Shown here piece after piece: positions 1-64,000 of a DNA stretch of 64,000 nt (its first letter is position 1; each line of letters begins with the position of its first letter). The notes beneath the pieces are model-generated. The model saw only the letters and a program-made list of their open reading frames with translations. It ran no database searches and was not told the origin of the DNA. The DNA is taken from positions 23,929 to 87,928 of the IMG/VR virus record IMGVR_UViG_3300027917_000032. One strand, given 5' to 3'. The translations under genes were made by a program, and so were the position numbers. This DNA comes from a virus.

Positions 1-131
1 TCGTGTTCTTTGATCCACTCCGGGGTGGCGTGAACATAGTCGTCGTCGCCGTGGCCCGCTAGACAAGCAGTACCAGAAAGATGAATCTGACAAGTCTCGC
101 ACGGCCCGCTGCAATCGCTAAACAGTTTCAT
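1..131 (-). CDS. Cys-rich small protein, cut by the window edge
   Basis: The reading frame opens with ATG at 131 and stays open to position 1, giving 43 visible residues. A GAGG Shine-Dalgarno sequence lies 6 bases before the start. The amino end reads MKLFSDCSGPCETC, followed by a fourth Cys near residue 23 and an Asp-rich GHGDDD stretch, which suggests a small metal-binding fold. It lies 14 bases downstream of the DNA polymerase gene on the same strand, so it is the next gene of unit L1. The family is not recognised and the carboxyl end is outside the window. Confidence 0.6.
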   Translation of the reverse strand, partial: MKLFSDCSGPCETCQIHLSGTACLAGHGDDDYVHATPEWIKEH

Positions 132-145
132 CGGCTTCCTCGTGC

Positions 146-2677
146 TTAAAGGGACCACTCAGATTCGATAGCTGCAAGATCAGCTTCGTCTTGGGCAGCG
201 AACTCCAATTCGCAATCTGGTTCTGGCACGCCAAAGCTACCAGTTGCGCCTTCGTCAAGCGCTGCAGCCAGTTGACTCTCGATTCCTTGTCCATCGGTTT
301 CCTCCGGGGGTTTGATGTGTACTAAATCCGAACCGCTGCCTTTTTCGCCCCAGTTTTCCAGCTTCTTAAACCACTTCATGCCGATCAGCGGCACCTGGGG
401 GCGGTACTCTTCGACCGCTTTCTCCACAATGGCAGCCACTTCATCCTCGTGACCTGGCCGCGTTACACACATGATTTCGTCGTGGACGTTCATTGGAGCC
501 ACAATCCAGTCACTAACACCCGCAGGCTGCACGTCCCAGATACGCCGCTGCACGCGCTTCGTAATCTGAGCACCGGGGGACTGGATTAAGTGGTTGTTGG
601 CCGCGCGGGTGTTGCCAGCTTGAATCTGAAACGCCGCCCCGTAGATCGCGGACGATGTAGCACCGGCGACGCGCTGCTCGCGGTCGCGTCGCACCACTTT
701 CAGATCGACCTTGTTCCAATGCTTCGGCGGGCGACGGGCCAAATTGAAAAGCTCTTTCGAGACGCGGTTCTCCAGCGTAAAGTAGCGGCGGAAACCAAGG
801 AACGTCTCGGAGTAGTCATCCGGTTCGGTCCAGGTGATTGCAGTGCCGATACCTTCGGGTTGCTTCAACGCTTGGAACCGGGCAAATACATCCTCGCGGG
901 ACCGTTTGATACCGGGGTACTGCCGCTGGAATCGCACGAACGCTTCTTCGGCCACGGCAAGCGGAATAGCCAGCTTGTTGTGAATCGTGTTATGATCGCC
1001 GCCGTACAGCATAGCAAACACCGCTTGCTTGCCACGGGTATACATATCCAACTCTTTGTCCCCGTCCGACGCCAGAATCTCCTCATACGACGTACCGGGG
1101 TAAATAGCCTGCCCCATCAGAGCGTGAATCTTCTTACCCGAAAGCAACGCGGCCCTCAGAGCGGGGTCTTTGAACACAGCGTCGGCCAACGTGACTTCAA
1201 ACGAATCGAAGTCACCGCCGCACAGAACCATCCCGTCCCACGCCAGCGGGAACATGCGTCGCACTTCTTCGGAGTGCTTGATACCTTGAGCGTTCAGCCC
1301 GTCGCCGCCCGACATGCGGGAGGAGAGCGTACCGATAACCTTAAAGCTCGCGTGAAAGCGGCCAGCCTTAATCAGTTTGCTATGTAGCTCGACTTCTTTC
1401 GCGGCTTGTTTAATCTCCAGAATCTCCCGCGCTCGCTCTGAAGCAGGCATGGGGCCAAGATCAAGCTCGCCCTTGCCACGACAGCGGAGACAGCCATCCC
1501 CGAAACACTTGATACAAAGTTCGCCCGGCTCCTCCACAACCATTTCGTCGCGGATTTGCTCCAGGTTACTTTTCTTCGTAGAGTCATCAATCAGCAACGA
1601 CTCCGTATCATCCATGCAATCACGAATGTATCGCCGCACTTGATCGGGTTTATTGATATTCACGGGCGACCGTGCGACAATTGCCTGCGCCTTTGCAAGA
1701 AGCTCTTTCGTTTGATCGGTGTCCACCACGAAACCGTGCCAGCGGACAGCCGCCACCATGCAGGAAAGCACGCTGTCATCGTCGCCCGGCTCGGGATGAC
1801 CGAAGTGTTCGTCCAGCAGACGTGTGTACTTCACGTCGTCGCGGGCGTAACGACGCGCCTCTTCGTTTACGGCCCAGTATTGAATGTGTTTGTCGATTAC
1901 GGCGGGCCATGCGTAGCCTTTAGAATCGCCATGCTTATCAAAGCACTCCCAGCCCTTATCAGGCGACGAAACACCGAGGGCGTAGGGAACGTAGCCAAGC
2001 TCAAAGGGACGATACTCTGGCGGAACCTCCACGTCTTTGAACGAGTGAAATTCTGGGTTGAGCCCCAGCGCATACTCGGCCAGGTATTTGAGGCCGCCAG
2101 CCGGATTGAACATGAGACACACGTCTTTGAAGTCGGGGTCAATCTCGCCCTTCTTGTTCTTCCGGTCGTACACCTGCCACTTCGGGGCGTTAGTGTCACG
2201 CCGCTTGGCAAAGAGGATGCCGTCAAGCTCCACCCGCTCCTCAAGCTCTTTCGCTAATGCACCCGCAAGCACCGTGGGCACTTTGCGAATACGAACCGGG
2301 TCGCGGCTCATCAGGCATTGATACTTGTCCTGCCGAGAAATGAGCATCAGGTCAAGAGCCGACGCCGGTTTGACGCACGGGCCGTCTCTACCCATCGGCT
2401 CCATTTCCGCAACCAGCGGGATGTTCGTCGCCGGGACCAGATCGGGCGGCAGCAGACGGAAGATGGTATAGAGCTTGCACAGATGAAACATATCGAAGCT
2501 GAGGTTGAAGCCAACCATCGCATATTGCATCAACTCTTCGATCAGGTCGCAAGACTCATGGGCCGGGCGGGTCCAGGGTTCAAACAGTTGAATCTCGCCG
2601 TCATCAATCGCGTACTGAATCAACACGGGCAGCCCGTGAAATCCACACGTCTCGCTGTCGAGGTAGAGTTTCTTCAC
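146..2677 (-). CDS. Family A DNA polymerase with 3'-5' exonuclease and an inserted zinc knuckle
   Basis: This is the replicative DNA polymerase of the phage (843 aa). The DEDDy proofreading domain shows ExoI D7/E9, ExoII N58...D62 and an ExoIII tyrosine block near 275-285 (RYARDDVKY). Polymerase motif A (GGDFDSFEV) is near 485, motif B (RGKQAVFAMLYGG) near 545 and motif C (NVHDEI) near 728. Between exonuclease and palm, near residues 385-400, is a CxxCxGxGCxxC knuckle (LCIKCFGDGCLRC), which is not standard in PolA. I chose the GTG start at 2677 because GGGAGGAG lies 5 bases upstream and GTGA overlaps the stop of the previous gene. A TTG 5 codons earlier is less likely. The acidic tail (last ~50 residues) is low complexity. 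The function is clear; the role of the knuckle is unknown. Confidence 0.96.
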   Translation of the reverse strand: MKKLYLDSETCGFHGLPVLIQYAIDDGEIQLFEPWTRPAHESCDLIEELMQYAMVGFNLSFDMFHLCKLYTIFRLLPPDLVPATNIPLVAEMEPMGRDGPCVKPASALDLMLISRQDKYQCLMSRDPVRIRKVPTVLAGALAKELEERVELDGILFAKRRDTNAPKWQVYDRKNKKGEIDPDFKDVCLMFNPAGGLKYLAEYALGLNPEFHSFKDVEVPPEYRPFELGYVPYALGVSSPDKGWECFDKHGDSKGYAWPAVIDKHIQYWAVNEEARRYARDDVKYTRLLDEHFGHPEPGDDDSVLSCMVAAVRWHGFVVDTDQTKELLAKAQAIVARSPVNINKPDQVRRYIRDCMDDTESLLIDDSTKKSNLEQIRDEMVVEEPGELCIKCFGDGCLRCRGKGELDLGPMPASERAREILEIKQAAKEVELHSKLIKAGRFHASFKVIGTLSSRMSGGDGLNAQGIKHSEEVRRMFPLAWDGMVLCGGDFDSFEVTLADAVFKDPALRAALLSGKKIHALMGQAIYPGTSYEEILASDGDKELDMYTRGKQAVFAMLYGGDHNTIHNKLAIPLAVAEEAFVRFQRQYPGIKRSREDVFARFQALKQPEGIGTAITWTEPDDYSETFLGFRRYFTLENRVSKELFNLARRPPKHWNKVDLKVVRRDREQRVAGATSSAIYGAAFQIQAGNTRAANNHLIQSPGAQITKRVQRRIWDVQPAGVSDWIVAPMNVHDEIMCVTRPGHEDEVAAIVEKAVEEYRPQVPLIGMKWFKKLENWGEKGSGSDLVHIKPPEETDGQGIESQLAAALDEGATGSFGVPEPDCELEFAAQDEADLAAIESEWSL

Positions 2678-2874
2678 AGAATCTCCTCCCAAGGAATCTC
2701 GGTCGCTTTATCCGGCTGACCGTCACGAAACCGCAGCACAGTCCAAATGCGTTGGTCGGGCGGCTCGGGCGACTGCTTGAGCCACCGTACCATTTCACGC
2801 TTCACCGTCCACGCCCCAATAACGCGGTAGGTGTTGTAGTTGTAGAACAACCAAATATAGCGGGCTCTTGCCAT
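2674..2874 (-). CDS. Small conserved-looking protein coupled to the DNA polymerase
   Basis: A 66-residue basic and aromatic protein (WLFYNYNTYRVIGAW near residues 8-22, then a WTVKREMVRWL segment) whose function I do not recognise. It starts at ATG with GGAGAG 4 bases upstream and its TGA overlaps the GTG of the polymerase gene, so the two are translationally coupled. The coupling suggests, without proving, a role next to the polymerase. Confidence 0.7.
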   Translation of the reverse strand: MARARYIWLFYNYNTYRVIGAWTVKREMVRWLKQSPEPPDQRIWTVLRFRDGQPDKATEIPWEEIL

Positions 2875-2883
2875 TGGACTCTC

Positions 2884-3123
2884 CTAGAATCTCGGCGCAG
2901 ACACGATTCTGTACTTAAACTTGAAACCTTCATCTGTTTCCGTAACAATAATGGTATCACTATCCAAGTCAACCGAAACCGACAGGGTATCAGGGTGCCC
3001 GCCGATATTTCGCAGATGGTGGTGATACGCTATTTGTCGGCACTGCCGCTTATCGGTTGTATAACCAGCCGACAGGATTATATCGCCCATCGACCCAGCG
3101 ATAAGGAAGATAATATCGCTCAT
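2884..3123 (-). CDS. Hypothetical protein with hydrophobic amino end
   Basis: A 79-residue protein starting MSDIIFLIAGSMGDIILSAG, a hydrophobic stretch that could be a weak membrane segment or a buried helix. It is followed by a polar region with three consecutive His residues and a carboxyl half rich in Asp and Val. The ATG at 3123 is preferred over an upstream in-frame ATG because AGGAGAG lies 3 bases before it. It has no recognised family. It sits in the L1 early block between a DUF4326 protein and the polymerase pair. Confidence 0.7.
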   Translation of the reverse strand: MSDIIFLIAGSMGDIILSAGYTTDKRQCRQIAYHHHLRNIGGHPDTLSVSVDLDSDTIIVTETDEGFKFKYRIVSAPRF

Positions 3124-3196
3124 GTTCTCTCCTGGTTTAGTCACCCTAACAGCGATCTTAATGGGTATTTCGGGGTTCCTGGTTTGGTGACGGCTA

Positions 3197-3454
3197 CTAT
3201 GAACCCTTGTTCGCCAACTCCGCGAGTACGTCGCCGTGGCACGGCTTAGGCTTACACCAACAGCCCAGCCGCTTACCTTTGAGGAAGCTCAGTTGGGCCA
3301 TCAAGTGTGGCTGCGTCGGCACCCACGCCCGGTACTTCTCGACACACTCCTCCTGCGTGCCGTCTCGCCCCACGATGAAGGGATTACCCCACTGCCCAGG
3401 GCGGCCAATGTAAACATCATAGTCATCGCGGCGGCAATTAACCACGGTTGTCAT
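3197..3454 (-). CDS. DUF4326 family protein
   Basis: An 85-residue protein with the DUF4326 signature: YIGRPGQWGNPF near residue 15, ECVEKYRAW in the middle, and LGCWCKPKPCHGDVLAEL at the carboxyl end. The paired WC..P.PCHGD motif looks like a catalytic or metal-binding site. The family is widespread in phages and bacteria and its reaction is not established as far as I know. GAGG lies 6 bases before the ATG, and the start overlaps the end of the upstream gene by 17 bases. Confidence 0.85.
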   Translation of the reverse strand: MTTVVNCRRDDYDVYIGRPGQWGNPFIVGRDGTQEECVEKYRAWVPTQPHLMAQLSFLKGKRLGCWCKPKPCHGDVLAELANKGS

Positions 3455-3668
3455 CGTCTACCTCAATGATATAGTCGATCATGTCGCGGAGCATCAGTAG
3501 GTTTTCCTTTGTTTGAGCCATCTGATACTTTTCCAGGTCCAAGCACGTCGCCTTACTTAGCCACTCATCTAGCGACCAAGCCGGGTTAAAATTCATCGCG
3601 GCCCCGCTTAAAACAAACGAGACGCGCGTGCCCGCCGAAGGAACGTCGTACTTAAATTGAATCGTCAT
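3438..3668 (-). CDS. Hypothetical protein
   Basis: A 76-residue protein of unknown family (MTIQFKYDVPSAGTRVSF...). The amino half looks like beta strands and the carboxyl half is helical with Met and Asp residues. The ATG at 3668 is chosen because GGAG lies 6 bases upstream; a TTG 6 codons earlier has no site. It overlaps both neighbours slightly, as usual in this operon. Confidence 0.65.
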   Translation of the reverse strand: MTIQFKYDVPSAGTRVSFVLSGAAMNFNPAWSLDEWLSKATCLDLEKYQMAQTKENLLMLRDMIDYIIEVDDDNRG

Positions 3669-3834
3669 CGAACACTCCACGGTCAATTGCCTTCTCCAGA
3701 TACTCGGCCAACCTGTTCAGCATCTTCTCGATTTCCACGCGGGTTGCGTCAATGTCGGTATCCTCCATCACTGGCTTAGCCGACGCATCGTAGAGGTAGT
3801 AGTAGACGAGGATTTGCATGTCGTCGCGCGTCAT
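3652..3834 (-). CDS. Small acidic helical protein
   Basis: A 60-residue acidic protein (MTRDDMQILVYYYLYDA...) predicted to be mostly helical, ending in DDDSI. GGAG is 6 bases before the ATG. It overlaps the next gene's start by 17 bases. The family is not recognised. Confidence 0.65.
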   Translation of the reverse strand: MTRDDMQILVYYYLYDASAKPVMEDTDIDATRVEIEKMLNRLAEYLEKAIDRGVFDDDSI

Positions 3835-3980
3835 TGGAGTCTCCGAATCTCTTGGTTGACTTCTGCCAACCGCTCTTTCAGTTTCGTCACGTCTTGCCGG
3901 AAGTACGCGCGCTCAATGGCGTGCTCGATTGCCTCTTGCTCAATCAGAAGTTCCTTCAGCCGCAGGAATTTGTCTCGCAT
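3831..3980 (-). CDS. 49-residue coiled-coil protein
   Basis: A short frame, ATG at 3980 to TGA at 3831. The protein is almost all helix with heptad-like Leu and Ile spacing (KFLRLKELLIEQEAIEHA, then TKLKERLAEVNQEIRRL). The ATG overlaps the stop of the upstream gene (TGATG) and its own TGA overlaps the next ATG (ATGA). GGAAGAG lies 2 bases upstream. The overlaps on both sides and the clean coiled-coil pattern argue that it is real. It probably mediates oligomerisation; no function is assigned. Confidence 0.65.
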   Translation of the reverse strand: MRDKFLRLKELLIEQEAIEHAIERAYFRQDVTKLKERLAEVNQEIRRLQ

Positions 3981-4360
3981 CACTCTTCCCATAGCTCGTA
4001 TTCATAGCTATCATTCGGGCCACGCAACTTAACTCCCAGCACGGGGGCCGTTCTCAGGATGCCTCTTCGGCGTTTCCGAAGCACCATCTTCAAACCGTAC
4101 CCTATAATCTCAGGGAGGAAAATACCTGTCTCTGGGTCCATGCTGCCGAGTACAATGGCTTTGTCACGGGGCCAGAAGATTCGCTCGCTGGCGAAAATAA
4201 CTACCCCTCTTTCGGGGGTGCCCACTTCAAGCTCATAGTGGTCGTCGGACATGGTAATCGCCACCCGCGTTTTTCGGGCCAATTTCCGCACGTTCACGCA
4301 GCCGTGGTCCCGGTGCCATGCTAGAAGCTCGGCTTGCTTTTTCAGGAGTTTGTTTCGCAT
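3980..4360 (-). CDS. Basic hypothetical protein
   Basis: A 126-residue protein with a strongly basic amino third (KLLKKQAELLAW, NVRKLARKTRV) and a basic KMVLRKRRRGILR stretch near residues 90-103, which suggests nucleic-acid binding. The middle (ELEVGTPERGVVIFASERIFWPRDKA) looks like beta strands. The family is not recognised. It follows the ParB-like gene by 2 bases with only a weak GAAGAG site. Confidence 0.65.
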   Translation of the reverse strand: MRNKLLKKQAELLAWHRDHGCVNVRKLARKTRVAITMSDDHYELEVGTPERGVVIFASERIFWPRDKAIVLGSMDPETGIFLPEIIGYGLKMVLRKRRRGILRTAPVLGVKLRGPNDSYEYELWEE

Positions 4361-4362
4361 AG

Positions 4363-5130
4363 TTACTCTTCAGTGCAAGTTTCATGCCAAAGTTGGTCAT
4401 CGGTCAAAAACCCCGCTGCCCATGAAAGAGCATCGTAAGGATGCGGAAAAACACCGGCCATGTTTAATTTTGTCAACATTGTGACGATTTCCCGCCTCGA
4501 CCGCGAGGAGCGCCGCGACGCCAGCAGTGTTCGTCCTTTGACGCCGCGACTACGCGCCGCCTCAATTTCCGTAGCCAATATAGCCTGATCCTTTGGACTT
4601 GTTCGGTAGAACTTCAACAAGTCTCTCATGCCGAACACGCCCGCAGCAACTTTGTCTTGTATCTCTTGAGATAGCTCGCGGATTCGCCACCGCACCATCA
4701 CCCACAGATAAGACTTGCATAACTCTTTAGCAATATGGGTAATTGGCACATCGTCGGAGTAGTTTTTCCACAAAGCCCGCGCTTCTTCAATAAGCGTCAA
4801 GTCTTTGCGCTCTAGGTTCTCCACAAGATTCAGTAACGATGCGGCTTCTGGCGTTAGCCCTGTCAACACTGTTGCCGCGATGGTTGACCACTTTAACAGG
4901 TACTTTGCCGCCGTGTAGCGTCTATGCCCAGCGATAATACGAAACTCGTAGTCGCCCTCCCACGGCTGCACTAGAATGGGCATTTGTAACCCGTGCTGCT
5001 TCATACTAGCGGCAAGCTCAGCACATGATTGCGGAGTGACCACGCTGCGACAGTTGAAGTCGGGATCGAGATAAATAGCCGACAGCGGAAGCTCCAGCGT
5101 CTTATACTCGTCAAGTTCCGTATACTTCAT
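4363..5130 (-). CDS. ParB/sulfiredoxin-fold DNA-binding protein
   Basis: A 255-residue ParB-N family protein. Residues 15-80 hold the fold, with ILVQPWEGDYEFRIIAGHRRYTAA containing the GxRRYxA nucleotide-binding motif. This is followed by LNLVENLERKDLTLIEEARAL, the typical ParB linker, and a helix-turn-helix near 115-140 (PITHIAKELCKSYLWVMVR). It may bind the short repeats at 22048-22618 or 62501-64000, or act as a regulator. No ParA is visible. The ATG overlaps the upstream stop (ATGA). It is a distant paralogue of the protein at 21075-22013. Confidence 0.85.
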   Translation of the reverse strand: MKYTELDEYKTLELPLSAIYLDPDFNCRSVVTPQSCAELAASMKQHGLQMPILVQPWEGDYEFRIIAGHRRYTAAKYLLKWSTIAATVLTGLTPEAASLLNLVENLERKDLTLIEEARALWKNYSDDVPITHIAKELCKSYLWVMVRWRIRELSQEIQDKVAAGVFGMRDLLKFYRTSPKDQAILATEIEAARSRGVKGRTLLASRRSSRSRREIVTMLTKLNMAGVFPHPYDALSWAAGFLTDDQLWHETCTEE

Positions 5131-5483
5131 GGAAAGAGCCGATTGATCGTCACTTCAGGTGTCCAACTAATCCACGGCTTCTTTGCCGCCTCAAACTTCT
5201 TCGTGGATTCCATGTACCAACGCGCCGTGCGGCGACCGTTTCCATGATCGACAATCTCACGGTCATACTCCTTCATCATAGCGTCATCAATGCAATCCCG
5301 AAACGCGGTGTGGAGAATAGCAATCAAGCCGTGAATAACCAACTCCACGTCGAATGATCTGCGACCATCTTCATAAGAAGTCAGCCGATGGGCGAGCATC
5401 GTCGTCAAGGTGGGGCAGTCGAGCCCCTGCGGATCGTCTGTGCCAACCCGAAACTTGAGGGTCACTTCGTAGTCCTGCATCAT
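5127..5483 (-). CDS. Hypothetical protein
   Basis: A 118-residue protein beginning MMQDYEVTLKFRVGTDDPQG with a beta-rich first part, a helix through ELVIHGLIAILHTAFRDC, and a basic carboxyl half. The start at 5483 has GGAGA 7 bases upstream and overlaps the previous stop; the frame is open 36 codons further but without a ribosome site. The function is unknown. Confidence 0.65.
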   Translation of the reverse strand: MMQDYEVTLKFRVGTDDPQGLDCPTLTTMLAHRLTSYEDGRRSFDVELVIHGLIAILHTAFRDCIDDAMMKEYDREIVDHGNGRRTARWYMESTKKFEAAKKPWISWTPEVTINRLFP

Positions 5484-5833
5484 CGCGCTTTCTCCGGGAG
5501 TATGATTCTCAGTTGGAGGTACATCGTATTCTTCCCGCCTAGCTTCCGCCGAGTCTGACAGACAAGAGTGCCATCCGGGTTCTTGTTCCACTTAGCTCCA
5601 ATCAAACGGAGATTGTTGGTAATCCGCTCACGCAACGATACTTGGTGAGCGGCGTTCTTAGCCGACCACTCCAGTAGCAAATCGTAGGGCTTACGGCTCG
5701 GGCGAATCTTATCGGGCGTGGGAAAGTTGCCCGGCAGGTGATCGTGGAGCGTCTGCACCAGCCGAATCGCCTTCATCAATTTGCCAGCTTCATAAGTGAA
5801 GGCTTCAATGGTTTCAAGATACTTAGCGTTCAT
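5480..5833 (-). CDS. Hypothetical protein
   Basis: A 117-residue protein, helical in the first half (YLETIEAFTYEAGKLMKAIRL) and strand-rich and basic in the second (GTLVCQTRRKLGGKNTMYLQLRIIL). The ATG overlaps the stop of the 18-codon frame upstream (ATGA). The family is not recognised. Confidence 0.65.
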   Translation of the reverse strand: MNAKYLETIEAFTYEAGKLMKAIRLVQTLHDHLPGNFPTPDKIRPSRKPYDLLLEWSAKNAAHQVSLRERITNNLRLIGAKWNKNPDGTLVCQTRRKLGGKNTMYLQLRIILPEKAR

Positions 5834-5886
5834 TCTTCGTAGTACACTCCATAGCCAAGTCGTTCGGATTCGCCATATTTAAGCAT
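5830..5886 (-). CDS. 18-residue micro-ORF locked between two frames
   Basis: ATG at 5886 overlaps the stop of the frame upstream (TGATG) and the TGA overlaps the ATG of the next gene (ATGA). GGGGG lies 6 bases before the ATG. The peptide is MLKYGESERLGYGVYYEE. It could be a real peptide or a device that couples translation of the next gene, whose own site is poorly spaced. The overlaps are visible; expression is inferred. Confidence 0.35.
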   Translation of the reverse strand: MLKYGESERLGYGVYYEE

Positions 5887-6155
5887 CAAACGCCCCCGAT
5901 CTGCGGAGGTTCCGACAGTAGATAACCGCTTAGCGACTCAAACTTTTTCTCTGTGCCGATAGGCAACGCGACACGGTATACTGCGTCGCGGTATTGATCG
6001 GGCATATCGGCTGTTCCGAATACGCAGGAACTTGTCAAGATGCCCCGGCACTTGATAAGAGCTTGAAACACTCGGGCAACCGAAGTCTTACCGAGATTAG
6101 GCGGGCGTGTAGTAAATTCTTCGCCAACATCCCAATACCGATAGAGTTGCCCCAA
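5886..6155 (-). CDS. Possible small protein downstream of tRNA-Thr, start uncertain
   Basis: An open frame between tRNA-Thr and the 18-codon frame. With the TTG at 6155 it gives 89 residues (LGQLYRYWDVGEEF..., NLGKTSVARVFQALIKC..., MPDQYRDAVYRVALP). An ATG start would leave only 40 codons from 6005. No convincing ribosome site is present for either start. The frame continues upstream through the tRNA, which is an artefact. The composition looks protein-like, but coding is not certain. Confidence 0.35.
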   Translation of the reverse strand: MGQLYRYWDVGEEFTTRPPNLGKTSVARVFQALIKCRGILTSSCVFGTADMPDQYRDAVYRVALPIGTEKKFESLSGYLLSEPPQIGGV

Positions 6156-6163
6156 CCGCTCAA

Positions 6164-6236
6164 AGCTGCGGGTGAGAGTCGAACTCACAACCTGCGGATT
6201 ACAAATCCGCTGCTCTGCCAGTTGAGCTACCGCAGC
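6164..6236 (-). tRNA. tRNA-Thr (UGU)
   Basis: A complete cloverleaf. The acceptor arm GCTGCGG pairs with CCGCAGC, the D stem is GCTC/GAGC-like, the anticodon stem GCGGA/TCCGC closes the loop TTTGTAA (anticodon TGT), and the T arm has loop TTCGACT. The discriminator is T at 6164. The 3' CCA is not encoded, so the host must add it. Confidence 0.9.
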
Positions 6237-6241
6237 GCCAT

Positions 6242-6403
6242 TCATCTGTTCATCTTTGCTCGGCACCATTGGCATACCTTTTTGTACGGGCCACACGGAG
6301 CCAGGTGGACACAGTACGTTCGCCAGCGGCTAAGGTACTCAACAATGCCGCCCTTGCGCCCGCATAGTTCACACTTCTGTTCACACTTCTGTTCATCTTT
6401 CAT
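6242..6403 (-). CDS. 53-residue Cys-rich zinc-ribbon-like protein between tRNA genes
   Basis: The frame starts at ATG 6403, immediately after tRNA-Asn, and ends 5 bases before tRNA-Thr. It reads MKDEQKCEQKCELCGRKGG, with a later YCVHLAPC and a VCQWCRAK pair, giving two CxxC pairs typical of a zinc ribbon. There is no good Shine-Dalgarno sequence because the upstream bases are the tRNA 3' end, so translation may need processing of the tRNA transcript. Alternatively it is a spacer that happens to be open. Confidence 0.5.
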   Translation of the reverse strand: MKDEQKCEQKCELCGRKGGIVEYLSRWRTYCVHLAPCGPYKKVCQWCRAKMNR

Positions 6404-6405
6404 AG

Positions 6406-6478
6406 CTGTGCAGGCAGGGCTCGAACCTGCGACGACCGGATTAACAGTCCGGGGCTCTACCAACTGAGCTACTGCACA
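6406..6478 (-). tRNA. tRNA-Asn (GUU)
   Basis: A complete cloverleaf: acceptor TGTGCAG with CTGCACA, D arm GCTC AGTTGGTA GAGC, anticodon stem CCGGA/TCCGG with loop CTGTTAA (anticodon GTT), T stem GCAGG/CCTGC with loop TTCGAGC, discriminator G. No CCA is encoded. Confidence 0.93.
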
Positions 6479-6483
6479 GTAAG

Positions 6484-6557
6484 TCACGCGGGGAGGGATC
6501 GAACCTCCGTCTCTCCCGTACAATCGGAAGGCTTTGCTCTCTTTAAGCTACCGCGTG
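6484..6557 (-). tRNA. Degenerate tRNA-like gene, anticodon uncertain (UGU by position)
   Basis: The acceptor CACGCGG pairs with CCGCGTG and the T arm GGAGG/CCTCC with loop TTCGATC is canonical, and the total length is normal. The D arm can form GCTT/AAGC but its loop lacks the usual GG. The anticodon arm TTCCG/GGGAG has a G-G mismatch next to the loop ATTGTAC. Counting gives anticodon TGT; sliding the stem by one base would change it. It could be a second tRNA-Thr, a tRNA with altered identity or a decaying copy. Confidence 0.6.
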
Positions 6558-6706
6558 ATAGGCTTGCGTGGCGGGTGGTGTTTCACTTATCGGGCGTCGC
6601 CAGTTTCAGCCAGTCAGCACCTACGCTGGCGGGGACTGTTACCCTCCCACCTACTCTACACGACCACGCTCGGTCACGACCTTCCGCCTACCTTAATCAT
6701 ATCACA

Positions 6707-7270
6707 CTAATCCTGCTTGTCAAGCAATTTCCGCCGCATCCGGTAGATTATTTGGTCATACCCGCCCACGGGCAACTCTTTGCAGTAGGCGAGAAGTAGA
6801 TTAAGCTCGTCCAGTCCGTAGTATTCCCTCCACGGGCGTTTACCGGGTGTCGCGCCTACTGTGGGTAGCTCTATAAAGGGGATGCCCATACTTCCGAAGA
6901 AGGTGTCCAGATCATGCTGCAAAGCCTCATAATGCAGATGAGTACGAGTGTAATGGTTATGCAGAAAGAGCAGGTTGTAGGGATCGCGGCAGTTCTGTAA
7001 CAACTGCTTCAGATACCCGGCAAGGTCGAGTCCTGGGAGGCTCAGCAACCACTTTGTCACGAGAATGTCGGCAGGATTGCGAACAACGCTAAAGGGATAA
7101 CATTTGCTCAGTCCATGCACGCCACGCCTTTTAAGGTCTTTAAGCGTAGAGTGATGCGAACCAACCTCGTGACTGTCCGTATGTTGAAGCAGCGCATTAC
7201 GCAAGGCACGGGACGCGGTATGCGGCTCAGCCAGAAACAGGTAACGATAACGACGATTGATTACGGCCAT
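6707..7270 (-). CDS. Sulfotransferase-like protein (first of two)
   Basis: A 187-residue protein of the sulfotransferase fold. The 5'-phosphosulfate loop of the PAPS site corresponds to LAEPHTASRALRNAL (residues 13-27, family form P.TGS..L). The 3'-phosphate site corresponds to SVVRNPADILVTKW (61-74, family form RNP.dr..S). A GSHHST motif lies at 38-43. It would transfer sulfate from PAPS to a sugar or other hydroxyl acceptor. It is shorter than typical sulfotransferases. GAGGAAACA precedes the ATG. The paralogue upstream shares the same motifs. The substrate is unknown. Confidence 0.75.
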   Translation of the reverse strand: MAVINRRYRYLFLAEPHTASRALRNALLQHTDSHEVGSHHSTLKDLKRRGVHGLSKCYPFSVVRNPADILVTKWLLSLPGLDLAGYLKQLLQNCRDPYNLLFLHNHYTRTHLHYEALQHDLDTFFGSMGIPFIELPTVGATPGKRPWREYYGLDELNLLLAYCKELPVGGYDQIIYRMRRKLLDKQD

Positions 7271-7277
7271 TGTTTCC

Positions 7278-7814
7278 TCAGAACTTGTAACGACAGTGAT
7301 GAAGTTCGTCCAAGAAGTATTCCTTCACCCACATACGCTCAGGACGCTTGTAGAATATCTGATAAGGTGCGCCGTCACGAGCCGAGTCGGTTACGCGAGG
7401 TAGGTCAAGCGGAGCCATGCCCGCTTTAACCAACGCCTGATCGAAGTCAGCTTGCAACTGCTCGTATCGCATCCATGTGTTGACATGATGCGCACCAATC
7501 CACCAGAGCCGGTGGTCTTGAACGAAGTGTGGACTATTCTCAACAAAACGTGGAAGAAAGTCAATCAGCGGCGTCATCGCCCTGGCTTTCCGCTCCAGCT
7601 TGAACCACCACGAGATGAGGGCGTCGTAATGGTTCCGCACCGTTGAGCACACGGTCCAGTCGGGTCCAATCTCATAGTCAGAGTCATCGGGCGTCGTATG
7701 GTGCGAGCCGATCAGCACCGCGCCACGATGCTCTTTCAACGCTCGGGCAACCGCTTTGCTCCCCGTGCGTGGCGCAGCGATGTAACAGAACTTCCATTCA
7801 GGAATCACATACAT
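7278..7814 (-). CDS. Sulfotransferase-like protein (second of two)
   Basis: A 178-residue paralogue of the neighbouring gene. The PAPS loop is FCYIAAPRTGSKAVARAL (residues 9-26) and keeps the canonical P.TGS. The second site is STVRNHYDALISWWF (57-71). The GSHHTT motif (36-41) is shared with the neighbour. The ATG at 7814 is used because GGAGGAG lies 7 bases upstream; it overlaps the upstream gene by 17 bases. It is a better match to the family than its neighbour and is probably the active copy, or the two act on different acceptors. Confidence 0.8.
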   Translation of the reverse strand: MYVIPEWKFCYIAAPRTGSKAVARALKEHRGAVLIGSHHTTPDDSDYEIGPDWTVCSTVRNHYDALISWWFKLERKARAMTPLIDFLPRFVENSPHFVQDHRLWWIGAHHVNTWMRYEQLQADFDQALVKAGMAPLDLPRVTDSARDGAPYQIFYKRPERMWVKEYFLDELHHCRYKF

Positions 7815-8154
7815 CGTAAAGCTCCTCCACAACTTTCTGCATCGCGGCTCTAGCCTTTACCCACAAGCCGCGCAGCTTTCGATCCTTGATGCGTGCCGCT
7901 GGAACCAGTGAGTAAATGCTAAATCCGATGCCTTCATAAGCTACAATCTCCCGAACGTCGCCCACGTCCAGCGGACCTTTGGGCGGGTTGGGCATTTCAA
8001 TCGCAGGCATACCTCTCGGCATATCCGCCACCCACCCGCCAGGCTCAGGGACCAGCGGGTGAGCGCGTTTGTCGGTGAAGTCAAAGCCACAGTCGCACTG
8101 CTTCTTGCGGGTGCCGTGCTTGGCTTGACACTCGGGGCAGATTTTCTTAGGCAT
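7798..8154 (-). CDS. Zinc-ribbon protein
   Basis: A 118-residue protein with an amino-terminal ribbon (CPECQAKHGTRKKQCDCGFDF, residues 6-25), a Pro-rich linker with MPRGMP and MPNPPKGPLD, and a carboxyl helical domain. The ribbon suggests binding to nucleic acid or protein. It overlaps the next sulfotransferase gene and the previous zinc protein. No family name is given. Confidence 0.7.
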   Translation of the reverse strand: MPKKICPECQAKHGTRKKQCDCGFDFTDKRAHPLVPEPGGWVADMPRGMPAIEMPNPPKGPLDVGDVREIVAYEGIGFSIYSLVPAARIKDRKLRGLWVKARAAMQKVVEELYDVCDS

Positions 8155-8341
8155 CCAGCTTTCCCAACTTGCCCTCGTCTCTCAGCGTGACCAGACACAG
8201 TGCGCACACGGACAGCGACGTGACAATCTCTGTGCCACGCCCGCCATTCTTATAGCGTACCGGGCGTGTCTCAGTGACCGCACGGATTAGCTTAGTGCCG
8301 TGCGGAACTTGCTTGCCGCAGTTTTCACAGCGATAGCTCAT
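8147..8341 (-). CDS. Small two-CxxC zinc protein
   Basis: A 64-residue protein with CENCGKQVPHGTKLIRAV at the start and SVCALCLVTLRDEGKL near the end, giving four cysteines in two CxxC pairs, a treble-clef or ribbon pattern. GGAGATTGG precedes the ATG. It overlaps the HTH-phosphoesterase gene upstream by 4 bases. The function is unknown. Confidence 0.72.
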   Translation of the reverse strand: MSYRCENCGKQVPHGTKLIRAVTETRPVRYKNGGRGTEIVTSLSVCALCLVTLRDEGKLGKLDA

Positions 8342-9645
8342 CCAATCTCCTCCATCATGTCAATCTTGTAACGTCGCGGACCCCGACTCTCGTAGTCGCA
8401 CCGCAACTTAATCGGTAGCCGCCAGGTGATGCCGTACCGCTCGTTGACTCCGTGGAGCAACTGAGTCGGCTCCGTACAGGCAGCGATGGAATTGTAGGCA
8501 TAGGAGTCCGTGGCGACCCACGGGCCGTTGACCAGCAACTCGCCATCCATTTCCGTGATCGACGCCGGTTTATGAAAGTGCCCGCAACAGTAGTAACGAA
8601 TCGGCGGCCCGGCCTGAGCCCTGTTAAGGGCCATGATACGTCGCTGCCGCCGCTCCAGCCCATACCAGGGAATCCCCATCTGCGAACGAACGTCGTCGCC
8701 GTGGAACACGCAGAAGCCGTGCCCTAGAATGTCGATGTTCGCGCTGAAAGCGTTTGGTATAGTGAAGTGGATATTGTCAATATCCCGGCAGTAAAGCTCG
8801 GCGTTCTTCGCCACCATGTAATCCCAGTTGTCATGGGCACCGTGGTAATCCTTCTTAAAGGATCGACGCCCGTGGTTGCCGGGCACATAGAGCACGTTTA
8901 CCGTGTCAAAGTACGGGGCCAAGTCTCGGTACATCAAGGCGTGAAGCTGCCCAATGGCGTAGCAATTCTTGAAAGCGTTTTTGAAGTACGAGCGATTGGT
9001 GTGCCCATGAATCTCACCGCTTGTATGGTCGCCATAAGCGAACACTGTGATGGCCGGAAACTGAAACTGCGGGGCCAGAGTTTGCTGCGTCCACTTTAGC
9101 ACCGTATCGACCAGATTCTCGGCACGACAAATGCTAATAGGAAAATCGTAGCACTCCAGACCGCCACACTCTTCTGGCGTAACGATCTGATCGTGGTGCC
9201 CGTCACTAATATGCAAAGCCAGGTGCTCAATTACCTCGCCCTTCTTCGGCTTCGTGTAAGGCTTCCGCGCCTTCGGCAACGCTTTGAACGGCGTGACAAT
9301 ATCTGTCATTTCCTCAACTACCGCTTGGAACAAGCCTTGCGACTTAACGGCAGTCTTGAGTTGACGACGAGCCAGATTCCGCTCATCCCGCAAGTGGAGC
9401 ACTTCACCCTCAAGCTCAAGGATACGCTCGTTGGTGGGGTCAATCTCCGCTATCTTAGCACGCTGACCCGCAGGCCGCTTGGGCGGGGCCTTTGGACCCT
9501 TTACGTCAGCATGTGCCCGGCCCGTCGCAATATCAGAAACAGTCGAGCGGCTGATCTTAAACTTCTTCGCAATCTGCGGCTGAGTCAGCTTATCTTCAGC
9601 CAGCAGTTGCTTGATCTTCTTCACCTTCGCTTTTGTCAACTTCAT
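8338..9645 (-). CDS. HTH domain fused to a calcineurin-type metallophosphoesterase
   Basis: A 435-residue two-domain protein. Residues 18-42 form a helix-turn-helix (LTQPQIAKKFKISRSTVSDI) of the resolvase/homeodomain-like kind. Residues 70-115 look coiled-coil. From 140 on there is a metallophosphoesterase with D148 and H150 (SDGHH), D206 (YGDHTSG), N257-H258 (PGNHGR), H315 (FHGDD) and the final GHFH at 355-358. Phage enzymes of this class act on nucleic acid ends or nucleotides. The ATG at 9645 has GGAGG 6 bases upstream; the open frame extends a further 98 codons with no ribosome site. The HTH could target the enzyme to DNA or make it a regulator. Confidence 0.88.
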   Translation of the reverse strand: MKLTKAKVKKIKQLLAEDKLTQPQIAKKFKISRSTVSDIATGRAHADVKGPKAPPKRPAGQRAKIAEIDPTNERILELEGEVLHLRDERNLARRQLKTAVKSQGLFQAVVEEMTDIVTPFKALPKARKPYTKPKKGEVIEHLALHISDGHHDQIVTPEECGGLECYDFPISICRAENLVDTVLKWTQQTLAPQFQFPAITVFAYGDHTSGEIHGHTNRSYFKNAFKNCYAIGQLHALMYRDLAPYFDTVNVLYVPGNHGRRSFKKDYHGAHDNWDYMVAKNAELYCRDIDNIHFTIPNAFSANIDILGHGFCVFHGDDVRSQMGIPWYGLERRQRRIMALNRAQAGPPIRYYCCGHFHKPASITEMDGELLVNGPWVATDSYAYNSIAACTEPTQLLHGVNERYGITWRLPIKLRCDYESRGPRRYKIDMMEEIG

Positions 9646-9658
9646 TGTGAACCTCCGT

Positions 9659-10165
9659 TCAATAGCAATCCTCCAAGCAGTGAACACAAATACCAGCGAG
9701 TTTACGAATCTCATCAAGCGAGTCGTACACCCCGGCAGTATTTGTCCAAGCGTCGATAGCACGTCGCAGATAGGTGTCAAACATAGTCGCGTAGGCAAAT
9801 GGCGTATTCTCAATGCCATCAGTGCGGCTGGACGGCAATACGTCTTGGTATGCACGCTCGCCGTTAATAGCGCAAACAACATCCGGCAGCGTCGCCCGGC
9901 CACGCACAACAATACGCTCACCCACCGGCCCCGCGCCACGCCACACTACGCCATTCTCCATCATGCAGAGACAGCAACAAGTCAGCGTGGCAAACAAATT
10001 TGACAAACTATCGTCAAAGCGACCGCTAGTTAAAGCCGCATCAATCTCTGCCAGCCCACTTTTAAGGCCAACCAGCCAATAGGACACGTTAGGTGCATCA
10101 AGGCCGGAACCGTTATCGTCCTGCGTGATCTTTTCAATGACTTTGTAGATTTCGTTACGGGTCAT
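9659..10165 (-). CDS. Hypothetical protein with MazG-like-associated carboxyl end
   Basis: A 168-residue protein. The carboxyl part (ERAYQDVLPSSR..., then SLDEIRKLAGICVHCLEDC) resembles the ends of phage proteins that accompany nucleotide pyrophosphohydrolases, where an ERxYQD segment precedes a helix IRKLAGxxVxCxE. The amino half is helical. GGAGCAAGA precedes the ATG. The similarity is by eye and the function is not assigned. Confidence 0.65.
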   Translation of the reverse strand: MTRNEIYKVIEKITQDDNGSGLDAPNVSYWLVGLKSGLAEIDAALTSGRFDDSLSNLFATLTCCCLCMMENGVVWRGAGPVGERIVVRGRATLPDVVCAINGERAYQDVLPSSRTDGIENTPFAYATMFDTYLRRAIDAWTNTAGVYDSLDEIRKLAGICVHCLEDCY

Positions 10166-10491
10166 TCTTGCTCCAAACTGATGAGGTTATTGTCAACGAG
10201 TACATTAGCGACCGCCGTAGCCAGCGTTGTGATAAATGGCTCCTCCATCTTCTCCGACCTGAAAGCCGCGCCAAGCATGGGCGTTCGGTTAAAAATGGCG
10301 TGCAGTACCTCATGGATCGCCGTGTCCAGAACGCCCAATGGTGTTTGCTTTATCGAGACGCGGATAAAGTCGTCTCCGCAAAGTCCGTTCATTTGGCTAT
10401 CCGGGTCGCTCAAATCAACGTCTCTTGGATCAGAGACGAATGTCAAGGCGTAGGGATAACCTTGAACCATTAACTTAGTAGGATACTTCAT
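10162..10491 (-). CDS. Zincin-like metallopeptidase-fold protein
   Basis: A 109-residue protein with the HExxH zinc site at 60-64 (DTAIHEVLHAIF). The first half is beta-rich (LTFVSDPRDVDLS..., DDFIRVSIKQ) as in the minimal zincins common in phages. A later Glu (EKMEEPFITTLA) could be the third ligand. GGAGGTAAA precedes the ATG. It may process a phage or host protein; the target is unknown. Confidence 0.78.
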   Translation of the reverse strand: MKYPTKLMVQGYPYALTFVSDPRDVDLSDPDSQMNGLCGDDFIRVSIKQTPLGVLDTAIHEVLHAIFNRTPMLGAAFRSEKMEEPFITTLATAVANVLVDNNLISLEQE

Positions 10492-11549
10492 TTTACCTCC
10501 GCATAGTAGTCAGGGCTAACGGCTTTGAGAATGAGGCGACCACCTAGCACGGGGCTGAACGTCTCCTCCAGCGGCGTAATCACAATCCCCTCGCGGCCCT
10601 TGAAGTCGCAACAAATATTCTCGGGACTGGCGAGCGTGGTTGGGCCACTAATGTACTGGTCAATAAGCTCAGGTCGGAAGGGGCCTTCATAGAGCACCGG
10701 CACAGTCGCAATCTCAAACAGGTCACAGTATGTCTTTATATCCTCCCAGTCAAGGTAATCACCGTCAACTGAAATATCAAAGACCCGGTGCCCCGTAAGA
10801 GGCAGTCCATAATCCATCGACTGAACACGGCTGCCGTAGATTTCACCAAACACAATGACATTCAGCACACCACGACTAATGAACTCCATCATCTGAATCA
10901 TGTTGTCAGTCATCGGGAGCCAATACGGAGAGAAGTCGTGATTTGCGTTCCGCATTTTCACACGGACGTTGTGTGAACCCGCCATACCTACGCCATCAAT
11001 CACACCCACCCGCGAGTTTGAACCGTGAATCTTCTCGGTAATCCGAACCGGCGTGCCCGTTGGCAGCGCAGAGGCGTAGCGATAGTAGTGCTGGATATTG
11101 GTATACTTATGGAACGCCGGATGGTCGGGCTCCGCGTCCGAGCTTCGCATCTTCGGCGGCGGCTGATACTTCTCTGCGCTGAACGCTTCTGATACGTCGT
11201 CACCAACCTTCACGTCGCCCAACGTCACACCCAGCCGCTCGTCAAGAGGCAGGCCGAAACCAAATGACGGCACGCCGCGTAGGCGGATCGCCCCGACTCG
11301 GCACTGAGACTTCTCCGAATCGCCGGGGTAGACCGCGTGCTTCAAGTAATTCTTCACGCCCAACGCATCGGCCACGGACTCTGGGATCATAATGTCAGGC
11401 GGAAAGTACACGCAAGACTGGCCGACATGAAAGCAGTCAAGAGGAGCTACGAGTTGAGTATCAAGCACCTTGACAATCTCCAGACGGTCGGCGTTGGGGT
11501 GCTGCGTCACAGACTTGACAGCAACGATTTCGACAGGGGTTTCACTCAT
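10488..11549 (-). CDS. RNA ligase of the DRB0094 (Rnl5) type
   Basis: A 353-residue nucleotidyltransferase. The amino-terminal OB-like domain (IVAVKSVTQHPNADRLEIVKV) is characteristic of the Deinococcus-type ligases. The catalytic domain has motif I with K173 (ITEKIHGSNSRVG), motif III E236 (VFGEIYG), motif IV E320-G321 (REGIVITP) and motif V K342 (LILKAVSPDY). It would seal nicked RNA using ATP. The ATG at 11549 has GGAG 7 bases upstream. With tRNA genes in the same unit it may repair tRNAs cut by host defence nucleases (inference). Confidence 0.9.
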   Translation of the reverse strand: MSETPVEIVAVKSVTQHPNADRLEIVKVLDTQLVAPLDCFHVGQSCVYFPPDIMIPESVADALGVKNYLKHAVYPGDSEKSQCRVGAIRLRGVPSFGFGLPLDERLGVTLGDVKVGDDVSEAFSAEKYQPPPKMRSSDAEPDHPAFHKYTNIQHYYRYASALPTGTPVRITEKIHGSNSRVGVIDGVGMAGSHNVRVKMRNANHDFSPYWLPMTDNMIQMMEFISRGVLNVIVFGEIYGSRVQSMDYGLPLTGHRVFDISVDGDYLDWEDIKTYCDLFEIATVPVLYEGPFRPELIDQYISGPTTLASPENICCDFKGREGIVITPLEETFSPVLGGRLILKAVSPDYYAEVK

Positions 11550-11784
11550 TTGCAAACTCCGATGTTTGGTCAAGTAGTCTGAGGGTTATGCCGTTCCGGT
11601 CATGCTTAGCGAGTAGACCCGCAAGCCTCGCGCACTCTTGGAGTGTCTCGGTCAGTTCTTTGACGCGATCCCGCGCATCGTCGCGCTCTATTTCCAGCGT
11701 GTCACGCTCACTCTGAGCATAGAACAACTCGTCATTGAGCAGGCTAACTTCGTTCTGGTATGAGTCGCATTGTTCACAAATCAC
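11542..11784 (-). CDS. Coiled-coil protein with amino-terminal CxxC
   Basis: An 80-residue protein starting at GTG (MICEQCDSY) with GGGAG just upstream. The GTGA overlaps the end of the glycosyltransferase gene. After the CxxC comes a long charged helix (LNDELFYAQSERDTLEIERD, RVKELTETLQEC) with coiled-coil spacing. It may bring partners together. No family is recognised. Confidence 0.65.
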   Translation of the reverse strand: MICEQCDSYQNEVSLLNDELFYAQSERDTLEIERDDARDRVKELTETLQECARLAGLLAKHDRNGITLRLLDQTSEFANE

Positions 11785-13634
11785 ACTAGCTCCCTCGCAA
11801 AGATAGGTTTCGTTCGGTCAATGGTTTCGTGGTTCTCGATGATGTATTCCATCGCCGCCTCAAAGTAATCCGGCTCGTCCGTGTCGAAGATCGCTTTGCG
11901 AATATCGACCGCGAGTAGGCGGGCGGTAACGTCCATCCTGTACGCTGCGTCATTTGTCATGCGGGTGGTAATGTCGAGAAATTCCGACCCGGTGTGAGCA
12001 ATCAACTCTTCCAGCCCTACCCTACGCAGCAAGGCCGATGCCGCCAAGTTGTAAAAGCGGTCGCCCTCCAAGGTGACAACGGGTTTTCCCAGATATAGGG
12101 CTTCTACTACCGTGTTGTACCCGCCGAACGGCCACGAGTTCAATGCAAAATCGGCATATTCCGCTTCTTCCATGTATTCGAGATATTCCTTATCTGCGTG
12201 CAGCGTTGCAAAATCGCCCACCTGATGTGCGATTTCGTTAGCAAATGGTATGAAAGCGTTGTACCGATGAACGCCCCGGCTGGCGAAGATCGCAAAGTGA
12301 ATGTCAGGACAACGACGGTGAAGCTCCTGCAACGTCCGTATCATCGTGTAGTTGTACTTGTCCGGTCCCCAGACGCAGTTTACCACGACCTTATCCGACT
12401 TCTGCTTAGGATACTTCCGCTCAAACGTGGGCCATACTGGCGTGCAGCCGAGCCCTGGCAGAACAATGGGCGTCTCGGAGTAGTTCTTGTCCAGGTCGTC
12501 AATCTTCTCTGTCTCCTCGCCCACAACAAAGTAGTCTATCTCACTGCCGAAGGTACTGACCGGGTGGCCGTAGCTCGTCACCTGAATCGGAGCGAGGCGC
12601 AGGTTGCTGAGCCACACCGATTCGTCTGTCATCCCAATGTCGGGGTAGTAGATCAACTGAAAATCGTTTTCCGTGACCAGACTCAATGGCAACTCGTGTA
12701 CGCCCTTCGCGTCCAGTGTAAACTGCATCTTATGAATCGTATCAAAGTACACCTTCGCGTGTTCGGGGACAGCGTAGGGGCCGGTGTGCAGCAGTGTCAG
12801 CTTGTAGTTTGGTCGAAACCGATCTAGGTACGGGAAGCAACTCTTATAGACTGCCGTGTGCGGCGACCACTTCGACGTGACAATAGCGATGCTGTGCCGA
12901 TCCGGTTTGTTGACAATGTTAATCTCTTGCTTCTGCAAAAACTCACGGCACCCGGCGTTGACTAATTCTTTCACACGCCGGTCAGTCCTATCCTCCCCCG
13001 CAAAGTACGTTGAGTAGAAATAAGGAAGCGTCACCCGCTGATCGAATGGGCGGTAGCGATGATCCATTTCTTGATAGTGTAGCCGCATGTTAGCTTGATA
13101 ATGCGGCAGGACGCAGCCAATGGTGGCAAGCGGATAGGTAAAATGCCAGAGACTAGCCAGGCGAGGATCATGGTCGAAGAGAACCTTCGCATCAATCTTT
13201 GCCATGTTCTTCACGCCGTACAAGAAGAGAATCTTAAAGTAGTTGTCACGCTGGCGTATGACCTGATTGAGAATATCGTCTGTGTCCTGATAACTGGACA
13301 TGGCAACCATATTTGCAAACAAGTGCGCCCGACTAATCATCATCGGAATGTACTCGTTTGGAAACTGAAAGTCAGGGTCACTAAGTACCGCCATAATGGC
13401 CGATACAATCTGGTCGATGCGATGCAGCCCTTCCTGGTTAATTGTCCGAAAGTTGCATTGTTGAAAATAGTACATCACTTCAAGGATGCTTTTGCAAATC
13501 TCCCCATACTGCCCTTTGTAGAGAAGTGTGTAGAGGCGCTTTCGGTCGGTCACTGGTAGATCGGTCTTATTCGGCTGTATCTCAAACGGCGGGCGTTGCT
13601 TCCGTTGCCGCTTCTTCTTACGACGTTTCGGCAT
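11781..13634 (-). CDS. O-GlcNAc-transferase-like glycosyltransferase (GT41-type)
   Basis: A 617-residue protein. After a very basic amino end (MPKRRKKKRQRKQRPP) and a helical region comes a GT-B fold in two halves. The second half contains APIQVTSYGHPVSTFGSEIDY and FALNSWPFGGYNTVVEALYL followed by GKPVVTLEGDRFYNLAASAL, which match the UDP-GlcNAc-site region of SPINDLY/OGT proteins. TPR repeats are not evident. The ATG at 13634 follows AGGA at good spacing and overlaps the methyltransferase gene by 17 bases, so the two are probably made together. It likely adds a sugar to protein or glycan; the acceptor is unknown. Confidence 0.85.
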   Translation of the reverse strand: MPKRRKKKRQRKQRPPFEIQPNKTDLPVTDRKRLYTLLYKGQYGEICKSILEVMYYFQQCNFRTINQEGLHRIDQIVSAIMAVLSDPDFQFPNEYIPMMISRAHLFANMVAMSSYQDTDDILNQVIRQRDNYFKILFLYGVKNMAKIDAKVLFDHDPRLASLWHFTYPLATIGCVLPHYQANMRLHYQEMDHRYRPFDQRVTLPYFYSTYFAGEDRTDRRVKELVNAGCREFLQKQEINIVNKPDRHSIAIVTSKWSPHTAVYKSCFPYLDRFRPNYKLTLLHTGPYAVPEHAKVYFDTIHKMQFTLDAKGVHELPLSLVTENDFQLIYYPDIGMTDESVWLSNLRLAPIQVTSYGHPVSTFGSEIDYFVVGEETEKIDDLDKNYSETPIVLPGLGCTPVWPTFERKYPKQKSDKVVVNCVWGPDKYNYTMIRTLQELHRRCPDIHFAIFASRGVHRYNAFIPFANEIAHQVGDFATLHADKEYLEYMEEAEYADFALNSWPFGGYNTVVEALYLGKPVVTLEGDRFYNLAASALLRRVGLEELIAHTGSEFLDITTRMTNDAAYRMDVTARLLAVDIRKAIFDTDEPDYFEAAMEYIIENHETIDRTKPIFARELV

Positions 13635-14799
13635 GGTAATCATCCTCTGTGTATTCTTTGATGCCAAAGGGTTCAACAACATATACCGTTTTCACGCAGG
13701 GGTAGCACTGTTGAATCTCCATCCAAATGTCGGCCGCGCGCCAGCGAGTCGTGATAAGTACCGTCTCGGCTGGGTTCTCGTACAGAGACTCGGCGTGTTC
13801 AATCAATTGCCCCGTGCCGGGAACGTACCGGCCCGCCTTGCGTCGGTCGGAGTCAATAACCCGCCCCTTGGTAATGTGGAACGCATTAAGGAACGCCGCT
13901 CCCTTGCCCGTGCCGCCCCAGAACACCATGTCAGTGTCGATCAACTCCATTAGGAAGTTGACCAAACCACTCGTCCCGTGGTAATCCCAACCCTGGGGGT
14001 AGCCAGGGTAGGCTCGCGGATTTGGCACGCCGGTCCAGATGACTACTTCATCATTGTAGGTGCGGTAGCACTCACGAGTCAACCACCCGCAAGACTCAAA
14101 CATCGTCCGCATACTGCGGAAGGTAAAGTTGCTCACATGCTCGTACAGGAAATCGCCCACGCGGGTTGTCGCCAGAGCCCTGTCAATGCACGGCACTTCC
14201 GCCACGAACACTGGACGAATGTTATTCTGCACGCAGGCCCAGGCCAATTCCGTGATAAACTCCCGTGGTTGCTCCATGTGCTCCAGTACATGACGACACA
14301 CCAGCATGTCAGGCTTGTGCTTGCCCAAGTCCCGCCCAGGGATGAAGTAGTCGGCATACGTCTTTAAGCGTAGCAACTTGCAGTCCCGATGCTCTGGTCC
14401 CGGCTCATAGGCGATAGCTTCAACATCGCACTTCAGCATACAGGTAAGTTTGAGCGTGTGGAGAAACGAACCGTCGCCCGCTCCAATGTCCACCACCGTC
14501 AGATCGTTGTGGATATAGTTGTCCCGCAGCTTCAAAGCAAGCTCGTCAAGGTGACGCTGCCAGCCCCGCCCATTGTTGAACATGAGGTTGGAATCTTCTT
14601 CATACGGGATTTGAGCCACGTCGAAGTCTTTATTGAATACATGCCCGCACTTGACGCAAACGTGGAAGTTCATCGGATACCGCAACGCCCGCTCTGCATC
14701 CTCGCGTGTGCGGGGTAGGTTCAGGGCGGCGAGCGGTTGCGGGCCAGGTTGGTAGAGCGGGTGCGTCAAGTGACACCCGCAGGCAAGACAGTTACTCAT
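13618..14799 (-). CDS. Sugar C-methyltransferase-like SAM enzyme with zinc domain
   Basis: A 393-residue protein with three parts seen in NDP-sugar C-methyltransferases: an amino-terminal zinc site (C4, C7, then C48 and C51), a SAM-binding domain with TVVDIGAGDGSFL (101-113), and a carboxyl domain with FWGGTGKGAAFLNAF and VIDSDRRKAGRYVPGTG. LVCRHVLEHMEQP follows the usual motif order of class I methyltransferases. The gene overlaps the GT41-like gene, so a methylated sugar transferred by that enzyme is a reasonable guess. AAGGA lies upstream of the ATG. Confidence 0.85.
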   Translation of the reverse strand: MSNCLACGCHLTHPLYQPGPQPLAALNLPRTREDAERALRYPMNFHVCVKCGHVFNKDFDVAQIPYEEDSNLMFNNGRGWQRHLDELALKLRDNYIHNDLTVVDIGAGDGSFLHTLKLTCMLKCDVEAIAYEPGPEHRDCKLLRLKTYADYFIPGRDLGKHKPDMLVCRHVLEHMEQPREFITELAWACVQNNIRPVFVAEVPCIDRALATTRVGDFLYEHVSNFTFRSMRTMFESCGWLTRECYRTYNDEVVIWTGVPNPRAYPGYPQGWDYHGTSGLVNFLMELIDTDMVFWGGTGKGAAFLNAFHITKGRVIDSDRRKAGRYVPGTGQLIEHAESLYENPAETVLITTRWRAADIWMEIQQCYPCVKTVYVVEPFGIKEYTEDDYHAETS

Positions 14800-14918
14800 G
14801 GCCGGAAATCCTTATCTACCACGCACAAACGCGGTATGTAATGAGGGTTAATGTTCAAAGTCTTGCAGACAACATACCACTGCCCTGCATACAGAACATG
14901 GTCGCCTTTACGAAGCAT
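14796..14918 (-). CDS. 40-residue protein linking phosphatase and methyltransferase genes
   Basis: ATG at 14918 lies inside the end of the metallophosphatase gene and the TGA overlaps the methyltransferase ATG (ATGA). The peptide MLRKGDHVLYAGQWYVVC, followed by LNINPHYIPRLCVVDKDFRP, has the look of a small SH3-like beta barrel. There is no clear Shine-Dalgarno sequence, so translation would depend on coupling. The function is unknown. Confidence 0.55.
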   Translation of the reverse strand: MLRKGDHVLYAGQWYVVCKTLNINPHYIPRLCVVDKDFRP

Positions 14919-15507
14919 TAGCATGTTCGTGTCGTTCCTCCAAAGGTCGGTGCATTAAGCGGGCATAAACCTCATCAATGCTGATAGGTCGCCATCGACC
15001 AATCAACCGATGAATGTTGTCGATACCAACGTCCATCGCTCGCCGGTTGGGCCAGAGGCTATCCAGCTTCTCTTCAAATTTACCGTGACTATGACCGTAC
15101 AGATGGATGCTGCCCTTTTGCATACCACGCCACGACAGCATGGGCTCGTGGCTCATGCGGATACGGATGCGGTCGGTATTACCATGTGCAGTAGCTACGG
15201 TGAAACGCCGGTAAAGCAAGTCGTTCAGGGAGGAGCCGTGCCGACGCAGACTACTCGCATCGTGGTTGCCACGGATAAAGTGTAGTTCGCGCACTTTCAG
15301 CCGCGCCCGGTAGTGACCTGCCCGGCTTGCTTGCCAGCAGAAGTCTCCCAAGTGGTACAAAGTGTCGTTAGGTTGTACCCAATAGTTCACGGCACCGATC
15401 AACATGGCGTCCATGTCGGCCAAGTCGCGGGTTTCTTGGAAACGCGCGTCTTGGTGAACACGGACGCCAGCGTGGCCGAAGTGTAGGTCAGCGGTAAACC
15501 AGATCAT
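14908..15507 (-). CDS. Calcineurin-like metallophosphoesterase
   Basis: A 199-residue single-domain phosphoesterase with all family motifs: FTADLHFGH (residues 4-12), YHLGDFCW, IRGNHDASS, MSHEPML and YGHSHGK. The length and the TADLHFGH form match the phage phosphoesterases often annotated as serine/threonine or cyclic-nucleotide phosphatases; the real substrate is unknown. The ATG at 15507 has GGAGG 5 bases upstream and replaces an ATG 4 codons earlier. It is a second phosphoesterase besides the HTH fusion at 8338. Confidence 0.88.
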   Translation of the reverse strand: MIWFTADLHFGHAGVRVHQDARFQETRDLADMDAMLIGAVNYWVQPNDTLYHLGDFCWQASRAGHYRARLKVRELHFIRGNHDASSLRRHGSSLNDLLYRRFTVATAHGNTDRIRIRMSHEPMLSWRGMQKGSIHLYGHSHGKFEEKLDSLWPNRRAMDVGIDNIHRLIGRWRPISIDEVYARLMHRPLEERHEHANAS

Positions 15508-15550
15508 GTATTCCTCCACCCCAGTCTACCATACAAAAGGGCGGTTGTCA

Positions 15551-15582
15551 AATAAATAAGGGAGGGGTGCGACACCCCTCCC
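15551..15582 (-). terminator. Rho-independent terminator after the lipoprotein gene
   Basis: A perfect 10-bp stem (GGGAGGGGTG with CACCCCTCCC, loop CGA) at 15560-15582. On the minus strand it is followed by TTATTTATTTG. It ends or attenuates the unit that carries the lipoprotein and separates it from the metallophosphatase-methyltransferase-glycosyltransferase block. Confidence 0.85.
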
Positions 15583-15593
15583 AGGTCGCAAGG

Positions 15594-16115
15594 CTATGCT
15601 TCAGGGTCCGTTTCTTCGGGATCAACGAGGGGCTTGATAATAGCCCGCGCCTCGTCCATCAATGTAGCCGTCTTTTCCAAGGAGGGTCGAGCCTGCTCCA
15701 TGAGGCCGACGCCTTCACAGATAAGGGCCGCCCCCTTAAACTGCTGTGAAATACTCCCATCGGCAGTCTCGGCCAACATAGCCCCATAATTCGCCGTTAC
15801 ATGGCCCTGTCCAAACACCTTCCCCGCCACATTGAGGTTTTCGCCCACTTCGTTGACGATTGCACTAAGACGTTCAAGGTCTGCTTCGGAGCAACCAAGT
15901 TCCTCATAAAGAGGCAGATTTTGCGGCAGTGCCATAACGAAGAAAACGGCATCGTTACCAAGCCGCGAAAGCTCACCCCCCACGTCCTGCACGCTCGCCA
16001 TCGCCACATCCACCGCAGTCTCCGCAACTACCTCCACTAGCGGCATGTCCGCATCACACGCGGCGACCGGGCCGCCAATCCCAACACACAAAAGCAGCGT
16101 CAACAGATACTTCAT
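15594..16115 (-). CDS. Phage-encoded lipoprotein
   Basis: A 173-residue protein with a type II signal: MKYLLTLLLCVGIGGPVAAC, lipobox VAAC, lipidated Cys at 20. The mature part is acidic and helical (VEVVAETAVDVAMASVQDV..., LERLSAIVNEVGENLNVAG) and ends in DPEETDPEA. GGGAGAAG lies 4 bases before the ATG at 16115. Lipoproteins of phages often block superinfection at the envelope, but nothing here shows that directly. The protein would sit in the outer or cytoplasmic membrane. Confidence 0.8.
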   Translation of the reverse strand: MKYLLTLLLCVGIGGPVAACDADMPLVEVVAETAVDVAMASVQDVGGELSRLGNDAVFFVMALPQNLPLYEELGCSEADLERLSAIVNEVGENLNVAGKVFGQGHVTANYGAMLAETADGSISQQFKGAALICEGVGLMEQARPSLEKTATLMDEARAIIKPLVDPEETDPEA

Positions 16116-16141
16116 CACACTTCTCCCTCGGGTTAAAGAAA

Positions 16142-16369
16142 CTACGTCCACTCGTAATGGTACGTCTTATACACGAAATCGTGAATGTCTCCGACAACGC
16201 TCGGGTTTACACTCTGCCACGGCTGGCCTGCCTGCGACGGCGGCAGTAGTCTAACCCCTTTGTAGAGGGTCTTGCCGCCCTTCAACTGATTTGGACACAC
16301 CTTTGTAATCAAGCCGGTAACACCGTGCTGGCAAACCGCCACGACCCCGACATCTGGTTTAATCGCCAT
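16142..16369 (-). CDS. Hypothetical protein
   Basis: A 75-residue protein (MAIKPDVGVVAVCQHGVTGL...) with a strand-rich first half that resembles a small beta barrel and a polar carboxyl half ending YKTYHYEWT. AGGAG lies 7 bases before the ATG at 16369; a start 23 codons upstream has none. The function is unknown. Confidence 0.65.
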   Translation of the reverse strand: MAIKPDVGVVAVCQHGVTGLITKVCPNQLKGGKTLYKGVRLLPPSQAGQPWQSVNPSVVGDIHDFVYKTYHYEWT

Positions 16370-16532
16370 CAATGAACTCCTGCGTCTTGTAGTAAACAGA
16401 TGCCACAACACCGGGATCAAGCCCAGCCTCATTAGCACAAGAGAGCAAATTCTGTGCCAACCGCCCGATGAACCGAAGCTCGGCTACGGAGAAATCCACC
16501 AGCGGCGTCTCCGATGGGTAATCGTCAATCAT
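16359..16532 (-). CDS. Small acidic hypothetical protein
   Basis: A 57-residue protein from ATG 16532 (MIDDYPSETPLVDFSVAELR...), with helix RFIGRLAQNLLSCANEAG. GGAGGGGAGA directly precedes the start. It overlaps both neighbours by a few bases. The family is not recognised. Confidence 0.6.
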   Translation of the reverse strand: MIDDYPSETPLVDFSVAELRFIGRLAQNLLSCANEAGLDPGVVASVYYKTQEFIDGD

Positions 16533-16936
16533 TCTCCCCTCCACCACTCTAGCCAGGTGCGTCGAACTCTGGGTCCAGGGGTCGGCTCGGGCTCCCGTCG
16601 CCACCGGAACGGGTCGTCGTTCCGCTCGCGGACTTGCCTAATCACGTCATCGAGTTTCCGCAAGACCTTGTAGACAAGGATACGACCCTCTTCAAGCTCG
16701 GAACAAGAAGCAGTCTTGATCGTTGCAGGGTCGTTGCAAATCGTCTCGACGGCGGTGAGTTTCTCCACAATGTCGCCCAAGTACCAACAGGAGAAGTCGT
16801 AGGTGATCTTCAACTTGTCACCCTCACGCACATTCTCGACAGAGGTAAGTGCGGTGACTGCTTCCTTATTACGGAGGTAGGCGTCGTAGTCCAACTCCAT
16901 CTTAATCTTAACGTTCTCAATGCGTGTGGGGTTCAT
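16529..16936 (-). CDS. Hypothetical protein with basic tail
   Basis: A 135-residue protein from ATG 16936 (MNPTRIENVKIKMELDYD). Helices dominate, with a CWYLGDIVEKL segment, and the last 35 residues are basic and Pro/Trp-rich (FRWRREPEPTPGPRVRRTW). GGAGCAG lies about 10 bases upstream. The tail suggests nucleic-acid contact. Confidence 0.62.
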   Translation of the reverse strand: MNPTRIENVKIKMELDYDAYLRNKEAVTALTSVENVREGDKLKITYDFSCWYLGDIVEKLTAVETICNDPATIKTASCSELEEGRILVYKVLRKLDDVIRQVRERNDDPFRWRREPEPTPGPRVRRTWLEWWRGE

Positions 16937-17172
16937 GCTTCGATCTGCTCCTGCAACGCTCGGCACGTTGGCACAATAGCCTTGTGAAGAATATCCATTT
17001 CGTAAGACGTGCAATCATACTCAATTGCCGCCATAACAAACTCGCCGTCCGTATCCTCCACCTTAACAACGCAGCGATTCTTCGTCGGGTCATCTGGGTT
17101 GCACGCAAAACTCATGGTCCCGTTGTTACGGGCCAAAAAGTTGAAACACTGATACAAGGTCGCACAAGACAT
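16933..17172 (-). CDS. Hypothetical Cys-containing protein
   Basis: A 79-residue protein (MSCATLYQCFNFLARNNGT...) with six cysteines spread along the chain and an acidic middle (KVEDTDGEFVMAAIEYD). GGAGGAGTAA precedes the ATG, and the gene follows the SNF2 helicase directly with no gap. The function is unknown. Confidence 0.65.
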   Translation of the reverse strand: MSCATLYQCFNFLARNNGTMSFACNPDDPTKNRCVVKVEDTDGEFVMAAIEYDCTSYEMDILHKAIVPTCRALQEQIEA

Positions 17173-19113
17173 TTACTCCTCCTCCTCGGTTACGCCAACG
17201 CTGGCTTTCATCTCGCCAAGAGTCATAAGCTCCAGTCGTCTGTTATCTCTCAAAATGTCACGCACCCGCTCGTCCGTAGGCAAGTGGATCAGGTCAACGA
17301 TAGTCGCCCCCAGGTTCTCATCGGTGCCGAGACGGTGGATACGATCCTCGGCCTGCGACCGTGATTCGGGATCGAAGTCGTTACTGTAGAACACAGCCAT
17401 ACGCGACTCGGTGAGCGTGAGGCTCATACCGCCCGACTTCGGGTGGGCAACAAACGCGACGCGCGGGTGCCGCTCAGTATCCGCCCAGTAGTCGAGTGGT
17501 TTGTCCACCATGAGCGGCGACCCATCAATGTCCCACACTTTCCAACCTCGACCGTCAACACGAATCACCGACCACTTCTCCTTCGCACAGAGCTTAACGA
17601 TTCGGTCGAGCGTGCCTGTAAATCCGGCAAACACAACGAGTCGCCCTTGCTCCTCGTTTTCCTCAAGCAGTTCCACCAACGCCTTATCCTTCGGGCAAGG
17701 AACTTCTTTTGTGACTCGTATGCGATGCGGTACTTCAGCGTCACCGCCGCAAGTGGGACAGTCTTGAAGCTCTTTCCGCAGTGTGTCAACATACTCTGGG
17801 TCAAGCATGTCTGTCATTTCAAACTTTCGGTCGGGGTCATCTGTGTCCACCCAGATTGCCGACTTGCCCGGTGTCTCACTCTGAGCACAAACGGGACAGG
17901 GCTCGGTGCCATCGACCTTCTCACGGTATTGGAAACCGTCACTAAGCTCCCGCAGCCAAGTGAGGCCGGTGATTGCATTAGGCGCGATCTTGACGAGCGC
18001 CTTTGCCACACGCTCGGTCGTAGGTGACGGCTCACAGTGGACAGTGCGATAAACCTTATCAGGTAGATCGAGACAATCCTTCTTGTGCAGAACCAGTACC
18101 AAGCCTTGCAGCCGTTCGTTTAAGTACGCCACTTCGTTGAAGCTCGGCTCCCACGGGTGATAATCCTCCTCGAACGCCATTTCCAAATGCTGCTCCTCAT
18201 CGGCGTACCCGCCACACACGGCACACTTGTCGGCGTCGTCTTTCCATGTCACGCGCTGGAGAATTTTACCTTGCGGCAATTCCTTCTCCATGAAGATTCC
18301 CAGGCGGCGCTCAAAAGCTTTCATGTCGCCCTCCCGCAAGAAGCCAGGAGCGACAATCTCCGCTTGCGACCACCAATCAACCGGTGACTTCGGAGAAGGT
18401 GTGCCCGACATGGCGATAACATAACCTTGCGAACCATACGCATCCCGAATACCATCGGCCAACGCCTGCGCGGCTTGCGACCGTTGTGAAGTGTGATTCT
18501 TCAATCGGCTGGATTCATCGAAGATTACTCCGTGCGGTGGCAGCGTGCCGGGCACCCAAGACTTCATCTTACTCCGCAACGCCTCATAGGTGAACAGTTG
18601 AAGCTCGACGCCTTCCAAACCCCACTTATCAAATTCACGCTGCACAGCCCGCAGACCGGATTTCGGCCCCACCCACCACCAATCCGGGAATCCTGACCGC
18701 TCCATCACTTCTATTGCAGAGAGAGTTTTTCCCGTGCCCATTTCTGCCGCGAGCACGCAGTAGTGATAGGTAAGCCCCCAGTTTGACATTAGTTTCTGGT
18801 GGGTACGCAGTGGGCGCTCGTAGTCAAACTCCTCAAGCGGCTTCTCCCAACGCTTGTAGGGGTTCTTCCCTTGCATAAAGTTGAGTTGGAAGCGGTTGCG
18901 AGTACAGTCAGCGACGGACCAGATTTTACGCGGATTATTGTCGTCGTAGCCGTGCCACTTGGAGCCTTTCATCGCCTTGATTTCGTCTTTCAACGCATAC
19001 GGACTCTTGAGAAATTCGATACGGCCCTTGTCTACGCTGATCGTCGCGGGCACTTTGATTAGCTTGCCTTTAGTCGTTTGCGTGATGAGTCGGATTTCTT
19101 TTGGGTCACTCAT
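17173..19113 (-). CDS. SNF2-family superfamily 2 helicase with zinc-binding inserts
   Basis: A 646-residue helicase. Walker A is LAAEMGTGKTLSAIE (near 118-132), motif II is VIFDESSRLKN near 197, motif III is AMSGTPSP near 237, and motif VI is QAEDRIHRLGT near 588, the form seen in SNF2-like ATPases. Three CxxC pairs (CAVCGG, CPVCAQ, CPTCGG) between the two RecA-like halves suggest inserted zinc ribbons. It probably remodels DNA or displaces proteins during replication or recombination. The ATG overlaps the upstream stop (ATGA). Confidence 0.92.
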   Translation of the reverse strand: MSDPKEIRLITQTTKGKLIKVPATISVDKGRIEFLKSPYALKDEIKAMKGSKWHGYDDNNPRKIWSVADCTRNRFQLNFMQGKNPYKRWEKPLEEFDYERPLRTHQKLMSNWGLTYHYCVLAAEMGTGKTLSAIEVMERSGFPDWWWVGPKSGLRAVQREFDKWGLEGVELQLFTYEALRSKMKSWVPGTLPPHGVIFDESSRLKNHTSQRSQAAQALADGIRDAYGSQGYVIAMSGTPSPKSPVDWWSQAEIVAPGFLREGDMKAFERRLGIFMEKELPQGKILQRVTWKDDADKCAVCGGYADEEQHLEMAFEEDYHPWEPSFNEVAYLNERLQGLVLVLHKKDCLDLPDKVYRTVHCEPSPTTERVAKALVKIAPNAITGLTWLRELSDGFQYREKVDGTEPCPVCAQSETPGKSAIWVDTDDPDRKFEMTDMLDPEYVDTLRKELQDCPTCGGDAEVPHRIRVTKEVPCPKDKALVELLEENEEQGRLVVFAGFTGTLDRIVKLCAKEKWSVIRVDGRGWKVWDIDGSPLMVDKPLDYWADTERHPRVAFVAHPKSGGMSLTLTESRMAVFYSNDFDPESRSQAEDRIHRLGTDENLGATIVDLIHLPTDERVRDILRDNRRLELMTLGEMKASVGVTEEEE

Positions 19114-19301
19114 AGGTCTACTCGGAACGCCTCCATTTTCTGAGGGATGGCGGAAATGATGATAGGATCGCGGTCCTGTAAGAAGGATCGACTATCAACG
19201 AAATTGTGAATTGCTTTTGGTTTCGAGAACGGTCGCGGCGTGCCTCTACGGTCGCAGACGATTTTTCGCACGTCCCTATCCAGCACCATGATATAGTACA
19301 C
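19110..19301 (-). CDS. Small hypothetical protein, GTG start
   Basis: A 63-residue basic protein (MYYIMVLDRDVRKIVCDRRG...). The GTG at 19301 follows GGAGG by 10 bases and overlaps the stop of the upstream gene (TAGTG); an ATG 4 codons later is possible. It is coupled to the SNF2 gene. The family is not recognised. Confidence 0.6.
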   Translation of the reverse strand: MYYIMVLDRDVRKIVCDRRGTPRPFSKPKAIHNFVDSRSFLQDRDPIIISAIPQKMEAFRVDL

Positions 19302-19831
19302 TACCGCTTAACCTCCAGCAAAAAGGTTTGATCGTCTTGCGGCACAATCCGCAATCCGTAGAACAGGTCACGCAAGCCTACCGATTCAAAGTGGCGGTAG
19401 ATCATATTTAACGCATACCTAACGCCGGGCGGGCAGGGAGTATTTCGGCACCCTTTTAGCACTGCCTCACGCCACTGAGTTAGTGTGCCCGACACGATGG
19501 TAGCAAAGATGCCACGTTGCGTCGTCTCTGTTACTGCAATTTCCATGCCGGAAACCGCTTCAAGTATGTCCAGTGTGTCTAACTCCGTCGCCACGATGAA
19601 GAAACCCGCAGTAAGCAAGCTCCATTGAGGACGCGCCCAACCAACAGAAATGGGAGCCTTCGCGTCTTTGAACGCCGCGAGGCATGACAAGGCGTGTGGC
19701 AATTCATCCAGTGGCACAGTGGCAGCATCAGCCGCTTTAGCAAGACTATAGCCCAGCACGTTGCGTGCCACCGGAAGCAGACGGTTCAAATCCAGCTTTG
19801 TCTGCATGATCGGAATTACGCCGGGTTTCAT
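19301..19831 (-). CDS. Hypothetical protein
   Basis: A 176-residue helical protein (MKPGVIPIMQTKLDLNRLLP...) with segments LAKAADAATVPLDELPHALS and GLRDLFYGLRIVPQDD. GGAGGAGCTAG precedes the ATG. It lies between the small coupled frames upstream of SNF2. No recognised domain. Confidence 0.68.
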   Translation of the reverse strand: MKPGVIPIMQTKLDLNRLLPVARNVLGYSLAKAADAATVPLDELPHALSCLAAFKDAKAPISVGWARPQWSLLTAGFFIVATELDTLDILEAVSGMEIAVTETTQRGIFATIVSGTLTQWREAVLKGCRNTPCPPGVRYALNMIYRHFESVGLRDLFYGLRIVPQDDQTFLLEVKR

Positions 19832-19900
19832 CTAGCTCCTCCAACCAAATAAGGGACTCATTTCGCATCGGTGTGAGTATGAGTTGTGGCCGGTACTCAT
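19832..19900 (-). CDS. 22-residue micro-ORF
   Basis: ATG at 19900 overlaps the stop of the upstream gene (ATGA) and the TAG ends right against the next ATG. The peptide is MSTGHNSYSHRCEMSPLFGW plus two residues. The next gene's GGAGGAG lies inside it, so it may serve coupling rather than make a useful peptide. There is no independent ribosome site. Confidence 0.3.
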   Translation of the reverse strand: MSTGHNSYSHRCEMSPLFGWRS

Positions 19901-20280
19901 AACTCCTCGTCTTGATCCCTCCCGGAATCATCTGGGTCATCAGTCTCTCCCTCGTTGTGTAGCCCAACCCACTGCGTATCAAAATTCACCGTGGCTTCTT
20001 GAGGCGTGTTCCCATAGGCTTCAACCCCCGACTGCCCGAAAGCATTATCTGGTAGGTAGTCAGCGTAATGCGTGTTCGATACACCGTAGCTACAAACCCA
20101 CCGCAAGCCATCGTGGTATAGTAAAACCGGATACATGCGATGCGGTAACAACTGGAACGTGGCAAGACGTTTGGCTGCTTCGGCGGCTTCAGCTTCGGCT
20201 TTGGCTTTTATCACCCAATAACGGCGCACTAAATCAGCGCACATTTCATCCGTCAATGGACCGGTAAGAAAATCAGTCAT
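19897..20280 (-). CDS. Hypothetical acidic protein
   Basis: A 127-residue protein from ATG 20280 (MTDFLTGPLTDEMCADLVRR), AGGA 6 bases upstream. An Ala/Glu-rich helix (AKAEAEAAEAAKRLA) follows, then a strand-rich part with HDGLRWVCSYGVSNTHY, and an acidic end (DDPDDSGRDQDEEL). It starts just after the terminator hairpin at 20302-20335. The function is unknown. Confidence 0.68.
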   Translation of the reverse strand: MTDFLTGPLTDEMCADLVRRYWVIKAKAEAEAAEAAKRLATFQLLPHRMYPVLLYHDGLRWVCSYGVSNTHYADYLPDNAFGQSGVEAYGNTPQEATVNFDTQWVGLHNEGETDDPDDSGRDQDEEL

Positions 20281-20301
20281 TTTGAATCCTGAAGAAAGAT
20301 A

Positions 20302-20335
20302 TGGTGCCCAAGTCGCCCCGTGACTTGGGGCACCA
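20302..20335 (-). terminator. Terminator-like hairpin after the 242-residue protein gene
   Basis: TGGTGCC...CAAGTC pairs with GACTTGGGCACCA with one bulged base. On the minus strand it is followed by TATCTTTCTTC. It sits between 20350-21075 and 19897-20280, so expression of the first two genes of unit L1 could exceed that of the rest. Confidence 0.7.
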
Positions 20336-20349
20336 TACAAGTTTGCCGT

Positions 20350-21075
20350 TTAACGCGCCCGACGCTTCGCCGCGGCGGTTTCAGCTTCGGTTACGTTCTG
20401 CACACCGTTATCCTTAACTTCGATGAACTTGCGCATCTCCTCACGCAACACGTCCAGCGACGGGGTTTTGGTGAAAGGTTCCGAGCATTTGTTGACAACC
20501 GGAACATGCCAACCCCAGGAGCCACGCTTAGCGTAGCGAACAGTCAATGTGCAGGGCAGGGGGCCATGAGCGTCAATACCTTGCTTTGCCGCCGTGGCCT
20601 CACTGACAGGCAGGAAGTTGATAAGATCGCCAGAAACGGCGCGAGACGACTTCGTGCCCATGAAGAACTCAAAACAGCGTCCCGTCGAACGCTCCACTAC
20701 CAGGAATGACGGCCCCCACATGCAGCCACTATCCTGTTCACCCGAACGCGCCTTAATATCCTGAAACTCAGGCGTGCTCATGTCATACACCGCGACAACA
20801 GCTTCGCGGTCACTCATGTCCAGAGCTTTTGCCCGAACAGCCAGGGGGAGAATGTCAATTGACGAGCCAAGATCGTCAATCTCTTCGCCGCCAGGGAGGG
20901 GGATGCCATAGTGACCGGGCTTAATCTTCCCGGTATCCACGTACTTCCCTTTGGTAATCAGTTGCAGGCGCTGAAGGTAATCAACACCCTTGGACAACTC
21001 ATCCATCTGCTCCGCTGTAACAAGCTCAGTCGTCGGAAGGGCAGAAGCATCGAACGGGATCAAATCAGTACTCAT
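20350..21075 (-). CDS. Second gene of unit L1; possible ssDNA-binding or recombination protein
   Basis: A 241-residue protein (MSTDLIPFDASALPTTELV...). There is a beta-rich core (SGCMWGPSFLVVERSTGRCF, then LPCTLTVRYAKRGSWGWHVP) and a basic Ala/Arg end (TEAETAAAKRRAR). The place right behind a ParB-like gene at the head of the replication unit and the strand-rich aromatic core would suit a single-strand binding role, but no family signature is recognised. GGAGACTGAGTG precedes the ATG at 21075, which overlaps the upstream stop (TGATG). Confidence 0.7.
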   Translation of the reverse strand: MSTDLIPFDASALPTTELVTAEQMDELSKGVDYLQRLQLITKGKYVDTGKIKPGHYGIPLPGGEEIDDLGSSIDILPLAVRAKALDMSDREAVVAVYDMSTPEFQDIKARSGEQDSGCMWGPSFLVVERSTGRCFEFFMGTKSSRAVSGDLINFLPVSEATAAKQGIDAHGPLPCTLTVRYAKRGSWGWHVPVVNKCSEPFTKTPSLDVLREEMRKFIEVKDNGVQNVTEAETAAAKRRAR

Positions 21076-22013
21076 CACTCAGTCTCCAGATTAAGGTTTC
21101 CGCCAATTTCTCTTAACTCTCGAAGCTGTTGGCGTTCCAGCTTCCTACGCTCCATTTCATGCTCACGTTGCTGTAGACGTGCCTTGAACATTTCTTCTTG
21201 CCGTACCAGGCTTTTAGGGTCTAGGTGCAAAATCCATTCCAAACACGCCATCCAACCATCAGAAGGCGTCTCGGCTTTTCTCAAACGAAGGATCAAACCT
21301 TGCACCTGCGGGTTTTTGTATTCGCTACAAATCTGGGTGAACTTTCGCAGGTAGGGGATTGGGTCTGGTCTGTTTATGTTGTGTTCATCAATGAACTTTC
21401 TCTGTGCTGCCTCACGGTACTCCCGCATCACCTGATGGAACATTGTCTTAAATTCTGCACACGTCAGCGTGACCGCGCTCTCGATGTAAGCATCTTGCAA
21501 GCAATAAGGTGTCTTGGCTAACAGGCAGGCGGATTGAAGCGGGATTTCGCCCCGCCGCAACATTTCTTTGTAAGCAGGCCGCAGATCATTTAAGTCTAAA
21601 ATCTGCCGCACCCATGAGGGGCTTTTACGAATCAGCCGTGATAACTGCGGAACAGTCATGCCAGGATTGTTGTGCAAAATCCGTTCCAAACGAACAGCAA
21701 ATTCTACCGGTCTTGTTTCAGGTCGGATTCCATTAGCCTGAAGCTGTATGACTAGCATCTCGTCATCGGTCATCTCTTGTATTTGACACGGGATTGTCTC
21801 CATGCGCAACTGCTTACAGCAGTGATAACGCCAATTACCCTCAACAACCTCGTACTCAGCGGGGCCGATAAACCGCACGAGAATGGGCTGCAACACGCCT
21901 TTGTCACGAATCGAGTCTAACAACTCATTGTACTCAACGCTCTCTGTGCGTACCGGACGGAGTAAACACCGGGGGCTGCGTATTCGATCCAAGTGTATCT
22001 CCGCTAGTCGCAT
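21075..22013 (-). CDS. ParB/RepB-like DNA-binding protein, first gene of unit L1
   Basis: A 312-residue ParB-N protein. IHLDRIRSPRCLLRP begins the fold and VRFIGPAEYEVVEGNWRYHCCKQL holds the GxWRY nucleotide motif. ETRPVEFAVRLERIL is the linker, and MTVPQLSRLIRKSPSWVRQIL near 140-160 is a helix-turn-helix. The carboxyl third is a charged coiled coil rich in Arg, Glu and Gln. The ATG at 22013 is fixed by the GGAGGAACGAGG site that ends the 28-bp operon-head element; a 61-codon extension is open but would run through that element. It probably binds the repeats upstream and controls replication or transcription. No ParA is visible. Confidence 0.88.
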   Translation of the reverse strand: MRLAEIHLDRIRSPRCLLRPVRTESVEYNELLDSIRDKGVLQPILVRFIGPAEYEVVEGNWRYHCCKQLRMETIPCQIQEMTDDEMLVIQLQANGIRPETRPVEFAVRLERILHNNPGMTVPQLSRLIRKSPSWVRQILDLNDLRPAYKEMLRRGEIPLQSACLLAKTPYCLQDAYIESAVTLTCAEFKTMFHQVMREYREAAQRKFIDEHNINRPDPIPYLRKFTQICSEYKNPQVQGLILRLRKAETPSDGWMACLEWILHLDPKSLVRQEEMFKARLQQREHEMERRKLERQQLRELREIGGNLNLETE

Positions 22014-22018
22014 CCTCG

Positions 22019-22047
22019 TTCCTCCATAGTATATGGTAGCTACGTTT
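22019..22047 (-). promoter_or_regulatory. 28-bp operon-head element, copy 1 (unit L1)
   Basis: The minus strand reads AAACGTAGCTACCATA, then TACT, then ATGGAGGA, leading straight into the ATG at 22013. It is identical over 28 bases to the copy at 62473 and 26/28 to that at 22619. It contains the 8-bp palindrome GTAGCTAC, a TATACT hexamer like a -10 box, and the ribosome site. No -35 hexamer is conserved upstream, so it may be an operator or a promoter for a non-standard polymerase or sigma factor. Confidence 0.8.
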
Positions 22048-22618
22048 CCGAGTTCTTGGCGCGGTAAAACAGATTTTTCTGGAAAAAGTTTAGCCCCTCC
22101 CTTGAAAGTGGCAATACTGAACATTTGACTATCCACACTATCAGGGGTTTTCGACGCGGCAGATAGGATAAAAACTACCACCTTTGCGGGGTTCATCCAC
22201 TCGCCATCCTACCTAATCTGAGGGGAAGGATAGAAATGACCATCACAGAAATCCCGTATTTTCTAGGCCGAATGCGCGCACGACGCGGCAGATAGGATGA
22301 AAATGAGTGGATGGCGCAGAAAACTCTCCCTACAGATATTTTCTTTCTTCTTGTCTCTACAGACCTTTTTTTATTCTCTATCCACTCAATTCTATCCACT
22401 GGTGTTATCCGACTACTAGGAGAAAACCATCATAGCTAGTGTTTTGACGTTTTGACGCGGCGGCGTTTCGAGTGGATGAACCCCTCAGACTAGGTAGGAT
22501 AAAATGCCGTTTGAGTGGATGAAACCCCTGAAAGTAGTAGTTTCCATCCTACGCGGTGTCGCGTACTTAAACCTGGGGGGTTTTCACTTTTTTCAAAATC
22601 GCGTGCAACAAATCACGC
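22048..22618. other. Gene-free divergent region rich in short motifs; candidate origin and control region
   Basis: There is no credible gene here. Two recurring motifs are visible in both orientations: GTGGATGAA followed by CCCC (22192, 22305, 22471, 22514) and TAGGATA types (22164, 22207, 22292, 22493, 22546). GACGCGGCAGATAGGAT occurs twice (22153 and 22282). CTATCCACA at 22130 is one base from the DnaA box. T-rich tracts are present. It lies between a ParB/RepB-like gene and the primase-helicase gene, a usual place for a phage origin. Origin function is inferred. Confidence 0.65.
22282..22400 (+). repeat. About 118-bp element shared with 63449-63565 (inverted)
   Basis: It begins GACGCGGCAGATAGGATG, contains CTCTCCCTACAGATATTTT and ends with two ATCCACT sites. 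The reverse complement is found at 63449-63565 with high identity at both ends and a diverged T-rich middle. It lies upstream of unit R1, and the other copy lies upstream of unit L2 in the same relative orientation. Confidence 0.85.
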
Positions 22619-22646
22619 AAACGTAGCTACCATAGACTGTGGAGGA
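22619..22646 (+). promoter_or_regulatory. 28-bp operon-head element, copy 2 (unit R1)
   Basis: The plus strand reads AAACGTAGCTACCATA, GACTG, TGGAGGA. Two bases differ from the other copies (TATACT is TAGACT, and A to G). Unlike the others it is followed by about 30 bases of leader before the likely start at 22676, because the ATG touching GGAGG at 22646 is too close to be used well. Confidence 0.75.
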
Positions 22647-22675
22647 TGACGATAGCCTCAAGCTGGAGATACTTG

Positions 22676-25423
22676 ATGACGAAGATTCTGGATGCTTTTG
22701 GGAATTTCTTTCGGGCAGTGGTGTTGCCAAAACACAACAACCCCGATTTCTTTTGCCGCTGGTTGGACAACTCACCAGATTTGGAAACCCAACTTCTTGT
22801 TGCTCCGGGTAAAGGCTACCCTGTTGAGGGCTACCGTAATGTGTGGACAGACGGAGAACAGGAATGGTTTAACATACGGTATCCCAAGAACGCTATGGGT
22901 GAGCCCTACTGGCGCGACCGCGAGCTTAACTTCGACCTGGGTGAGCATTGGCTTGGCATTGGTACGACGTGGTGGGATTGGACAAAGCGTGAGTCCGTCG
23001 CGTGCGCCTTCGACTTTGATGAAGTCACGTCACACGCGCCCGGCGTTGGTGTATCTGACGATGAACTAGACAAGGTGAAGACCCGCGCCTGCGAGCTTGA
23101 CTACGTTGAAGTCTTGAAATCAACGGGTGGCGGCGGCCTTCACATTTATATCTGGTTTGATGAAAATGACCGGCCCCGCACGGAGAATCATACAGAGCAC
23201 GCTGCCATCGCCCGCGCCATGCTCGGCAAGCTCAGTACCGACGCAGCGTTCGACTTCGGCAGTCACTTGGACGTGTGCGGCGGGAATATGTGGGTGGCCC
23301 ACCAGAAAATGTTTGGCACAGATGGGTTTGAATGTGTCAAAAAGGCCACACGGCTGTTGACAAATAAAGACATCCCGCCGAATTGGCGGGACCATCTTGA
23401 AGTAATCGGCGGAAAATCCACAAAAGTGCGCGTTGTTGGCGTCACCGATAGCGGCGAAGAGATTGACGAACAAGACCCACTGGCCGAATTGACAACTGCT
23501 CACCCCAAGGTTCCGCTGGATGAAACACATAAGAAAATCATCGCAGACTTGGAAATGACAGGCGCATCCTGCCTCTGGGTGCCCGATCACAATTTGGTAC
23601 AGACACACACTTGCGCTTTGAAAACTGTGGCCGAACAGTGGGCCGATCAAGGCCACGCCATGCGTGGCTTCTTCAACACGCTGTCGCCGGGAACCGATTT
23701 GGGAAAACCCAACTGCTTTATGATCCCGAAACGGGACGGGGCTTTCATGGTTTTTCGGTTCGGTAAAGGTACGTTGGAGCATGGGCTTTGGAAACAGGAT
23801 CGGCAGGGGTGGACGTGGTGTAGTTACAACAAAGCTCCCGACCTCTATGAAGCGGCTATTGCTCTTGGTGGTGCAGAGTTAGAAGGCAACAAGGGGTTCC
23901 ACTTTGGCTCACTTGTAAATGCCGGGCAAGTCGTTAAAGCTATCGGCTCTAAGCTCTCGCTCCCTGCTGGGAATGATTACGACCAGCGAACTGCAATCCT
24001 CCGTAGGAATAATGACGGCAGGCTCGTGGTAGAGATTGACCGTTGGGAAGGTGATACCGGCTTCGACAACTGGAACGGGCAGAAGAAGAACAAATGGATT
24101 AAGGTGTTCAATATCTGTGTGGACACTACGGAAGCCGACGATGACTACAGCCGCTATGATACTCTCGTTCGCTCCTGTCGCTCCCCTTCAGACGCCGACG
24201 CCGGTTGGCGGATTCGTGTCAACGGAGGGAGTTGGATCAAACACCCGCGAGAGAATGTGACCAGCGTTCTCAGTTTGGTCAAACCGCCCGACGTGCAAAC
24301 AAACAACATCCTGGGCACAGCGATTATGAATCAGTGGATCATGGTCTGCAAGCCTTTTCACGAAGAGCACCCTGGCGGTCGTCAATGGAATCTTGGGGCT
24401 CCTCAGTTTATCTACCAACCCGCAGTAATCGAGGATGAGGAGAAACCGCAGCACCCGCACTGGGATCGTGTCATGGCCCACTGCGGGGAGGAACTAACAC
24501 CGATCATTCGGAAATCCTCGTGGTGTCGCCACTGGGGTATTTTCAATGGCTGCGACTATCTTACTGCTTGGATTTCATGCTTGCTGCGGGAGCCATTTGA
24601 GCCGCTCCCATACCTCTTCATGTACGGCCCACAAAACTCGGGTAAGTCAATCTTCCATGAGGCAATCAGTTTACTTATTACTGGTGGCGTGGTTAAAGCC
24701 GACCGTGCTTTGACCAATGCCAGCGACTTTAATGGTGAACTTGCAAATGCAGTCTTGGGGGTAGTTGATGAAGTAGATATTGCGAAGGCTGGCCCCGCCG
24801 TCTACAACAAAATCAAAGAATGGACGACGAGCCAGTATATTAGCATCCACGCTAAGTATCAACAAGTCTACCAACAGCGGAATTGCTTGCACTTTGTTCA
24901 AACCGCAAATTTCCGTAATAGTTGCCCAATCTTTCCAGGGGACACGCGGATAACGGCGATGTATGTTGGGCCTTTGTTGGAGGAGATACCTAAGCCTCGC
25001 CTCACTCAATTGCTAGAGGCAGAAGCCCCGAACTTCATGGCGACCTTGTTGGGCATGTCACTTCCGACTTCGGAGACACGCCTACGCCTGCCTATTCTCG
25101 ACACAGTTGGTAAGGAACAAGCGGCGGAAGGGAACAGGGATTCCTTGGAGGAATTTATCGCGGACTCGTGTTACGAAGTGCCGGGCTGCAAAGTGCCTCT
25201 CAAGACATTCTATGAAACATTCAACGATACGTTGTCTGCTTTCGAGTCGGCACGTTGGACAAAGACACGGGTACGGCGCTCGCTGCCCGATAATTTTCCT
25301 GTTGGTAAGAGCACGGGAGGTCAGTTGTATGTTGGCAACATCAGTTTAATCGAGAAAGAGATTGATCCCAAGGCTCCTCGGTATGTTGCCAGTGGCTCTT
25401 ATTTGAAACTGGAAGAGGAGTGA
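22676..25423 (+). CDS. AEP primase-polymerase fused to an SF3 helicase
   Basis: A 915-residue replication protein. The amino third has archaeo-eukaryotic primase features: FDFDEV (DxD, near 109) and STGGGGLHIYIW (sGGxHxY-type, near 149). The carboxyl third is a superfamily 3 helicase with Walker A YGPQNSGKS near 649, Walker B LGVVDEVD near 694 and FVQTAN near 740 as motif C. It would prime and unwind DNA at the origin just upstream. The ATG at 22676 is chosen for GGAG 7 bases before it; the ATG at 22646 abuts its ribosome site. It opens the only rightward unit. Confidence 0.9.
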   Translation: MTKILDAFGNFFRAVVLPKHNNPDFFCRWLDNSPDLETQLLVAPGKGYPVEGYRNVWTDGEQEWFNIRYPKNAMGEPYWRDRELNFDLGEHWLGIGTTWWDWTKRESVACAFDFDEVTSHAPGVGVSDDELDKVKTRACELDYVEVLKSTGGGGLHIYIWFDENDRPRTENHTEHAAIARAMLGKLSTDAAFDFGSHLDVCGGNMWVAHQKMFGTDGFECVKKATRLLTNKDIPPNWRDHLEVIGGKSTKVRVVGVTDSGEEIDEQDPLAELTTAHPKVPLDETHKKIIADLEMTGASCLWVPDHNLVQTHTCALKTVAEQWADQGHAMRGFFNTLSPGTDLGKPNCFMIPKRDGAFMVFRFGKGTLEHGLWKQDRQGWTWCSYNKAPDLYEAAIALGGAELEGNKGFHFGSLVNAGQVVKAIGSKLSLPAGNDYDQRTAILRRNNDGRLVVEIDRWEGDTGFDNWNGQKKNKWIKVFNICVDTTEADDDYSRYDTLVRSCRSPSDADAGWRIRVNGGSWIKHPRENVTSVLSLVKPPDVQTNNILGTAIMNQWIMVCKPFHEEHPGGRQWNLGAPQFIYQPAVIEDEEKPQHPHWDRVMAHCGEELTPIIRKSSWCRHWGIFNGCDYLTAWISCLLREPFEPLPYLFMYGPQNSGKSIFHEAISLLITGGVVKADRALTNASDFNGELANAVLGVVDEVDIAKAGPAVYNKIKEWTTSQYISIHAKYQQVYQQRNCLHFVQTANFRNSCPIFPGDTRITAMYVGPLLEEIPKPRLTQLLEAEAPNFMATLLGMSLPTSETRLRLPILDTVGKEQAAEGNRDSLEEFIADSCYEVPGCKVPLKTFYETFNDTLSAFESARWTKTRVRRSLPDNFPVGKSTGGQLYVGNISLIEKEIDPKAPRYVASGSYLKLEEE

Positions 25424-25426
25424 CCC

Positions 25427-25603
25427 ATGTACCGGATTATGATTTGCCAAAGCGTATGTGCTAGTGGCTCGGTAATCATCGCTCGAACGCTGGCAACATT
25501 ATACGAAAATGAAGTTCCTGATGATATTGAAACAATCGTTGAGGAACTTGGCGGCGACTACTACGACATTCAAAACGAGGAGGATGACGATGGCGAAAAT
25601 TGA
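25427..25603 (+). CDS. 58-residue acidic protein
   Basis: ATG at 25427 with AGGAG 6 bases upstream, TGA at 25601-25603. The peptide MYRIMICQSVCASGSVIIAR is followed by acidic TIVEELGGDYYDIQNEEDDD. It overlaps the next gene by 14 bases. No family is recognised, but the strong ribosome site and spacing make it a likely gene. Confidence 0.68.
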   Translation: MYRIMICQSVCASGSVIIARTLATLYENEVPDDIETIVEELGGDYYDIQNEEDDDGEN

Positions 25604-26354
25604 CTACAGCGTGGGGGATATTAACAGCACAAAGAAGGGTTCAGGTGCCCGAGCCAACAGTGGTAAGATTTCCTTTGCCGTGACCCCACTCCCGTTGCTG
25701 GCGGGCTGCGCCCGCGTTTGGATGAGTGGCCTGCTCAAGTACGCACCGTGGAATTGGGCCAAGGGAATGAAGTGGAGTGTACCCTTTGACTGCCTCTGTC
25801 GTCACCTGTTCAAGTGGTGGTATCTGGGAGAAGATATTGACCCCGAATCCGGTGAGCATCACCTTGACCTTGTGTTCTGCAACCTCTTCATGCTCAAGCA
25901 CTACACTAAGACCTTTACAGAGGGCGACGACCGCCCGCCTGAGTACGCCGATTTCGGCCCGTGGTTGGATGACTTCAACACGCCTTTTGATGAGGCGGGG
26001 TTCTTGGAGCGGAACCCGGATATTGCCCGCATGATTGAAGAACGCAAGGCTCAGGAAGAAGTGGAAGCAGCGGAAGCAGCGGAAGCAGCGGAAGCAGCGG
26101 AAGCAGCGGAAGCAGCGGAAGGTGTCACCTGGCACGAAGGAGCAAAAGACTCCGCCGTGCGCAAGCACTACGGGATCATTTACCGTGCGGAGTCAAGAAA
26201 GAAGATAGCCGCTGGGGAGAAAAAGTTCACGCAAGACGAGATTACGGCCATGTGGGCCGCAGCCCGTGAGCGCGCCCTTGCCGAGGCGACGCAAAAGGAT
26301 AGTTGCTCTTGTCCCGACAATGTTGATTGCCGTGGTTGTCGAGGAGGTTTCTAA
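25590..26354 (+). CDS. dATP/dGTP diphosphohydrolase-like protein (DUF5664 type) with Glu-Ala repeat
   Basis: A 254-residue protein from ATG 25590 (GGAGG 6 bases upstream). Residues 20-110 match the all-helical domain of phage dATP/dGTP diphosphohydrolases: GKISFAVTPLPLLAGCAR, GLLKYAPWNWAKGM, RHLFKWWYLGEDIDPESGEHH and LDLVFCNLFML. Then come an EAAEAAEAA stretch (159-176) encoded by a 9-bp tandem repeat, a charged helix, and a Cys-rich end (CSCPDNVDCRGCRGGF). The enzyme would hydrolyse purine dNTPs and shape the nucleotide pool. Related proteins occur in phages that replace adenine by diaminopurine, but PurZ is not in this window. The open frame before 25590 is ignored. Confidence 0.78.
   Translation: MAKIDYSVGDINSTKKGSGARANSGKISFAVTPLPLLAGCARVWMSGLLKYAPWNWAKGMKWSVPFDCLCRHLFKWWYLGEDIDPESGEHHLDLVFCNLFMLKHYTKTFTEGDDRPPEYADFGPWLDDFNTPFDEAGFLERNPDIARMIEERKAQEEVEAAEAAEAAEAAEAAEAAEGVTWHEGAKDSAVRKHYGIIYRAESRKKIAAGEKKFTQDEITAMWAAARERALAEATQKDSCSCPDNVDCRGCRGGF
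26064..26117 (+). repeat. Six copies of GAAGCAGCG
   Basis: Six perfect tandem copies of the 9-mer in frame, coding Glu-Ala-Ala helices in the diphosphohydrolase-like protein. The exact identity at DNA level suggests recent expansion and likely copy-number variation. Confidence 0.95.
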
Positions 26355-26974
26355 TGCCAAAAGCACCCAGTAGCCTCATTCCGATGAACGGGCACATGCT
26401 CGTCTCTGTAGACGTAGAAACAACGGGCCGACTCGCAGGCTGGCATGAAATTATCCAGATTGCAGTCGTCCCGCTGACAAGTGATATTGAACCCGTGCCC
26501 GACCGAAACCCGTTCTACATGAACATAGCGCCGCAATATCCAGAGCGGCACGAGAATCTTGCTCAGACAGTTCATGGACTAGACCTTGAAGAGTTACGAA
26601 CCACCTGCCCTGATGCTTGGAAAGTGGCCGATTTGTTTGATGAATGGGTGCAGTCGTTTGACTTACCATTTAACAAGCGGCTTATTCCTTTAGCACATAA
26701 TTGGGGATTTGAACGCGGCTTCTTGCAGCATTGGCTTGGGCTTGATTCCTTTGATGCGCTGTTTATGTCGCTGGCGCGGGACACCATGTTGTTTGCATTA
26801 AGCATTAACGATGCGGCAGCTTATCACGGGCTGGATATTCCATTTCCGTATGTTGGCTTGAAAGCCGTTGCAAAGAAATACGGGATCGTAAATCCCAACC
26901 CTCACGACGCACTTTCCGACGCATTAACGGGAGCCAAGCTATACAAAGCTATGCTGACTTCCTTCGGTCACTAA
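26354..26974 (+). CDS. DnaQ-like (DEDDh) 3'-5' exonuclease
   Basis: A 206-residue protein with ExoI LVSVDVETTG (D20, E22), ExoII PLAHNWGFERGFLQ and ExoIII PHDALSDALTGAKLY, where the His marks the DEDDh class. It probably proofreads or trims DNA with the replication genes of R1. The ATG overlaps the upstream stop (TAATG) and GAGGAGG lies 6 bases before it. It is the last gene of R1, and its stop interlocks with the stop of the convergent minus-strand gene. Confidence 0.9.
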   Translation: MPKAPSSLIPMNGHMLVSVDVETTGRLAGWHEIIQIAVVPLTSDIEPVPDRNPFYMNIAPQYPERHENLAQTVHGLDLEELRTTCPDAWKVADLFDEWVQSFDLPFNKRLIPLAHNWGFERGFLQHWLGLDSFDALFMSLARDTMLFALSINDAAAYHGLDIPFPYVGLKAVAKKYGIVNPNPHDALSDALTGAKLYKAMLTSFGH

Positions 26975-27111
26975 CGCGGAAACCCCTCAGCCTTTCGATC
27001 CTTACGCTTCCCTGGTCGCGGCTTGACCGCGATCAGGGTTTTTGTTTCTTCCGGGATCGGCACATTCTTCGTCGTTCGGTTGCCTGAGTTCTTACCGGCG
27101 CAACACCCCAT
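26971..27111 (-). CDS. 46-residue basic protein, last gene of unit L2
   Basis: ATG at 27111 with GAGGAG 6 bases upstream, TAG at 26971. The peptide MGCCAGKNSGNRTTKNVPIP continues with a Lys/Arg-rich KPRPGKRKDRKAEG. Its coding sequence contains the terminator hairpin of the opposite unit R1, and its stop overlaps the R1 exonuclease stop. The good ribosome site and sense composition support a real gene. The function is unknown. Confidence 0.65.
   Translation of the reverse strand: MGCCAGKNSGNRTTKNVPIPEETKTLIAVKPRPGKRKDRKAEGFPR
27010..27045 (+). terminator. Rho-independent terminator of unit R1
   Basis: CCCTGGTCGCGG pairs with CCGCGATCAGGG (12 bp, one wobble, loop CTTGA) and is followed by TTTTTGTTTC on the plus strand, 35 bases after the exonuclease stop. 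It lies within the small convergent gene at 26971-27111. Confidence 0.9.
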
Positions 27112-27185
27112 GTGAGTCTCCTCTGTATTGTAGCAGGCGCAGCAAGCCTATCGCACAACGTACTCGACACGCCCGCCTGCTTTAA

Positions 27186-27935
27186 TTACCAGAAGTCCCT
27201 CGGACAGTGCTCTGTCTCCATCCGAATCTTGTTCATCAAGGCCGCGCCTTCGGCACGCACCTTACAGCCGCAGCCTTTACATCGCTGACTTTTCTTATCG
27301 TACCAATTACACTGGGAGCAGTAGGTAGCATGTAAATGGTTTACTTCCGTGTCGGTTCGGATTGGCCGCCCCGCCTTGATCCAATTCTTCACAGCTTGCC
27401 AGTAGGAAACCGCGAGCTTTTTCACGGCGGGAAAATCAGGAATATCCTCTGGGTTTGTTGACGCACCAACTTGAGTCAATGCGCCTTTACAATGCTCACA
27501 CTCCTTCGGCAGCACCGCTTTCTTCACTATACTACAGTAGGCGTTTACCTGTAACTGCCCATCTGGCTTGCGGTCATTGTTGAAAGCCCGAAACGGGCAC
27601 GGATACCAAGCCGAGTCAAATGTCCAGGCATCATCTTCACGTCTCGCGTAGCCTCGGGGACAAATGGGAGGGGCGGCGTCAGTAGGCGTGTACCTCACTT
27701 CACCATCCTCACCATACATGGGCTGGGGGTAGATGGCATTAGCGGGAGCTTGTAATTTACATGGTTGATGACTCAGCAGAACTTGTCGAAGCGTGCAGCG
27801 GGAGCATGATTCCTCCTCAACTTCCTTTCCATAGGTTTCGGCCCCGCCGTGGGCGCAACGATATAGCTCCCGCCGCTCGCCCGATTGCTCCTTGCGAATC
27901 ACTCTCCGTCGTTTCTGGCACGGTATGTATTTCAT
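27186..27935 (-). CDS. Cys-rich zinc-binding protein, tail-region paralogue A
   Basis: A 249-residue protein with many Cys pairs. The last 50 residues read YCSQCNWYDKKSQRCKGCGC followed by a basic NKI segment and CPRDFW, a pattern also present in the next gene upstream. Earlier parts have CSRCTLRQ, CPRGYARR and CEHCKG. Such proteins often follow tail-tip genes in large siphoviruses; whether they are structural is not known to me. The ATG at 27935 is preferred because it overlaps the upstream stop as TAATG, with GGAG 8 bases before. Confidence 0.7.
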   Translation of the reverse strand: MKYIPCQKRRRVIRKEQSGERRELYRCAHGGAETYGKEVEEESCSRCTLRQVLLSHQPCKLQAPANAIYPQPMYGEDGEVRYTPTDAAPPICPRGYARREDDAWTFDSAWYPCPFRAFNNDRKPDGQLQVNAYCSIVKKAVLPKECEHCKGALTQVGASTNPEDIPDFPAVKKLAVSYWQAVKNWIKAGRPIRTDTEVNHLHATYCSQCNWYDKKSQRCKGCGCKVRAEGAALMNKIRMETEHCPRDFW

Positions 27936-28315
27936 TACCATAGCTCCAGCGGGCAGGTGAAGGCAGTGTACTTGACGTACTCATCAATTGGTGTGAAGTT
28001 AGAGCACCCGCAGGATACACAGAACTTGCTCACAGCGTCGTAGAACTTGCAACGGTGGCAGTAAGTCTCCAGTATCTCAGCCCGCTCATCTTCAGAGCGT
28101 TGTTCCAACTCTGCACGGTCATACACGTCACCCATGACAGCGACGAATTGCTCATCTTCTGCGTCGGGCTCGGCACGAAGCTGACACTCCATGCAGATTG
28201 CTTTACTCACCGGCTCGCAGTGATGGATACATCGGTAGTCACCGCAAGACGATACATGAACACGCATAGCAGTCTCAAATATCGTCCGCTGGTTTTTGCA
28301 GACTCGTTCTCTCAT
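27935..28315 (-). CDS. Cys-rich zinc-binding protein, tail-region paralogue B
   Basis: A 126-residue protein with the same carboxyl module as its neighbour: YCHRCKFYDAVSKFCVSCGC, then YVKYTAFTCPLELW. An amino-terminal cluster (CGDYRCIHHCEP, AICMECQLR) adds a second zinc site. GGAGAGAG directly precedes the ATG. It probably arose with paralogue A by duplication of the module. Confidence 0.7.
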   Translation of the reverse strand: MRERVCKNQRTIFETAMRVHVSSCGDYRCIHHCEPVSKAICMECQLRAEPDAEDEQFVAVMGDVYDRAELEQRSEDERAEILETYCHRCKFYDAVSKFCVSCGCSNFTPIDEYVKYTAFTCPLELW

Positions 28316-28332
28316 CTCTCTCCCTCTCTCGG

Positions 28333-31257
28333 TTAATCTGCCGATTTCGGCTCATAGATTTCATTCTGGTTTGGCGCGTTCGGGTCGCCCGGCAGTTCCT
28401 CGCACTCGTCGGGGTACTCAGGGTCGGCAATCGCTTTTGGCGCTCGCACCATCCACGGGGCCGACTGGTTGCAGAAGTATCCGCAGTTCTCGGTCAAGTC
28501 CTTAATCTCCGCGAGCTTTTGCTGATAGAACAGCCACGCTCCGAAGGCCGCGCCAAACGTGTGGCAAAAGGAACTCAGTGTAGACGTACAAGGCGTGCCA
28601 CCGTCGTTACACCAGCAAGGGCCACCGACGCAACCGCCCAGGATGTTCCCAGACGTTACGCCGGGTGGAACGGGTGTCACGTACCAGACCTTCACTTCGT
28701 ACACACAACCGTCGCCGTACTGCGGCTCACCGCACGCCGTTCGCCTCTTCTTCTTGTCCGAGTCGTTGCCTGCGGCGGGCACATCCTTATTCAAGGTATT
28801 GTCCATCGCCATCCGGCGCGCTTGCTTCGCAATTTCCAACGCTTGAAATTCCGGCTCCTCTTCTTCAGTGTCCGCAAAGTCCGAGATTTGACAAAAGACT
28901 GTGGGCGCAGAATCGTCCAAGTCAGACGGGTGGCGGTCGCCACTCGTCAGTACAACAAAGTTCTCGTCTGTTGTGTCGCCACCGCTCAGGATATGGTCAG
29001 CCGGTGGTGTGACATTGAAATCATAGCCAGGGTCAGCCGCCGCCGCTTCACCGGGGAGGGGCCACTGAGCCGTTGCAGATTTATTGGCAGGCCACGCCCA
29101 GTAGTAAGGCTCATTCGTGCCCGCGCGAATTGGTGTCCATGCCTGAAAGTTGATGGTATTGTTCTCGTTATTGAACTCGGCCTTGGTGATAATACACTTT
29201 ACTTGGGACGCCGAAAACTGCGGCAAGTCAAGAGTTATCGCATCAAACAAATCCAGGTCAAGATGCTTGATAGTTGTTGTGAAACTTACTTGCTTCCATG
29301 TGTGCGAATCCCTAATCAGCCAGAAGGTAGCCGACTTCAGAATGGTGTCAAAGGTGTTTTGAGTGAAGTAATCACGCGCAACTTCCTGCACGCCATACTT
29401 GGGTACATTGTTTTTCAGAACAATCGTCCGCTCGACGTCATCATCACTCTCGACCCCCGCCTCACCATTCTGCCATTTTATAACGTGCTTTGTAGCAATA
29501 TCCTCAGTCGTTGTATGGGTGACGTTAAACGTACCCACAAGAATATCGCTACCTGTAAGCGTCCGCACGGACGTAGGCTCCTCAGACAAATACTTAATGT
29601 AGATGACGCCATTACGAACATAGACAGCACACCGCGTCTGGTACGCAATATCCTGGATCAGTTGCAGCACATTCCGCCGCTCCTTTACCCAGAAGTTCGT
29701 CGGGTAGTTTGTCATCTTCGCTTGTACGGCTGTGAACGAGGTTGTGTCCACCGTAAGACTGGTATACTTCTCCACGAGCCATTCGATCACGTCTACGGGA
29801 TTCGGCCCAACGTCCGATGTGAATGAAACGTAGAGTTGATCTTCCCAGTCAGAGTCGTATAGGCTGAGCTTCTTTTCTAACCCAATCTCGACTACGGTAT
29901 ACCCATCGTAATCCGTTTCGTATACTGTGTAATAGGACGACGGCACTTCTAGCAAAAGACTTCGGCCCGTTGGCTGCCGTTTGTATGCCGCCACGTTGTT
30001 GATCGTTCCGGGTATCAAGCTAACGATGTAGAGAATTTCGGCCTTCTCCTCAAGGAATACGTCAGTCCCAGGAGGAATCCAGAAGAAGCCCGCCGCTTCC
30101 ATCTCATCAAAGGCTTTTTGCGACGCCGTAGGGCCACCCTCGTAAACTTGCCGAAATGTAGGACTAGCCGGATCGCAGTCATCTTCATAGTTATTAACGT
30201 CGAAATACCAAGCAGTGCCGGTTCCACTCTCAGTCCACCCAGACGTCCACGACGTCGGCTCTAATCCAATTGATCTGTCCGGGATTTCCTTACACGGCTG
30301 CCGTTCCCAATCTGCGAACTCAGGGTGGACACGTTGCGTTACCTTGAAGGTGTTGCCGCTAAAGGTGCCAGTAAATTTGGCCCCGTTAATGTTCAGCGTG
30401 ACATTCGTATTTTGCGGGAAGTCTTCACCGCCGCGAATATTCAGCGTCTTGTGTTCATACGACTGTTGTTGCTCCAACAGGTACACCAAGTTGCAAATAG
30501 TCTCGTATCTATTTTGCACGCACTCTAAATCAGGGCCATACGATTGCTGCGTCGTTGAGTCATAGTTTCCAGCCCCATCGGTAGATAGTGTAGTTTCTTC
30601 ACCGGTTGAGACACTTGGACACTGAATGTAACGTGCTTGACAGATTCGCTCGGTTAGTGTAAAGTCCGACACACCTTCCCCGTGTGTTAAGATACCACGC
30701 TGCGGAGCCCGCACTTGAACCGCTCCCATATTGCAGACTTCACCAAACACCAGCGGCCAAACCTTACCCCTGGCTTCTTCGGGTATGCTGTCAAAGTCCC
30801 CTTCCTCCATCGAGAACGCTACTTCATTATCTTCCCGCTTTGTGAGCACATCAAAGGTTAAAGTACGCTCACCCTCACTCCACGCAATCGGAGATGTAAT
30901 CTCGCCTTTGAAGAGGAGAAATTTATGTGCTACAGTAAGACCTTGGAATCCTTGGTAAACCCAAACAGGTCGTTTGTGAATGTCGTGCTGATCGAGCAAC
31001 GCCTTCAACTCACCGTCAATATCATCTAGTGTCAGCGAAATAGATTGCGAATCACTAGTACCCGTTACCATTGTTGCCATGTCAAAGTTACCCACCTGAA
31101 TGATAGTGGGATACGGGTAGTCCAAGCCCGAGAGTTTTTGGTCGGAGTAGAGTATCTTTTCACCGCCGTCAACCCATTGAACTTCAACAATCAACAACGG
31201 CTCAGAGCCGTGCTTCTGTTGCAAATTGCTCAAAATGCCTGCCGGTACATCCCGCAT
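28333..31257 (-). CDS. Tail tip / central fibre (baseplate hub) protein
   Basis: A 974-residue protein at the place of the tail tip gene in siphoviruses. The first 150 residues (VEVQWVDGGEKILYSDQKL..., ISLTLDDIDGELKALLDQ...) resemble the amino domain of phage tip proteins. A central hub-like region (DVIEWLVEKYTSL, LQLIQDIAYQTRCAVYV) follows. The last 200 residues are Cys- and Pro-rich (GGCVGGPCWCNDGGTPC) with a KKKRR patch. It probably contacts the host and may carry the Cys-rich domain outward. The ATG overlaps the upstream stop (TAATG). Confidence 0.82.
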   Translation of the reverse strand: MRDVPAGILSNLQQKHGSEPLLIVEVQWVDGGEKILYSDQKLSGLDYPYPTIIQVGNFDMATMVTGTSDSQSISLTLDDIDGELKALLDQHDIHKRPVWVYQGFQGLTVAHKFLLFKGEITSPIAWSEGERTLTFDVLTKREDNEVAFSMEEGDFDSIPEEARGKVWPLVFGEVCNMGAVQVRAPQRGILTHGEGVSDFTLTERICQARYIQCPSVSTGEETTLSTDGAGNYDSTTQQSYGPDLECVQNRYETICNLVYLLEQQQSYEHKTLNIRGGEDFPQNTNVTLNINGAKFTGTFSGNTFKVTQRVHPEFADWERQPCKEIPDRSIGLEPTSWTSGWTESGTGTAWYFDVNNYEDDCDPASPTFRQVYEGGPTASQKAFDEMEAAGFFWIPPGTDVFLEEKAEILYIVSLIPGTINNVAAYKRQPTGRSLLLEVPSSYYTVYETDYDGYTVVEIGLEKKLSLYDSDWEDQLYVSFTSDVGPNPVDVIEWLVEKYTSLTVDTTSFTAVQAKMTNYPTNFWVKERRNVLQLIQDIAYQTRCAVYVRNGVIYIKYLSEEPTSVRTLTGSDILVGTFNVTHTTTEDIATKHVIKWQNGEAGVESDDDVERTIVLKNNVPKYGVQEVARDYFTQNTFDTILKSATFWLIRDSHTWKQVSFTTTIKHLDLDLFDAITLDLPQFSASQVKCIITKAEFNNENNTINFQAWTPIRAGTNEPYYWAWPANKSATAQWPLPGEAAAADPGYDFNVTPPADHILSGGDTTDENFVVLTSGDRHPSDLDDSAPTVFCQISDFADTEEEEPEFQALEIAKQARRMAMDNTLNKDVPAAGNDSDKKKRRTACGEPQYGDGCVYEVKVWYVTPVPPGVTSGNILGGCVGGPCWCNDGGTPCTSTLSSFCHTFGAAFGAWLFYQQKLAEIKDLTENCGYFCNQSAPWMVRAPKAIADPEYPDECEELPGDPNAPNQNEIYEPKSAD

Positions 31258-31640
31258 TATTCTCTCTCCTCAAACTCCAAGGTTAGGTCCATGACTTCTC
31301 CGCCAGGGAACCTGACTGCTCGACCACTCCCCGTGCTTTCAAATGGATTGTTCACCAAGTAACCAATCCAGATGTTACTATCATGGTCAATGACCTGAAT
31401 TGGCAGGCGGTAGTAGGCGTTGATAAAAACCCGTAATTCCAGAGCTTTATTTCGCGCTACAGTAAAGTCCCATTGAAGCCGTTTTCGCCCGCCCCGCGAT
31501 TTAACATAGGTGTAGGATGTTCCATCCATCGCCCGGCTAATCTGCATAGTCGAAGTCAGACCAACCGAGTCGCTAAACTTCGGGCTGGGCAACACCAATG
31601 TTACTTGGAGACTGGGGTAAGGTGCGCGTAGTGTAAACAT
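31257..31640 (-). CDS. Distal-tail-like minor tail protein
   Basis: A 127-residue beta-rich protein (MFTLRAPYPSLQVTLVLPSP). The carboxyl part (FINAYYRLPIQVIDHDSNIW..., EVMDLTLEFEERE) resembles the carboxyl part of the 489-residue neighbour (VGIIDWEGTQWVGII..., WTLTFEFEGT), so a beta domain is shared. It lies between the fibre-like protein and the tip protein, as distal tail proteins do. Confidence 0.68.
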   Translation of the reverse strand: MFTLRAPYPSLQVTLVLPSPKFSDSVGLTSTMQISRAMDGTSYTYVKSRGGRKRLQWDFTVARNKALELRVFINAYYRLPIQVIDHDSNIWIGYLVNNPFESTGSGRAVRFPGGEVMDLTLEFEERE

Positions 31641-33109
31641 TAGGGACTCACCACTGTTTCTTCAACCACGTCGTCAAGTACCATCACATCCGTCAAGGTG
31701 CGATGCCATTCAACAATCAGTGTTTGACTGTCGGACATATTCATGTGATTGCCGGGCGGTAGTTCCTCTACTATTGTGCCCTCAAATTCAAACGTCAGCG
31801 TCCAGCGACAACCACGCCCATCTTGGGCTGCCCGATCATTTGGCGTCGTTATAATGCCCACCCACTGCGTTCCTTCCCAGTCGATGATGCCCACTTCTTT
31901 TCCAATGTGATCGACCATGAATTGCTGCATGTCATCCACTTCAGTCTTAGTAAGACCAGAGAAGCTGAGAATCAAAGTTTGAATCTTGGGCCATGTTGGG
32001 TCGGCAAAAATTGTCAAACGACCGCCGCGTGTTTCTCTGTTGATTCGAGTGAAGGATTGCCGATCCCTGTTGTCAAGGTTCGGAGCCCGAAGCTCGACAA
32101 TATCGGTAGACTCACCCAGAGCGGGATAGAGTAGCAGGAATCGTTCTCCATCCGGTAGTCTAGGAATGTACTCCAAGCTATCGTCAGGCGGCGTGGGATT
32201 GGACGTGGAGGTACTCTCCCCGATAAAAGGCGTGTAGGCTTTCTTGTCGCACGGGTCGGGCAAGTAGTAAGTGAGTGTGTGACCCAGGCCCATCGAATCT
32301 GTCACAGTGCGATCCCACACCCCGTTTGTCTGAACAACTTGCGTCAAATCCAGTTCCGACGCAGGAATATCTTTAGACTTGCCTGCGTTCAGCGTTTGCA
32401 CCAACGAGAGATTTGAAGAAGGCGTCTCGCTCCAGTATGCCTCGTCGGCCATATTCATTGTCGTTGTGACGTTCTCTTGATGCGGGTAGCCTGCCCCATG
32501 CACAAGGTCAATCGCATCCGAGAGTCGTTCAAACTTATCCTCATACGGCATAAAGCCATTGAGAAACATCTTACTCTGGCATGAGATTCGGATAGTTCCA
32601 CGAACGCTGACGGCTTGCGTCATCGACATTGTGGAATCAACAAGATTAGAAAGACCGGTCACTTCGGCCAAGTCGGTAAGATTTAAGTCGTGGCTCAGCC
32701 CAATGAAATCGCCAACACTAACGAACTCAGAAACAATGTCTGAGACCGCCATGTTGGTTGTGAGACTTTCTTCTTTTACACGCCCGGCTTGGTGTACTAG
32801 CGTCAGCGTGCTTGACGCCGACGCCGGAATAGATATTGGCAACGTTTGTGTCATTGACAAGTTTGATGTAAGCGACCGCGTGAGATTAAGTCCAACGGCT
32901 ACGTCGTCGGACAGTGCCATCACGCTGTTTACATCTTCCTCAAATGATGCCGACGCCTCCGCCAACACTTCAACGTGCTGCCGAGTTACACGCAACTTAC
33001 CGTCACTAGCGGGTGCGAGCACTTCAACGTGCTGCCGCGTAACCCGTAGCTCACCATCGCTTGCAGGCGCAAGCACTTCAACGTGTTGTCGCGTGACTCG
33101 TAAAGCCAT
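31640..33109 (-). CDS. Fibre-like tail protein with three amino-terminal repeats
   Basis: A 489-residue protein. Residues 3-52 are three 18-residue repeats with core LRVTRQHVEVLAPASDG. The middle is a series of Ser/Thr/Leu-rich strands (SNLSMTQTLP, TSTLTLVHQAG, LSHDLNLTDLAE) that look like a repetitive beta fibre. The last 120 residues are a beta domain shared with the next gene. TAATG overlap with the upstream gene. The repeats may be modular attachment or spacing units. Confidence 0.75.
   Translation of the reverse strand: MALRVTRQHVEVLAPASDGELRVTRQHVEVLAPASDGKLRVTRQHVEVLAEASASFEEDVNSVMALSDDVAVGLNLTRSLTSNLSMTQTLPISIPASASSTLTLVHQAGRVKEESLTTNMAVSDIVSEFVSVGDFIGLSHDLNLTDLAEVTGLSNLVDSTMSMTQAVSVRGTIRISCQSKMFLNGFMPYEDKFERLSDAIDLVHGAGYPHQENVTTTMNMADEAYWSETPSSNLSLVQTLNAGKSKDIPASELDLTQVVQTNGVWDRTVTDSMGLGHTLTYYLPDPCDKKAYTPFIGESTSTSNPTPPDDSLEYIPRLPDGERFLLLYPALGESTDIVELRAPNLDNRDRQSFTRINRETRGGRLTIFADPTWPKIQTLILSFSGLTKTEVDDMQQFMVDHIGKEVGIIDWEGTQWVGIITTPNDRAAQDGRGCRWTLTFEFEGTIVEELPPGNHMNMSDSQTLIVEWHRTLTDVMVLDDVVEETVVSP
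32953..33103 (-). repeat. Three 54-bp coding repeats (LRVTRQHVEVLAPASDG)
   Basis: Three near-identical units at the start of the 489-residue fibre-like protein. The third ends in AEASAS instead of APASDG. Synonymous differences between units show they are older than the GAAGCAGCG array at 26064. Confidence 0.92.
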
Positions 33110-34143
33110 TAGGTCTTAACCTTTACGCCAAAGTTTGCCGCGTTGATCGCTGCCATCGTCCAAGCAGAGTTAGTATCGGGGTCTTGCTCCTCCAGACGTG
33201 TAAACTCCGTATAGCTTGAACTCATCGCCTGTCCAGAATCATCATACTCAGTACCATTTGATTCGACAATGGTAATCAACTCAAAATCAGTGGCGTCCGT
33301 CTCCTTCGCCATTGTGCGAACGACGAGTCCAGCAATCGTACCTAAACTCGCAACACTTCCATAAGTCCAAATGTCTTTGTTGGTGTTTGTACTTTCTTCC
33401 ACATAGCTTGTATCATCATCGCAGATTGTTTCATCTACATTCTCATAGTGATTGGCGCTAGGTGTTGAAGTTCCAAACCCCGTTGTGTCATCGCCATCAG
33501 GATTGATTCGCACGACCTTGTGATTTCCAAGGAAGTCATTGTTGACAGAGCCAGTGCTATCGCAGACATACATATCATCCCAAGTTGGATGCACCCCTGA
33601 TGTGTCTGAGGGAGCGAGCCTAACCCTGTCGTGGTAGGCATTAGACCCAGCCTGCGTATCTGTGCCCGTGCCGCTACACACATTCACCCCATTTACACGG
33701 ACTTCATAAGTACCAGCCGTATTATCACACAGCACTTTGAACTCAATGTAGTCCCAGCTATTTGTTCCAATCCCTGCTCCAGTGGATGTGTCGATAAGCG
33801 TCGCATCCCGATACACACTAATCTCACTTGCTGACGCCGCAACCTGCAAATTCATCCCACGTTGCGAACCATCATAGAAAGCGACGATAGCTACTTGATC
33901 CGTAGTCTCACGCTTGAAGGCCGCGCCCCAAATAAGCGTGTCATCAGTCGTAAGTGGTTCTGACTCCAGGTAACAGGTATACCGATTGAAGTCCAGTGCG
34001 TAGCCACCTGTTCGTCCCGAGGCAATTCGCATGTAATTTTCTGCCGACACTGAGTAGCGTCGGCCCACCACGTCGGTAGGTGAAGGCGCACTACCCGCGC
34101 TCGTGCCGAAACCTTCAAATCCTTCAATAAGCAGAAGTGCCAT
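33109..34143 (-). CDS. Lectin-like virion protein (LamG / concanavalin-like fold)
   Basis: A 344-residue beta-rich protein starting MALLLIEGFEGFG. Segments such as GYALDFNRYTCYLESEPL, TLIWGAAFKRETTDQVAIV, SWDYIEFKVLCDNTAGTYEV and VRVNGVNVCSG follow the strand order of laminin-G-like lectin domains used in virion decoration or receptor binding. The second half is likely an accessory beta domain. AAGG lies upstream of the ATG. It sits among the tail genes after the tape measure. Confidence 0.72.
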   Translation of the reverse strand: MALLLIEGFEGFGTSAGSAPSPTDVVGRRYSVSAENYMRIASGRTGGYALDFNRYTCYLESEPLTTDDTLIWGAAFKRETTDQVAIVAFYDGSQRGMNLQVAASASEISVYRDATLIDTSTGAGIGTNSWDYIEFKVLCDNTAGTYEVRVNGVNVCSGTGTDTQAGSNAYHDRVRLAPSDTSGVHPTWDDMYVCDSTGSVNNDFLGNHKVVRINPDGDDTTGFGTSTPSANHYENVDETICDDDTSYVEESTNTNKDIWTYGSVASLGTIAGLVVRTMAKETDATDFELITIVESNGTEYDDSGQAMSSSYTEFTRLEEQDPDTNSAWTMAAINAANFGVKVKT

Positions 34144-34171
34144 AGCTTCACCTTTGTCTTGTAGAAGGAAG

Positions 34172-34202
34172 ACCCTGGCACAGTCACAAACTGTGCCAAG
34201 GT
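34172..34202 (-). terminator. Terminator-like hairpin before the lectin-like gene
   Basis: ACCTTGGCACAGT pairs with ACTGTGCCAGGGT (12 of 13 bp, loop TTGTG). On the minus strand TCTTCCTTC follows. It lies between 34219-34707 and 33109-34143 and may reduce expression of the tip genes. Confidence 0.7.
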
Positions 34203-34218
34203 CAACCGAGGGAGAGAC

Positions 34219-34707
34219 TTAGCCGCTGACCGTGTAGGTAATCTTCAGCGTGTCCCCATTCTGGACCGAAACCGTCGAGCTAAACAGTGCGGTAGACCAG
34301 AGGATGCCAGATGTACCACTAGCCTGATCGGTCACGAAGATACCCTTCAATGTGGCAGACGACGTGATAGAAAAGTCAGCCGTGGTTGAGTTAGAAATGG
34401 ACCGCGAGGATGCAGAGCCAACCGACCAGGCAACGCGGTTGCCCGAGTACGGTGTGGCTTCCGACCAGCCCGTGTGCGATGCCAGCGTGTCGCTGTTGCT
34501 AACGCCAGTGTAGCCCGAGTTGTCAATAAGGCCAATATACCATGCGGTATGCTGCGATGTGGCACCAAAATGAACGTCCAAAAGATCATTCATGCCCACA
34601 TCAACGATGCCATTAGGCACGCGGTACAGGCCAATGAGTTTGCCGTCACTGTTGCGGTGTTCAATGTAGTAAGCACCACGAAGCGGCAGATTGTGTTGGG
34701 ATTTCAT
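34219..34707 (-). CDS. Phage structural protein of a common small beta type
   Basis: A 162-residue protein with segments typical of a widespread phage virion protein: PNGIVDVGMNDLLDVHFGAT, TAWYIGLIDNSGYTGVSNSD, TLASHTGWSEATPYSGNRV, GILWSTALFSSTVSVQNGD and KITYTVSG. It is probably a tail or head appendage. GGGAG is 6 bases before the ATG. It follows the tape measure gene, which suggests tail location. Confidence 0.75.
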   Translation of the reverse strand: MKSQHNLPLRGAYYIEHRNSDGKLIGLYRVPNGIVDVGMNDLLDVHFGATSQHTAWYIGLIDNSGYTGVSNSDTLASHTGWSEATPYSGNRVAWSVGSASSRSISNSTTADFSITSSATLKGIFVTDQASGTSGILWSTALFSSTVSVQNGDTLKITYTVSG

Positions 34708-34719
34708 GTGTTTCTCCCT

Positions 34720-37700
34720 TTAGGTTAGTTTGATTGTGCCCCGGCTGATTTCTCTCCGCAAACCGTGGGCAATTTCCCGGATCGTTTGTTGTGAGTTGTC
34801 GCCTCCCTGGACTGTTACGTTAATGTCTCCGACGTTTGTTACTGAACCGCCCTGCTCACGATAGACGGGTTGTTGTCCCGCGTTAATAGCCTGAAGTTGC
34901 GGGAAGAAGTTACGAGCCGAGCGAGCATTGATGACAAACTCGCCAGGTGACAGCATCGCAGGGATGGTATCCGTACCACGACCACCGATGGCAAAGAATC
35001 GGCCACCCTTGGCCGCCGTGACAGCACCACCAGAACAGTATCCACTTGCCTGCGCACACGCTTCAGCCGCTTGCAGCGCTGACTGAGCCGTAACTTGCAT
35101 CGCTTGGGAAGCCGTCCCAGCCAACTGTACTGAATTTTGCAACTGCGTGTTCCACGTACTTGTAGCCGTTGCAAGCTGATTTGTAGACGACACAGTTGAG
35201 AGAACTTGCTGATTGGTTCCCGCCGCAGCTTGTTCCGTTTGCTTGATCTGTGTCGTAGTTTCCATAAACGGGTTTACCAGCATCCCCGCATTGATAGAAG
35301 TTTGTCGAACCGCCTCAGCCGTGGCTTGGGTACTCGACGTAGCTTCTTTTATGTACGGGTTAATGCCGTTGTAAATTGTCCGCAGCGTGTTTACCTTTTC
35401 GTTCACACGTTCAGCAGCCGCCGCCTGAGCTTCAAACTCAGTCGAAGTTATCGAAGGCGGTTGCGGCGCGACGGGTGGCGCGACGGGCGGTGCTACCGGC
35501 GCTGCCGGTTGCAAAATTGCGTTCTGAGCCGCCGTCGCTGCTTCCAATTCCGTTCTTACAGCCTCAGCTTGCCCCGCCTGAGCGGCAAGAGCCTGGGTAG
35601 CTGTAGCCGTAGCAGCAGGCAGGCTGGCCTGAGCTTGGCGACTAGCTTCCAACTGCTCTGTCGTCCCCTTGGCTGCCTCAGTCATTTCTTGCTGAGCGGC
35701 TGCACCAGCGCCAAACTTCTCGTTAATGTCGTCAAGTTTTCGTCGCGCTTCCTCCGCCTGCGGGCCGAGAATATCCACTTGGGAAATACCCCCAAGAGTG
35801 TCCCCCAAAGTCTGTGCAGCAGTAGCTACACTTCGCCAAGCCTCGGCACCTGCTTTAGCCTCCTCAGTCGTTATTCGGCCAGTCTCTTGCAATTGGCGAC
35901 CGTACTGATAGACTTCATTGAGATAAGTAGCTTCTGCTTCGGTCAGTCCGCGACGCTCCGCAGCAGCAGTTCGGACGATTTCAATGCTTTTTATTAGCGA
36001 CTCGTTGTATTGCTCAGCGTAGCTTAATCTTTCTTTTTCAGGATCAATCGTCGCATCAAACCCCGCGCCAACACCACCGGAGATTCTAAACTCACCGAGT
36101 CGGTCTAAAAATCGGCTAAGTCGCGTAGACGTATCAACCTCCGACAACTCTTTCGCCGTTTTCAACTGGGCGTCGAGTGCCTTCATGTTGCGATCTACGG
36201 CGGAAGCTGCGGCATCGTGTTCCTTTATAATCTTCTCAGCAGTCTGGGCAATTTGCTCAGCCGTTTTGACAGAATCCCCGAGCACATTTATTTCACCAAA
36301 CTGGTCAATGTAGGCTTGGAGGAAACCTTCATTTGTGATGGATAAGGTGATGTTCGCTCGAAAGTCTGTCGCGTTCAGCTTTGCCGCAAATGTGTTAATC
36401 ATTCGGTCATAGTCAAGGTCGGCCTTTGACAGTGCATCGGTGATGCCATCTTTTAGATTAGACACGCCTTCGACAATGCCCATTTGTTCAAACACATCGA
36501 AATCAAACGACCGATCTAACTCGGCGCGCAGGTCTTCCATGAGAGCTTTGGAGCGTTCTGCACGTTCCTCCAGCTCTTTCATGCTCTTCGGTTCAGTCTC
36601 GTTGAGACGTTCGTACTCTTCAATGAGAGCTTTTACAGTCTCTTGGGAGGCGATACCGCTTTCTTTGAGGGCTCGAATCTGCTCTTTACTCGCTGCCGAC
36701 TGCGCCTTTTCGCGGTCGATTTGAAACTGCGTTTCCGCTTTGATTCGGTCCCCGCGAATTTTCGCCAGGTCTTCCTCAGCTTGACGAATTAAACCGACAT
36801 TACTCAGACGCTCCGCTTGAGCCAGAGCTTCTTGCGCTCGTTTCTCTGCGATGTGCGAAAGTTCGCGGGCGGCGGTAGCTCGTTCCTCATTAGCCCCGAC
36901 TTTTGCGTAGGCTTGTCGAGCTTTTGTCGCTTCTTCCTCGGCGCGTTTAAGAGTGACCCAAAACTTATTGCGATCACTCAAGCGACGAGTTTCACTTTTG
37001 AACGATGCTTCGGCAATCGCTTCCTGCGTATCGGCAACTTCCTGCATGGAAGTTTTGATTGCCGAATCGGCCGCCGTACCAGCTTTCTCAATCGCTTTGA
37101 TGGCGTCTTCACGCTTGCTGAAGATGGTGTCAACAATGCCTTCCAGCGTCTCACCGATGACTTTTGACTGAATCTGAAGCCGCTTGAAATCCTTTTGGTA
37201 TTCAAGCGCGACAGCCGAAAAGTAGTCTGCCGTGGCCTTTCGCCGCGCAACAAACTCTTGGTTGGTTTTCTGGATTCTCGCTGATGCTTGTCGGTCATGC
37301 TCATCAGTGAGTCGCTTTTCTTCCGCAATCAAATCGTTGACTAACGCTTCCGCTTCGCCCGAACTTTCCGTGAGCCATTTAGTCAATTCAACAGCCGCCA
37401 ACGCTGCCAACATAGCGATAGCAACGGGCGCAAGAGAAGCCAAGGCCGTTTTCAAAACTCCTGCGGACGCAGTAGCCCCTGCCATCGCAGCAGCCGATTG
37501 AGCCGCCGCAAGTCGCACCCCGACTAGACCAGAAACCGCACCTACAGCCGCAACTTTTAGCAAGTCCATGTTGCGGATCATCCAGTCCAGCGCTTCGATT
37601 ACTGGAGTCAAAACCGAAAGAATCGCTTCCCCCGCACCGATCATAGTTGTCTTTAGACGCTGCCACGCCTCAACTTGACGACGGCCAGACGAAGAACGCA

Positions 37701-39021
37701 TTTCTTCGAGAGCTTTTGACGTAGCATTAGTGCTGTTCTGCATCTGCTCCATCGCTTCCTCAAGAGCAGTCGCGCCGTCGGTTGTCAAGTTCAACGCACC
37801 GACCAACGCCCTTACGCGCCCAAGCAAATCAGCGAACTCTTTGTCATTCCCAGACGTAGCATCCTGCATTTTCAGCAAAACCTCACGCAAACCGCCAAAA
37901 CGACGGATCGCCTCCGGTCCTGTCCGAACACCCCATTCTTCATACAGGTCTTGCAGCCCCATAGTAGGTCGTAAGAGCTTCTGCGATACTTGCGTCAACT
38001 GGGTGATAGCTGTGTGTGCAGGAACACCTTTTTGCGTGATGGCCGCAATTGACGCAGCCATTTCTTCAAAGCTAATACCCAGTGTTGCGGTCAGAGGAGA
38101 AACGCGACCAAGGACACTTCCAAATTCATTCAGTCGCAACCGACCTAACTCAATGGTCTTGAAGAGTACATTAGAAACATGCTCTGTCTCGGCTACGTCG
38201 AGGTTATAGCTATTCATCACCGAAGACAGCGCATTAACCGCGTCTTTCAATTCTGAATTGGTGGCGATAGCTAATTCAGCCGCTTTGGCTTCAAACCGAA
38301 GCGCATCACCAGCTTCAACAACTTGGTTTGATAAGGTTTGGTACAAACCTTCAGCCACTTCCAGCGCGGGCTCACCTAGCGAACGGGCCAAGTCTTTCAC
38401 AGACTGATTCAATTGATCCATGTTGCCCAAATCACCACCAGATATGGTGAACGCTTCCGCCACAGCAATAGAGAAATCCTGGGCGGTCACGGTCGCCTCA
38501 CGGAACGAGGCGACGATTGCGCTCAGCGCACGAACGATTGCTTGAGCCGCGATGATGCGCCCCACAGTTCTCCAGGAGAGTGTGATTCCTTCTCCGGCCC
38601 GCTTACCCTCTTCGCCCACCTTCTTGAAGCCAAGCCCCAGATGAGCGAGCGAGTTCGCCCCTTGTTTAGAGGCAGTCACGGTCTGTTGGACAGCGGCACT
38701 TGTAGACACCGATGCCGTGCCAAGCCGCCCCGCATTTTGGGCCGCTTCCAGAGCTTTGTTCCCATAACCGGTTAACCCACTGATAGCACTGTTAGCTTGC
38801 GTGGATAACGTCGTCATGGTGGCACCAGCCGATTTAGCTGAGCCCGACAACTGCTTCATGGTCCGCGAGACGGGGGCTGCACTGGCGTTAAACCGGTCCA
38901 TAGCGCCAGAAGTGGTCTGCAAGGTTGACTGGAACTTAGCCAGTTCTACTTGCAACCGGGCCAACTCTTGCACCGCTTTTGAAGCGTCAAAGCCTAGTTT
39001 CTGGGTAATTTCGTTAGGCAT
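34720..39021 (-). CDS. Tail tape measure protein
   Basis: A 1433-residue protein of the TP901 core type: VASFREATVTAQDFSIAVAE, FTISGGDLGNMDQLNQSVKD, LGISFEEMAASIAAITQKG and VPAHTAITQLTQVSQKLL near residues 170-360. Long helices and coiled coils fill the rest. A hydrophobic stretch (LASLAPVAIAMLAALAAVEL, near 520-540) could cross a membrane during ejection. At about 1.5 angstrom per residue it predicts a tail of roughly 215 nm. It overlaps the upstream gene (TGATG). Confidence 0.95.
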   Translation of the reverse strand: MPNEITQKLGFDASKAVQELARLQVELAKFQSTLQTTSGAMDRFNASAAPVSRTMKQLSGSAKSAGATMTTLSTQANSAISGLTGYGNKALEAAQNAGRLGTASVSTSAAVQQTVTASKQGANSLAHLGLGFKKVGEEGKRAGEGITLSWRTVGRIIAAQAIVRALSAIVASFREATVTAQDFSIAVAEAFTISGGDLGNMDQLNQSVKDLARSLGEPALEVAEGLYQTLSNQVVEAGDALRFEAKAAELAIATNSELKDAVNALSSVMNSYNLDVAETEHVSNVLFKTIELGRLRLNEFGSVLGRVSPLTATLGISFEEMAASIAAITQKGVPAHTAITQLTQVSQKLLRPTMGLQDLYEEWGVRTGPEAIRRFGGLREVLLKMQDATSGNDKEFADLLGRVRALVGALNLTTDGATALEEAMEQMQNSTNATSKALEEMRSSSGRRQVEAWQRLKTTMIGAGEAILSVLTPVIEALDWMIRNMDLLKVAAVGAVSGLVGVRLAAAQSAAAMAGATASAGVLKTALASLAPVAIAMLAALAAVELTKWLTESSGEAEALVNDLIAEEKRLTDEHDRQASARIQKTNQEFVARRKATADYFSAVALEYQKDFKRLQIQSKVIGETLEGIVDTIFSKREDAIKAIEKAGTAADSAIKTSMQEVADTQEAIAEASFKSETRRLSDRNKFWVTLKRAEEEATKARQAYAKVGANEERATAARELSHIAEKRAQEALAQAERLSNVGLIRQAEEDLAKIRGDRIKAETQFQIDREKAQSAASKEQIRALKESGIASQETVKALIEEYERLNETEPKSMKELEERAERSKALMEDLRAELDRSFDFDVFEQMGIVEGVSNLKDGITDALSKADLDYDRMINTFAAKLNATDFRANITLSITNEGFLQAYIDQFGEINVLGDSVKTAEQIAQTAEKIIKEHDAAASAVDRNMKALDAQLKTAKELSEVDTSTRLSRFLDRLGEFRISGGVGAGFDATIDPEKERLSYAEQYNESLIKSIEIVRTAAAERRGLTEAEATYLNEVYQYGRQLQETGRITTEEAKAGAEAWRSVATAAQTLGDTLGGISQVDILGPQAEEARRKLDDINEKFGAGAAAQQEMTEAAKGTTEQLEASRQAQASLPAATATATQALAAQAGQAEAVRTELEAATAAQNAILQPAAPVAPPVAPPVAPQPPSITSTEFEAQAAAAERVNEKVNTLRTIYNGINPYIKEATSSTQATAEAVRQTSINAGMLVNPFMETTTQIKQTEQAAAGTNQQVLSTVSSTNQLATATSTWNTQLQNSVQLAGTASQAMQVTAQSALQAAEACAQASGYCSGGAVTAAKGGRFFAIGGRGTDTIPAMLSPGEFVINARSARNFFPQLQAINAGQQPVYREQGGSVTNVGDINVTVQGGDNSQQTIREIAHGLRREISRGTIKLT

Positions 39022-39536
39022 CAGCTAACCTTGACTTTCTTGAGGAACTTGAACGGGTTTGGAAGTTCCGTGAAGCGTGTGAAATCTTCAAACGCTTTCT
39101 GTCCCTTCTCTTGAAAGTGATACGGAGTGGGGTTAGTTAATCCACGCGGCGAGAACACGTTAGGGGCTTGACCGTAGACAACGTGATTATACTCATTGTA
39201 TGCCAGGTAGCGCAGCGTCGTATGGTACTTAAAATACCACCGCGAGTTACCGGGGTCGAGTTCTAATCCGCTGCCTTGACTTGTAGACAATCCCAATCCC
39301 GCACGATCTTTGCGACTTTTTTGCTCGCCATAAGGAATTGCAGTGCCGAGTTCTCGGGCAAGTTTTTGGAACGTGGCCCTTGACGCTTTAGACCATGTTG
39401 GAATAATAGCAAGCACAGTAGCATGGAGCCACTCGACACCGGCCTGCTTTAGCCAGTCTTCCATGTAGGAGTTAAAGAACCGCTTGTATCCGGCTAGGTC
39501 TAACTCCAATGCTACGAATTTGTGCGTAAACTTCAT
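39021..39536 (-). CDS. Minor tail / head-tail joining-like protein
   Basis: A 171-residue protein between the tail assembly chaperones and the tape measure. The central helix EWLHATVLAIIPTWSKASRA and the later strand region SRWYFKYHTTLRYLAYNEYN recall HK97 gp10-like proteins. The ATG overlaps the stop of the frameshift frame (ATGA). The assignment is by position and general look. Confidence 0.6.
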   Translation of the reverse strand: MKFTHKFVALELDLAGYKRFFNSYMEDWLKQAGVEWLHATVLAIIPTWSKASRATFQKLARELGTAIPYGEQKSRKDRAGLGLSTSQGSGLELDPGNSRWYFKYHTTLRYLAYNEYNHVVYGQAPNVFSPRGLTNPTPYHFQEKGQKAFEDFTRFTELPNPFKFLKKVKVS

Positions 39537-39775
39537 CGGCGTCTCCGTCTCGATACTGGTTTTGGTTTTCCTTTGCCAAAACCAGCGAGTGCCTTCCGTT
39601 CTTCAAGCTCGTCGTATTCACGAACCTGATTAAAAGCGATGATGCGTGCTTGAGTGATTACATCACAATCATCCCACGCTGCTTTCACGCCGGGCGGGCG
39701 CACTCCTAATCGCTCGCAACCTCGCCAGATGGCGTATTCGCCGGTTCGGTTTGGAGGCCAGAGGATTCTTTTGCC
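39533..39775 (-). CDS. Tail assembly chaperone T region, read by -1 frameshift (GT fusion)
   Basis: This frame is exactly -1 to the upstream chaperone gene and has no stop from the candidate slip sites to 39533. It reads LGVRPPGV, then AAWDDCDVITQARIIAFNQ, then REYDELEERKAL, the typical second domain of lambda-GT-like fusions. The frame upstream is closed by a TGA just before GGTTTTTC, so the slip must occur between 39768 and 39802. GTG at 39703 could allow separate translation but would lose part of the domain. The frameshift itself is inferred. Confidence 0.8.
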   Translation of the reverse strand, partial: GKRILWPPNRTGEYAIWRGCERLGVRPPGVKAAWDDCDVITQARIIAFNQVREYDELEERKALAGFGKGKPKPVSRRRRR

Positions 39776-40230
39776 GCCTCCGCCTCCCCACGTAGAAAAA
39801 CCTCACGGGCTTCCTTCAGCTTGCTTTCATCCAAAGCATTTGCCGCCATCACACAGCGAACGACACGATTTACTTCGGTGTCAGCTAGGCCCGCTTCCCG
39901 CAACTCTTTTTCCCAATTCTTCCATGTCTTAGGATTGTCCAACGTCACGGTTTCCCACTCAATGTCGCTCGGAACAAGCGACTTAATGCACATATAGGCA
40001 AACCGCTGTTCGTTGTAGTTTGTCAACTTCTGCAAGTACGTTTCATCCTCCAGTTGTGGAATCATACCTTCCTTGGTCAGCACACCAGGAGCCTTGGGCA
40101 CCGGCACAAGAGCTTCAAACTCATCCATGCTTGTAACCGCACGCGCACGGAAAACAATGTTGCCCTCGGGACGCGGAAGAACCAAGATTTCTTCGTTCGG
40201 TCCATTAAGGATAGATCGACCAATTCGCAT
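39706..40230 (-). CDS. Tail assembly chaperone (G-like)
   Basis: A 174-residue protein in the chaperone position between tail tube and tape measure genes. It starts MRIGRSILNGPNEEILVLPR and contains YLQKLTNYNEQRFAYMCIKS and VNRVVRCVMAANALDESKLK. The tail (GEAEAAKESSGLQTEPANTP) is disordered, as in other G proteins, and holds the frameshift window. GGGAG lies 7 bases before the ATG. It keeps tape measure protein soluble and helps tube assembly. Confidence 0.85.
   Translation of the reverse strand: MRIGRSILNGPNEEILVLPRPEGNIVFRARAVTSMDEFEALVPVPKAPGVLTKEGMIPQLEDETYLQKLTNYNEQRFAYMCIKSLVPSDIEWETVTLDNPKTWKNWEKELREAGLADTEVNRVVRCVMAANALDESKLKEAREVFLRGEAEAAKESSGLQTEPANTPSGEVASD
39768..39802 (-). promoter_or_regulatory. 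Candidate -1 frameshift window
   Basis: The minus strand contains GGTTTTTC (39795-39802) and GGCAAAAG (39768-39775), both placed so that a one-base back slip enters the T frame. Neither is a perfect X XXY YYZ heptamer in the G frame; in both the A-site codon (TTT or AAA) can re-pair. The TGA that closes the -1 frame lies just upstream of the first. Confidence 0.6.
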
Positions 40231-40247
40231 GTTTTATCTCCCTCTAG

Positions 40248-40280
40248 TGAAAAATTGGGGCGGGCGGGTATGCCCGCCCC
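40248..40280 (-). terminator. Terminator after the tail tube gene
   Basis: GGGGCGGGC pairs perfectly with GCCCGCCCC (loop ATACCC on the minus strand) and is followed by AATTTTTCACTAG. It would make the tail tube mRNA more abundant than the chaperone and tape measure mRNA, which fits the copy numbers needed. Confidence 0.82.
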
Positions 40281-40294
40281 TTGAAACTCACAGC

Positions 40295-41047
40295 TTACGA
40301 GCAGTCAGTGTTGTTGCTTCGCGTGATTGTAGCCTCGCTAGCATTACACCGGCCAGTCACCGCAATAGTAGCTTCACCCAGGTCGAACTCAAGTGTCTCC
40401 CAACGGAAGTCAGGGAACACAACATCCTCATCCTCCACGTTTCCGCAAGGAACGCAGTGAAGGATTCGCATATCGACCGCATAGGGTTCACACAAGTCGC
40501 TTGAACTAGACACCCATTCAGCCGCCCCGCCTGTGCCTTTGACGGCATCGACAGCGGTAACAGTCTCACCGGTGCCCGTCTTGATTTGCTCATAGACAAA
40601 TTCAAGCGAGACTTCAAGCGGTTGCTCATCGCCTTCACGAACGGTATCAAGGTCGCCCCGATCCAGAAGGTACTCGTATTCCTTGGATTCTGTCCAAGTG
40701 ACGTTACCTTCACCGACTGTCACTTCCATCTGTTGAGACTGGAATGTAATGACGTCGTTTTGCGCAGGGGTGTTAGCGCCCCACGCCGGGGTAAACTCAA
40801 TGTTGTTCGTCGGGCTAGTCGTAGTAGGCGTCCGAGCCGTGACCGTATAAACGGTCGTGTTGTTAACCGTATTGACTGTGAAGCGAGCCCCAACCGGCAC
40901 CAACTGGGTGTCGGACGAGTTCAGGTTGACGGTGTTAATATCCGTATCCGTGTCCGTCGCACCCGGAGACGCTTCGGCAATATTGGCCGTGCCACTCAGT
41001 CCATCCTTCAAAAGAATGGTGGCATTTCGTAGCTCAATTCGGGCCAT
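40295..41047 (-). CDS. Major tail (tube) protein
   Basis: A 250-residue beta-rich protein directly before the chaperones. MARIELRNATILLKDGLSGT begins it, and QQMEVTVGEGNVTWTESKEY and QPLEVSLEFVYEQIK follow, as in phage tube proteins. FPDFRWETLEFDLGEATIAV with a Cys-rich end closes it. GGAGGCTTATT precedes the ATG and a strong terminator follows, both in keeping with a high-copy structural protein. Confidence 0.85.
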   Translation of the reverse strand: MARIELRNATILLKDGLSGTANIAEASPGATDTDTDINTVNLNSSDTQLVPVGARFTVNTVNNTTVYTVTARTPTTTSPTNNIEFTPAWGANTPAQNDVITFQSQQMEVTVGEGNVTWTESKEYEYLLDRGDLDTVREGDEQPLEVSLEFVYEQIKTGTGETVTAVDAVKGTGGAAEWVSSSSDLCEPYAVDMRILHCVPCGNVEDEDVVFPDFRWETLEFDLGEATIAVTGRCNASEATITRSNNTDCS

Positions 41048-41070
41048 AATAAGCCTCCTTTATTCTCGGG

Positions 41071-41553
41071 TTACATCGAAAGGTACATCTCAAATCGGCC
41101 GTCCACAACAGCCTGTCGAATCCGATCTTCTCGACTTACTTGACCAAAGTGGATCAAGCGTACTGGTTCGCTAAAACCTTTTCGTTGAGTGAGGCAGCCA
41201 ATAAGACTGTCATCATCTTCAACACCAGCACCAAGTCGATAGACTGGGATAGGTTCCAACATCGCGGCAAGGAAAGCGCCGCCCCAGTCGTGAATGTCAT
41301 ACGCTCCTTCCGTTGACATTTTCATTTGGTCTGTTAGCATGACGTTTACATCAACGTGAATCCGCCAGTAGCCGTTACTTACTTCCCGGATGAAGGGGCC
41401 GCTCAGCCGTAGCTCAGCGTGTTCAGCAAGCATAGTGCCTGAATCCCGTTCATCGACGCCTTCAACAAAATAGGTTAAGCCGATAGTGTCGGCCACCGTT
41501 TTGAAGTAGACGTTGATCGAAGCCGCAGTCCACCGAGCAAGATTCTCGTTCAT
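41071..41553 (-). CDS. Probable tail terminator / completion protein
   Basis: A 160-residue alpha-beta protein just upstream of the tube gene, the usual place of the tail terminator. NLARWTAASINVYFKTVADT and the strand GYWRIHVDVNVMLTDQMKM fit that fold in general terms. GAGG lies 7 bases before the ATG. Assigned mostly from gene order. Confidence 0.6.
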   Translation of the reverse strand: MNENLARWTAASINVYFKTVADTIGLTYFVEGVDERDSGTMLAEHAELRLSGPFIREVSNGYWRIHVDVNVMLTDQMKMSTEGAYDIHDWGGAFLAAMLEPIPVYRLGAGVEDDDSLIGCLTQRKGFSEPVRLIHFGQVSREDRIRQAVVDGRFEMYLSM

Positions 41554-42050
41554 TATGTAACCTCATGCTCAACATCAAGCAAATCTTCCACCTTCATGTG
41601 GATGATCTGTTCTGGGCGTACACCCTTTACTTCCTTACCCACAATGATCCAAGCCGTATGCTGCTCAAATTCACTGATGCTTTTAATATCGTAACGGCGA
41701 CCGTTGTAAGTCAACCAGTCATCCATTACAATCTCATAAGAATCAGGCAGGTCGCGGGTGTCAAGAATGAACGTCCGTGTTCCAGCATCGTATGTCCCGC
41801 CGTAGACAAACATCTTGTTAGCCGAAATTGCGGAAATTCCTTGGACGACTTCCCGCTTTATTTGTACGGGAAGTACAATAGCTTTTCTAACTGTTGTGAC
41901 AGTTCTGGTGTACGTTTTCACGCCCGTTTCATAATCCGTGGCTGCCGCGCCGAGTTTATAAACATCGACACGACCACCATACTGTCTCTTCAGACTGTAT
42001 AGTGTGCGCCGGATAAAACGGTTCATTTGACGATTCACACCGCTAGCCAT
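41553..42050 (-). CDS. Probable head-tail connector
   Basis: A 165-residue basic protein (QMNRFIRRTLYSLKRQYGG...) with the strand-rich middle YDAGTRTFILDTRDLPDSYE and DDWLTYNGRRYDIKSISEFE, which resembles phage head-closure proteins. It lies between the holin-like gene and the tail terminator. The name rests on position and the loose pattern. Confidence 0.62.
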   Translation of the reverse strand: MASGVNRQMNRFIRRTLYSLKRQYGGRVDVYKLGAAATDYETGVKTYTRTVTTVRKAIVLPVQIKREVVQGISAISANKMFVYGGTYDAGTRTFILDTRDLPDSYEIVMDDWLTYNGRRYDIKSISEFEQHTAWIIVGKEVKGVRPEQIIHMKVEDLLDVEHEVT

Positions 42051-42360
42051 CGCTTCTCATCCTCGGGGGTGCTTCCTGATCTTCGACATACGGACAGCGA
42101 TCACATAATCGCTCCGTCGCCCGAGCTACCCAACTCAAACATTCGGCATTTTGAGCTAAGGCCGTTGTTGAACGTTCAACGAGATTTACCAAAGTTTCAC
42201 GTTGGTAGTCTTCGAGTTTTTCAACTCGATTTGACAGGGCATCTTCGCGTTTCCAATCGCGCCAGATAAAAAACAACACGATACCGACCAGCGGGCCAAA
42301 ATTTGCGGCCAACTGCGTCAGAATATCGGCTCCAGTCGTTGTTGCAAAAAGATGCTCCAT
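42043..42360 (-). CDS. BhlA/UviB-type holin-like membrane protein
   Basis: A 105-residue protein with one membrane segment (LAANFGPLVGIVLFFIWRDW, residues 18-37), then a charged coiled coil (NRVEKLEDYQRETLVNLVER), and a carboxyl end with a CDRCP motif. This single-TM plus coiled-coil layout matches BhlA-like putative holins. Its place between coat and connector genes is unusual for a holin. GGAG lies 6 bases before the ATG. Membrane location is well supported, lysis function is not. Confidence 0.6.
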   Translation of the reverse strand: MEHLFATTTGADILTQLAANFGPLVGIVLFFIWRDWKREDALSNRVEKLEDYQRETLVNLVERSTTALAQNAECLSWVARATERLCDRCPYVEDQEAPPRMRSDG

Positions 42361-42375
42361 GATAGACTCCAGGGT

Positions 42376-42406
42376 TAGAAACCGGGCGGGACGTGCCCCG
42401 CCCGGT
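42376..42406 (-). terminator. Hairpin after the coat protein gene
   Basis: ACCGGGCGGG pairs perfectly with CCCGCCCGGT (10 bp, 6-base loop) 14 bases after the coat stop on the minus strand. Only TTTC follows, so termination may be partial or the hairpin may protect the coat mRNA 3' end. Confidence 0.7.
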
Positions 42407-42419
42407 AATCACGTCAAAC

Positions 42420-43838
42420 TTACGCAAGCAGCACGCAACCCAGGTCTTCATCGAGCAGCGCGACGCCGCAAAGCAGGTCGAGCGTAACGATAGTACCTTG
42501 GCTGGTAATATCGTACTGCATGGTCACACGCATGGCAACGTCGTTGTACGCACCGACGCTGGACCGGACACCCAGAGCGGTGTTCGGCAGCGACAGCGGA
42601 CGGCTGACGAAAGCCAGCGCATTCCGATGGAACGCGAGGTTCATGGACCCAGACGGGCCAGGGAACGCATCCTGGTTGTCAACCAGAGCGACCTCAAGCG
42701 GCCGATCCAGAAGCACCTTCGTATCATTCCCATCAGCCTCAGTGCTGATGACTGTATAGGTCCGACGATTGGCACCCACGCCAAACGCAAGCAGTTGGCC
42801 CTGCGAGACGTAGGTGGCATTACCACCCGCACCCTGCGACTCAAGTTGAATCTGCTTGGAGTAGCCAGCAGCATACCCCGCAGCATTATCAACCTGGCAA
42901 GCCTTGTAGACTGTGACCGCAGCGTTAGCCGCAACCGCAGACTCCAGACCGCTCACAAGCACGATGCTGTTGGTGTTTGTGCCGTCGTCCGTAGCACTGG
43001 AAATCACATGGGGCTTCCCTTCCGTGGCGACTGTGACGAACTCACCGTCAATCGCTGCGTAGTTAAGCACCACGCAGTTAAGGGTCGTCTCGCCAACGGG
43101 CTCCACTTCCTGCATCTCGCCGTCAACGTAATCCGTCGCGGACTTCAACGTGTAAGGCACGTTTTGATCCATGTAGGTATCAAACCCGAGCACACGACCG
43201 AGACTGGCATCCCGCAGAGCGGTGCCGTCGTCGCCACGCTTCTCAGCGCTGATGAACAACTCAGTCTTGAGGAGTTCGGTTTCCGCTTGAGGCGAAAGCA
43301 CAAGGTTACGGCCAGAGGCGTAAGCCTTGTTGACATTCATCTTCTCGCGGGCTTCGAGCAGGTAATCCTTGGCGTTGCTCTCGTCCATTTCGCCAAGAGC
43401 GCCAACACGGTTAGCAAGAAACTCATGCGCCTGACCGCACAGAATACGGTCAACCGAGCTAGCCATTTCTTGCGCGGCCGGGTCAAGGTAGTAGTCCACC
43501 AAATCTTGGAAAGACTTACTCGCCTCACCATCCTTGATGGTGAACGTCACATAGATGTGCTGATCCAGCGGAACCTGCACGTTTGTAGCCACCGCATCCT
43601 GGCTCACAACATCGTCTGCGTCCGTCTTACGAGCAGCAACAAACTGATTGGGCCGGCGCGTGTTCACAACGTCGCCAAAGTTGGCAACTTCCATGCTGAA
43701 ATCCCGGTGGACCAAGCGGGCCATGACCATGTTCTCTTCGAGAATCGCAAGACCCTCTTGAGCCCAAAGCTCGGGAATCAGCGCATCGTTGTCGTTGGCG
43801 TAGCAAGCCAACGTCGGAGTGCTGTAAAGCAAATTCAT
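42420..43838 (-). CDS. Major capsid protein (P22 coat-like, HK97 fold)
   Basis: A 472-residue protein. PELWAQEGLAILEENMVMAR, LVHRDFSMEVANFGDVVNTR and NLAFHRNALAFVSRPLSLP are typical of P22-type coats, and an insert-like region (residues 240-330, YAAIDGEFVTVATEG and following) may be the I-domain equivalent. The amino end MNLLYSTPTLACYANDND shares an LY...TLACY motif with the scaffold protein. AAAGGAGAAGCGCT precedes the ATG. Confidence 0.92.
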   Translation of the reverse strand: MNLLYSTPTLACYANDNDALIPELWAQEGLAILEENMVMARLVHRDFSMEVANFGDVVNTRRPNQFVAARKTDADDVVSQDAVATNVQVPLDQHIYVTFTIKDGEASKSFQDLVDYYLDPAAQEMASSVDRILCGQAHEFLANRVGALGEMDESNAKDYLLEAREKMNVNKAYASGRNLVLSPQAETELLKTELFISAEKRGDDGTALRDASLGRVLGFDTYMDQNVPYTLKSATDYVDGEMQEVEPVGETTLNCVVLNYAAIDGEFVTVATEGKPHVISSATDDGTNTNSIVLVSGLESAVAANAAVTVYKACQVDNAAGYAAGYSKQIQLESQGAGGNATYVSQGQLLAFGVGANRRTYTVISTEADGNDTKVLLDRPLEVALVDNQDAFPGPSGSMNLAFHRNALAFVSRPLSLPNTALGVRSSVGAYNDVAMRVTMQYDITSQGTIVTLDLLCGVALLDEDLGCVLLA

Positions 43839-43933
43839 AGCGCTTCTCCTTTGTTAAGATTTAGCCCTTTCACTAGGGCGAGGAAAACAGTTTTCGTCGC
43901 CCACTGGGCAACTTGACAACATGGCCCCTTTCT

Positions 43934-44860
43934 TTAACGCCGCTTGCGAAGTCCCAAGGCTTCAGGGTTTTCCTTACGCAACTTCCGAAACTGCTCAGGC
44001 GTGAGCTTGGCAGGATCAACGCGACCACCATCACCCGATGTAACGCCACCGGTAGCGGAGCCCGATCCGACGCCGCTGACAACATTGGACTTAAAGAGAT
44101 TGCCAAACAAATTTGGCAGTTCCTTCATCCGTTGCACAGCCTCTTCGGGCGTTCTCAAAGTCATTACTTGCTCCCCCGTGGCTTCATCAATGTCGGGGAA
44201 ATCAATCACCGGTGTAAAATCACCGAGGCCGTTGCCCGCTTCATCCGTTCGTTCCTGCATCTTGGTCATCGGACGAAGAAGCCCGACGATTTGATTTGGA
44301 TTGAACGCTTCGGCGGCAATAGCCGCATCTTGGAGTGACCGATCAATTTGCGAACCTTTGTAAAGTGTCTCCCATCGGGACGCACTTTCTTTAAGCTGGC
44401 CCAAATCGCTCTTGAACTTTTCGGCTTGTTGCTTCCGCTCATACTCAAGACGCTGCTTTTCGGTCATTTGCGACTTTCGCAGGTCTTCGAGTTCGGCTTC
44501 CAACTTCTGCCGCTGTTCCAAAGCGAGATTTTTGTCGGCTAGAATCTCTTTGTAGCCCGACTCCAACTTCTTCAGTTTATCTTGGTGCTTTCGCCGGTCT
44601 TCAGCAAGAAACCGATTCAAGTCATCTTGCGTAAATTTAAGGGAAACAGCGTCATCAGCCTCTTGCTTCTTCTGGCGTGCTTCGGCTGCCTTACGCTCTG
44701 CTTCCTTAGCAGCCTCCTCGGCCGCCCGCCTCGCTGCCGTGGCAAAATCACCCAAACCTGTCCCGTCACCATCGCCGTCGCCGTTGCCATCACCATCGCC
44801 GTCGCCATCATAACACGCCAGCGTTGCCAACGACCAGTACAGTTCATTCAACTCGTTCAT
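43934..44860 (-). CDS. Capsid scaffolding protein
   Basis: A 308-residue protein upstream of the coat gene. It is mostly helical and highly charged (AAEEAAKEAERKAAEARQKK, QRLEYERKQQAEKFK), with a basic carboxyl end (FRKLRKENPEALGLRKRR), as scaffold proteins that bind the coat have. Residues 18-35 are an Asp-Gly repeat. Residues 7-17 (LYWSLATLACY) resemble the start of the coat protein. AGGAG lies 6 bases before the ATG. Confidence 0.88.
   Translation of the reverse strand: MNELNELYWSLATLACYDGDGDGDGNGDGDGDGTGLGDFATAARRAAEEAAKEAERKAAEARQKKQEADDAVSLKFTQDDLNRFLAEDRRKHQDKLKKLESGYKEILADKNLALEQRQKLEAELEDLRKSQMTEKQRLEYERKQQAEKFKSDLGQLKESASRWETLYKGSQIDRSLQDAAIAAEAFNPNQIVGLLRPMTKMQERTDEAGNGLGDFTPVIDFPDIDEATGEQVMTLRTPEEAVQRMKELPNLFGNLFKSNVVSGVGSGSATGGVTSGDGGRVDPAKLTPEQFRKLRKENPEALGLRKRR
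44756..44809 (-). repeat. Asp-Gly coding repeat in the scaffold gene
   Basis: Alternating GAY GGY/GGC codons give DGDGDGDGNGDGDGDGTG at residues 18-35. Six-base periodicity is evident. A flexible or calcium-binding linker between the amino-terminal peptide and the helical scaffold is one reading. Confidence 0.88.
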
Positions 44861-44879
44861 CGTTCACTCCTAACAAAAG

Positions 44880-45389
44880 CTAGTCAGCCCTGCTTACTCG
44901 TACATCCTCGGAAGACCGCAAAAATGGGCGCAGGTATCTCCATGCTGCGGCGCTTGGAACCCCGTTCATCAGATGTTCAATCTGCGTATGGTTCCGATTA
45001 TACGTTGTTCTTACCGAGGCAATCCCCTGGCTGACCACTCCCAGGTTTTCCAATTCAAGGTCAGGATCAACTCCATCCAGCAGATTATACGCAATCTCCC
45101 AGCACGCAACTTTAATTTCGTGCGGAACATCGGTATCTTCATCTCGCGGGAACTCCAATTCCTGCGATACTTGTGCGGCTCTCAAATCTTCTTCATAGCC
45201 TTCGCCATAATTCTCTTCATCATAGACGGTGGCTTTTTGACCTTTGAAGTTTAGGGCGTCAATGATCGCGGTCGCACGAATCAGCGCCTTTTCACGATCC
45301 GCTGTACTCGCATCCGACCACGCTTCCTCATGGAGCCTGTATGAGAAATATTCATTCGCTTCGGTAATCGTGCCATAGTACGAGTACAT
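44880..45389 (-). CDS. Head-tail adaptor (DnaT-like family in phage annotations)
   Basis: A 169-residue helical protein: ITEANEYFSYRLHEEAWSDA, DREKALIRATAIIDALNFKG, EIKVACWEIAYNLLDG. Phage proteins with this pattern, often labelled DnaT-like, occupy the adaptor position after the portal and coat. AAGGA lies upstream of the ATG. The role as portal adaptor is inferred from family and position. Confidence 0.75.
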   Translation of the reverse strand: MYSYYGTITEANEYFSYRLHEEAWSDASTADREKALIRATAIIDALNFKGQKATVYDEENYGEGYEEDLRAAQVSQELEFPRDEDTDVPHEIKVACWEIAYNLLDGVDPDLELENLGVVSQGIASVRTTYNRNHTQIEHLMNGVPSAAAWRYLRPFLRSSEDVRVSRAD

Positions 45390-45401
45390 AGGAGGCGTCC
45401 T

Positions 45402-45695
45402 TTATACTACGAGAAAACTGTAATCAACATCCGCCACATCTCGAATAACATAAATGAGACGTGGATCAGCGATGGGAAATTCGCAATCGCAGCCAGGGTC
45501 CAGTCTAAACCCCGTGCTAGAAGTTACGCCTTCTTTGCCAACATACATTTTGTTGGCGGCGTCGTGATTTCGTATCTTAACCCCGTAAAAGGCTCTCCAC
45601 GGTTGACTTGTCAAGGCCGACGCTGCGACACCTGCGGTGCCGTTGCCCGTGTAAAAATCCTCTTGGACACTTTCTAAAACTTTTACTGGTTTCAT
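45402..45695 (-). CDS. Small beta virion protein, possible head decoration or fibre base
   Basis: A 97-residue protein with VAASALTSQPWRAFYGVKIR, NKMYVGKEGVTSSTGFRLDP and DPRLIYVIRDVADVDYSFL. This is a small beta domain (V..G..GV....G..L.PG) common in phage head appendages. AAGGAGTAAACC precedes the ATG. It lies between portal and adaptor. Confidence 0.7.
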   Translation of the reverse strand: MKPVKVLESVQEDFYTGNGTAGVAASALTSQPWRAFYGVKIRNHDAANKMYVGKEGVTSSTGFRLDPGCDCEFPIADPRLIYVIRDVADVDYSFLVV

Positions 45696-45698
45696 GGT

Positions 45699-47495
45699 TT
45701 ACTCCTTGTCGTGGCCTTCGCCGCGTACTGGTTTTTCGGTGGTGTCGCTTAGTGTAGTGTCCGTTGCCTCTGCTCGTTCTTCCCTCCCCTCAGTCGCCGG
45801 ATCACCTGACAAATCATCCACGCCTCGCGCCGCTGGATTGTCGTCGGCTCCCTGGGCTTCCGCGATGCGTTTAACTCGCTCGACATGATCTATACGAGCT
45901 TGTAAGTATTCATCCTCATCGAAGCCCAGAGCCACAGATGCAGTTTTCTCCCCTACAAGCCCAGCCTCCTTTGCGCGGATGATTACCTCGGGATCGCTGG
46001 TCGTGTAGTCAGCCCGATCAATTTCAGAGAAGATTTTGTCCATTGTATCTGTGCTAACGCGACCGCCCAAAAGAGTAATGACAATGTTTTTTGATAGCTC
46101 TTTCTTGATCGTGTTACCCGGCACAGCGAACATTAACTCCGACAAGTCATCTGCCTCTTTAATTCGATCTTGGTCAGTTTTCAGGCTGTAGCGTTCTGGG
46201 TACTTGATAGTTGCTACCTGCCGACGATTAACGGCTCTTTCTTCGTAAGCTGCCCAGTGTTCCGCAATTCCTCGCTCGCCACCTTCCAAGATTAAGCCGA
46301 TGTAAGACAAACCGGACTCCAAACCTTGATCGCTCATTTTAAGAGCTTCGGCTGACGTGGCACGCTTACCTATCTTGTTTGTCACGGCAAGATTAACGAG
46401 CTTTCTAATATCGTCTTCCAACTTTTCCTGTAGCTTCAGGGACGCCTCCAATGGCTCGGGAGACGGGTGAATAAAGTCGGGTCGGTCTGTATTCAAACCA
46501 TAAATCCGACCGTGAGTTGCGCCAACCCTGATTTCTTTCCCCGCCGCTCGTTGACCCCCGGACATAGCCGAGCCATCGGGGTTGTTCATGTGCTTCAGGT
46601 GGTCGCCCACGGCTCGCGTGTCTTGCTGCTCGGTGTAGAACGGAAAATTTGCTTTCAAAGCATACGACACATCGCTGGATGTAAGATTCACCAACGCTGC
46701 CTGATGTTGCGACACGTCTTTCAGCAGGCTGTCACCAATATCCAACAAGACAAAAGGAATACGAGTCAAGTTCAAGACGATTGGCGTCCCATCAGAAGGC
46801 TCACCAGTTGGAGTGATCGGCTGTGATTCATCGTCGTAAAACTGCACGTTTACCAGCCCAGTCGCCTGGTCGATCCAGATTAGGCGGTATCGTTCAAACT
46901 CGCCGGAAGGTAGTTGAATATTGTAAATATCGTGGGAGGCATAATCAAGCCCAATATCCCGCAGTAAGAGGGCTTGAAAATCACTGGGATGTGTCGGATC
47001 ACTGGCTGACCAAGCCAGAATATCTTCGACTTGGTACATATAAAGGTAGGGACGAGCACCGCCCACGTCAGCCAACGTCGGGCCGCTGAGTTGCGGCATA
47101 TCGACATAGACGCCAACTTTTCCCATCACAAGTAGTTCCGTCAACACGTTAATACCTAGAAAGCCGCTCATAGAGCTTCCCCGCATATCAACGCCACCCA
47201 TCTCACCGGCAACGGCAACCCGATAATTCTTGGACCCACCAGACCTTACAATATCTCGCATACGTTGAAAAATCGCATTACGAATGTCATTGACAGCCGC
47301 TTTGGCGTAGGTTGGGGTGGGTGTGATACTGCGACGCGCATTATACTCGGCGTCTGTCTCTCGTTCGCTGAACTTTTGGAGATACAGATGAGTATAATCC
47401 TCACCACCATTGTATGTCTCGCGCCACGTTGTCCAGTACCCGGCGTCATGGAAGTACGTGGGGTGTCGTGTATCGTAAACTGAAAAGGATGCCAC
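45699..47495 (-). CDS. Portal protein
   Basis: A 598-residue protein. TYAKAAVNDIRNAIFQRMRD, LTELLVMGKVGVYVDMPQL and PYLYMYQVEDILAWSASDP are typical of the amino half of portals of this type. LNLTRIPFVLLDIGDSLLKD, HQAALVNLTSSDVSYALKAN and KRATSAEALKMSDQGLESG follow. The acidic tail (EERAEATDTTLSDTTEKPVR) is disordered. It starts at GTG with GGAGGTATAAA upstream and lies directly after the large terminase. Confidence 0.9.
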   Translation of the reverse strand: MASFSVYDTRHPTYFHDAGYWTTWRETYNGGEDYTHLYLQKFSERETDAEYNARRSITPTPTYAKAAVNDIRNAIFQRMRDIVRSGGSKNYRVAVAGEMGGVDMRGSSMSGFLGINVLTELLVMGKVGVYVDMPQLSGPTLADVGGARPYLYMYQVEDILAWSASDPTHPSDFQALLLRDIGLDYASHDIYNIQLPSGEFERYRLIWIDQATGLVNVQFYDDESQPITPTGEPSDGTPIVLNLTRIPFVLLDIGDSLLKDVSQHQAALVNLTSSDVSYALKANFPFYTEQQDTRAVGDHLKHMNNPDGSAMSGGQRAAGKEIRVGATHGRIYGLNTDRPDFIHPSPEPLEASLKLQEKLEDDIRKLVNLAVTNKIGKRATSAEALKMSDQGLESGLSYIGLILEGGERGIAEHWAAYEERAVNRRQVATIKYPERYSLKTDQDRIKEADDLSELMFAVPGNTIKKELSKNIVITLLGGRVSTDTMDKIFSEIDRADYTTSDPEVIIRAKEAGLVGEKTASVALGFDEDEYLQARIDHVERVKRIAEAQGADDNPAARGVDDLSGDPATEGREERAEATDTTLSDTTEKPVRGEGHDKE

Positions 47496-47507
47496 TTTAT
47501 ACCTCCA

Positions 47508-49175
47508 TCAGAGAAAAGTTCCAATGTCTCTGTTTGTTACTATTCCTGCGGCGAGCGGAAGACCAATCTCGGCATACGTCAGGGCGTGTGTGAAGTGATC
47601 GGCTCCGGTGTTGAGATACACTGCACGGGGGTTGTTTAGTTCATCGCGCTCATAAGTTCGCACTACGTTTTTGATGTGATCTTGAAACTCCATGCTGGTG
47701 TCCGCAGGCGTCCAAATGCGGCCGCTATGAAAACGTCCAAGAGCAGCATCAAGCCAGTTTGTTCTGTCAACAGTGGCGATTGGGGCACCGCCCTCCTCCT
47801 CTGACATTTGCATTTCCTTACCAGTTACACCGCGTCGGTATCGGCACAAAGTAACGTAGCCGGGAAACCGTCGAGCAAATCGCCGCGCATCATTGATTTG
47901 TGGGTCGGCATCAATTACGCAGGCTAAAACTTGCCACTCCCGCATAAGACGATCAAGCTCCTCGAAATTATCGCCTGGAATCTTTCCTTCCCAAAGCAAC
48001 TTGCCAAACGCCGCCGCATTTACGTCGTGACCGAAGGTATCCAAAATGTATTCCATTACAACAATGTAATTCCATTTACCTTGGTCAATTCCGAGTGTGA
48101 TACAACGCTCACCACCAACTTGCGGACGCGGGTCATTCTTTGAGTAACCTGCCCTAGAGTTTTCTAGCTCGGTATCTGTCACCAGGCCGCCAGCCGGGAT
48201 GTATGGTTGACCTAATTTGGAGTTATTGAACTCCACCATCGCCGCTTCATCGCCAAGTCCCCGAAAATGTGCTTGTACTAATTCACCGGGGGATACCGTG
48301 AAGCTGTAAAGCTGGTTAATATAGAAGCTGCGATGGTCATTGGCACTTGGTTCCGTAGGTTCCCATTTGCAGTTCTCTACGTTTAACCAACTTGCTTTGT
48401 CACGATGTTCTAGTTTACTTCCACACTCTTTACACTTCAGATAGGACTCCATGCACCGCCTATCTGATACTGTTTCACCGTAAATCTCAAGGCAATCCGG
48501 CCAAACAAGCTCGGTCCAACGACTACAGTGCGGGCACTTAAACATGAAATGTTCTTGCGTGCCTTGTTCATAAAGTTTATGGACGCCATATTTAGGCACT
48601 GTGGGAGTTGAAATCGCCCAGATTGCTTTCTCCTCGTGTCCTGACAACCGCTCTAAAGCCAACCAGATTTGTTTCTGATCCATTTCATTCACTTCGTCAA
48701 GGATCAGTGTTGACACTGGGATTGATTTCAGGTTGGAGTCCCCGCGTGAACCTCGAATGTAAAGGTTTGTTGTTCCCGCTTGCTTGAGTCCAATGGTATT
48801 GGTACTGGTGAAAAGACCTTTTAAGTAGTCACTGTGCATCAACGCTGTGTTAAAACGTGCTTTCGCAAAGTCGCTTGCATTGTTGAATGTGGGCAGGACG
48901 TAAAGTACATCTTTGCGAAGCACGTCCACGGTGTAGAAAGCTCGATTGATGGCGACTTCCGTCACGCCCATTTGAGCCGCCTTCATGGCCGTGTTATACG
49001 ACGTTTCTGAATCGTGAATTTCTACACACCAAGGATGGCGGTCAAACCCAAAGGGACCAGGAAACGGCTCTCCCATGATGCGGCGATGCGTGGCCCAGCG
49101 TGAACAGGAAGTCATGGTACGACTGGTAATGCCGTCCGCGATAGCTTCCCGAAATGCGTCCACCAGCTTGCTCAT
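47508..49175 (-). CDS. Terminase large subunit
   Basis: A 555-residue packaging motor of the lambda GpA type. Walker A variant KAAQMGVTE (65-73) and Walker B STLILDEVNEMD (155-166) mark the ATPase. Two CxxC pairs (CPHCSRW, CKECGSK) form a zinc insert typical of GpA-like enzymes. The nuclease domain has LGIDQGKWNYIVV, ACVIDADPQIN and GADHFTHALTYAEI as its acidic sites. The start follows the upstream stop by 4 bases with a GAAGAG site. The GpA type often goes with cos packaging, but no cos site was identified. Confidence 0.93.
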   Translation of the reverse strand: MSKLVDAFREAIADGITSRTMTSCSRWATHRRIMGEPFPGPFGFDRHPWCVEIHDSETSYNTAMKAAQMGVTEVAINRAFYTVDVLRKDVLYVLPTFNNASDFAKARFNTALMHSDYLKGLFTSTNTIGLKQAGTTNLYIRGSRGDSNLKSIPVSTLILDEVNEMDQKQIWLALERLSGHEEKAIWAISTPTVPKYGVHKLYEQGTQEHFMFKCPHCSRWTELVWPDCLEIYGETVSDRRCMESYLKCKECGSKLEHRDKASWLNVENCKWEPTEPSANDHRSFYINQLYSFTVSPGELVQAHFRGLGDEAAMVEFNNSKLGQPYIPAGGLVTDTELENSRAGYSKNDPRPQVGGERCITLGIDQGKWNYIVVMEYILDTFGHDVNAAAFGKLLWEGKIPGDNFEELDRLMREWQVLACVIDADPQINDARRFARRFPGYVTLCRYRRGVTGKEMQMSEEEGGAPIATVDRTNWLDAALGRFHSGRIWTPADTSMEFQDHIKNVVRTYERDELNNPRAVYLNTGADHFTHALTYAEIGLPLAAGIVTNRDIGTFL

Positions 49176-49179
49176 TCAT

Positions 49180-49584
49180 TTACTCTTCATCTTCCTCTTC
49201 TGCGGCTTCCCAAATACGCTCCCGTGGCTCCCAGAGTCTTTCGGGTGCCTCTTCCGGCTCGGGTTCCGGCTCGGGTTCCGGCTCGGGTTCCGGCTCGGGT
49301 TCCGGCTCGGGTTCCGGCTCGGGTTCCGGCTCGGGTGGCGCTAGCATCGCTTCCAAATCTTCCGGCTTATAACAGACCCATTGATTATCTTTCCACATCC
49401 GAGAGTGACCGCGAACACCGGCGTCATCCCGGCTTTCACAGACGATGGTAAGTATGTCATCTTCGTTCGCGGGAAATTCCACCAGCGGTGTTGAACTGCC
49501 TCGGAGATTGACCACGCCCCCATCTTTCATGTATAGCGTAGCGTAATATCGCGGGTAGTGCAGAAACGGACAAGCAATTTGCAT
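49180..49584 (-). CDS. Protein with long Pro-Glu repeat
   Basis: A 134-residue protein. Residues 1-80 are a compact domain (RYYATLYMKDGGVVNLRGSS, DILTIVCESRDDAGVRGH). Residues 82-113 are an uninterrupted Pro-Glu series, followed by an acidic helix with ERLWEPRERIWEAAEEED. The repeat would form a stiff rod. GGAGTAAACC precedes the ATG. It lies just before the large terminase gene, so a packaging or head role is possible. A small terminase is not excluded but not supported. Confidence 0.7.
   Translation of the reverse strand: MQIACPFLHYPRYYATLYMKDGGVVNLRGSSTPLVEFPANEDDILTIVCESRDDAGVRGHSRMWKDNQWVCYKPEDLEAMLAPPEPEPEPEPEPEPEPEPEPEPEPEPEPEEAPERLWEPRERIWEAAEEEDEE
49252..49335 (-). repeat. Seven 12-bp repeats coding Pro-Glu
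   Basis: Seven perfect copies of TTCCGGCTCGGG on the plus strand. On the minus strand they code PEPE units. The perfect identity suggests recent slippage expansion and likely variation between isolates. Confidence 0.95.
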
Positions 49585-49587
49585 GGT

Positions 49588-49932
49588 TTACTCCTCATCA
49601 AGAATTTCGTCAATGTCACGCCCTTCGCCCCGCCGAGCGGCGTCACGAGCTTCCTCCACTGTTTCAGGGTCCGGCCCTAGCATCAGTGGTGCCAGCATAA
49701 GCAGAATCTTGAGAATAGTCGGCCAGTTTTCCTTGAACCACTCCCAAATCTTCTCCATGTCCAAGCCGTCTTGCCAAGGTGTGCGACATGTTCGCTCCAC
49801 TTCAGCCTGCCAACGAGCAACCAACTCGGGGTTTTGGACAGCTTCCTTAACCTGCATGTATTCTTCCGGCGTTAGGCGACCCCGCCAATAGGCCCATCGC
49901 GCCACTCGTTTTGCTTTTCGACCGAAGTTCAT
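49588..49932 (-). CDS. Membrane-associated hypothetical protein
   Basis: A 114-residue protein with a basic amino end (MNFGRKAKRVARWAYWRGRL), a helix LTPEEYMQVKEAVQN, and one membrane segment WPTILKILLMLAPLML (residues 69-84) before an acidic tail. The amino half resembles J-domain-free phage proteins only loosely. It is the first of several envelope-directed genes here. GGAG lies 7 bases before the ATG. Confidence 0.68.
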   Translation of the reverse strand: MNFGRKAKRVARWAYWRGRLTPEEYMQVKEAVQNPELVARWQAEVERTCRTPWQDGLDMEKIWEWFKENWPTILKILLMLAPLMLGPDPETVEEARDAARRGEGRDIDEILDEE

Positions 49933-49934
49933 GG

Positions 49935-50237
49935 TTATTCTCCTTCCAAGGCGTCAAGAGCTAGGAAAAGGTACGCAATCCCAGCCGACGCAAGTCCAGA
50001 AATGGCGACTACACTCATCGTGTAGACGGCCCACTGGGCGAGATTAGTAACTTGCATCCACAGTGGAGTGAGGGCAAGGGATAACCAATGGCTCACGCAC
50101 CAGGGGCAGTGGATTAGCTTCTCGAACCACGGGCCATTCTTTGACACCCACGCTCGCAGTGGTGCGCCCGCATGAGTAGTCGAGATTGTCATGGACGTTG
50201 CAGCGACCGCTAGCCCAAGTACGATGAGGTTTTCCAT
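49935..50237 (-). CDS. DUF1360-like membrane protein
   Basis: A 100-residue protein with three hydrophobic segments (IVLGLAVAATSMTIS, WLSLALTPLWMQV, AVYTMSVVAISGLASAGIAY). The central LIHCPWCVSHWLSL is the Cys-pair motif of DUF1360 proteins found in Bacillus spores and many phages. A dithiol in the membrane next to the thioredoxin gene is suggestive of redox work, but this is inference. The ATG overlaps the upstream stop (TGATG). Confidence 0.75.
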   Translation of the reverse strand: MENLIVLGLAVAATSMTISTTHAGAPLRAWVSKNGPWFEKLIHCPWCVSHWLSLALTPLWMQVTNLAQWAVYTMSVVAISGLASAGIAYLFLALDALEGE

Positions 50238-50677
50238 CAGTATAGCTCATAATTGGATTTGTTCTTCCGCAAGGTTTTAAGGAGTTCCTCTTTAGTTACA
50301 ACACCGACATGGCGTGTTACCTCCTCCTCATCTTGGTAGATTACGGCTGTGGGCAGTGTTCGGACACCCATCTTACGCGCAAGTTTTCGGCTCTTGTCGT
50401 AATCATACACATAGACTGTGTATCCTTCTTTTCGCAACGCTTCAACAATCGGCTCCATCTTTTTGCATGACGCGCACCACTTAGAAGTCCACAGTACCAA
50501 GCAATTTGGTGCCCAATTCTCTGTCACCAGGAGGAAGGGGAGCTGGATGCCTCGCTCTAATCGCTCAGGCGGCACCCATCCTTGTTTACAAATACTTGCG
50601 GGAGCCACTCCCGTCGCCAAAACAAGGGCGAAAATTATGTAGCACACCGCCAGAAAACCAAAAATCTTCCCTTTCAT
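50237..50677 (-). CDS. Membrane-anchored or exported thioredoxin
   Basis: A 146-residue protein. A hydrophobic amino segment (FGFLAVCYIIFALVLATGVA, residues 6-25) serves as signal or anchor. The thioredoxin domain follows with TSKWCASCKKMEPIV (active Cys 68 and 71) and the cis-proline loop VRTLPTAVIY. It would act outside the cytoplasmic membrane on disulfides. The ATG at 50677 is preferred (GAGGA 4 bases upstream) over an earlier start. It lies between the DUF1360-like protein and the papain-like protease, which itself needs a reduced cysteine. Confidence 0.88.
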   Translation of the reverse strand: MKGKIFGFLAVCYIIFALVLATGVAPASICKQGWVPPERLERGIQLPFLLVTENWAPNCLVLWTSKWCASCKKMEPIVEALRKEGYTVYVYDYDKSRKLARKMGVRTLPTAVIYQDEEEVTRHVGVVTKEELLKTLRKNKSNYELY

Positions 50678-50684
50678 CACATCC

Positions 50685-51692
50685 TCACCACAGTATATAA
50701 TCGGGAACGTCTCGCTGCGGATAGCCAACGTACCCGCTCAATGCTATACTGTCCCCTTGCTTCATGGCCGCGTCCACTGTCGCTGCGTCACACCAATAGC
50801 TTCCCGCAGGTTGCTCATGGCGTGTTGGTCCGCTGACCCAATTCTCGCCCCAGGAGTTTACTACCAGGGCTCCCGGTCTGCGGTATTCATCATCGACGCC
50901 CAAAATAACCTGGGCGTGATACCAAGGTTTTCGGCGTCGTCTCAAAAACCCATCTTTGTCCCGTTTTGTCCAGAAGCCGATGTTACAACACATCACAACC
51001 GGATAGCCATTCGCCACGGCATCCCGGCACTCTTCCCACGACCGAACCAGGGTACACGTTTGTAGCGGGTGGAGCTTGCACAATGGTTCAAGTGCGTCAG
51101 GCACGCCCGCTCCATACCGGCCCATTTGACGGGCCTTTGCTCCACTGTATGTTGTAAAATCGTACTCGCCATCAAGGTAGGACTGCCGCAAGAGAACGCC
51201 CCAATCTCGACAAAACTCGGCCGCCAGCGTGCCGGTAGTGCCATCGTATGTGAGCTTTCTACGACTCATCCCGCCTGTTTCAATACGCGCGCCGGCGTAA
51301 ATTATCTCCGTGGCCGCTTTAGCAACCCAGCGTTCAGGCATGTTAAACGAGGCGATTCGTACCGCTGTAAGCACGTCAATTCCTAAGCCAAACGCCTGTC
51401 CAACACAGTCACCTACGGTTTGTTTATGAGGCTGAAGGGGCCAACCAGTGACTTGCTCGTAGGCTTTCCACAAGAAAACCTTACGACCTTTCCCGGTGTC
51501 TTTAATTTGGCTATTGTACTGACTTAAAAATGGCCGCCGATGCCGCTGAATAAAGCGATCCCGGATTGTTGCGTCATCGACCCATCCAGCGTACAGTGGC
51601 GAGTCGTCATCTTCCCCCGCCCGCAGGAAGGAACCTGTAGACAGGCTTCCAATGCCGCCCAAAATGAGCTTCAACACATCACGTCGCTTCAT
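50685..51692 (-). CDS. Papain-like (C1A) cysteine protease with twin-arginine-type signal
   Basis: A 335-residue protein. The amino end MKRRDVLKLILGGIGSLSTG has the RR-x-hydrophobic form of a Tat signal. The catalytic set of papain is visible: oxyanion Q91 and C96 (KQTVGDCVGQAFG), H259 (KPWYHAQVILGVDDE) and N279 (LVVNSWGENW). It would be folded in the cytoplasm and exported. It may cut envelope proteins at lysis or entry, or process virion proteins. No classical peptidoglycan hydrolase was found in the window, so a lysis role is possible but unproven. GGGAG lies 6 bases before the ATG. Confidence 0.85.
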   Translation of the reverse strand: MKRRDVLKLILGGIGSLSTGSFLRAGEDDDSPLYAGWVDDATIRDRFIQRHRRPFLSQYNSQIKDTGKGRKVFLWKAYEQVTGWPLQPHKQTVGDCVGQAFGLGIDVLTAVRIASFNMPERWVAKAATEIIYAGARIETGGMSRRKLTYDGTTGTLAAEFCRDWGVLLRQSYLDGEYDFTTYSGAKARQMGRYGAGVPDALEPLCKLHPLQTCTLVRSWEECRDAVANGYPVVMCCNIGFWTKRDKDGFLRRRRKPWYHAQVILGVDDEYRRPGALVVNSWGENWVSGPTRHEQPAGSYWCDAATVDAAMKQGDSIALSGYVGYPQRDVPDYILW

Positions 51693-51702
51693 GCTAATCT
51701 CC

Positions 51703-52497
51703 CTAACGTGGGTCGAACATCGTGGCGTAAGCCAACAGCCCTTCTGCGATTTCTCGCCAAATTTTCGCGTGCTGCTCCGGTGTTTTGAGATGCCCGGCGT
51801 CAGCCTGCCGCTTTAGCTCTGTCTGCAACTTACTCAAAACTGGCATCCAGTTAGCTAGAGATTCGCCCAGGGCGACACGATTTGCTTGACCTGTCGCTTG
51901 GCTAATTTCTTCTGGGGTTGTGTAGGCACCGCCCGCGATAGCAGCAGCGATGCTTTCAAAACTCTCGGCCAGAGCTAAGGCTTCTCCCGGCTCTCGCTTA
52001 GCTTCAGCACACCAGTAGGGAATCCATGCCATGAGCCCTGCTTCGGGCGATGGCTTTTCGACAACGGGGTATTCAATCGTGGGGTCAGGATCGCCAGGAT
52101 TAACAATATGTACGACATGCGTCATTACGTCCACGAATCCGTCTTTGGCACAAGCAACGACAAACATATACGAGCCCACTTTTCGGGCGCTGAAAACAGC
52201 CCGGCGACCGCCATCGTATACTTCAAAGTCAACTGAGTCGGGCACCAGCAGCCACTTGAAAGAGTCCGCGATACTTGTCGATACATCCAGGCGGATCAAT
52301 TCGCCAACCAGGCCCTTGTCCGGTGCAACTAAGGCAATCTGAGCCCTTTCGACAGCCTCCGCTGACACCACCACGGGCGGCGAGTGATGCCCGTTCGTAC
52401 CGGCCAATCCCGGCTCAACAGGGCTGGTATTGGCCCCAACGGCCAACACTAGCATCAGAAGGACCGCGCCCGCAAAATTTCTCATGCCGCTTCGCAT
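51703..52497 (-). CDS. Exported protein with PKD-like domain
   Basis: A 264-residue protein with a signal peptide (MRNFAGAVLLMLVLAVGANT). A beta domain follows (residues 40-120) with LVGELIRLDVSTSIADSFKW, DGGRRAVFSARKVGSYMFVV and VDVMTHVVHIVNPGDP, a PKD/Ig-like pattern, and then a helical domain (EALALAESFESIAAAIAGGA and on). The ATG at 52497 has AGG upstream; an ATG 4 codons on is possible. Similar signal plus PKD proteins are frequent in planctomycetes, which is a weak host hint. It is likely periplasmic or surface-bound. Confidence 0.72.
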   Translation of the reverse strand: MRSGMRNFAGAVLLMLVLAVGANTSPVEPGLAGTNGHHSPPVVVSAEAVERAQIALVAPDKGLVGELIRLDVSTSIADSFKWLLVPDSVDFEVYDGGRRAVFSARKVGSYMFVVACAKDGFVDVMTHVVHIVNPGDPDPTIEYPVVEKPSPEAGLMAWIPYWCAEAKREPGEALALAESFESIAAAIAGGAYTTPEEISQATGQANRVALGESLANWMPVLSKLQTELKRQADAGHLKTPEQHAKIWREIAEGLLAYATMFDPR

Positions 52498-52505
52498 TGT
52501 AAACC

Positions 52506-52703
52506 TCAAAGTTTGATTTTTACGGATTGGTCGTGACCATGCCAACGTAATTGACGAGTGAGCCAACAGTCTTCGCAGTAATTACCGCTATAGCGAAGTA
52601 CATTTCCGCAGGCGCAGCGTCGTGTTTCATCTACTTCACTCGCTTGCACCGGTACGTGCGCTTGTTGTAAAGCTCGTCGCCTACGTTGTCGCCTGGATCG
52701 CAT
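52506..52703 (-). CDS. Small Arg-rich zinc-ribbon protein
   Basis: A 65-residue protein: MRSRRQRRRRALQQAHVPVQ, then a ribbon RRCACGNVLRYSGNYCEDCW with two CxxC-type pairs, then a basic end. TGATG overlap with the upstream gene. Possibly a nucleic-acid or protein adaptor. The function is unknown. Confidence 0.65.
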   Translation of the reverse strand: MRSRRQRRRRALQQAHVPVQASEVDETRRCACGNVLRYSGNYCEDCWLTRQLRWHGHDQSVKIKL

Positions 52704-52939
52704 CAGTCATCCCAGCCAAAAAGTGCGGACAACATCGCCCACAGTTCCAGAATCAGGTCAATCAGGGTGTGAATTTCCTCGGGGTCAATGTCCAATTCCT
52801 CTGCCGCCACAAGAACGGCTGCTTGCGCGTCCGCATCCTTCGAGCGGAGTTTACGCATAAACACACCAGAACGAAGACCGAGCATCCTACTAGCCCGTCG
52901 CACGACCTTCAACGCATTACGTCTTTCCCGCAGCTTCAT
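52703..52939 (-). CDS. Hypothetical protein with basic head and acidic helical tail
   Basis: A 78-residue protein. MKLRERRNALKVVRRASRML is a strongly basic helix; the second half (AAVLVAAEELDIDPEEIHTL, IDLILELWAMLSALFGWDD) is acidic then amphipathic and could insert in a membrane or bind a partner. GGGAG lies 7 bases before the ATG. The family is not recognised. Confidence 0.62.
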   Translation of the reverse strand: MKLRERRNALKVVRRASRMLGLRSGVFMRKLRSKDADAQAAVLVAAEELDIDPEEIHTLIDLILELWAMLSALFGWDD

Positions 52940-52949
52940 GTTACTCTCC

Positions 52950-53138
52950 CTACTTGTTGAGTCTACTAAATGTCTGTGCCAAAATGCACCGCTTCTTTGC
53001 CAACGGGCTTAATTTATCGGCTGGCTGCGCACAAAACGCCTGCCACGTTGAGAAGCCCGCTCGCTTTGCCATTTCCGTTAAGGCACCCTCCTTAATGTCC
53101 GCTTGCTGAATCCATTTCTTCTTTTTCTTTTTCGCCAT
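52950..53138 (-). CDS. Small Lys-rich phage protein
   Basis: A 62-residue protein (MAKKKKKKWIQQADIKEGAL..., LSPLAKKRCILAQTFSRLNK). Short proteins beginning MAKKKWIQ.A.KKGAL with a distal K..L..T are common in phages; their role is unknown. AAGGTGG precedes the ATG. Confidence 0.75.
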   Translation of the reverse strand: MAKKKKKKWIQQADIKEGALTEMAKRAGFSTWQAFCAQPADKLSPLAKKRCILAQTFSRLNK

Positions 53139-53147
53139 GATACCACC

Positions 53148-53912
53148 TTAAAGATAACCGACTTCCCCTTCGATTCGATAGTAGTGTCTGCACCGAATGG
53201 AGTAGTCAATCACGAAGTAGTACCCGTGTTCTCGTAATCGGTAGCCCCAAACTGTATCATTGGCTCGCAAGCCATCTTTGTCCATCATAAAGCCAAGCTC
53301 TTTGACTAGGTGTGTCTTTGTCAGCCAACATCCTAGATGCCCAGAGCCGATAATCTCAACACCAAAGGGCTTATCTTCGATGAAAGTTCGCTTGGCGGTT
53401 TTCTCTTTACACACGTCGCCTTCTGGAAAGCGATAGTCAATTTCAAACGTCCAAGCGTTCGGAATTGGTCGAATGTTTTTTGCTTTTGAAAAACGGCGGC
53501 AGTATTGTTGTCCTATGACTGTGCCAATTTTCTCATCCAGCCGGAAAATTGCCAGCATTTTGCTGAGACTATCCGGGGGAACCCACACGTCATCCTCGAC
53601 GTTAAACATGAACTCGTTGTCCGCTGGCACCAGTTCAGCCAAGTTACAATAAACTTCGTGACACCGTTCTGACACTCGGCAATAATCTGGCGTGTTCTCG
53701 ATTACTAGCGGTGGCGTTATGTCAATAACAATCTCATGCGAGGGAAAGACTTTTATCTTCTCTTGCAGCATCGCGTGAAAATCAGCATCGCATGAGTTGT
53801 CATACCAAATCACATGGAAATCGTCTTTTGGGTGATCGAGATTGACAACGCCATCATAGTAGGCATCGAAACAATGACGCTTTCCAGCGAAAGGGGTGGT
53901 GAGCGTTATCAT
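53148..53912 (-). CDS. GT-A-type glycosyltransferase-like protein
   Basis: A 254-residue protein. FMFNVEDDVWVPPDSL (residues 101-116) supplies the DxD-type metal and nucleotide site, and VEIIGSGHLGCWLTKTHLVK followed by ANDTVWGYRLREHG resembles the acceptor side of family 2-like enzymes. It lies in the fibre cluster, so glycosylation of virion fibres is one possibility and host glycan modification another. The ATG at 53912 has GGAG 5 bases upstream. The stop of the upstream gene overlaps within the usual few bases. Confidence 0.75.
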   Translation of the reverse strand: MITLTTPFAGKRHCFDAYYDGVVNLDHPKDDFHVIWYDNSCDADFHAMLQEKIKVFPSHEIVIDITPPLVIENTPDYCRVSERCHEVYCNLAELVPADNEFMFNVEDDVWVPPDSLSKMLAIFRLDEKIGTVIGQQYCRRFSKAKNIRPIPNAWTFEIDYRFPEGDVCKEKTAKRTFIEDKPFGVEIIGSGHLGCWLTKTHLVKELGFMMDKDGLRANDTVWGYRLREHGYYFVIDYSIRCRHYYRIEGEVGYL

Positions 53913-54295
53913 TGACTCTCCGATGCGAAGCAATCAATTGTCTGCGGGTAAATGTCCGTGGTGCCGACGTGGAAAGTGAAGCCTGTATTTGATTTATTGG
54001 TGTTCCAGTGCGATGTGGCGTATGGCACATCACAAATTACAACTGGTGTCACACCTGATGCAAAGGCTTTAGGAAACGTGACTGCAACGCTACTTTGACT
54101 TGCGGGTAAGGTGAAGGAAAAGGTGTTGTTTATCCGATTGATAAGTACATCTTCCAACGCCTTCACTTCAACTACCAGTCGCCCAAATAAGCTATCCTCG
54201 GGCGAATCAGGGGATGCGATAGTATGATGAACATTGACCGTACCATCCCACGCACTATCAGGAAAGAACGGCGTGTACGGGATATTAACACTCAT
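53909..54295 (-). CDS. Fibre-type protein with FPxxxWDG module
   Basis: A 128-residue protein. Residues 1-50 hold PFFPDSAWDGTVNVHHTI and FGRLVVEVKALEDVLINR, a module shared with the proteins at 58531 and 59037. The rest is a beta domain (SVAVTFPKAFASGVTPVVIC, NTGFTFHVGTTDIYP) of the kind found at fibre tips. The module may dock short fibres to a common site. ATGA overlap at the start. Confidence 0.72.
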   Translation of the reverse strand: MSVNIPYTPFFPDSAWDGTVNVHHTIASPDSPEDSLFGRLVVEVKALEDVLINRINNTFSFTLPASQSSVAVTFPKAFASGVTPVVICDVPYATSHWNTNKSNTGFTFHVGTTDIYPQTIDCFASESQ

Positions 54296-54783
54296 AGTCC
54301 TGCTGCCCCAATCGCAAAAGTATTATCCAACTTCTGATCTACTGAAGCCTTACCTGATGTACTCGTAAGCTCCATTGAGTCCCGAATTTGCTGTTGTGTG
54401 GGTGTAAGTGTAGCAGTTACGACTAGACCGGCCGAGTTCTGGGCAATTACCTGCACTTGATTTTGCACAAGGATGCCATTTTCTACGTCAAAAATGTTGT
54501 TGTTTGACCCAGCGAGGCGAACGGAATATTGACCATCTTCAAACTCGACGGAGTATCCATTGATGATTTCAATTGTGCGGGCGTATGTTGCTCCAGCCAC
54601 CGTTACTTCAGTGTTGTGGCGAAACATACTAGGAAATGGTATCCCTTCTTCATCATCTTGGAGAGCCGCAAGATCGAGTCTAAATTGATCGGTGTCCAAT
54701 TCATACAGCGTACCGCTAATAAGTGTCAAATCAGCTTTGGGTACGCTGATTATCTTCGTGCTGTAGTCAACTGAGAGGGCCAT
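54292..54783 (-). CDS. Fibre-associated beta protein
   Basis: A 163-residue protein: KIISVPKADLTLISGTLYEL, DTDQFRLDLAALQDDEEG, HNTEVTVAGATYARTIEIIN, then VENGILVQNQVQVIAQNSAG. This segment order is common in phage tail-fibre or upper-baseplate proteins. GGAGAAGTAA precedes the ATG. Confidence 0.75.
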   Translation of the reverse strand: MALSVDYSTKIISVPKADLTLISGTLYELDTDQFRLDLAALQDDEEGIPFPSMFRHNTEVTVAGATYARTIEIINGYSVEFEDGQYSVRLAGSNNNIFDVENGILVQNQVQVIAQNSAGLVVTATLTPTQQQIRDSMELTSTSGKASVDQKLDNTFAIGAAGL

Positions 54784-54987
54784 TTACTTCTCCGTCGAGC
54801 CGTGTCCATATTTTTGCTGGAGGCTGTTGACGATTAAACCGCGTTGCTGTGCAAGTTCTTGTCGAAACGTGTTTAGTTGTGCTTGTAATGTCTTGCTTGC
54901 TTCAACCAGGTCACTTATCAACTGCCCTTGATGACTTAGTGTGTCCATTACAGCCACGTAGTTCAGCTTCTCAATCTTGTCGTGCAT
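54784..54987 (-). CDS. Coiled-coil protein in the fibre cluster
   Basis: A 67-residue protein, almost all coiled coil (TLSHQGQLISDLVEASKTLQ, FRQELAQQRGLIVNSLQQ). It could trimerise with fibre proteins. The start has only a weak GAG site 3 bases after the upstream stop. Confidence 0.62.
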   Translation of the reverse strand: MHDKIEKLNYVAVMDTLSHQGQLISDLVEASKTLQAQLNTFRQELAQQRGLIVNSLQQKYGHGSTEK

Positions 54988-54990
54988 GTG

Positions 54991-56799
54991 TTACTCGTCT
55001 GGAATCATTAGTACCGTTAGAGACAACCCAGTGCTACTGCTAATTGTCTCAGTGATGGGTGAACTCCGATAAAACGGCGTGGCCGACGATTTTCGCGCCT
55101 TGCCAATAACATTTTGGTCAGTGGACAAAGATCGCGTATCGCTAACTTGGCCCGAAACATTTGTAGTTTCATTGAAGATCACGGTCGTTGAGGTAATTGT
55201 ACCTGTCGCTGGACTTGTGGCCGTATCGGTCATTGTATAGGTGTAGCCATTTACACCAGTGACAGTGATTTGGTATGCCCCATTGTAGGCTTCTTGGTCT
55301 GCGCCTTCAATAAGTACCCAGTCATCAGTTGCCAATCCATGCGCCGTGTGCGAAACAGTAGCCGTTGTTCCTGAGCTAGTAATCGAAATCGACTCTTGGT
55401 AGTTCAAATCCCCCGTTGCGTCAGCCGCATATAACAGTACTCGCGCTCCAGAAATCACGCCAAAAGTAGTCGCATCTTTTACTGTGATAAGGGTGGTGAC
55501 AGGATTAGTAACAAATGTGACCGTGCTTCCGCCAGTATTATAGCTGTTCGCATATCCAGATGCGTTATTGACAAGGTAAATCGTGGCCGCTGATCCTGAC
55601 GTGTTATTCACGTCGTAGTTTCCGGCCTCGTCATCGAACACGAAATTGTCAAAGGTCGGGGTGGTGGAGTCACTACTGGCGTCGTATTCTACGCCATTAT
55701 CGCAGTTGTAGAAAAACAAGTCACTGATATTTGAATCATCAGATGGATACAGTAGGGCTCCCGTTGTCCCCACATAATTTCTAAACGTGCATAGCTCAAA
55801 AGTACTCGTGCTTGGATCAACTTGCTGGCAGTCGATGAAACTTGTCGATGTTACTTCACTCGTCGAAGCAAAATCGCAAGTCGAGGCTCTAATAAAAGTG
55901 GAGCCATCAATCGTCACATTACTATTCGTGTCGCTCGCGTCTACCGAAAAGCGCGTAGTGGCGGTCGAGCCCGCCCCTTTACACACCAAACGATTAACGG
56001 TAGCCGTACAGCCAGAGCCAGAGAACGTCAGCGTATAGAAGCCCGAAGCTACCTGACCTTCACCATCTGCATTTCGGTCCTTAAAAATGAGTGTTTCGTC
56101 GGCTGATTGAAAAGTAGTAGTCGTAGCGCCATTACCTATTAGCAACTTACCTTGACAAAAGATAACGCCGTCTTTGGTTTCCAAAATACCATAGCGATAT
56201 GTTGACGACTCATCAATAGCTGCCGCATCAGCCAGATCGAAGGTTGTGCCCGTGAGTGTCAGCCCGGTGCCGTAGCGTACAACGTCGTTCCACTGGTTGT
56301 CGATAATTCGGATATTGCCCGAATTGGAAATATCAACGTACCAAGTGATAACATCAATATCCGACAAACTCAATGTACCACTGCTCGCGTATACGTCCGT
56401 AGTGCTATTCACGTCTAGCACAAAGCACTTCCACTCACCGCCCCAGGTATCACTACCGGCGATGTGCCACTCTTTGTAGTTACCAGAGCCGTCTGTCAAA
56501 CGAATATGGTAGCCCGAGGTATTGGTTGTACCTGTTGTCTTAACCTCCATGAAAGGCGCTACGTCATTTTTAGCCCACCAATACAGGTGTGTGCCAGTCG
56601 CACTCATATCAAGATTAGTCGTCGGCGTGAACGTACACGAGGTACGTGAGTTTTTCGCCGCTTGCCAGGTGTATGAGCCATTCCCTTGAATCTTGACTTC
56701 AGTATCGGCATCGCCCGAATCACCTGACCATGTACCTTGGGACGAGGCGGTATCGGCATCGGATACTAGCGACAAATTTGCCGTCACTGTGACTGCCAT
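54991..56799 (-). CDS. Large beta-structured fibre protein
   Basis: A 602-residue protein. The first 200 residues are a jelly-roll or lectin-like domain (SCTFTPTTNLDMSATGTHLY, NTSGYHIRLTDGSGNYKEW, KCFVLDVNSTTDVY). The middle is repetitive, Thr/Ser/Asp-rich and probably beta-helical (NVTIDGSTFIRASTCDF, STFELCTFRNYVG). The end has a fibronectin-like stretch (TATVSHTAHGLATDDWVLI). It is likely a receptor-binding or decorating fibre. Confidence 0.75.
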   Translation of the reverse strand: MAVTVTANLSLVSDADTASSQGTWSGDSGDADTEVKIQGNGSYTWQAAKNSRTSCTFTPTTNLDMSATGTHLYWWAKNDVAPFMEVKTTGTTNTSGYHIRLTDGSGNYKEWHIAGSDTWGGEWKCFVLDVNSTTDVYASSGTLSLSDIDVITWYVDISNSGNIRIIDNQWNDVVRYGTGLTLTGTTFDLADAAAIDESSTYRYGILETKDGVIFCQGKLLIGNGATTTTFQSADETLIFKDRNADGEGQVASGFYTLTFSGSGCTATVNRLVCKGAGSTATTRFSVDASDTNSNVTIDGSTFIRASTCDFASTSEVTSTSFIDCQQVDPSTSTFELCTFRNYVGTTGALLYPSDDSNISDLFFYNCDNGVEYDASSDSTTPTFDNFVFDDEAGNYDVNNTSGSAATIYLVNNASGYANSYNTGGSTVTFVTNPVTTLITVKDATTFGVISGARVLLYAADATGDLNYQESISITSSGTTATVSHTAHGLATDDWVLIEGADQEAYNGAYQITVTGVNGYTYTMTDTATSPATGTITSTTVIFNETTNVSGQVSDTRSLSTDQNVIGKARKSSATPFYRSSPITETISSSTGLSLTVLMIPDE

Positions 56800-56810
56800 G
56801 CTTTACTCGC

Positions 56811-58517
56811 TTAAACGTCAGGAGTGCGGATCGCGGTAGCACTACCGCCATTAGAGCCTAGTGTACCAGTCGTCTCAAAGGTCTTGATCGGCGTACCTCC
56901 ACCGTCACGAACGCGAATAAACAGCGTCCTATCCGAGTTATACACAGTTGTAAATGCTTCGTTTGCCGCCGCCGCCAGCTTATCAATGTACGCCAAAAAG
57001 ACATTGTTACCAGCCGTGGCGTCATCTGGGTCTTGCCAGTCGGAGGAGGCGATGGTAAACTCGTCATCGCCATCGTGGGCCGTATAAGCAACTAGTCGGT
57101 ATCGACCATCGTCCAATTGAACTCGCAACTGACCAGTAGAAGGCGTATCCGCAGGAATGTTCCCTGTGCCAACATTAACAGTGTTTTCGGCAGGACCACT
57201 CAGCGTAACGCCTAGCGTCATCTGATCGTAGTCAATATTTGACGAAGCATCATTCGTGACCAAGACGCGATCCTCACCACTCTCCAACCCGAATACTGTG
57301 AATGTCACGTTATTCGGAGGCAGAACTTGAGCATTGTTCAAGTCAAAAACTTTATCCGCCGCCGACAGATCAGCCTTTTCAATACCGACGCCATAAGCGC
57401 CAATGATAGCCGAGCCGGTCGAGACACCGATGAAGGGTGTGGAAATTGTCCGCTCAGTGACAGTCCCCGCCGTTCCTGTCGCGCCACCATTTCCAGTAAT
57501 GGTATTCGCGTTAGGCGGCACGCCTGTCAAGAGTTGCAGCCACAGTTTTGACGTAGAAGTAGCATCGGTATCGTCAACCGCCAAAAGTTGACCAGTACCA
57601 GCCGTTGCTCCCGTGCCCCAGGAAAGTGATTCGGGCTCAACCCAGGTGCCCGTACCTGGAGTGATAGCGACCTGATGCGTGATGCCGCGAAATAGCTCAC
57701 CGTTCAAGCCATACAGCGTCGAGCTAGAACCGTCCCGAGTAAGCCACTTCATTCGTTCGTAGAAGTCGTTGATCGAACGAGTTGGCTGATTAGTGTTCCA
57801 CTCGCTGTAGTAATACTCATCAACGCTATTGTTGTCTACGTCGATATTGGCATAACCTTCCGTTGTATTGGTAATACCAGTCCAACCTGAGACAGTACCT
57901 TCAGCCGTCTCATTGTTCAAGTCATTACTGTCAGTCAACGCAAGCACATTATTACCACGCGATGTGCCATTGATCTTGAACTCGGAGTAGGTGTTTCCAA
58001 ATGTTCTCGATGTACCAATGAGACGCCGACCATCAATATCGGCCCCTGCTGTGCGAGTCTTAATCATAAAACGGTGCGAGATACCCGCTGTTGCGTCCGC
58101 ATTAAGACCGCCCCCACCGAAATTCCACCAGTCGTCGCTCAAGACTGCGCCATCTTGAATAATCTGAATCTGCACGTCAGAATTGCCGAAGTTTACGATA
58201 CCATCGTAATATTCTTCGGTGCCACCCGTGCCCTGAATGATGGACCCATCATAAAGATGCTCGGCAGCCATATCGTCAATATTGTAACTGCCCTTCAACG
58301 TGATAATGTTGTCAGTGGATCGTTCAGATGGCGTAGCGTCCGTAATGTCTAATTGGTCATCGCCAGAACTCACTTCTTGATCTGCAAAGTCTTGCAGCCA
58401 ACGATGGAATTGAATCACAGTAGCGTAGCTAGGTGACGCCCCACCGTGGTCATCGCCAATATACCGAATATTTCCCGTGGACCGTGTGATAGTCCAGTCG
58501 CCGTCTACCATCGCCAT
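56811..58517 (-). CDS. Large virion fibre or appendage protein
   Basis: A 568-residue protein (MAMVDGDWTITRSTGNIRYI...). An amino-terminal beta part (SYATVIQFHRWLQDFADQEV, YYDGIVNFGNSDVQIQIIQD) recurs in phage appendage proteins, followed by Gly/Thr-rich strands and a carboxyl part with FLAYIDKLAAAANEAFTTV and RTLFIRVRDGGGTPIKTFET. GGAG lies 7 bases before the ATG. Confidence 0.75.
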   Translation of the reverse strand: MAMVDGDWTITRSTGNIRYIGDDHGGASPSYATVIQFHRWLQDFADQEVSSGDDQLDITDATPSERSTDNIITLKGSYNIDDMAAEHLYDGSIIQGTGGTEEYYDGIVNFGNSDVQIQIIQDGAVLSDDWWNFGGGGLNADATAGISHRFMIKTRTAGADIDGRRLIGTSRTFGNTYSEFKINGTSRGNNVLALTDSNDLNNETAEGTVSGWTGITNTTEGYANIDVDNNSVDEYYYSEWNTNQPTRSINDFYERMKWLTRDGSSSTLYGLNGELFRGITHQVAITPGTGTWVEPESLSWGTGATAGTGQLLAVDDTDATSTSKLWLQLLTGVPPNANTITGNGGATGTAGTVTERTISTPFIGVSTGSAIIGAYGVGIEKADLSAADKVFDLNNAQVLPPNNVTFTVFGLESGEDRVLVTNDASSNIDYDQMTLGVTLSGPAENTVNVGTGNIPADTPSTGQLRVQLDDGRYRLVAYTAHDGDDEFTIASSDWQDPDDATAGNNVFLAYIDKLAAAANEAFTTVYNSDRTLFIRVRDGGGTPIKTFETTGTLGSNGGSATAIRTPDV

Positions 58518-58530
58518 AATAGAACTCCGT

Positions 58531-59037
58531 TTATAGTGGGGTTACTGTGATGCTTGTCAACTTTCCGTTCGTGTACCCGAATGTGGAAAGTGTTTGTGTT
58601 TCAGTATCAGAGATGGTTTGAAGTTGTCCGCCACTGTATCCAAATGTCTTCGTGCCACCTGAAGTTGTTACTGTGGTTAGTTGGTCCCCAGTATACCCAA
58701 ATGTTGTATCTTCAGGTCCAACTGACGTGGACGCTATGGTAATTGTTCCGCTGCCGTGAGTAATAAGGATACCATTACCAGCCGACAGGGCTTTGTACTC
58801 TAATGCAGTGCCATCATTCTGAACACCGAGAAGTGTATTACCTGCCCCATAGTTCGCAATAACATCGAGTACACTTGAATAGGCATCAAGTACCTTTTCC
58901 AATGACCTGATTTCCGCACGGTAGCGAGCCGCGAACTCCACGTCTGGAGTCTTATCGGTGGTTATATCGGGATACTTCTCCGTAGTACCATCCCAGATAT
59001 TATCAGGAAAGATTGGGTCGGGCACAGACTTCGCCAT
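58531..59037 (-). CDS. Fibre-type protein with FPxxxWDG module and YD-like repeats
   Basis: A 168-residue protein. The amino module PDPIFPDNIWDGTTEKYPDI plus RYRAEIRSLEKVLDAY is shared with 53909 and 59037. The carboxyl end contains three short repeats: FGYTGDQLTTV, FGYSGGQLQTI and FGYTNGKLTSI, similar in form to RHS/YD repeats. GGAG lies upstream of the ATG. It is probably a virion appendage. Confidence 0.74.
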   Translation of the reverse strand: MAKSVPDPIFPDNIWDGTTEKYPDITTDKTPDVEFAARYRAEIRSLEKVLDAYSSVLDVIANYGAGNTLLGVQNDGTALEYKALSAGNGILITHGSGTITIASTSVGPEDTTFGYTGDQLTTVTTSGGTKTFGYSGGQLQTISDTETQTLSTFGYTNGKLTSITVTPL

Positions 59038-59573
59038 CAGTCAAGCTCCGGGCTCTCCAGTACGTCTTGCAACTCCTTAACCTGCTCTGCTAGATGGTCA
59101 CATCGCGCTTCCATATCTCGACGCAACTTTGTCAAATTGACCCGCATACTGTTGGAAAGCACTTCCAGTGTATGCTCTGTCTCTGTCTTGAGTTTCTTGT
59201 AAGCGTCAATCAAAGATTGTGTTCGGAGAAAAAGTTTCTTTACGCCTCTCTTCAAGCGATCATGCTCACCTTTAACATCCGCTTCCTCGATTGCGGCTCG
59301 CAATTCGTCCACGTCTTTTTGAAGGTTTGCGGGTGGCGATAGCTGCTCCAAGTTCTTCACTAATCCCTTGACCTTATCCTTAGCTTCGTGGATTTCTTTG
59401 GCGACATTAGGCATAGCTTCCGTGCTGTCTGTTAAGTTCAAAATATAGCTTTGCGTCGCCTGCAACTCGTCAAGCATAGCCATCCAATCAGCGTGGTCTG
59501 GTCCTTTCACGTTGTCCAGATCAAGCCTGGACTTACTTCGACCGTCCCAAATTTTTTGCGGAAAGTTAGCCAT
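59037..59573 (-). CDS. Long coiled-coil protein with FPxxxWDG module
   Basis: A 178-residue protein starting MANFPQKIWDGRSKSRLDLD, the same module as in two other fibre-cluster proteins. The rest is a long coiled coil (DKVKGLVKNLEQLSPPANLQ, KKLKTETEHTLEVLSNSMR, MEARCDHLAEQVKELQDVL). It may form the shaft of a fibre. The ATG at 59573 is chosen over a TTG 2 codons earlier; AGG lies upstream. Confidence 0.74.
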   Translation of the reverse strand: MANFPQKIWDGRSKSRLDLDNVKGPDHADWMAMLDELQATQSYILNLTDSTEAMPNVAKEIHEAKDKVKGLVKNLEQLSPPANLQKDVDELRAAIEEADVKGEHDRLKRGVKKLFLRTQSLIDAYKKLKTETEHTLEVLSNSMRVNLTKLRRDMEARCDHLAEQVKELQDVLESPELD

Positions 59574-59575
59574 GT

Positions 59576-59764
59576 TCAAACCTCAATCGGCTTACTCGTG
59601 ATGAAACGGAGGGCCACATTCAAAGCACCTTGCACCGCGATGAGTACCGAAATCACTTCGGGATGCTCAGCAATAACTTCGTGCCCTACGGCATAGCCAA
59701 CCAGCCCAACGCCGAAAGTGAGCGCGTTGATCCAGAAAGTTTTGCTTGCGTACCATTTCTTCAT
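59576..59764 (-). CDS. Small two-helix membrane protein, holin-like
   Basis: A 62-residue protein (MKKWYASKTFWINALTFGVG...). The pattern W..SKT.W.N, then two hydrophobic helices (LTFGVGLVGYAVG and VISVLIAVQGALNVALRF), ending in RFITSKPI, is common in phage small membrane proteins often called holins. GGAGATAACC precedes the ATG. Membrane location is likely, lysis function unproven. Confidence 0.75.
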   Translation of the reverse strand: MKKWYASKTFWINALTFGVGLVGYAVGHEVIAEHPEVISVLIAVQGALNVALRFITSKPIEV

Positions 59765-59776
59765 GGTTATCTCCTT

Positions 59777-60526
59777 TCAAAAGGATTCATCTTTGTATCG
59801 GTGACACGCACTTGATCGCGCCTTTACATTGAACAAATCTTGTAACTGGCACTCAAGGTGAGGATTATTGTCATCAATGGCGCATTGTTGTGCGAGTAAA
59901 TTCCGCAGTGAAGCAGTCGGCCAGCGAATTGTCTCGTCGGGACGGTAGAGAAGTGTCGCATCCTCGGGTAAGTCGTCACCTAGTCCCGGTGGCGGCGGCC
60001 CATAAAGTCCAAGTTCGTACATCACCGACCATGTATATCTGATTTTGTCCTGGCCGTTTTGCGTTGTCTCTACTGGAAGTGACGCGCCGGTATCATAGTT
60101 GTAGACATACAGGCTCCAATTTTGCCGCTTCACCGAGTCTCCAGTGTATTCAAAATAGATCGGCGGCGTCTTGAACGTCCCTCCTGAAAGTAACACATCA
60201 CCATCCGTGTACCCAGCTACGTTTGCCGTAAACTCTTGGTCTACGATAAGTTGAATACCGTTTAACGGAAACCACTCAGGGAGATATTGGGTGGCAAATG
60301 TCAACCCGTCCGAAACGCGTGTGAATTGCAATACTGCCGATTGGCCGGGAGGTACGTATCCCAGGTAGGTTTGCTTCTCGTCCATCGGCAAGTAAGCAGC
60401 ATTGTGCTCGGGGTCGGTGCGTCTGAGATGCCACTGCATCTCTTGATACGCAACACGTCGTTGCCCGATGTAGGGGTACTCCCCTATGACAACCTGATTC
60501 GCAAACCAGTCGGAAAAGACGCCCAT
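59777..60526 (-). CDS. Triplicated family, copy 3
   Basis: A 249-residue protein. The amino end MGVFSDWFANQVVIGEYPYI with QRRVAYQEMQWHLRR and the end RWPTASLRNLLAQQCAIDDN with LECQLQDLF match the next two genes upstream. The middle is a beta domain (TFATQYLPEWFPLNGIQLIV, YFEYTGDSVKRQNWSLYVY). It is probably a virion-associated or early late-phase protein. GGAG lies 5 bases before the ATG. Confidence 0.72.
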   Translation of the reverse strand: MGVFSDWFANQVVIGEYPYIGQRRVAYQEMQWHLRRTDPEHNAAYLPMDEKQTYLGYVPPGQSAVLQFTRVSDGLTFATQYLPEWFPLNGIQLIVDQEFTANVAGYTDGDVLLSGGTFKTPPIYFEYTGDSVKRQNWSLYVYNYDTGASLPVETTQNGQDKIRYTWSVMYELGLYGPPPPGLGDDLPEDATLLYRPDETIRWPTASLRNLLAQQCAIDDNNPHLECQLQDLFNVKARSSACHRYKDESF

Positions 60527-60528
60527 AA

Positions 60529-61242
60529 CTACTCCACGTTCAAAAGATCGAGAAGTTGGTCTTCCAGTGCTGGGTTATTGTCCTCAATTGCTGCTTGCTT
60601 GGCGAGCATCATTCGCAACGACGCACTCGGCCACCAAGCAAGTTTGTCTGGAGTGTTCAGTAGCTTGAAGCCTTTGGGTAAGAGATGCCCTTGCGGTGGC
60701 AAATCGTACAAGCCAATGAGTCCCAGAGCGTACAACACTGCCCAAGTATAGCGGGTTGATTGCCCATGCCGGTATGTTACTGTGGCGAGCGGGCCGCTGT
60801 TGAAATAGGTAAACTCGCCCTGCAAGTCGCCCCAGTTTCGGAAGTCGCCGCCAACATAAGAAATAAGTAATGGCGACGTCGTGCTAACCGATCCACTAAT
60901 GCGTACAATATCACCATTCTGATAACCGGGAATAACGCCGTTGCAGCCGTTGTTAATGGCTGTGTTAACGACGTTTGGCTGTTGGTCATTACCCGTATCT
61001 ATCTCCGACGATGTAGCCTGAATACCATTAGGGTCCGTGATGGTGAGCGTGTACTTTGAAAACACATGTCCAATCGACGTAACGCCTTGTATCTCGTTTG
61101 AAAATTCAAAGGAGGGGTGCATATCTGCCGTATTACGCTTAATCAATTGCGTAATTTCTTGATACGCCACCCGTCTCGGACCCGAGCGGGGTGGAATACC
61201 TAATACAACCTGATTATCGAACCACTCTGAAATCGCGCTCAT
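60529..61242 (-). CDS. Triplicated family, copy 2
   Basis: A 237-residue paralogue: MSAISEWFDNQVVLGIPPRS, PRRVAYQEITQLIKR, a beta middle (YTLTITDPNGIQATSSEIDT) and the end WWPSASLRMMLAKQAAIEDN with LEDQLLDLLNVE. The ATG overlaps the upstream stop (ATGA). The function is unknown. Confidence 0.72.
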   Translation of the reverse strand: MSAISEWFDNQVVLGIPPRSGPRRVAYQEITQLIKRNTADMHPSFEFSNEIQGVTSIGHVFSKYTLTITDPNGIQATSSEIDTGNDQQPNVVNTAINNGCNGVIPGYQNGDIVRISGSVSTTSPLLISYVGGDFRNWGDLQGEFTYFNSGPLATVTYRHGQSTRYTWAVLYALGLIGLYDLPPQGHLLPKGFKLLNTPDKLAWWPSASLRMMLAKQAAIEDNNPALEDQLLDLLNVE

Positions 61243-61943
61243 CGTCTTACTCGAAAAAGATCATTTAACCGTGCGCGAAGCTCGACGCTTTCATCCTCGA
61301 TACTAGCTTGTTCGGCTAACACTGCTCGAAGCGAGGCGCTCGGCCACTTAGGATTTTCACCAGGGGAGGTTAAAAGTGTCTCTGGCAACGTTCCCCACGG
61401 CGGCGGCTCTTTAATCATCCCCAAGCTGTGCATCACGGCCCATGCGTGTCGATTCGGTTGACCGTAAGTAGTTGTAAGATCGTAGTAATAGACAGGGCTC
61501 GGAGTGGTTCGCACGATCTTTAATGCGGCCCAGGGTTTACTCTGAACGGAAGTTCCACTGAGCGTGATTGAAAGATAAGGTGAACTCGTCAGCGAACCTG
61601 CGACAACTGCGTGCGCCTTGGCCCACGAGGGCACTTCTTGACTAAACGCTGTATCTACGGCATTTTCAACTTCTCTTTTGTCATCGACCCAGGAGATAGG
61701 GACGGATTCGTACACATTCCCAGACTTAAAGAATGTGAAGACGAATTTGCAAACTTCAAAAGTCTGCAAGCCTTCATTCATCTGGTAGACGGTGTTTCGC
61801 TCTTTGAAGTCGGCATCCGGCTCCGGGTCGAAGCGGCTTTCGAGCCGTTTAAGTTCGCGGTAGGCTTTGCGACGTGCCCCATTTTGCAACGCAGGGCCAT
61901 CAAACAGTGGTGTCACATAGATAAAATCGCTGTATACGCCCAT
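61239..61943 (-). CDS. Triplicated family, copy 1
   Basis: A 234-residue paralogue and the second gene of unit L2: MGVYSDFIYVTPLFDGPALQ, ARRKAYRELKRLESRFDPEP, and the end KWPSASLRAVLAEQASIEDE with LRARLNDLFRVRR. All three copies keep the W-P-(S/T)-A-S-L-R and (A/S)IxD motifs at the end. AGGAGTAGC precedes the ATG. Confidence 0.72.
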   Translation of the reverse strand: MGVYSDFIYVTPLFDGPALQNGARRKAYRELKRLESRFDPEPDADFKERNTVYQMNEGLQTFEVCKFVFTFFKSGNVYESVPISWVDDKREVENAVDTAFSQEVPSWAKAHAVVAGSLTSSPYLSITLSGTSVQSKPWAALKIVRTTPSPVYYYDLTTTYGQPNRHAWAVMHSLGMIKEPPPWGTLPETLLTSPGENPKWPSASLRAVLAEQASIEDESVELRARLNDLFRVRR

Positions 61944-61944
61944 G

Positions 61945-62466
61945 CTACTCCTGCTCCTGCGACGCGATGGCGGCTACGATCCGTTCGCTGATGCGGTCCA
62001 CAATCGACTCGTAACCGTCGATATGTTCAAGCTCGGCCATGAGGATGCCCACAATCTCTTGCGCGAGGGTAAGGATGGCCCCTTTAGACAACAGGTTGCC
62101 CAAGTTGACTTCCAACTTGTGACAACTCGTAATGAGGCGCTCAAGAGTGAGCAGATAGGTGTTCACGGTGCCGCAGGCTTGGAGGAAATCGGCGTTACTC
62201 TCCACCAGATTAAGCCGTCGCTCAATCATCGCGCGGGCCAGGGCGATCTCTTCGCGTAGCGATTTGAGTTCTTCAACCTGGCTGTGGCGTCCTGCGGCTC
62301 CCGCTGTGATCGGGTCGGTGAGAAGGTACGTCCGAAGGGACTGCTTGTTTTCGTAGTCAACGTCTCGCATGTGATACTCACAATAAGGTTTCCCATCCAC
62401 GGCGAGGCTGGTGCATTGGCCGTTCCGCCGCGTCGCCGCGCACCTTCTGGGATGGTTTGCTTGCAT
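61945..62466 (-). CDS. Zinc-finger protein, first gene of unit L2
   Basis: A 173-residue protein. The amino finger RRCAATRRNGQCTSLAVDG then KPYCEYHMRD gives a C...C...CxxxH set. The rest is helical (SQVEELKSLREEIALARAMI, LLTLERLITSCHKLEVNLG). The small terminase of some phages has a similar finger plus helices, so a terminase small subunit is possible, as is a transcription regulator of the late unit. The ATG at 62466 is fixed by GGAGGATCGTCT, the end of the 28-bp element; a 27-codon extension through that element is rejected. Confidence 0.72.
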   Translation of the reverse strand: MQANHPRRCAATRRNGQCTSLAVDGKPYCEYHMRDVDYENKQSLRTYLLTDPITAGAAGRHSQVEELKSLREEIALARAMIERRLNLVESNADFLQACGTVNTYLLTLERLITSCHKLEVNLGNLLSKGAILTLAQEIVGILMAELEHIDGYESIVDRISERIVAAIASQEQE

Positions 62467-62472
62467 AGACGA

Positions 62473-62500
62473 TCCTCCATAGTATATGGTAGCTACGTTT
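62473..62500 (-). promoter_or_regulatory. 28-bp operon-head element, copy 3 (unit L2)
   Basis: On the minus strand it is identical to the copy before the ParB-like gene: AAACGTAGCTACCATA, TACT, ATGGAGGA, then 7 bases to the ATG. It would drive the whole 35-kb morphogenesis unit. The AT-rich AAAAATCGG triplet lies just upstream. Confidence 0.8.
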
Positions 62501-62517
62501 GGGCAAAATGTAGCACG

Positions 62518-62544
62518 AAAAATCGGAAAAATCGGCAAAATCGG
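62518..62544. repeat. Three tandem 9-mers AAAAATCGG
   Basis: Two perfect copies and one starting with C, directly upstream of the L2 operon-head element. This AT-rich tract could be an UP-like element or a protein-binding array. Confidence 0.8.
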
Positions 62545-62594
62545 CAAATTTTAACACCCTCTCAGACGCCCCAGGAGGCCCGTAGAGGGCCGCA

Positions 62595-62659
62595 ACCCGC
62601 AGGGTGCCCTCGGACTACCCGCAGGGTGCCCAAGAGCACGGGGAACCCGCAGGGTGCCC
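62595..62659 (+). repeat. Three direct repeats of ACCCGCAGGGTGCCC
   Basis: Copies at 62595-62609, 62617-62631 and 62645-62659 with spacings of 22 and 28 bases. Related half-units (GCGGGTTGCGGGTTCCCT) follow in inverted sense near 62702. This is likely an array of protein-binding sites. Confidence 0.88.
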
Positions 62660-62892
62660 TCGATTTGACCCCGCCCCGGCTCCCGCTCTAGCTCTAGCTC
62701 CTGCGGGTTGCGGGTTCCCTCGGAGTTTTGACGCGTCAATACCTCAAAAGTGGGGTTCACAGCCCGTGGAAAGGGCGGCGGATGGGACCCCTCGCCAGAG
62801 GGGGTTACCCGCAAGAAATTTGACCCCTACCACCGGCACTACCGGTACACCCCTCCCAATCATCACCATCAGAACCCCCGCATCATCGTCAC

Positions 62893-62912
62893 GACCCCGA
62901 CAATCGTTACAA
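62893..62912 (-). repeat. 20-bp dispersed repeat, inverted copy
   Basis: The reverse complement reads TTGTAACGATTGTCGGGGTC and matches the copies at 63155 and 63932. Confidence 0.85.
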
Positions 62913-63154
62913 TCCACAACACCGTCATACACGATACCATCGTCACCACCGACACAACCCGCAACCCGCGTGACACTTGTATCGGTTATGCCGGTTGTCC
63001 GGTTGTATCGTTTACATGAGTACTGCGGGTTGTGGCAGGAGGATGGATTGTCGGGGTCAGATCGTATAGATCGGTTGAGATGATTGGGATGATTGTGACG
63101 GTTAGGAGGGTTATGATGATTGGGATGGTGGTATCGTATACATGAGTGTTGTGG

Positions 63155-63177
63155 GTTGTAACGATTGTCGGGGTCCG
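63155..63177 (+). repeat. 23-bp dispersed repeat, direct copy 1
   Basis: GTTGTAACGATTGTCGGGGT followed by CCG, identical over 23 bases to 63932-63954. Confidence 0.9.
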
Positions 63178-63448
63178 CGATGCGCGGGGTGGGATTATGC
63201 CGGTTATACCTGTTAAAAAGTATTGGTGGGTTGTGCCGGTTGTGTAACTGACGCGCGGCAGACGGCGGTTCGATTGTAGTGGTTGTAATCGACGCGTCGG
63301 ATAGGATGGATCGGCGTGTTATGACGTTTCATCCACTAAAAACGACTTTTATCCTACCACTTTCGGGGGGTTCATCCACTGTCCGCGCGACGCGGCGAAA
63401 TCAGATTATGCCGATATTTCCAGTGTTTCTGTCTTTTACTTTTACTAT

Positions 63449-63565
63449 AGTGGATAGAATTGAGTGGATAGAAAGAAAAAAAAGATATGTAGAGATAGAA
63501 ATAATAAAAATATCTGTAGGGAGAGTTTTGTGCGCCATCCACTATTTCATCCTATCTGACGCGTC
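63449..63565 (-). repeat. About 118-bp element, inverted copy of 22282-22400
   Basis: On the minus strand it starts GACGCGTCAGATAGGATG, runs through CTCTCCCTACAGATATTTT and ends with two ATCCACT sites. It lies upstream of unit L2 as its partner lies upstream of R1. Confidence 0.85.
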
Positions 63566-63931
63566 TATAACGATTTTTCAGCCTGCAAAAATAGGGGTTT
63601 CCGCACAACCCCCAAGACTCATACCCCCCATATTAGGTAGGATAGATGCCTGAAAATAGTGGATGAACCCCCCGAAAGGGTTAGGATAAATCCGATAATC
63701 GGCACAATCCATCCACTGAGAAACCCCTACTTTCAGGGGGATACCCCTACTTATGAGGGGTCCGGTCATACTGGTCCTAACGATTATGCCCCTCATAGGT
63801 GGGGGTGTAAATACATAGGGGGGGAGGGTGCGATTGCACTAATAGGGGAGGTTGTAACACCCTAAACGATTACACTAATGCCACCCGAAAGTAGGGTCTT
63901 GCGGGTCGCACCGCACCCCTCATAAGTAGGG

Positions 63932-63954
63932 GTTGTAACGATTGTCGGGGTCCG
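63932..63954 (+). repeat. 23-bp dispersed repeat, direct copy 2
   Basis: Identical over 23 bases to 63155-63177, 777 bases further right, just before the 7-bp tandem array. Confidence 0.9.
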
Positions 63955-63960
63955 CTCCCC

Positions 63961-64000
63961 GCCTGCCGCCTGCCGCCTGCCGCCTGCCGCCTGCCGCCTG
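63961..64000. repeat. 7-bp tandem repeat GCCTGCC at the window end
   Basis: Five full copies and a partial one run to the last base, so the array probably continues beyond it. It may be a real microsatellite-like tract or an assembly break caused by it. Confidence 0.9.

Follow-up and report, generated by a model that had tools for sequence, protein, structure and literature searches.

A Tat-type papain-like cysteine peptidase encoded with a thioredoxin beside viral packaging genes, a candidate envelope-acting enzyme of host cell lysis

The window, namely the whole stretch of 64,000 nucleotides analysed here (bases 23929-87928 of the 87,928-base virus record IMGVR_UViG_3300027917_000032), encodes a papain-like cysteine peptidase with a Tat-like export signal, located in a tightly packed minus-strand block that comprises, in this order, the PKD-type protein p287, the peptidase, a thioredoxin, a DUF1360 protein, two proteins of 114 and 134 aa, the large terminase subunit (TerL) and the portal protein (Table 1). 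The reading that we favour, with a probability of about 0.5, is that this enzyme is a late, envelope-acting cysteine peptidase that would help open the host cell at lysis; an envelope site of action for the cassette, whatever its task there, is very probable. The sequence itself shows the papain fold of a predicted model, the active-site residues, export signals recognised as motifs, the gene order and the selection acting on the gene, whereas late timing, lysis, the substrate, the redox partnership and the holin and adaptor roles discussed below are inferred.

Table 1. Features of the peptidase cassette and its surroundings, in window coordinates
Feature	Position	Strand	Basis
Portal protein, next after TerL	45699..47495	-	
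Terminase large subunit (TerL), GpA type; anchor for locating related loci	47508..49175	-	
134-aa protein, PE repeat tail, immediately before TerL	49180..49584	-	
114-aa protein: basic N-terminus, Trp-rich stretch, one C-terminal hydrophobic segment	49588..49932	-	shape by eye
DUF1360 small membrane protein, CPWC, optional cassette member	49935..50237	-	PF07098
Thioredoxin, N-terminal hydrophobic signal or anchor, WCASC, 146 aa from ATG	50237..50677	-	
Tat-type papain-like cysteine peptidase, 335 aa	50685..51692	-	ORF, sequence comparison and predicted model
Codon of N279	50856-50858		
Codon of H259	50916-50918		
Codon of C235	50988-50990		
Codon of catalytic C96	51405-51407		
Codon of Q91	51420-51422		
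Tat-like signal of the peptidase with KRR motif, residues 1-26	51615..51692	-	motif by eye
p287: signal or anchor at the N-terminus, then a PKD-type beta sandwich, a linker and a helical bundle at the C-terminus	51703..52497	-	
Three small proteins (52506-52703, 52703-52939, 52950-53138)	52506..53138	-	in some loci, relatives precede the cassette
Long fibre-like proteins	54991-58517		by eye

Regarding its active site, the window protein has the complete set of Q91, C96, H259 and N279, the latter followed by Ser-Trp-Gly, in agreement with the original prediction of a full Cys-His-Asn set. Across 26 relatives, Gln91, Cys96 and His259 are identical in 26/26, Asn279 is identical in 24/26 (it is Thr in L061 and Gln in L095), and Ser-Trp-Gly is kept in all 26; a second cysteine, C235, is near-invariant (24/26). 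AlphaFold yields a confident model (mean pLDDT 85.9, pTM 0.85), whose best match among solved structures is xylellain (Foldseek E 8.3e-10; VIA-align Z 22.7, rmsd 2.8, 243 residues, 17% identity), while a PDB search with the profile of the 26 relatives led to cathepsins, with a best E of 0.0025 and around the His and Asn motifs. As for Pfam, the window protein matches PF13529 (C39_2) alone, at E 0.015, and does not match PF00112 (Peptidase_C1) at E<=1; PF00112 is matched at E<=1 by 8 of the 26 relatives (best 0.0034), and PF13529 by 14 of them (best 0.0017). By its modelled fold and its residues, the protein is papain-like (clan CA, C1-type), outside the membership of PF00112 and with a predicted activity. 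C1 papain-like enzymes are usually protein peptidases; the papain protein matched no known peptidoglycan-hydrolase domain and is not assigned to an endolysin family, and no wall-binding domain was seen.

The gene is under strong purifying selection, with dN/dS values of 0.04-0.21 (simple counting, for those of the 45 closest of 144 pairs in which synonymous change was below saturation). The protein has no sequence relatives in 50,697 phage records, and neither does the distant relative L180 when used as a query; used singly against IMG/VR, the window protein retrieved one short stretch, and in bacteria it retrieved 11 loci, over the C-terminal half and chiefly around the His and Asn motifs. 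A profile (A1) led instead to 241 papain relatives, the best 80 of which were kept. The GC content of these 80 loci spans 0.36-0.64, so that the hosts of the lineage are probably several.

As for export, the N-terminus of the window protein, MKRRDVLKLILGG, is Tat-like by eye, with a hydrophobic stretch after an RR motif; it is matched by neither of the Tat profiles PF10518 and TIGR01409, which match 9/26 (E<=1) and 10/26 (E<=0.1) of its relatives, respectively. In the set found through TerL, a twin-arginine motif stands at the N-terminus of 29 of the 33 complete relatives, a figure obtained from the 30/33 counted by script after dropping L089, in which the RR does not form part of a Tat-type start; L061 and L095 have no Tat motif, and in L041 the motif sits in a frame-shifted part further upstream. 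In the profile set, a Tat-type RR occurs in 63 of the 73 papain relatives with a complete 5' end (54 by script, five as KR readings inside MKRR, and four by eye) and is missing from the other 10. All of these export signals were read as motifs, by script or by eye. The Tat-like signal claimed for the protease is a motif-level assignment, and one that recurs in the relatives; the enzyme is predicted to be exported, not cytoplasmic.

The cassette recurs well beyond the window. A TerL query found related TerL genes in 80 IMG/VR loci, 40 of which have a papain match (33 with the ORF complete at both ends), and the order is PKD protein, papain, thioredoxin, DUF1360 when present, one-TM protein, TerL and portal. 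When only the loci with 3.5 kb or more of sequence before TerL are considered (31 loci), a papain relative is found in 28, with the Tat motif in 24 of them (L041, L061, L089 and L095 are not counted), and a C39-like peptidase that carries a signal of another kind is found in 3 (L070, L080 and L081); the thioredoxin is present in 30 (it is absent from L095), p287 in 27, the 114-aa family in 20, and DUF1360 in 10. The protease, thioredoxin and DUF1360 protein had been proposed as a three-part system, and this is not supported as stated, because DUF1360 is found in 10/31 loci only, whereas the PKD protein and the one-TM protein are steadier companions. With a threshold of at least 2.5 kb before TerL, a peptidase is present in 40 of 42 loci; L045 and L054, with 2.7-3.0 kb upstream of TerL, have neither protease nor thioredoxin. 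In all the loci with both genes among the 80 (46/46), the thioredoxin is downstream of the peptidase. Around the best 80 of the 241 papain loci, the counts are 78 for the thioredoxin, 70 for TerL, 67 for the 114-aa family, 65 for p287 and 19 for DUF1360, to be read with the caveat that many loci are related or near-identical, and the locus counts are not independent; 31 of these 80 contigs were already in the TerL set, which gives 89 distinct contigs in total. The arrangement is more than chance, because the order recurs in dozens of viral contigs. Among the genes common to the records of 88, 128 and 125 kb, a signal or a TM segment was recognised, by Tat motif or crude hydropathy, in four: p287, the papain gene, the thioredoxin and the tape measure. 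In one contig, L016 (IMG genome 2654587967), TerL is identical.

Regarding the thioredoxin, the listed ORF (50237-50728, minus strand), with its TTG start at 50728, runs into the papain gene; translation more likely begins at the ATG at 50677, 7 nt past the papain stop. The protein matches PF00085 (E 4.3e-14; 52.8 bits, with a cut-off of 23.5) and phrog_22 (E 4.7e-10), and both its WCASC motif and its N-terminal hydrophobic segment agree with the exported thioredoxin that had been described beside the protease. The window thioredoxin found no relative when used as a query in IMG/VR, and of the 50,697 phage records 36 gave a match to the thioredoxin query, a rough background from a search of different sensitivity. 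Phage thioredoxins (phrog_22) are usually cytoplasmic; in contrast, of the 78 thioredoxins that adjoin papain relatives, 58 were called exported by script (56 with a signal or TM segment, 2 with a lipobox) and 20 were not. By eye, these 20 consist of 14 proteins without a signal, two with a weak hydrophobic start (L052 and L158) and four out-of-frame hits. The 14 signal-less thioredoxins, several of them near-identical, adjoin proteases that retain the Tat motif whenever their 5' end is available, so reduction outside the cytoplasm is not universal; since Tat transports folded proteins, the thioredoxin could also act before export. For this reason, the partnership that had been envisaged, in which the thioredoxin reduces the protease in an oxidising compartment, survives in part: the pair before TerL is conserved, and the idea of reduction on the outer side is weakened. 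That the thioredoxin serves the peptidase is a tentative view, to which we give somewhat less than even odds.

As for the other partners, the model of p287 displays a PKD-type domain and a helical bundle behind the N-terminal hydrophobic segment, and its beta domain is closest to the PKD domain of a collagenase (Z 11.6, rmsd 2.0 over 81 residues). The possibility that p287 is a chagasin-like Ig-type inhibitor of the protease was considered and is not favoured: the collagenase PKD was the best match of the beta domain, and chagasin was absent among the matches listed. The DUF1360 protein, which lies just outside the region 50237-51692 covered by the original prediction, is confirmed by PF07098 (27.9 bits, cut-off 21) and by phrog_781 (E 1.9e-8), and its CxxC reads CPWC; it fits a known family and is optional in the cassette. 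Proteins of the 114-aa family begin with basic residues, contain a Trp-rich stretch and end in a hydrophobic helix; by this shape alone, the window member is a holin candidate.

Inteins were looked for by scanning 152 loci for junction patterns, and the papain gene carries them in 10 distinct contigs, at the active-site motifs (L028 and L156, L044 and L163, and L091 and L153 are the same contigs). In seven cases (L028, L038, L090, L091, L122, L124 and L162) the intein is immediately before the catalytic Cys, which is then the +1 residue of splicing, and in five (L023, L044, L046, L091 and L162, the last with the left junction only) it is immediately after NSWG. Inteins favour conserved sites of important genes, and this placement fits a key enzyme.

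In the three loci with no papain gene, L070, L080 and L081, the slot holds a C92-like protein, a C39-like protein, a thioredoxin-like anchored protein, a TM protein, the thioredoxin and TerL. The name C39-like relies on motifs seen by eye and is a weaker assignment than that of the papain protein; likewise, the C92/YiiX-like label of the neighbour was given by eye, and the PHROG match of this neighbour carries an unrelated name. The profile of the three C39-like proteins has no match in the PDB, the L080 member has no Pfam or PHROG family match, and a C39-like query has none in the phage records. A scan with the three proteins led to 52 loci, with the thioredoxin within the flank in 42 and TerL in 37; out of 50 C39-like proteins with a complete 5' end, the script assigned a lipobox to 33 and another signal to 16, and L230 has an RR motif. 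It appears that one slot beside the thioredoxin is filled by two peptidase families, each with predicted export signals.

The original prediction also stated that no ordinary endolysin is visible, and the searches agree with it. The families Amidase_2 (PF01510), SLT (PF01464), Phage_lysozyme (PF00959), NLPC_P60 (PF00877), M23 (PF01551), Amidase_3 (PF01520), M15_3 (PF08291) and CHAP (PF05257) had no match in any of nine related records (0/9 each), which measure 51-128 kb and are possibly fragments, so that a missing end could hold an endolysin; as a control, each of the eight families was detected in 3 to 11 out of 14 genomes. A search for PF01510 in nine further large records and, again, in G001 was likewise negative (0/10). 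Seven of the nine searched records carry a papain relative and G004 carries the C39-like type; the contig of G006 (L054) ends 3.0 kb before TerL and shows neither protease nor thioredoxin over that distance. Since G004 and G006 are also without matches, the absence of wall hydrolases is not specific to papain carriers. Pfam and PHROG scans of most ORFs of the record gave no accepted lysis family among the matches listed, that is, the best 25 of 48, 25 of 33, 25 of 35 and 25 of 75 families, so that weaker lysis matches may stand lower down. One name in these scans, phrog_2252, "endolysin; inhibits RNA polymerase", at positions 49500-50042 of the record and in 7/9 records, was taken as a mislabel because its places overlap those of the dATP/dGTP diphosphohydrolase PF18909 in the same seven records. 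Within the families searched, no classical endolysin was found elsewhere.

Together, these data can be arranged into a possible course of events. The papain-like enzyme would be made along with the packaging genes, and this position suggests late timing; it would fold in the host cytoplasm, cross the inner membrane via the host Tat system, and cleave an envelope protein or peptide, in this way helping to open the cell at the end of infection, so as to replace the work of an endolysin or to add to one. The thioredoxin would handle the thiols of the protease, usually outside the membrane, and keep or return Cys96, and perhaps Cys235, to the reduced form; the one-TM protein may be a holin-like membrane protein that sets the timing, and the PKD protein an anchored adaptor or substrate binder. 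The near-invariant C235 makes it thinkable that a disulfide gates the catalytic Cys, as in P1 Lyz. In a more elaborate version, which is quite unlikely, the lineage would have no muralytic endolysins and would rely on a redox-timed protease lysis, perhaps suited to protein-strengthened walls: the Tat-exported papain enzyme would be oxidised and inactive, with Cys96 perhaps bonded to Cys235, until switched on by the phage thioredoxin, the sister clade would use the lipoprotein-type C39-like peptidase instead, and intein splicing at the catalytic Cys would be an extra activation step in some members.

Other explanations start from the same genes. The true lysin might be another enzyme that escaped recognition, and the papain-thioredoxin pair an accessory, either an outer-layer or spanin-like helper or a scavenger of host proteins. 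The best candidate for such a lysin is a cytoplasmic C39-like protein encoded at positions 22364-22873 of the record, which is signal-less, has Cys and His motifs by eye, and is conserved in three large records, with homologues in G001 (32%) and G002 (51%); it could be freed by a holin, and other parts of the record encode several small membrane proteins that are possible holins by eye. However, its gene is far from the late genes and beside a sigma-like gene (by eye), the protein has no Pfam or PHROG family match, and the pair that recurs beside TerL is the exported one, which makes this explanation unlikely. The thioredoxin, for its part, might be unrelated to the protease and share its operon while acting in nucleotide metabolism or general redox, a view compatible with the other alternatives and somewhat unlikely: it draws on the 14 thioredoxins with no export signal and on the fact that other phages have thioredoxins, none matching the papain protein, and it has to face the invariable downstream position of the gene, its persistence where the C39-like peptidase replaces the papain enzyme, and the 58/78 proteins with a signal, anchor or lipobox by script, which are ill-suited to nucleotide metabolism.

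A task at the host surface during infection, such as receptor destruction, superinfection exclusion or surface remodelling, would be consistent with Tat export, which would place the enzyme beyond the inner membrane of a still-intact cell, and with the resemblance of the PKD partner to surface-protein domains. Yet the location with the packaging genes suggests late expression, PADLOC on nine proteins returned as its sole match thioredoxin-Cas10 at a chance-level E of 0.012, and the missing endolysin would be left unexplained; this task is very unlikely. Finally, the position of the papain gene between the long fibre-like proteins (by eye) and the structural genes would suit a virion or entry factor, or a processor of phage proteins outside the cytoplasm, but the export signal would remove the protease from virions that assemble in the cytoplasm, and we regard this last option as highly improbable.

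When the favoured reading, that of an exported peptidase acting at lysis, is compared with known systems, xylellain and the bacterial C1 peptidases have the same papain fold and the same Gln-Cys-His-Asn residues; in contrast to xylellain, the window protein is phage-borne, has a Tat motif and is part of a cassette before TerL. Foldseek against BFVD gave 27 viral proteins that match the papain model at E<=0.001, including some from uncultured Caudovirales phages that are named "Peptidase_C1" or "Peptidase C1A", as well as one from Streptomyces phage Shady; some of the viral fold matches have lysin names, and a weak one is the Lysin A of a Mycobacterium phage (E 4.8e-3). The BFVD proteins have 7-20% identity to the window protein; papain-fold phage proteins are already known and are not new in themselves. 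Secretory or SAR endolysins, such as gp22 of phage Mu and P1 Lyz, are exported via host routes, and P1 Lyz is thiol-controlled; they are Sec/SAR lysozymes, not Tat papain enzymes, and are not known to have a dedicated thioredoxin.

A cysteine peptidase fold in phage lysis has precedents: PMC3314691 describes the N5 "C39-like" domain of mycobacteriophage Lysin A as belonging to the papain family, and PMC10318531 deals with CHAP lysins. Compared with CHAP, NlpC/P60 and Lysin A N5, the window protein differs in having an export signal of its own and a thioredoxin encoded next to it. The Tat route is feasible for a lysis enzyme, because an endolysin fused to a Tat signal peptide compensated for the absent holin in one secretion system, as reported in PMC9527704. 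Among the matches listed and in the open-licence literature, no papain enzyme of Tat type was found that has a thioredoxin of its own and takes the place of an endolysin.

In conclusion, if the favoured reading is true, these phages would achieve lysis by means of an exported protein-cleaving enzyme and its thiol partner, and not by a wall hydrolase; the cassette would then offer a direct test of whether envelope proteolysis can stand in for an endolysin, and cysteine peptidases exported by Tat could be drawn from it. Should the lysis role not hold, the conserved pair of exported peptidase and thioredoxin, with the two alternative peptidase families that appear to fill one slot and the inteins at both active-site motifs, would still mark a strongly selected envelope function.

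Regarding the gene for the Tat-type papain-like peptidase, it contains inteins in the related loci L028, L038, L044, L090, L091, L122, L124, L162, L023 and L046; two of its active-site positions are the insertion sites, with the catalytic Cys serving as the +1 splicing residue at one of them, and both positions appear to be occupied in L091 and L162.

Positions of the additional features in the window, its record and related loci
Feature	Position	Strand	Remarks
phrog_2252 match	window 25509-26354	+	PHROG name "endolysin; inhibits RNA polymerase"
507-aa open frame	window 42393-43916	+	antisense to gene 42420-43838
Three related proteins in tandem (249, 237 and 234 aa)	window 59777-61943
YiiX/C92-like protein (assigned by eye)	L080:3545-4102; L070:4319-5041		sister clade; adjoins C39-like peptidase
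Trypsin-like protease, membrane-anchored	L015:1828-2451 (record 13828-14451)		PF13365, E 4.9e-23
Anchored protein	L014:5293-5754		HEAMHD motif
C39-like protein, signal-less	L015:10364-10873 (record 22364-22873)		WSCLPTSFAM ... GHAVAWDG

The tandem proteins all match a single gene of the 125 kb relative G002 (29-32%). The 507-aa frame is also open in G002 (45%); this frame is probably a by-product of codon use. The 128 kb relative G001 has one very long ORF of ∼14.7 kb (87002-101689, L107/L108), matched at 40% by the 489-aa protein at window 31640-33109.

As for other candidate lysis enzymes and peptidases, the endolysin identity at the phrog_2252 match was set aside because this family and PF18909 (dATP/dGTP diphosphohydrolase) match at the same places in seven of nine related records, and its label is probably wrong. 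The trypsin-like protease has no homologue in G001 or G002 (BLAST, E 1e-5). The anchored protein of locus L014 is perhaps a metallopeptidase; Pfam and PHROG searches gave no match at E ≤ 0.1.

In the sister clade, a C39-like peptidase occupies the papain slot before TerL, and the YiiX/C92-like protein has relatives in 43 of the 52 C39-like loci. In L076/L077 (one region with L221/L222), the C39-like gene is truncated and continues into the thioredoxin region, by deletion or assembly error. The signal-less C39-like protein, with homologues in both G001 and G002, is a candidate second papain-fold protein and rival lysin, a cytoplasmic enzyme that would act in lysis instead of the exported one.
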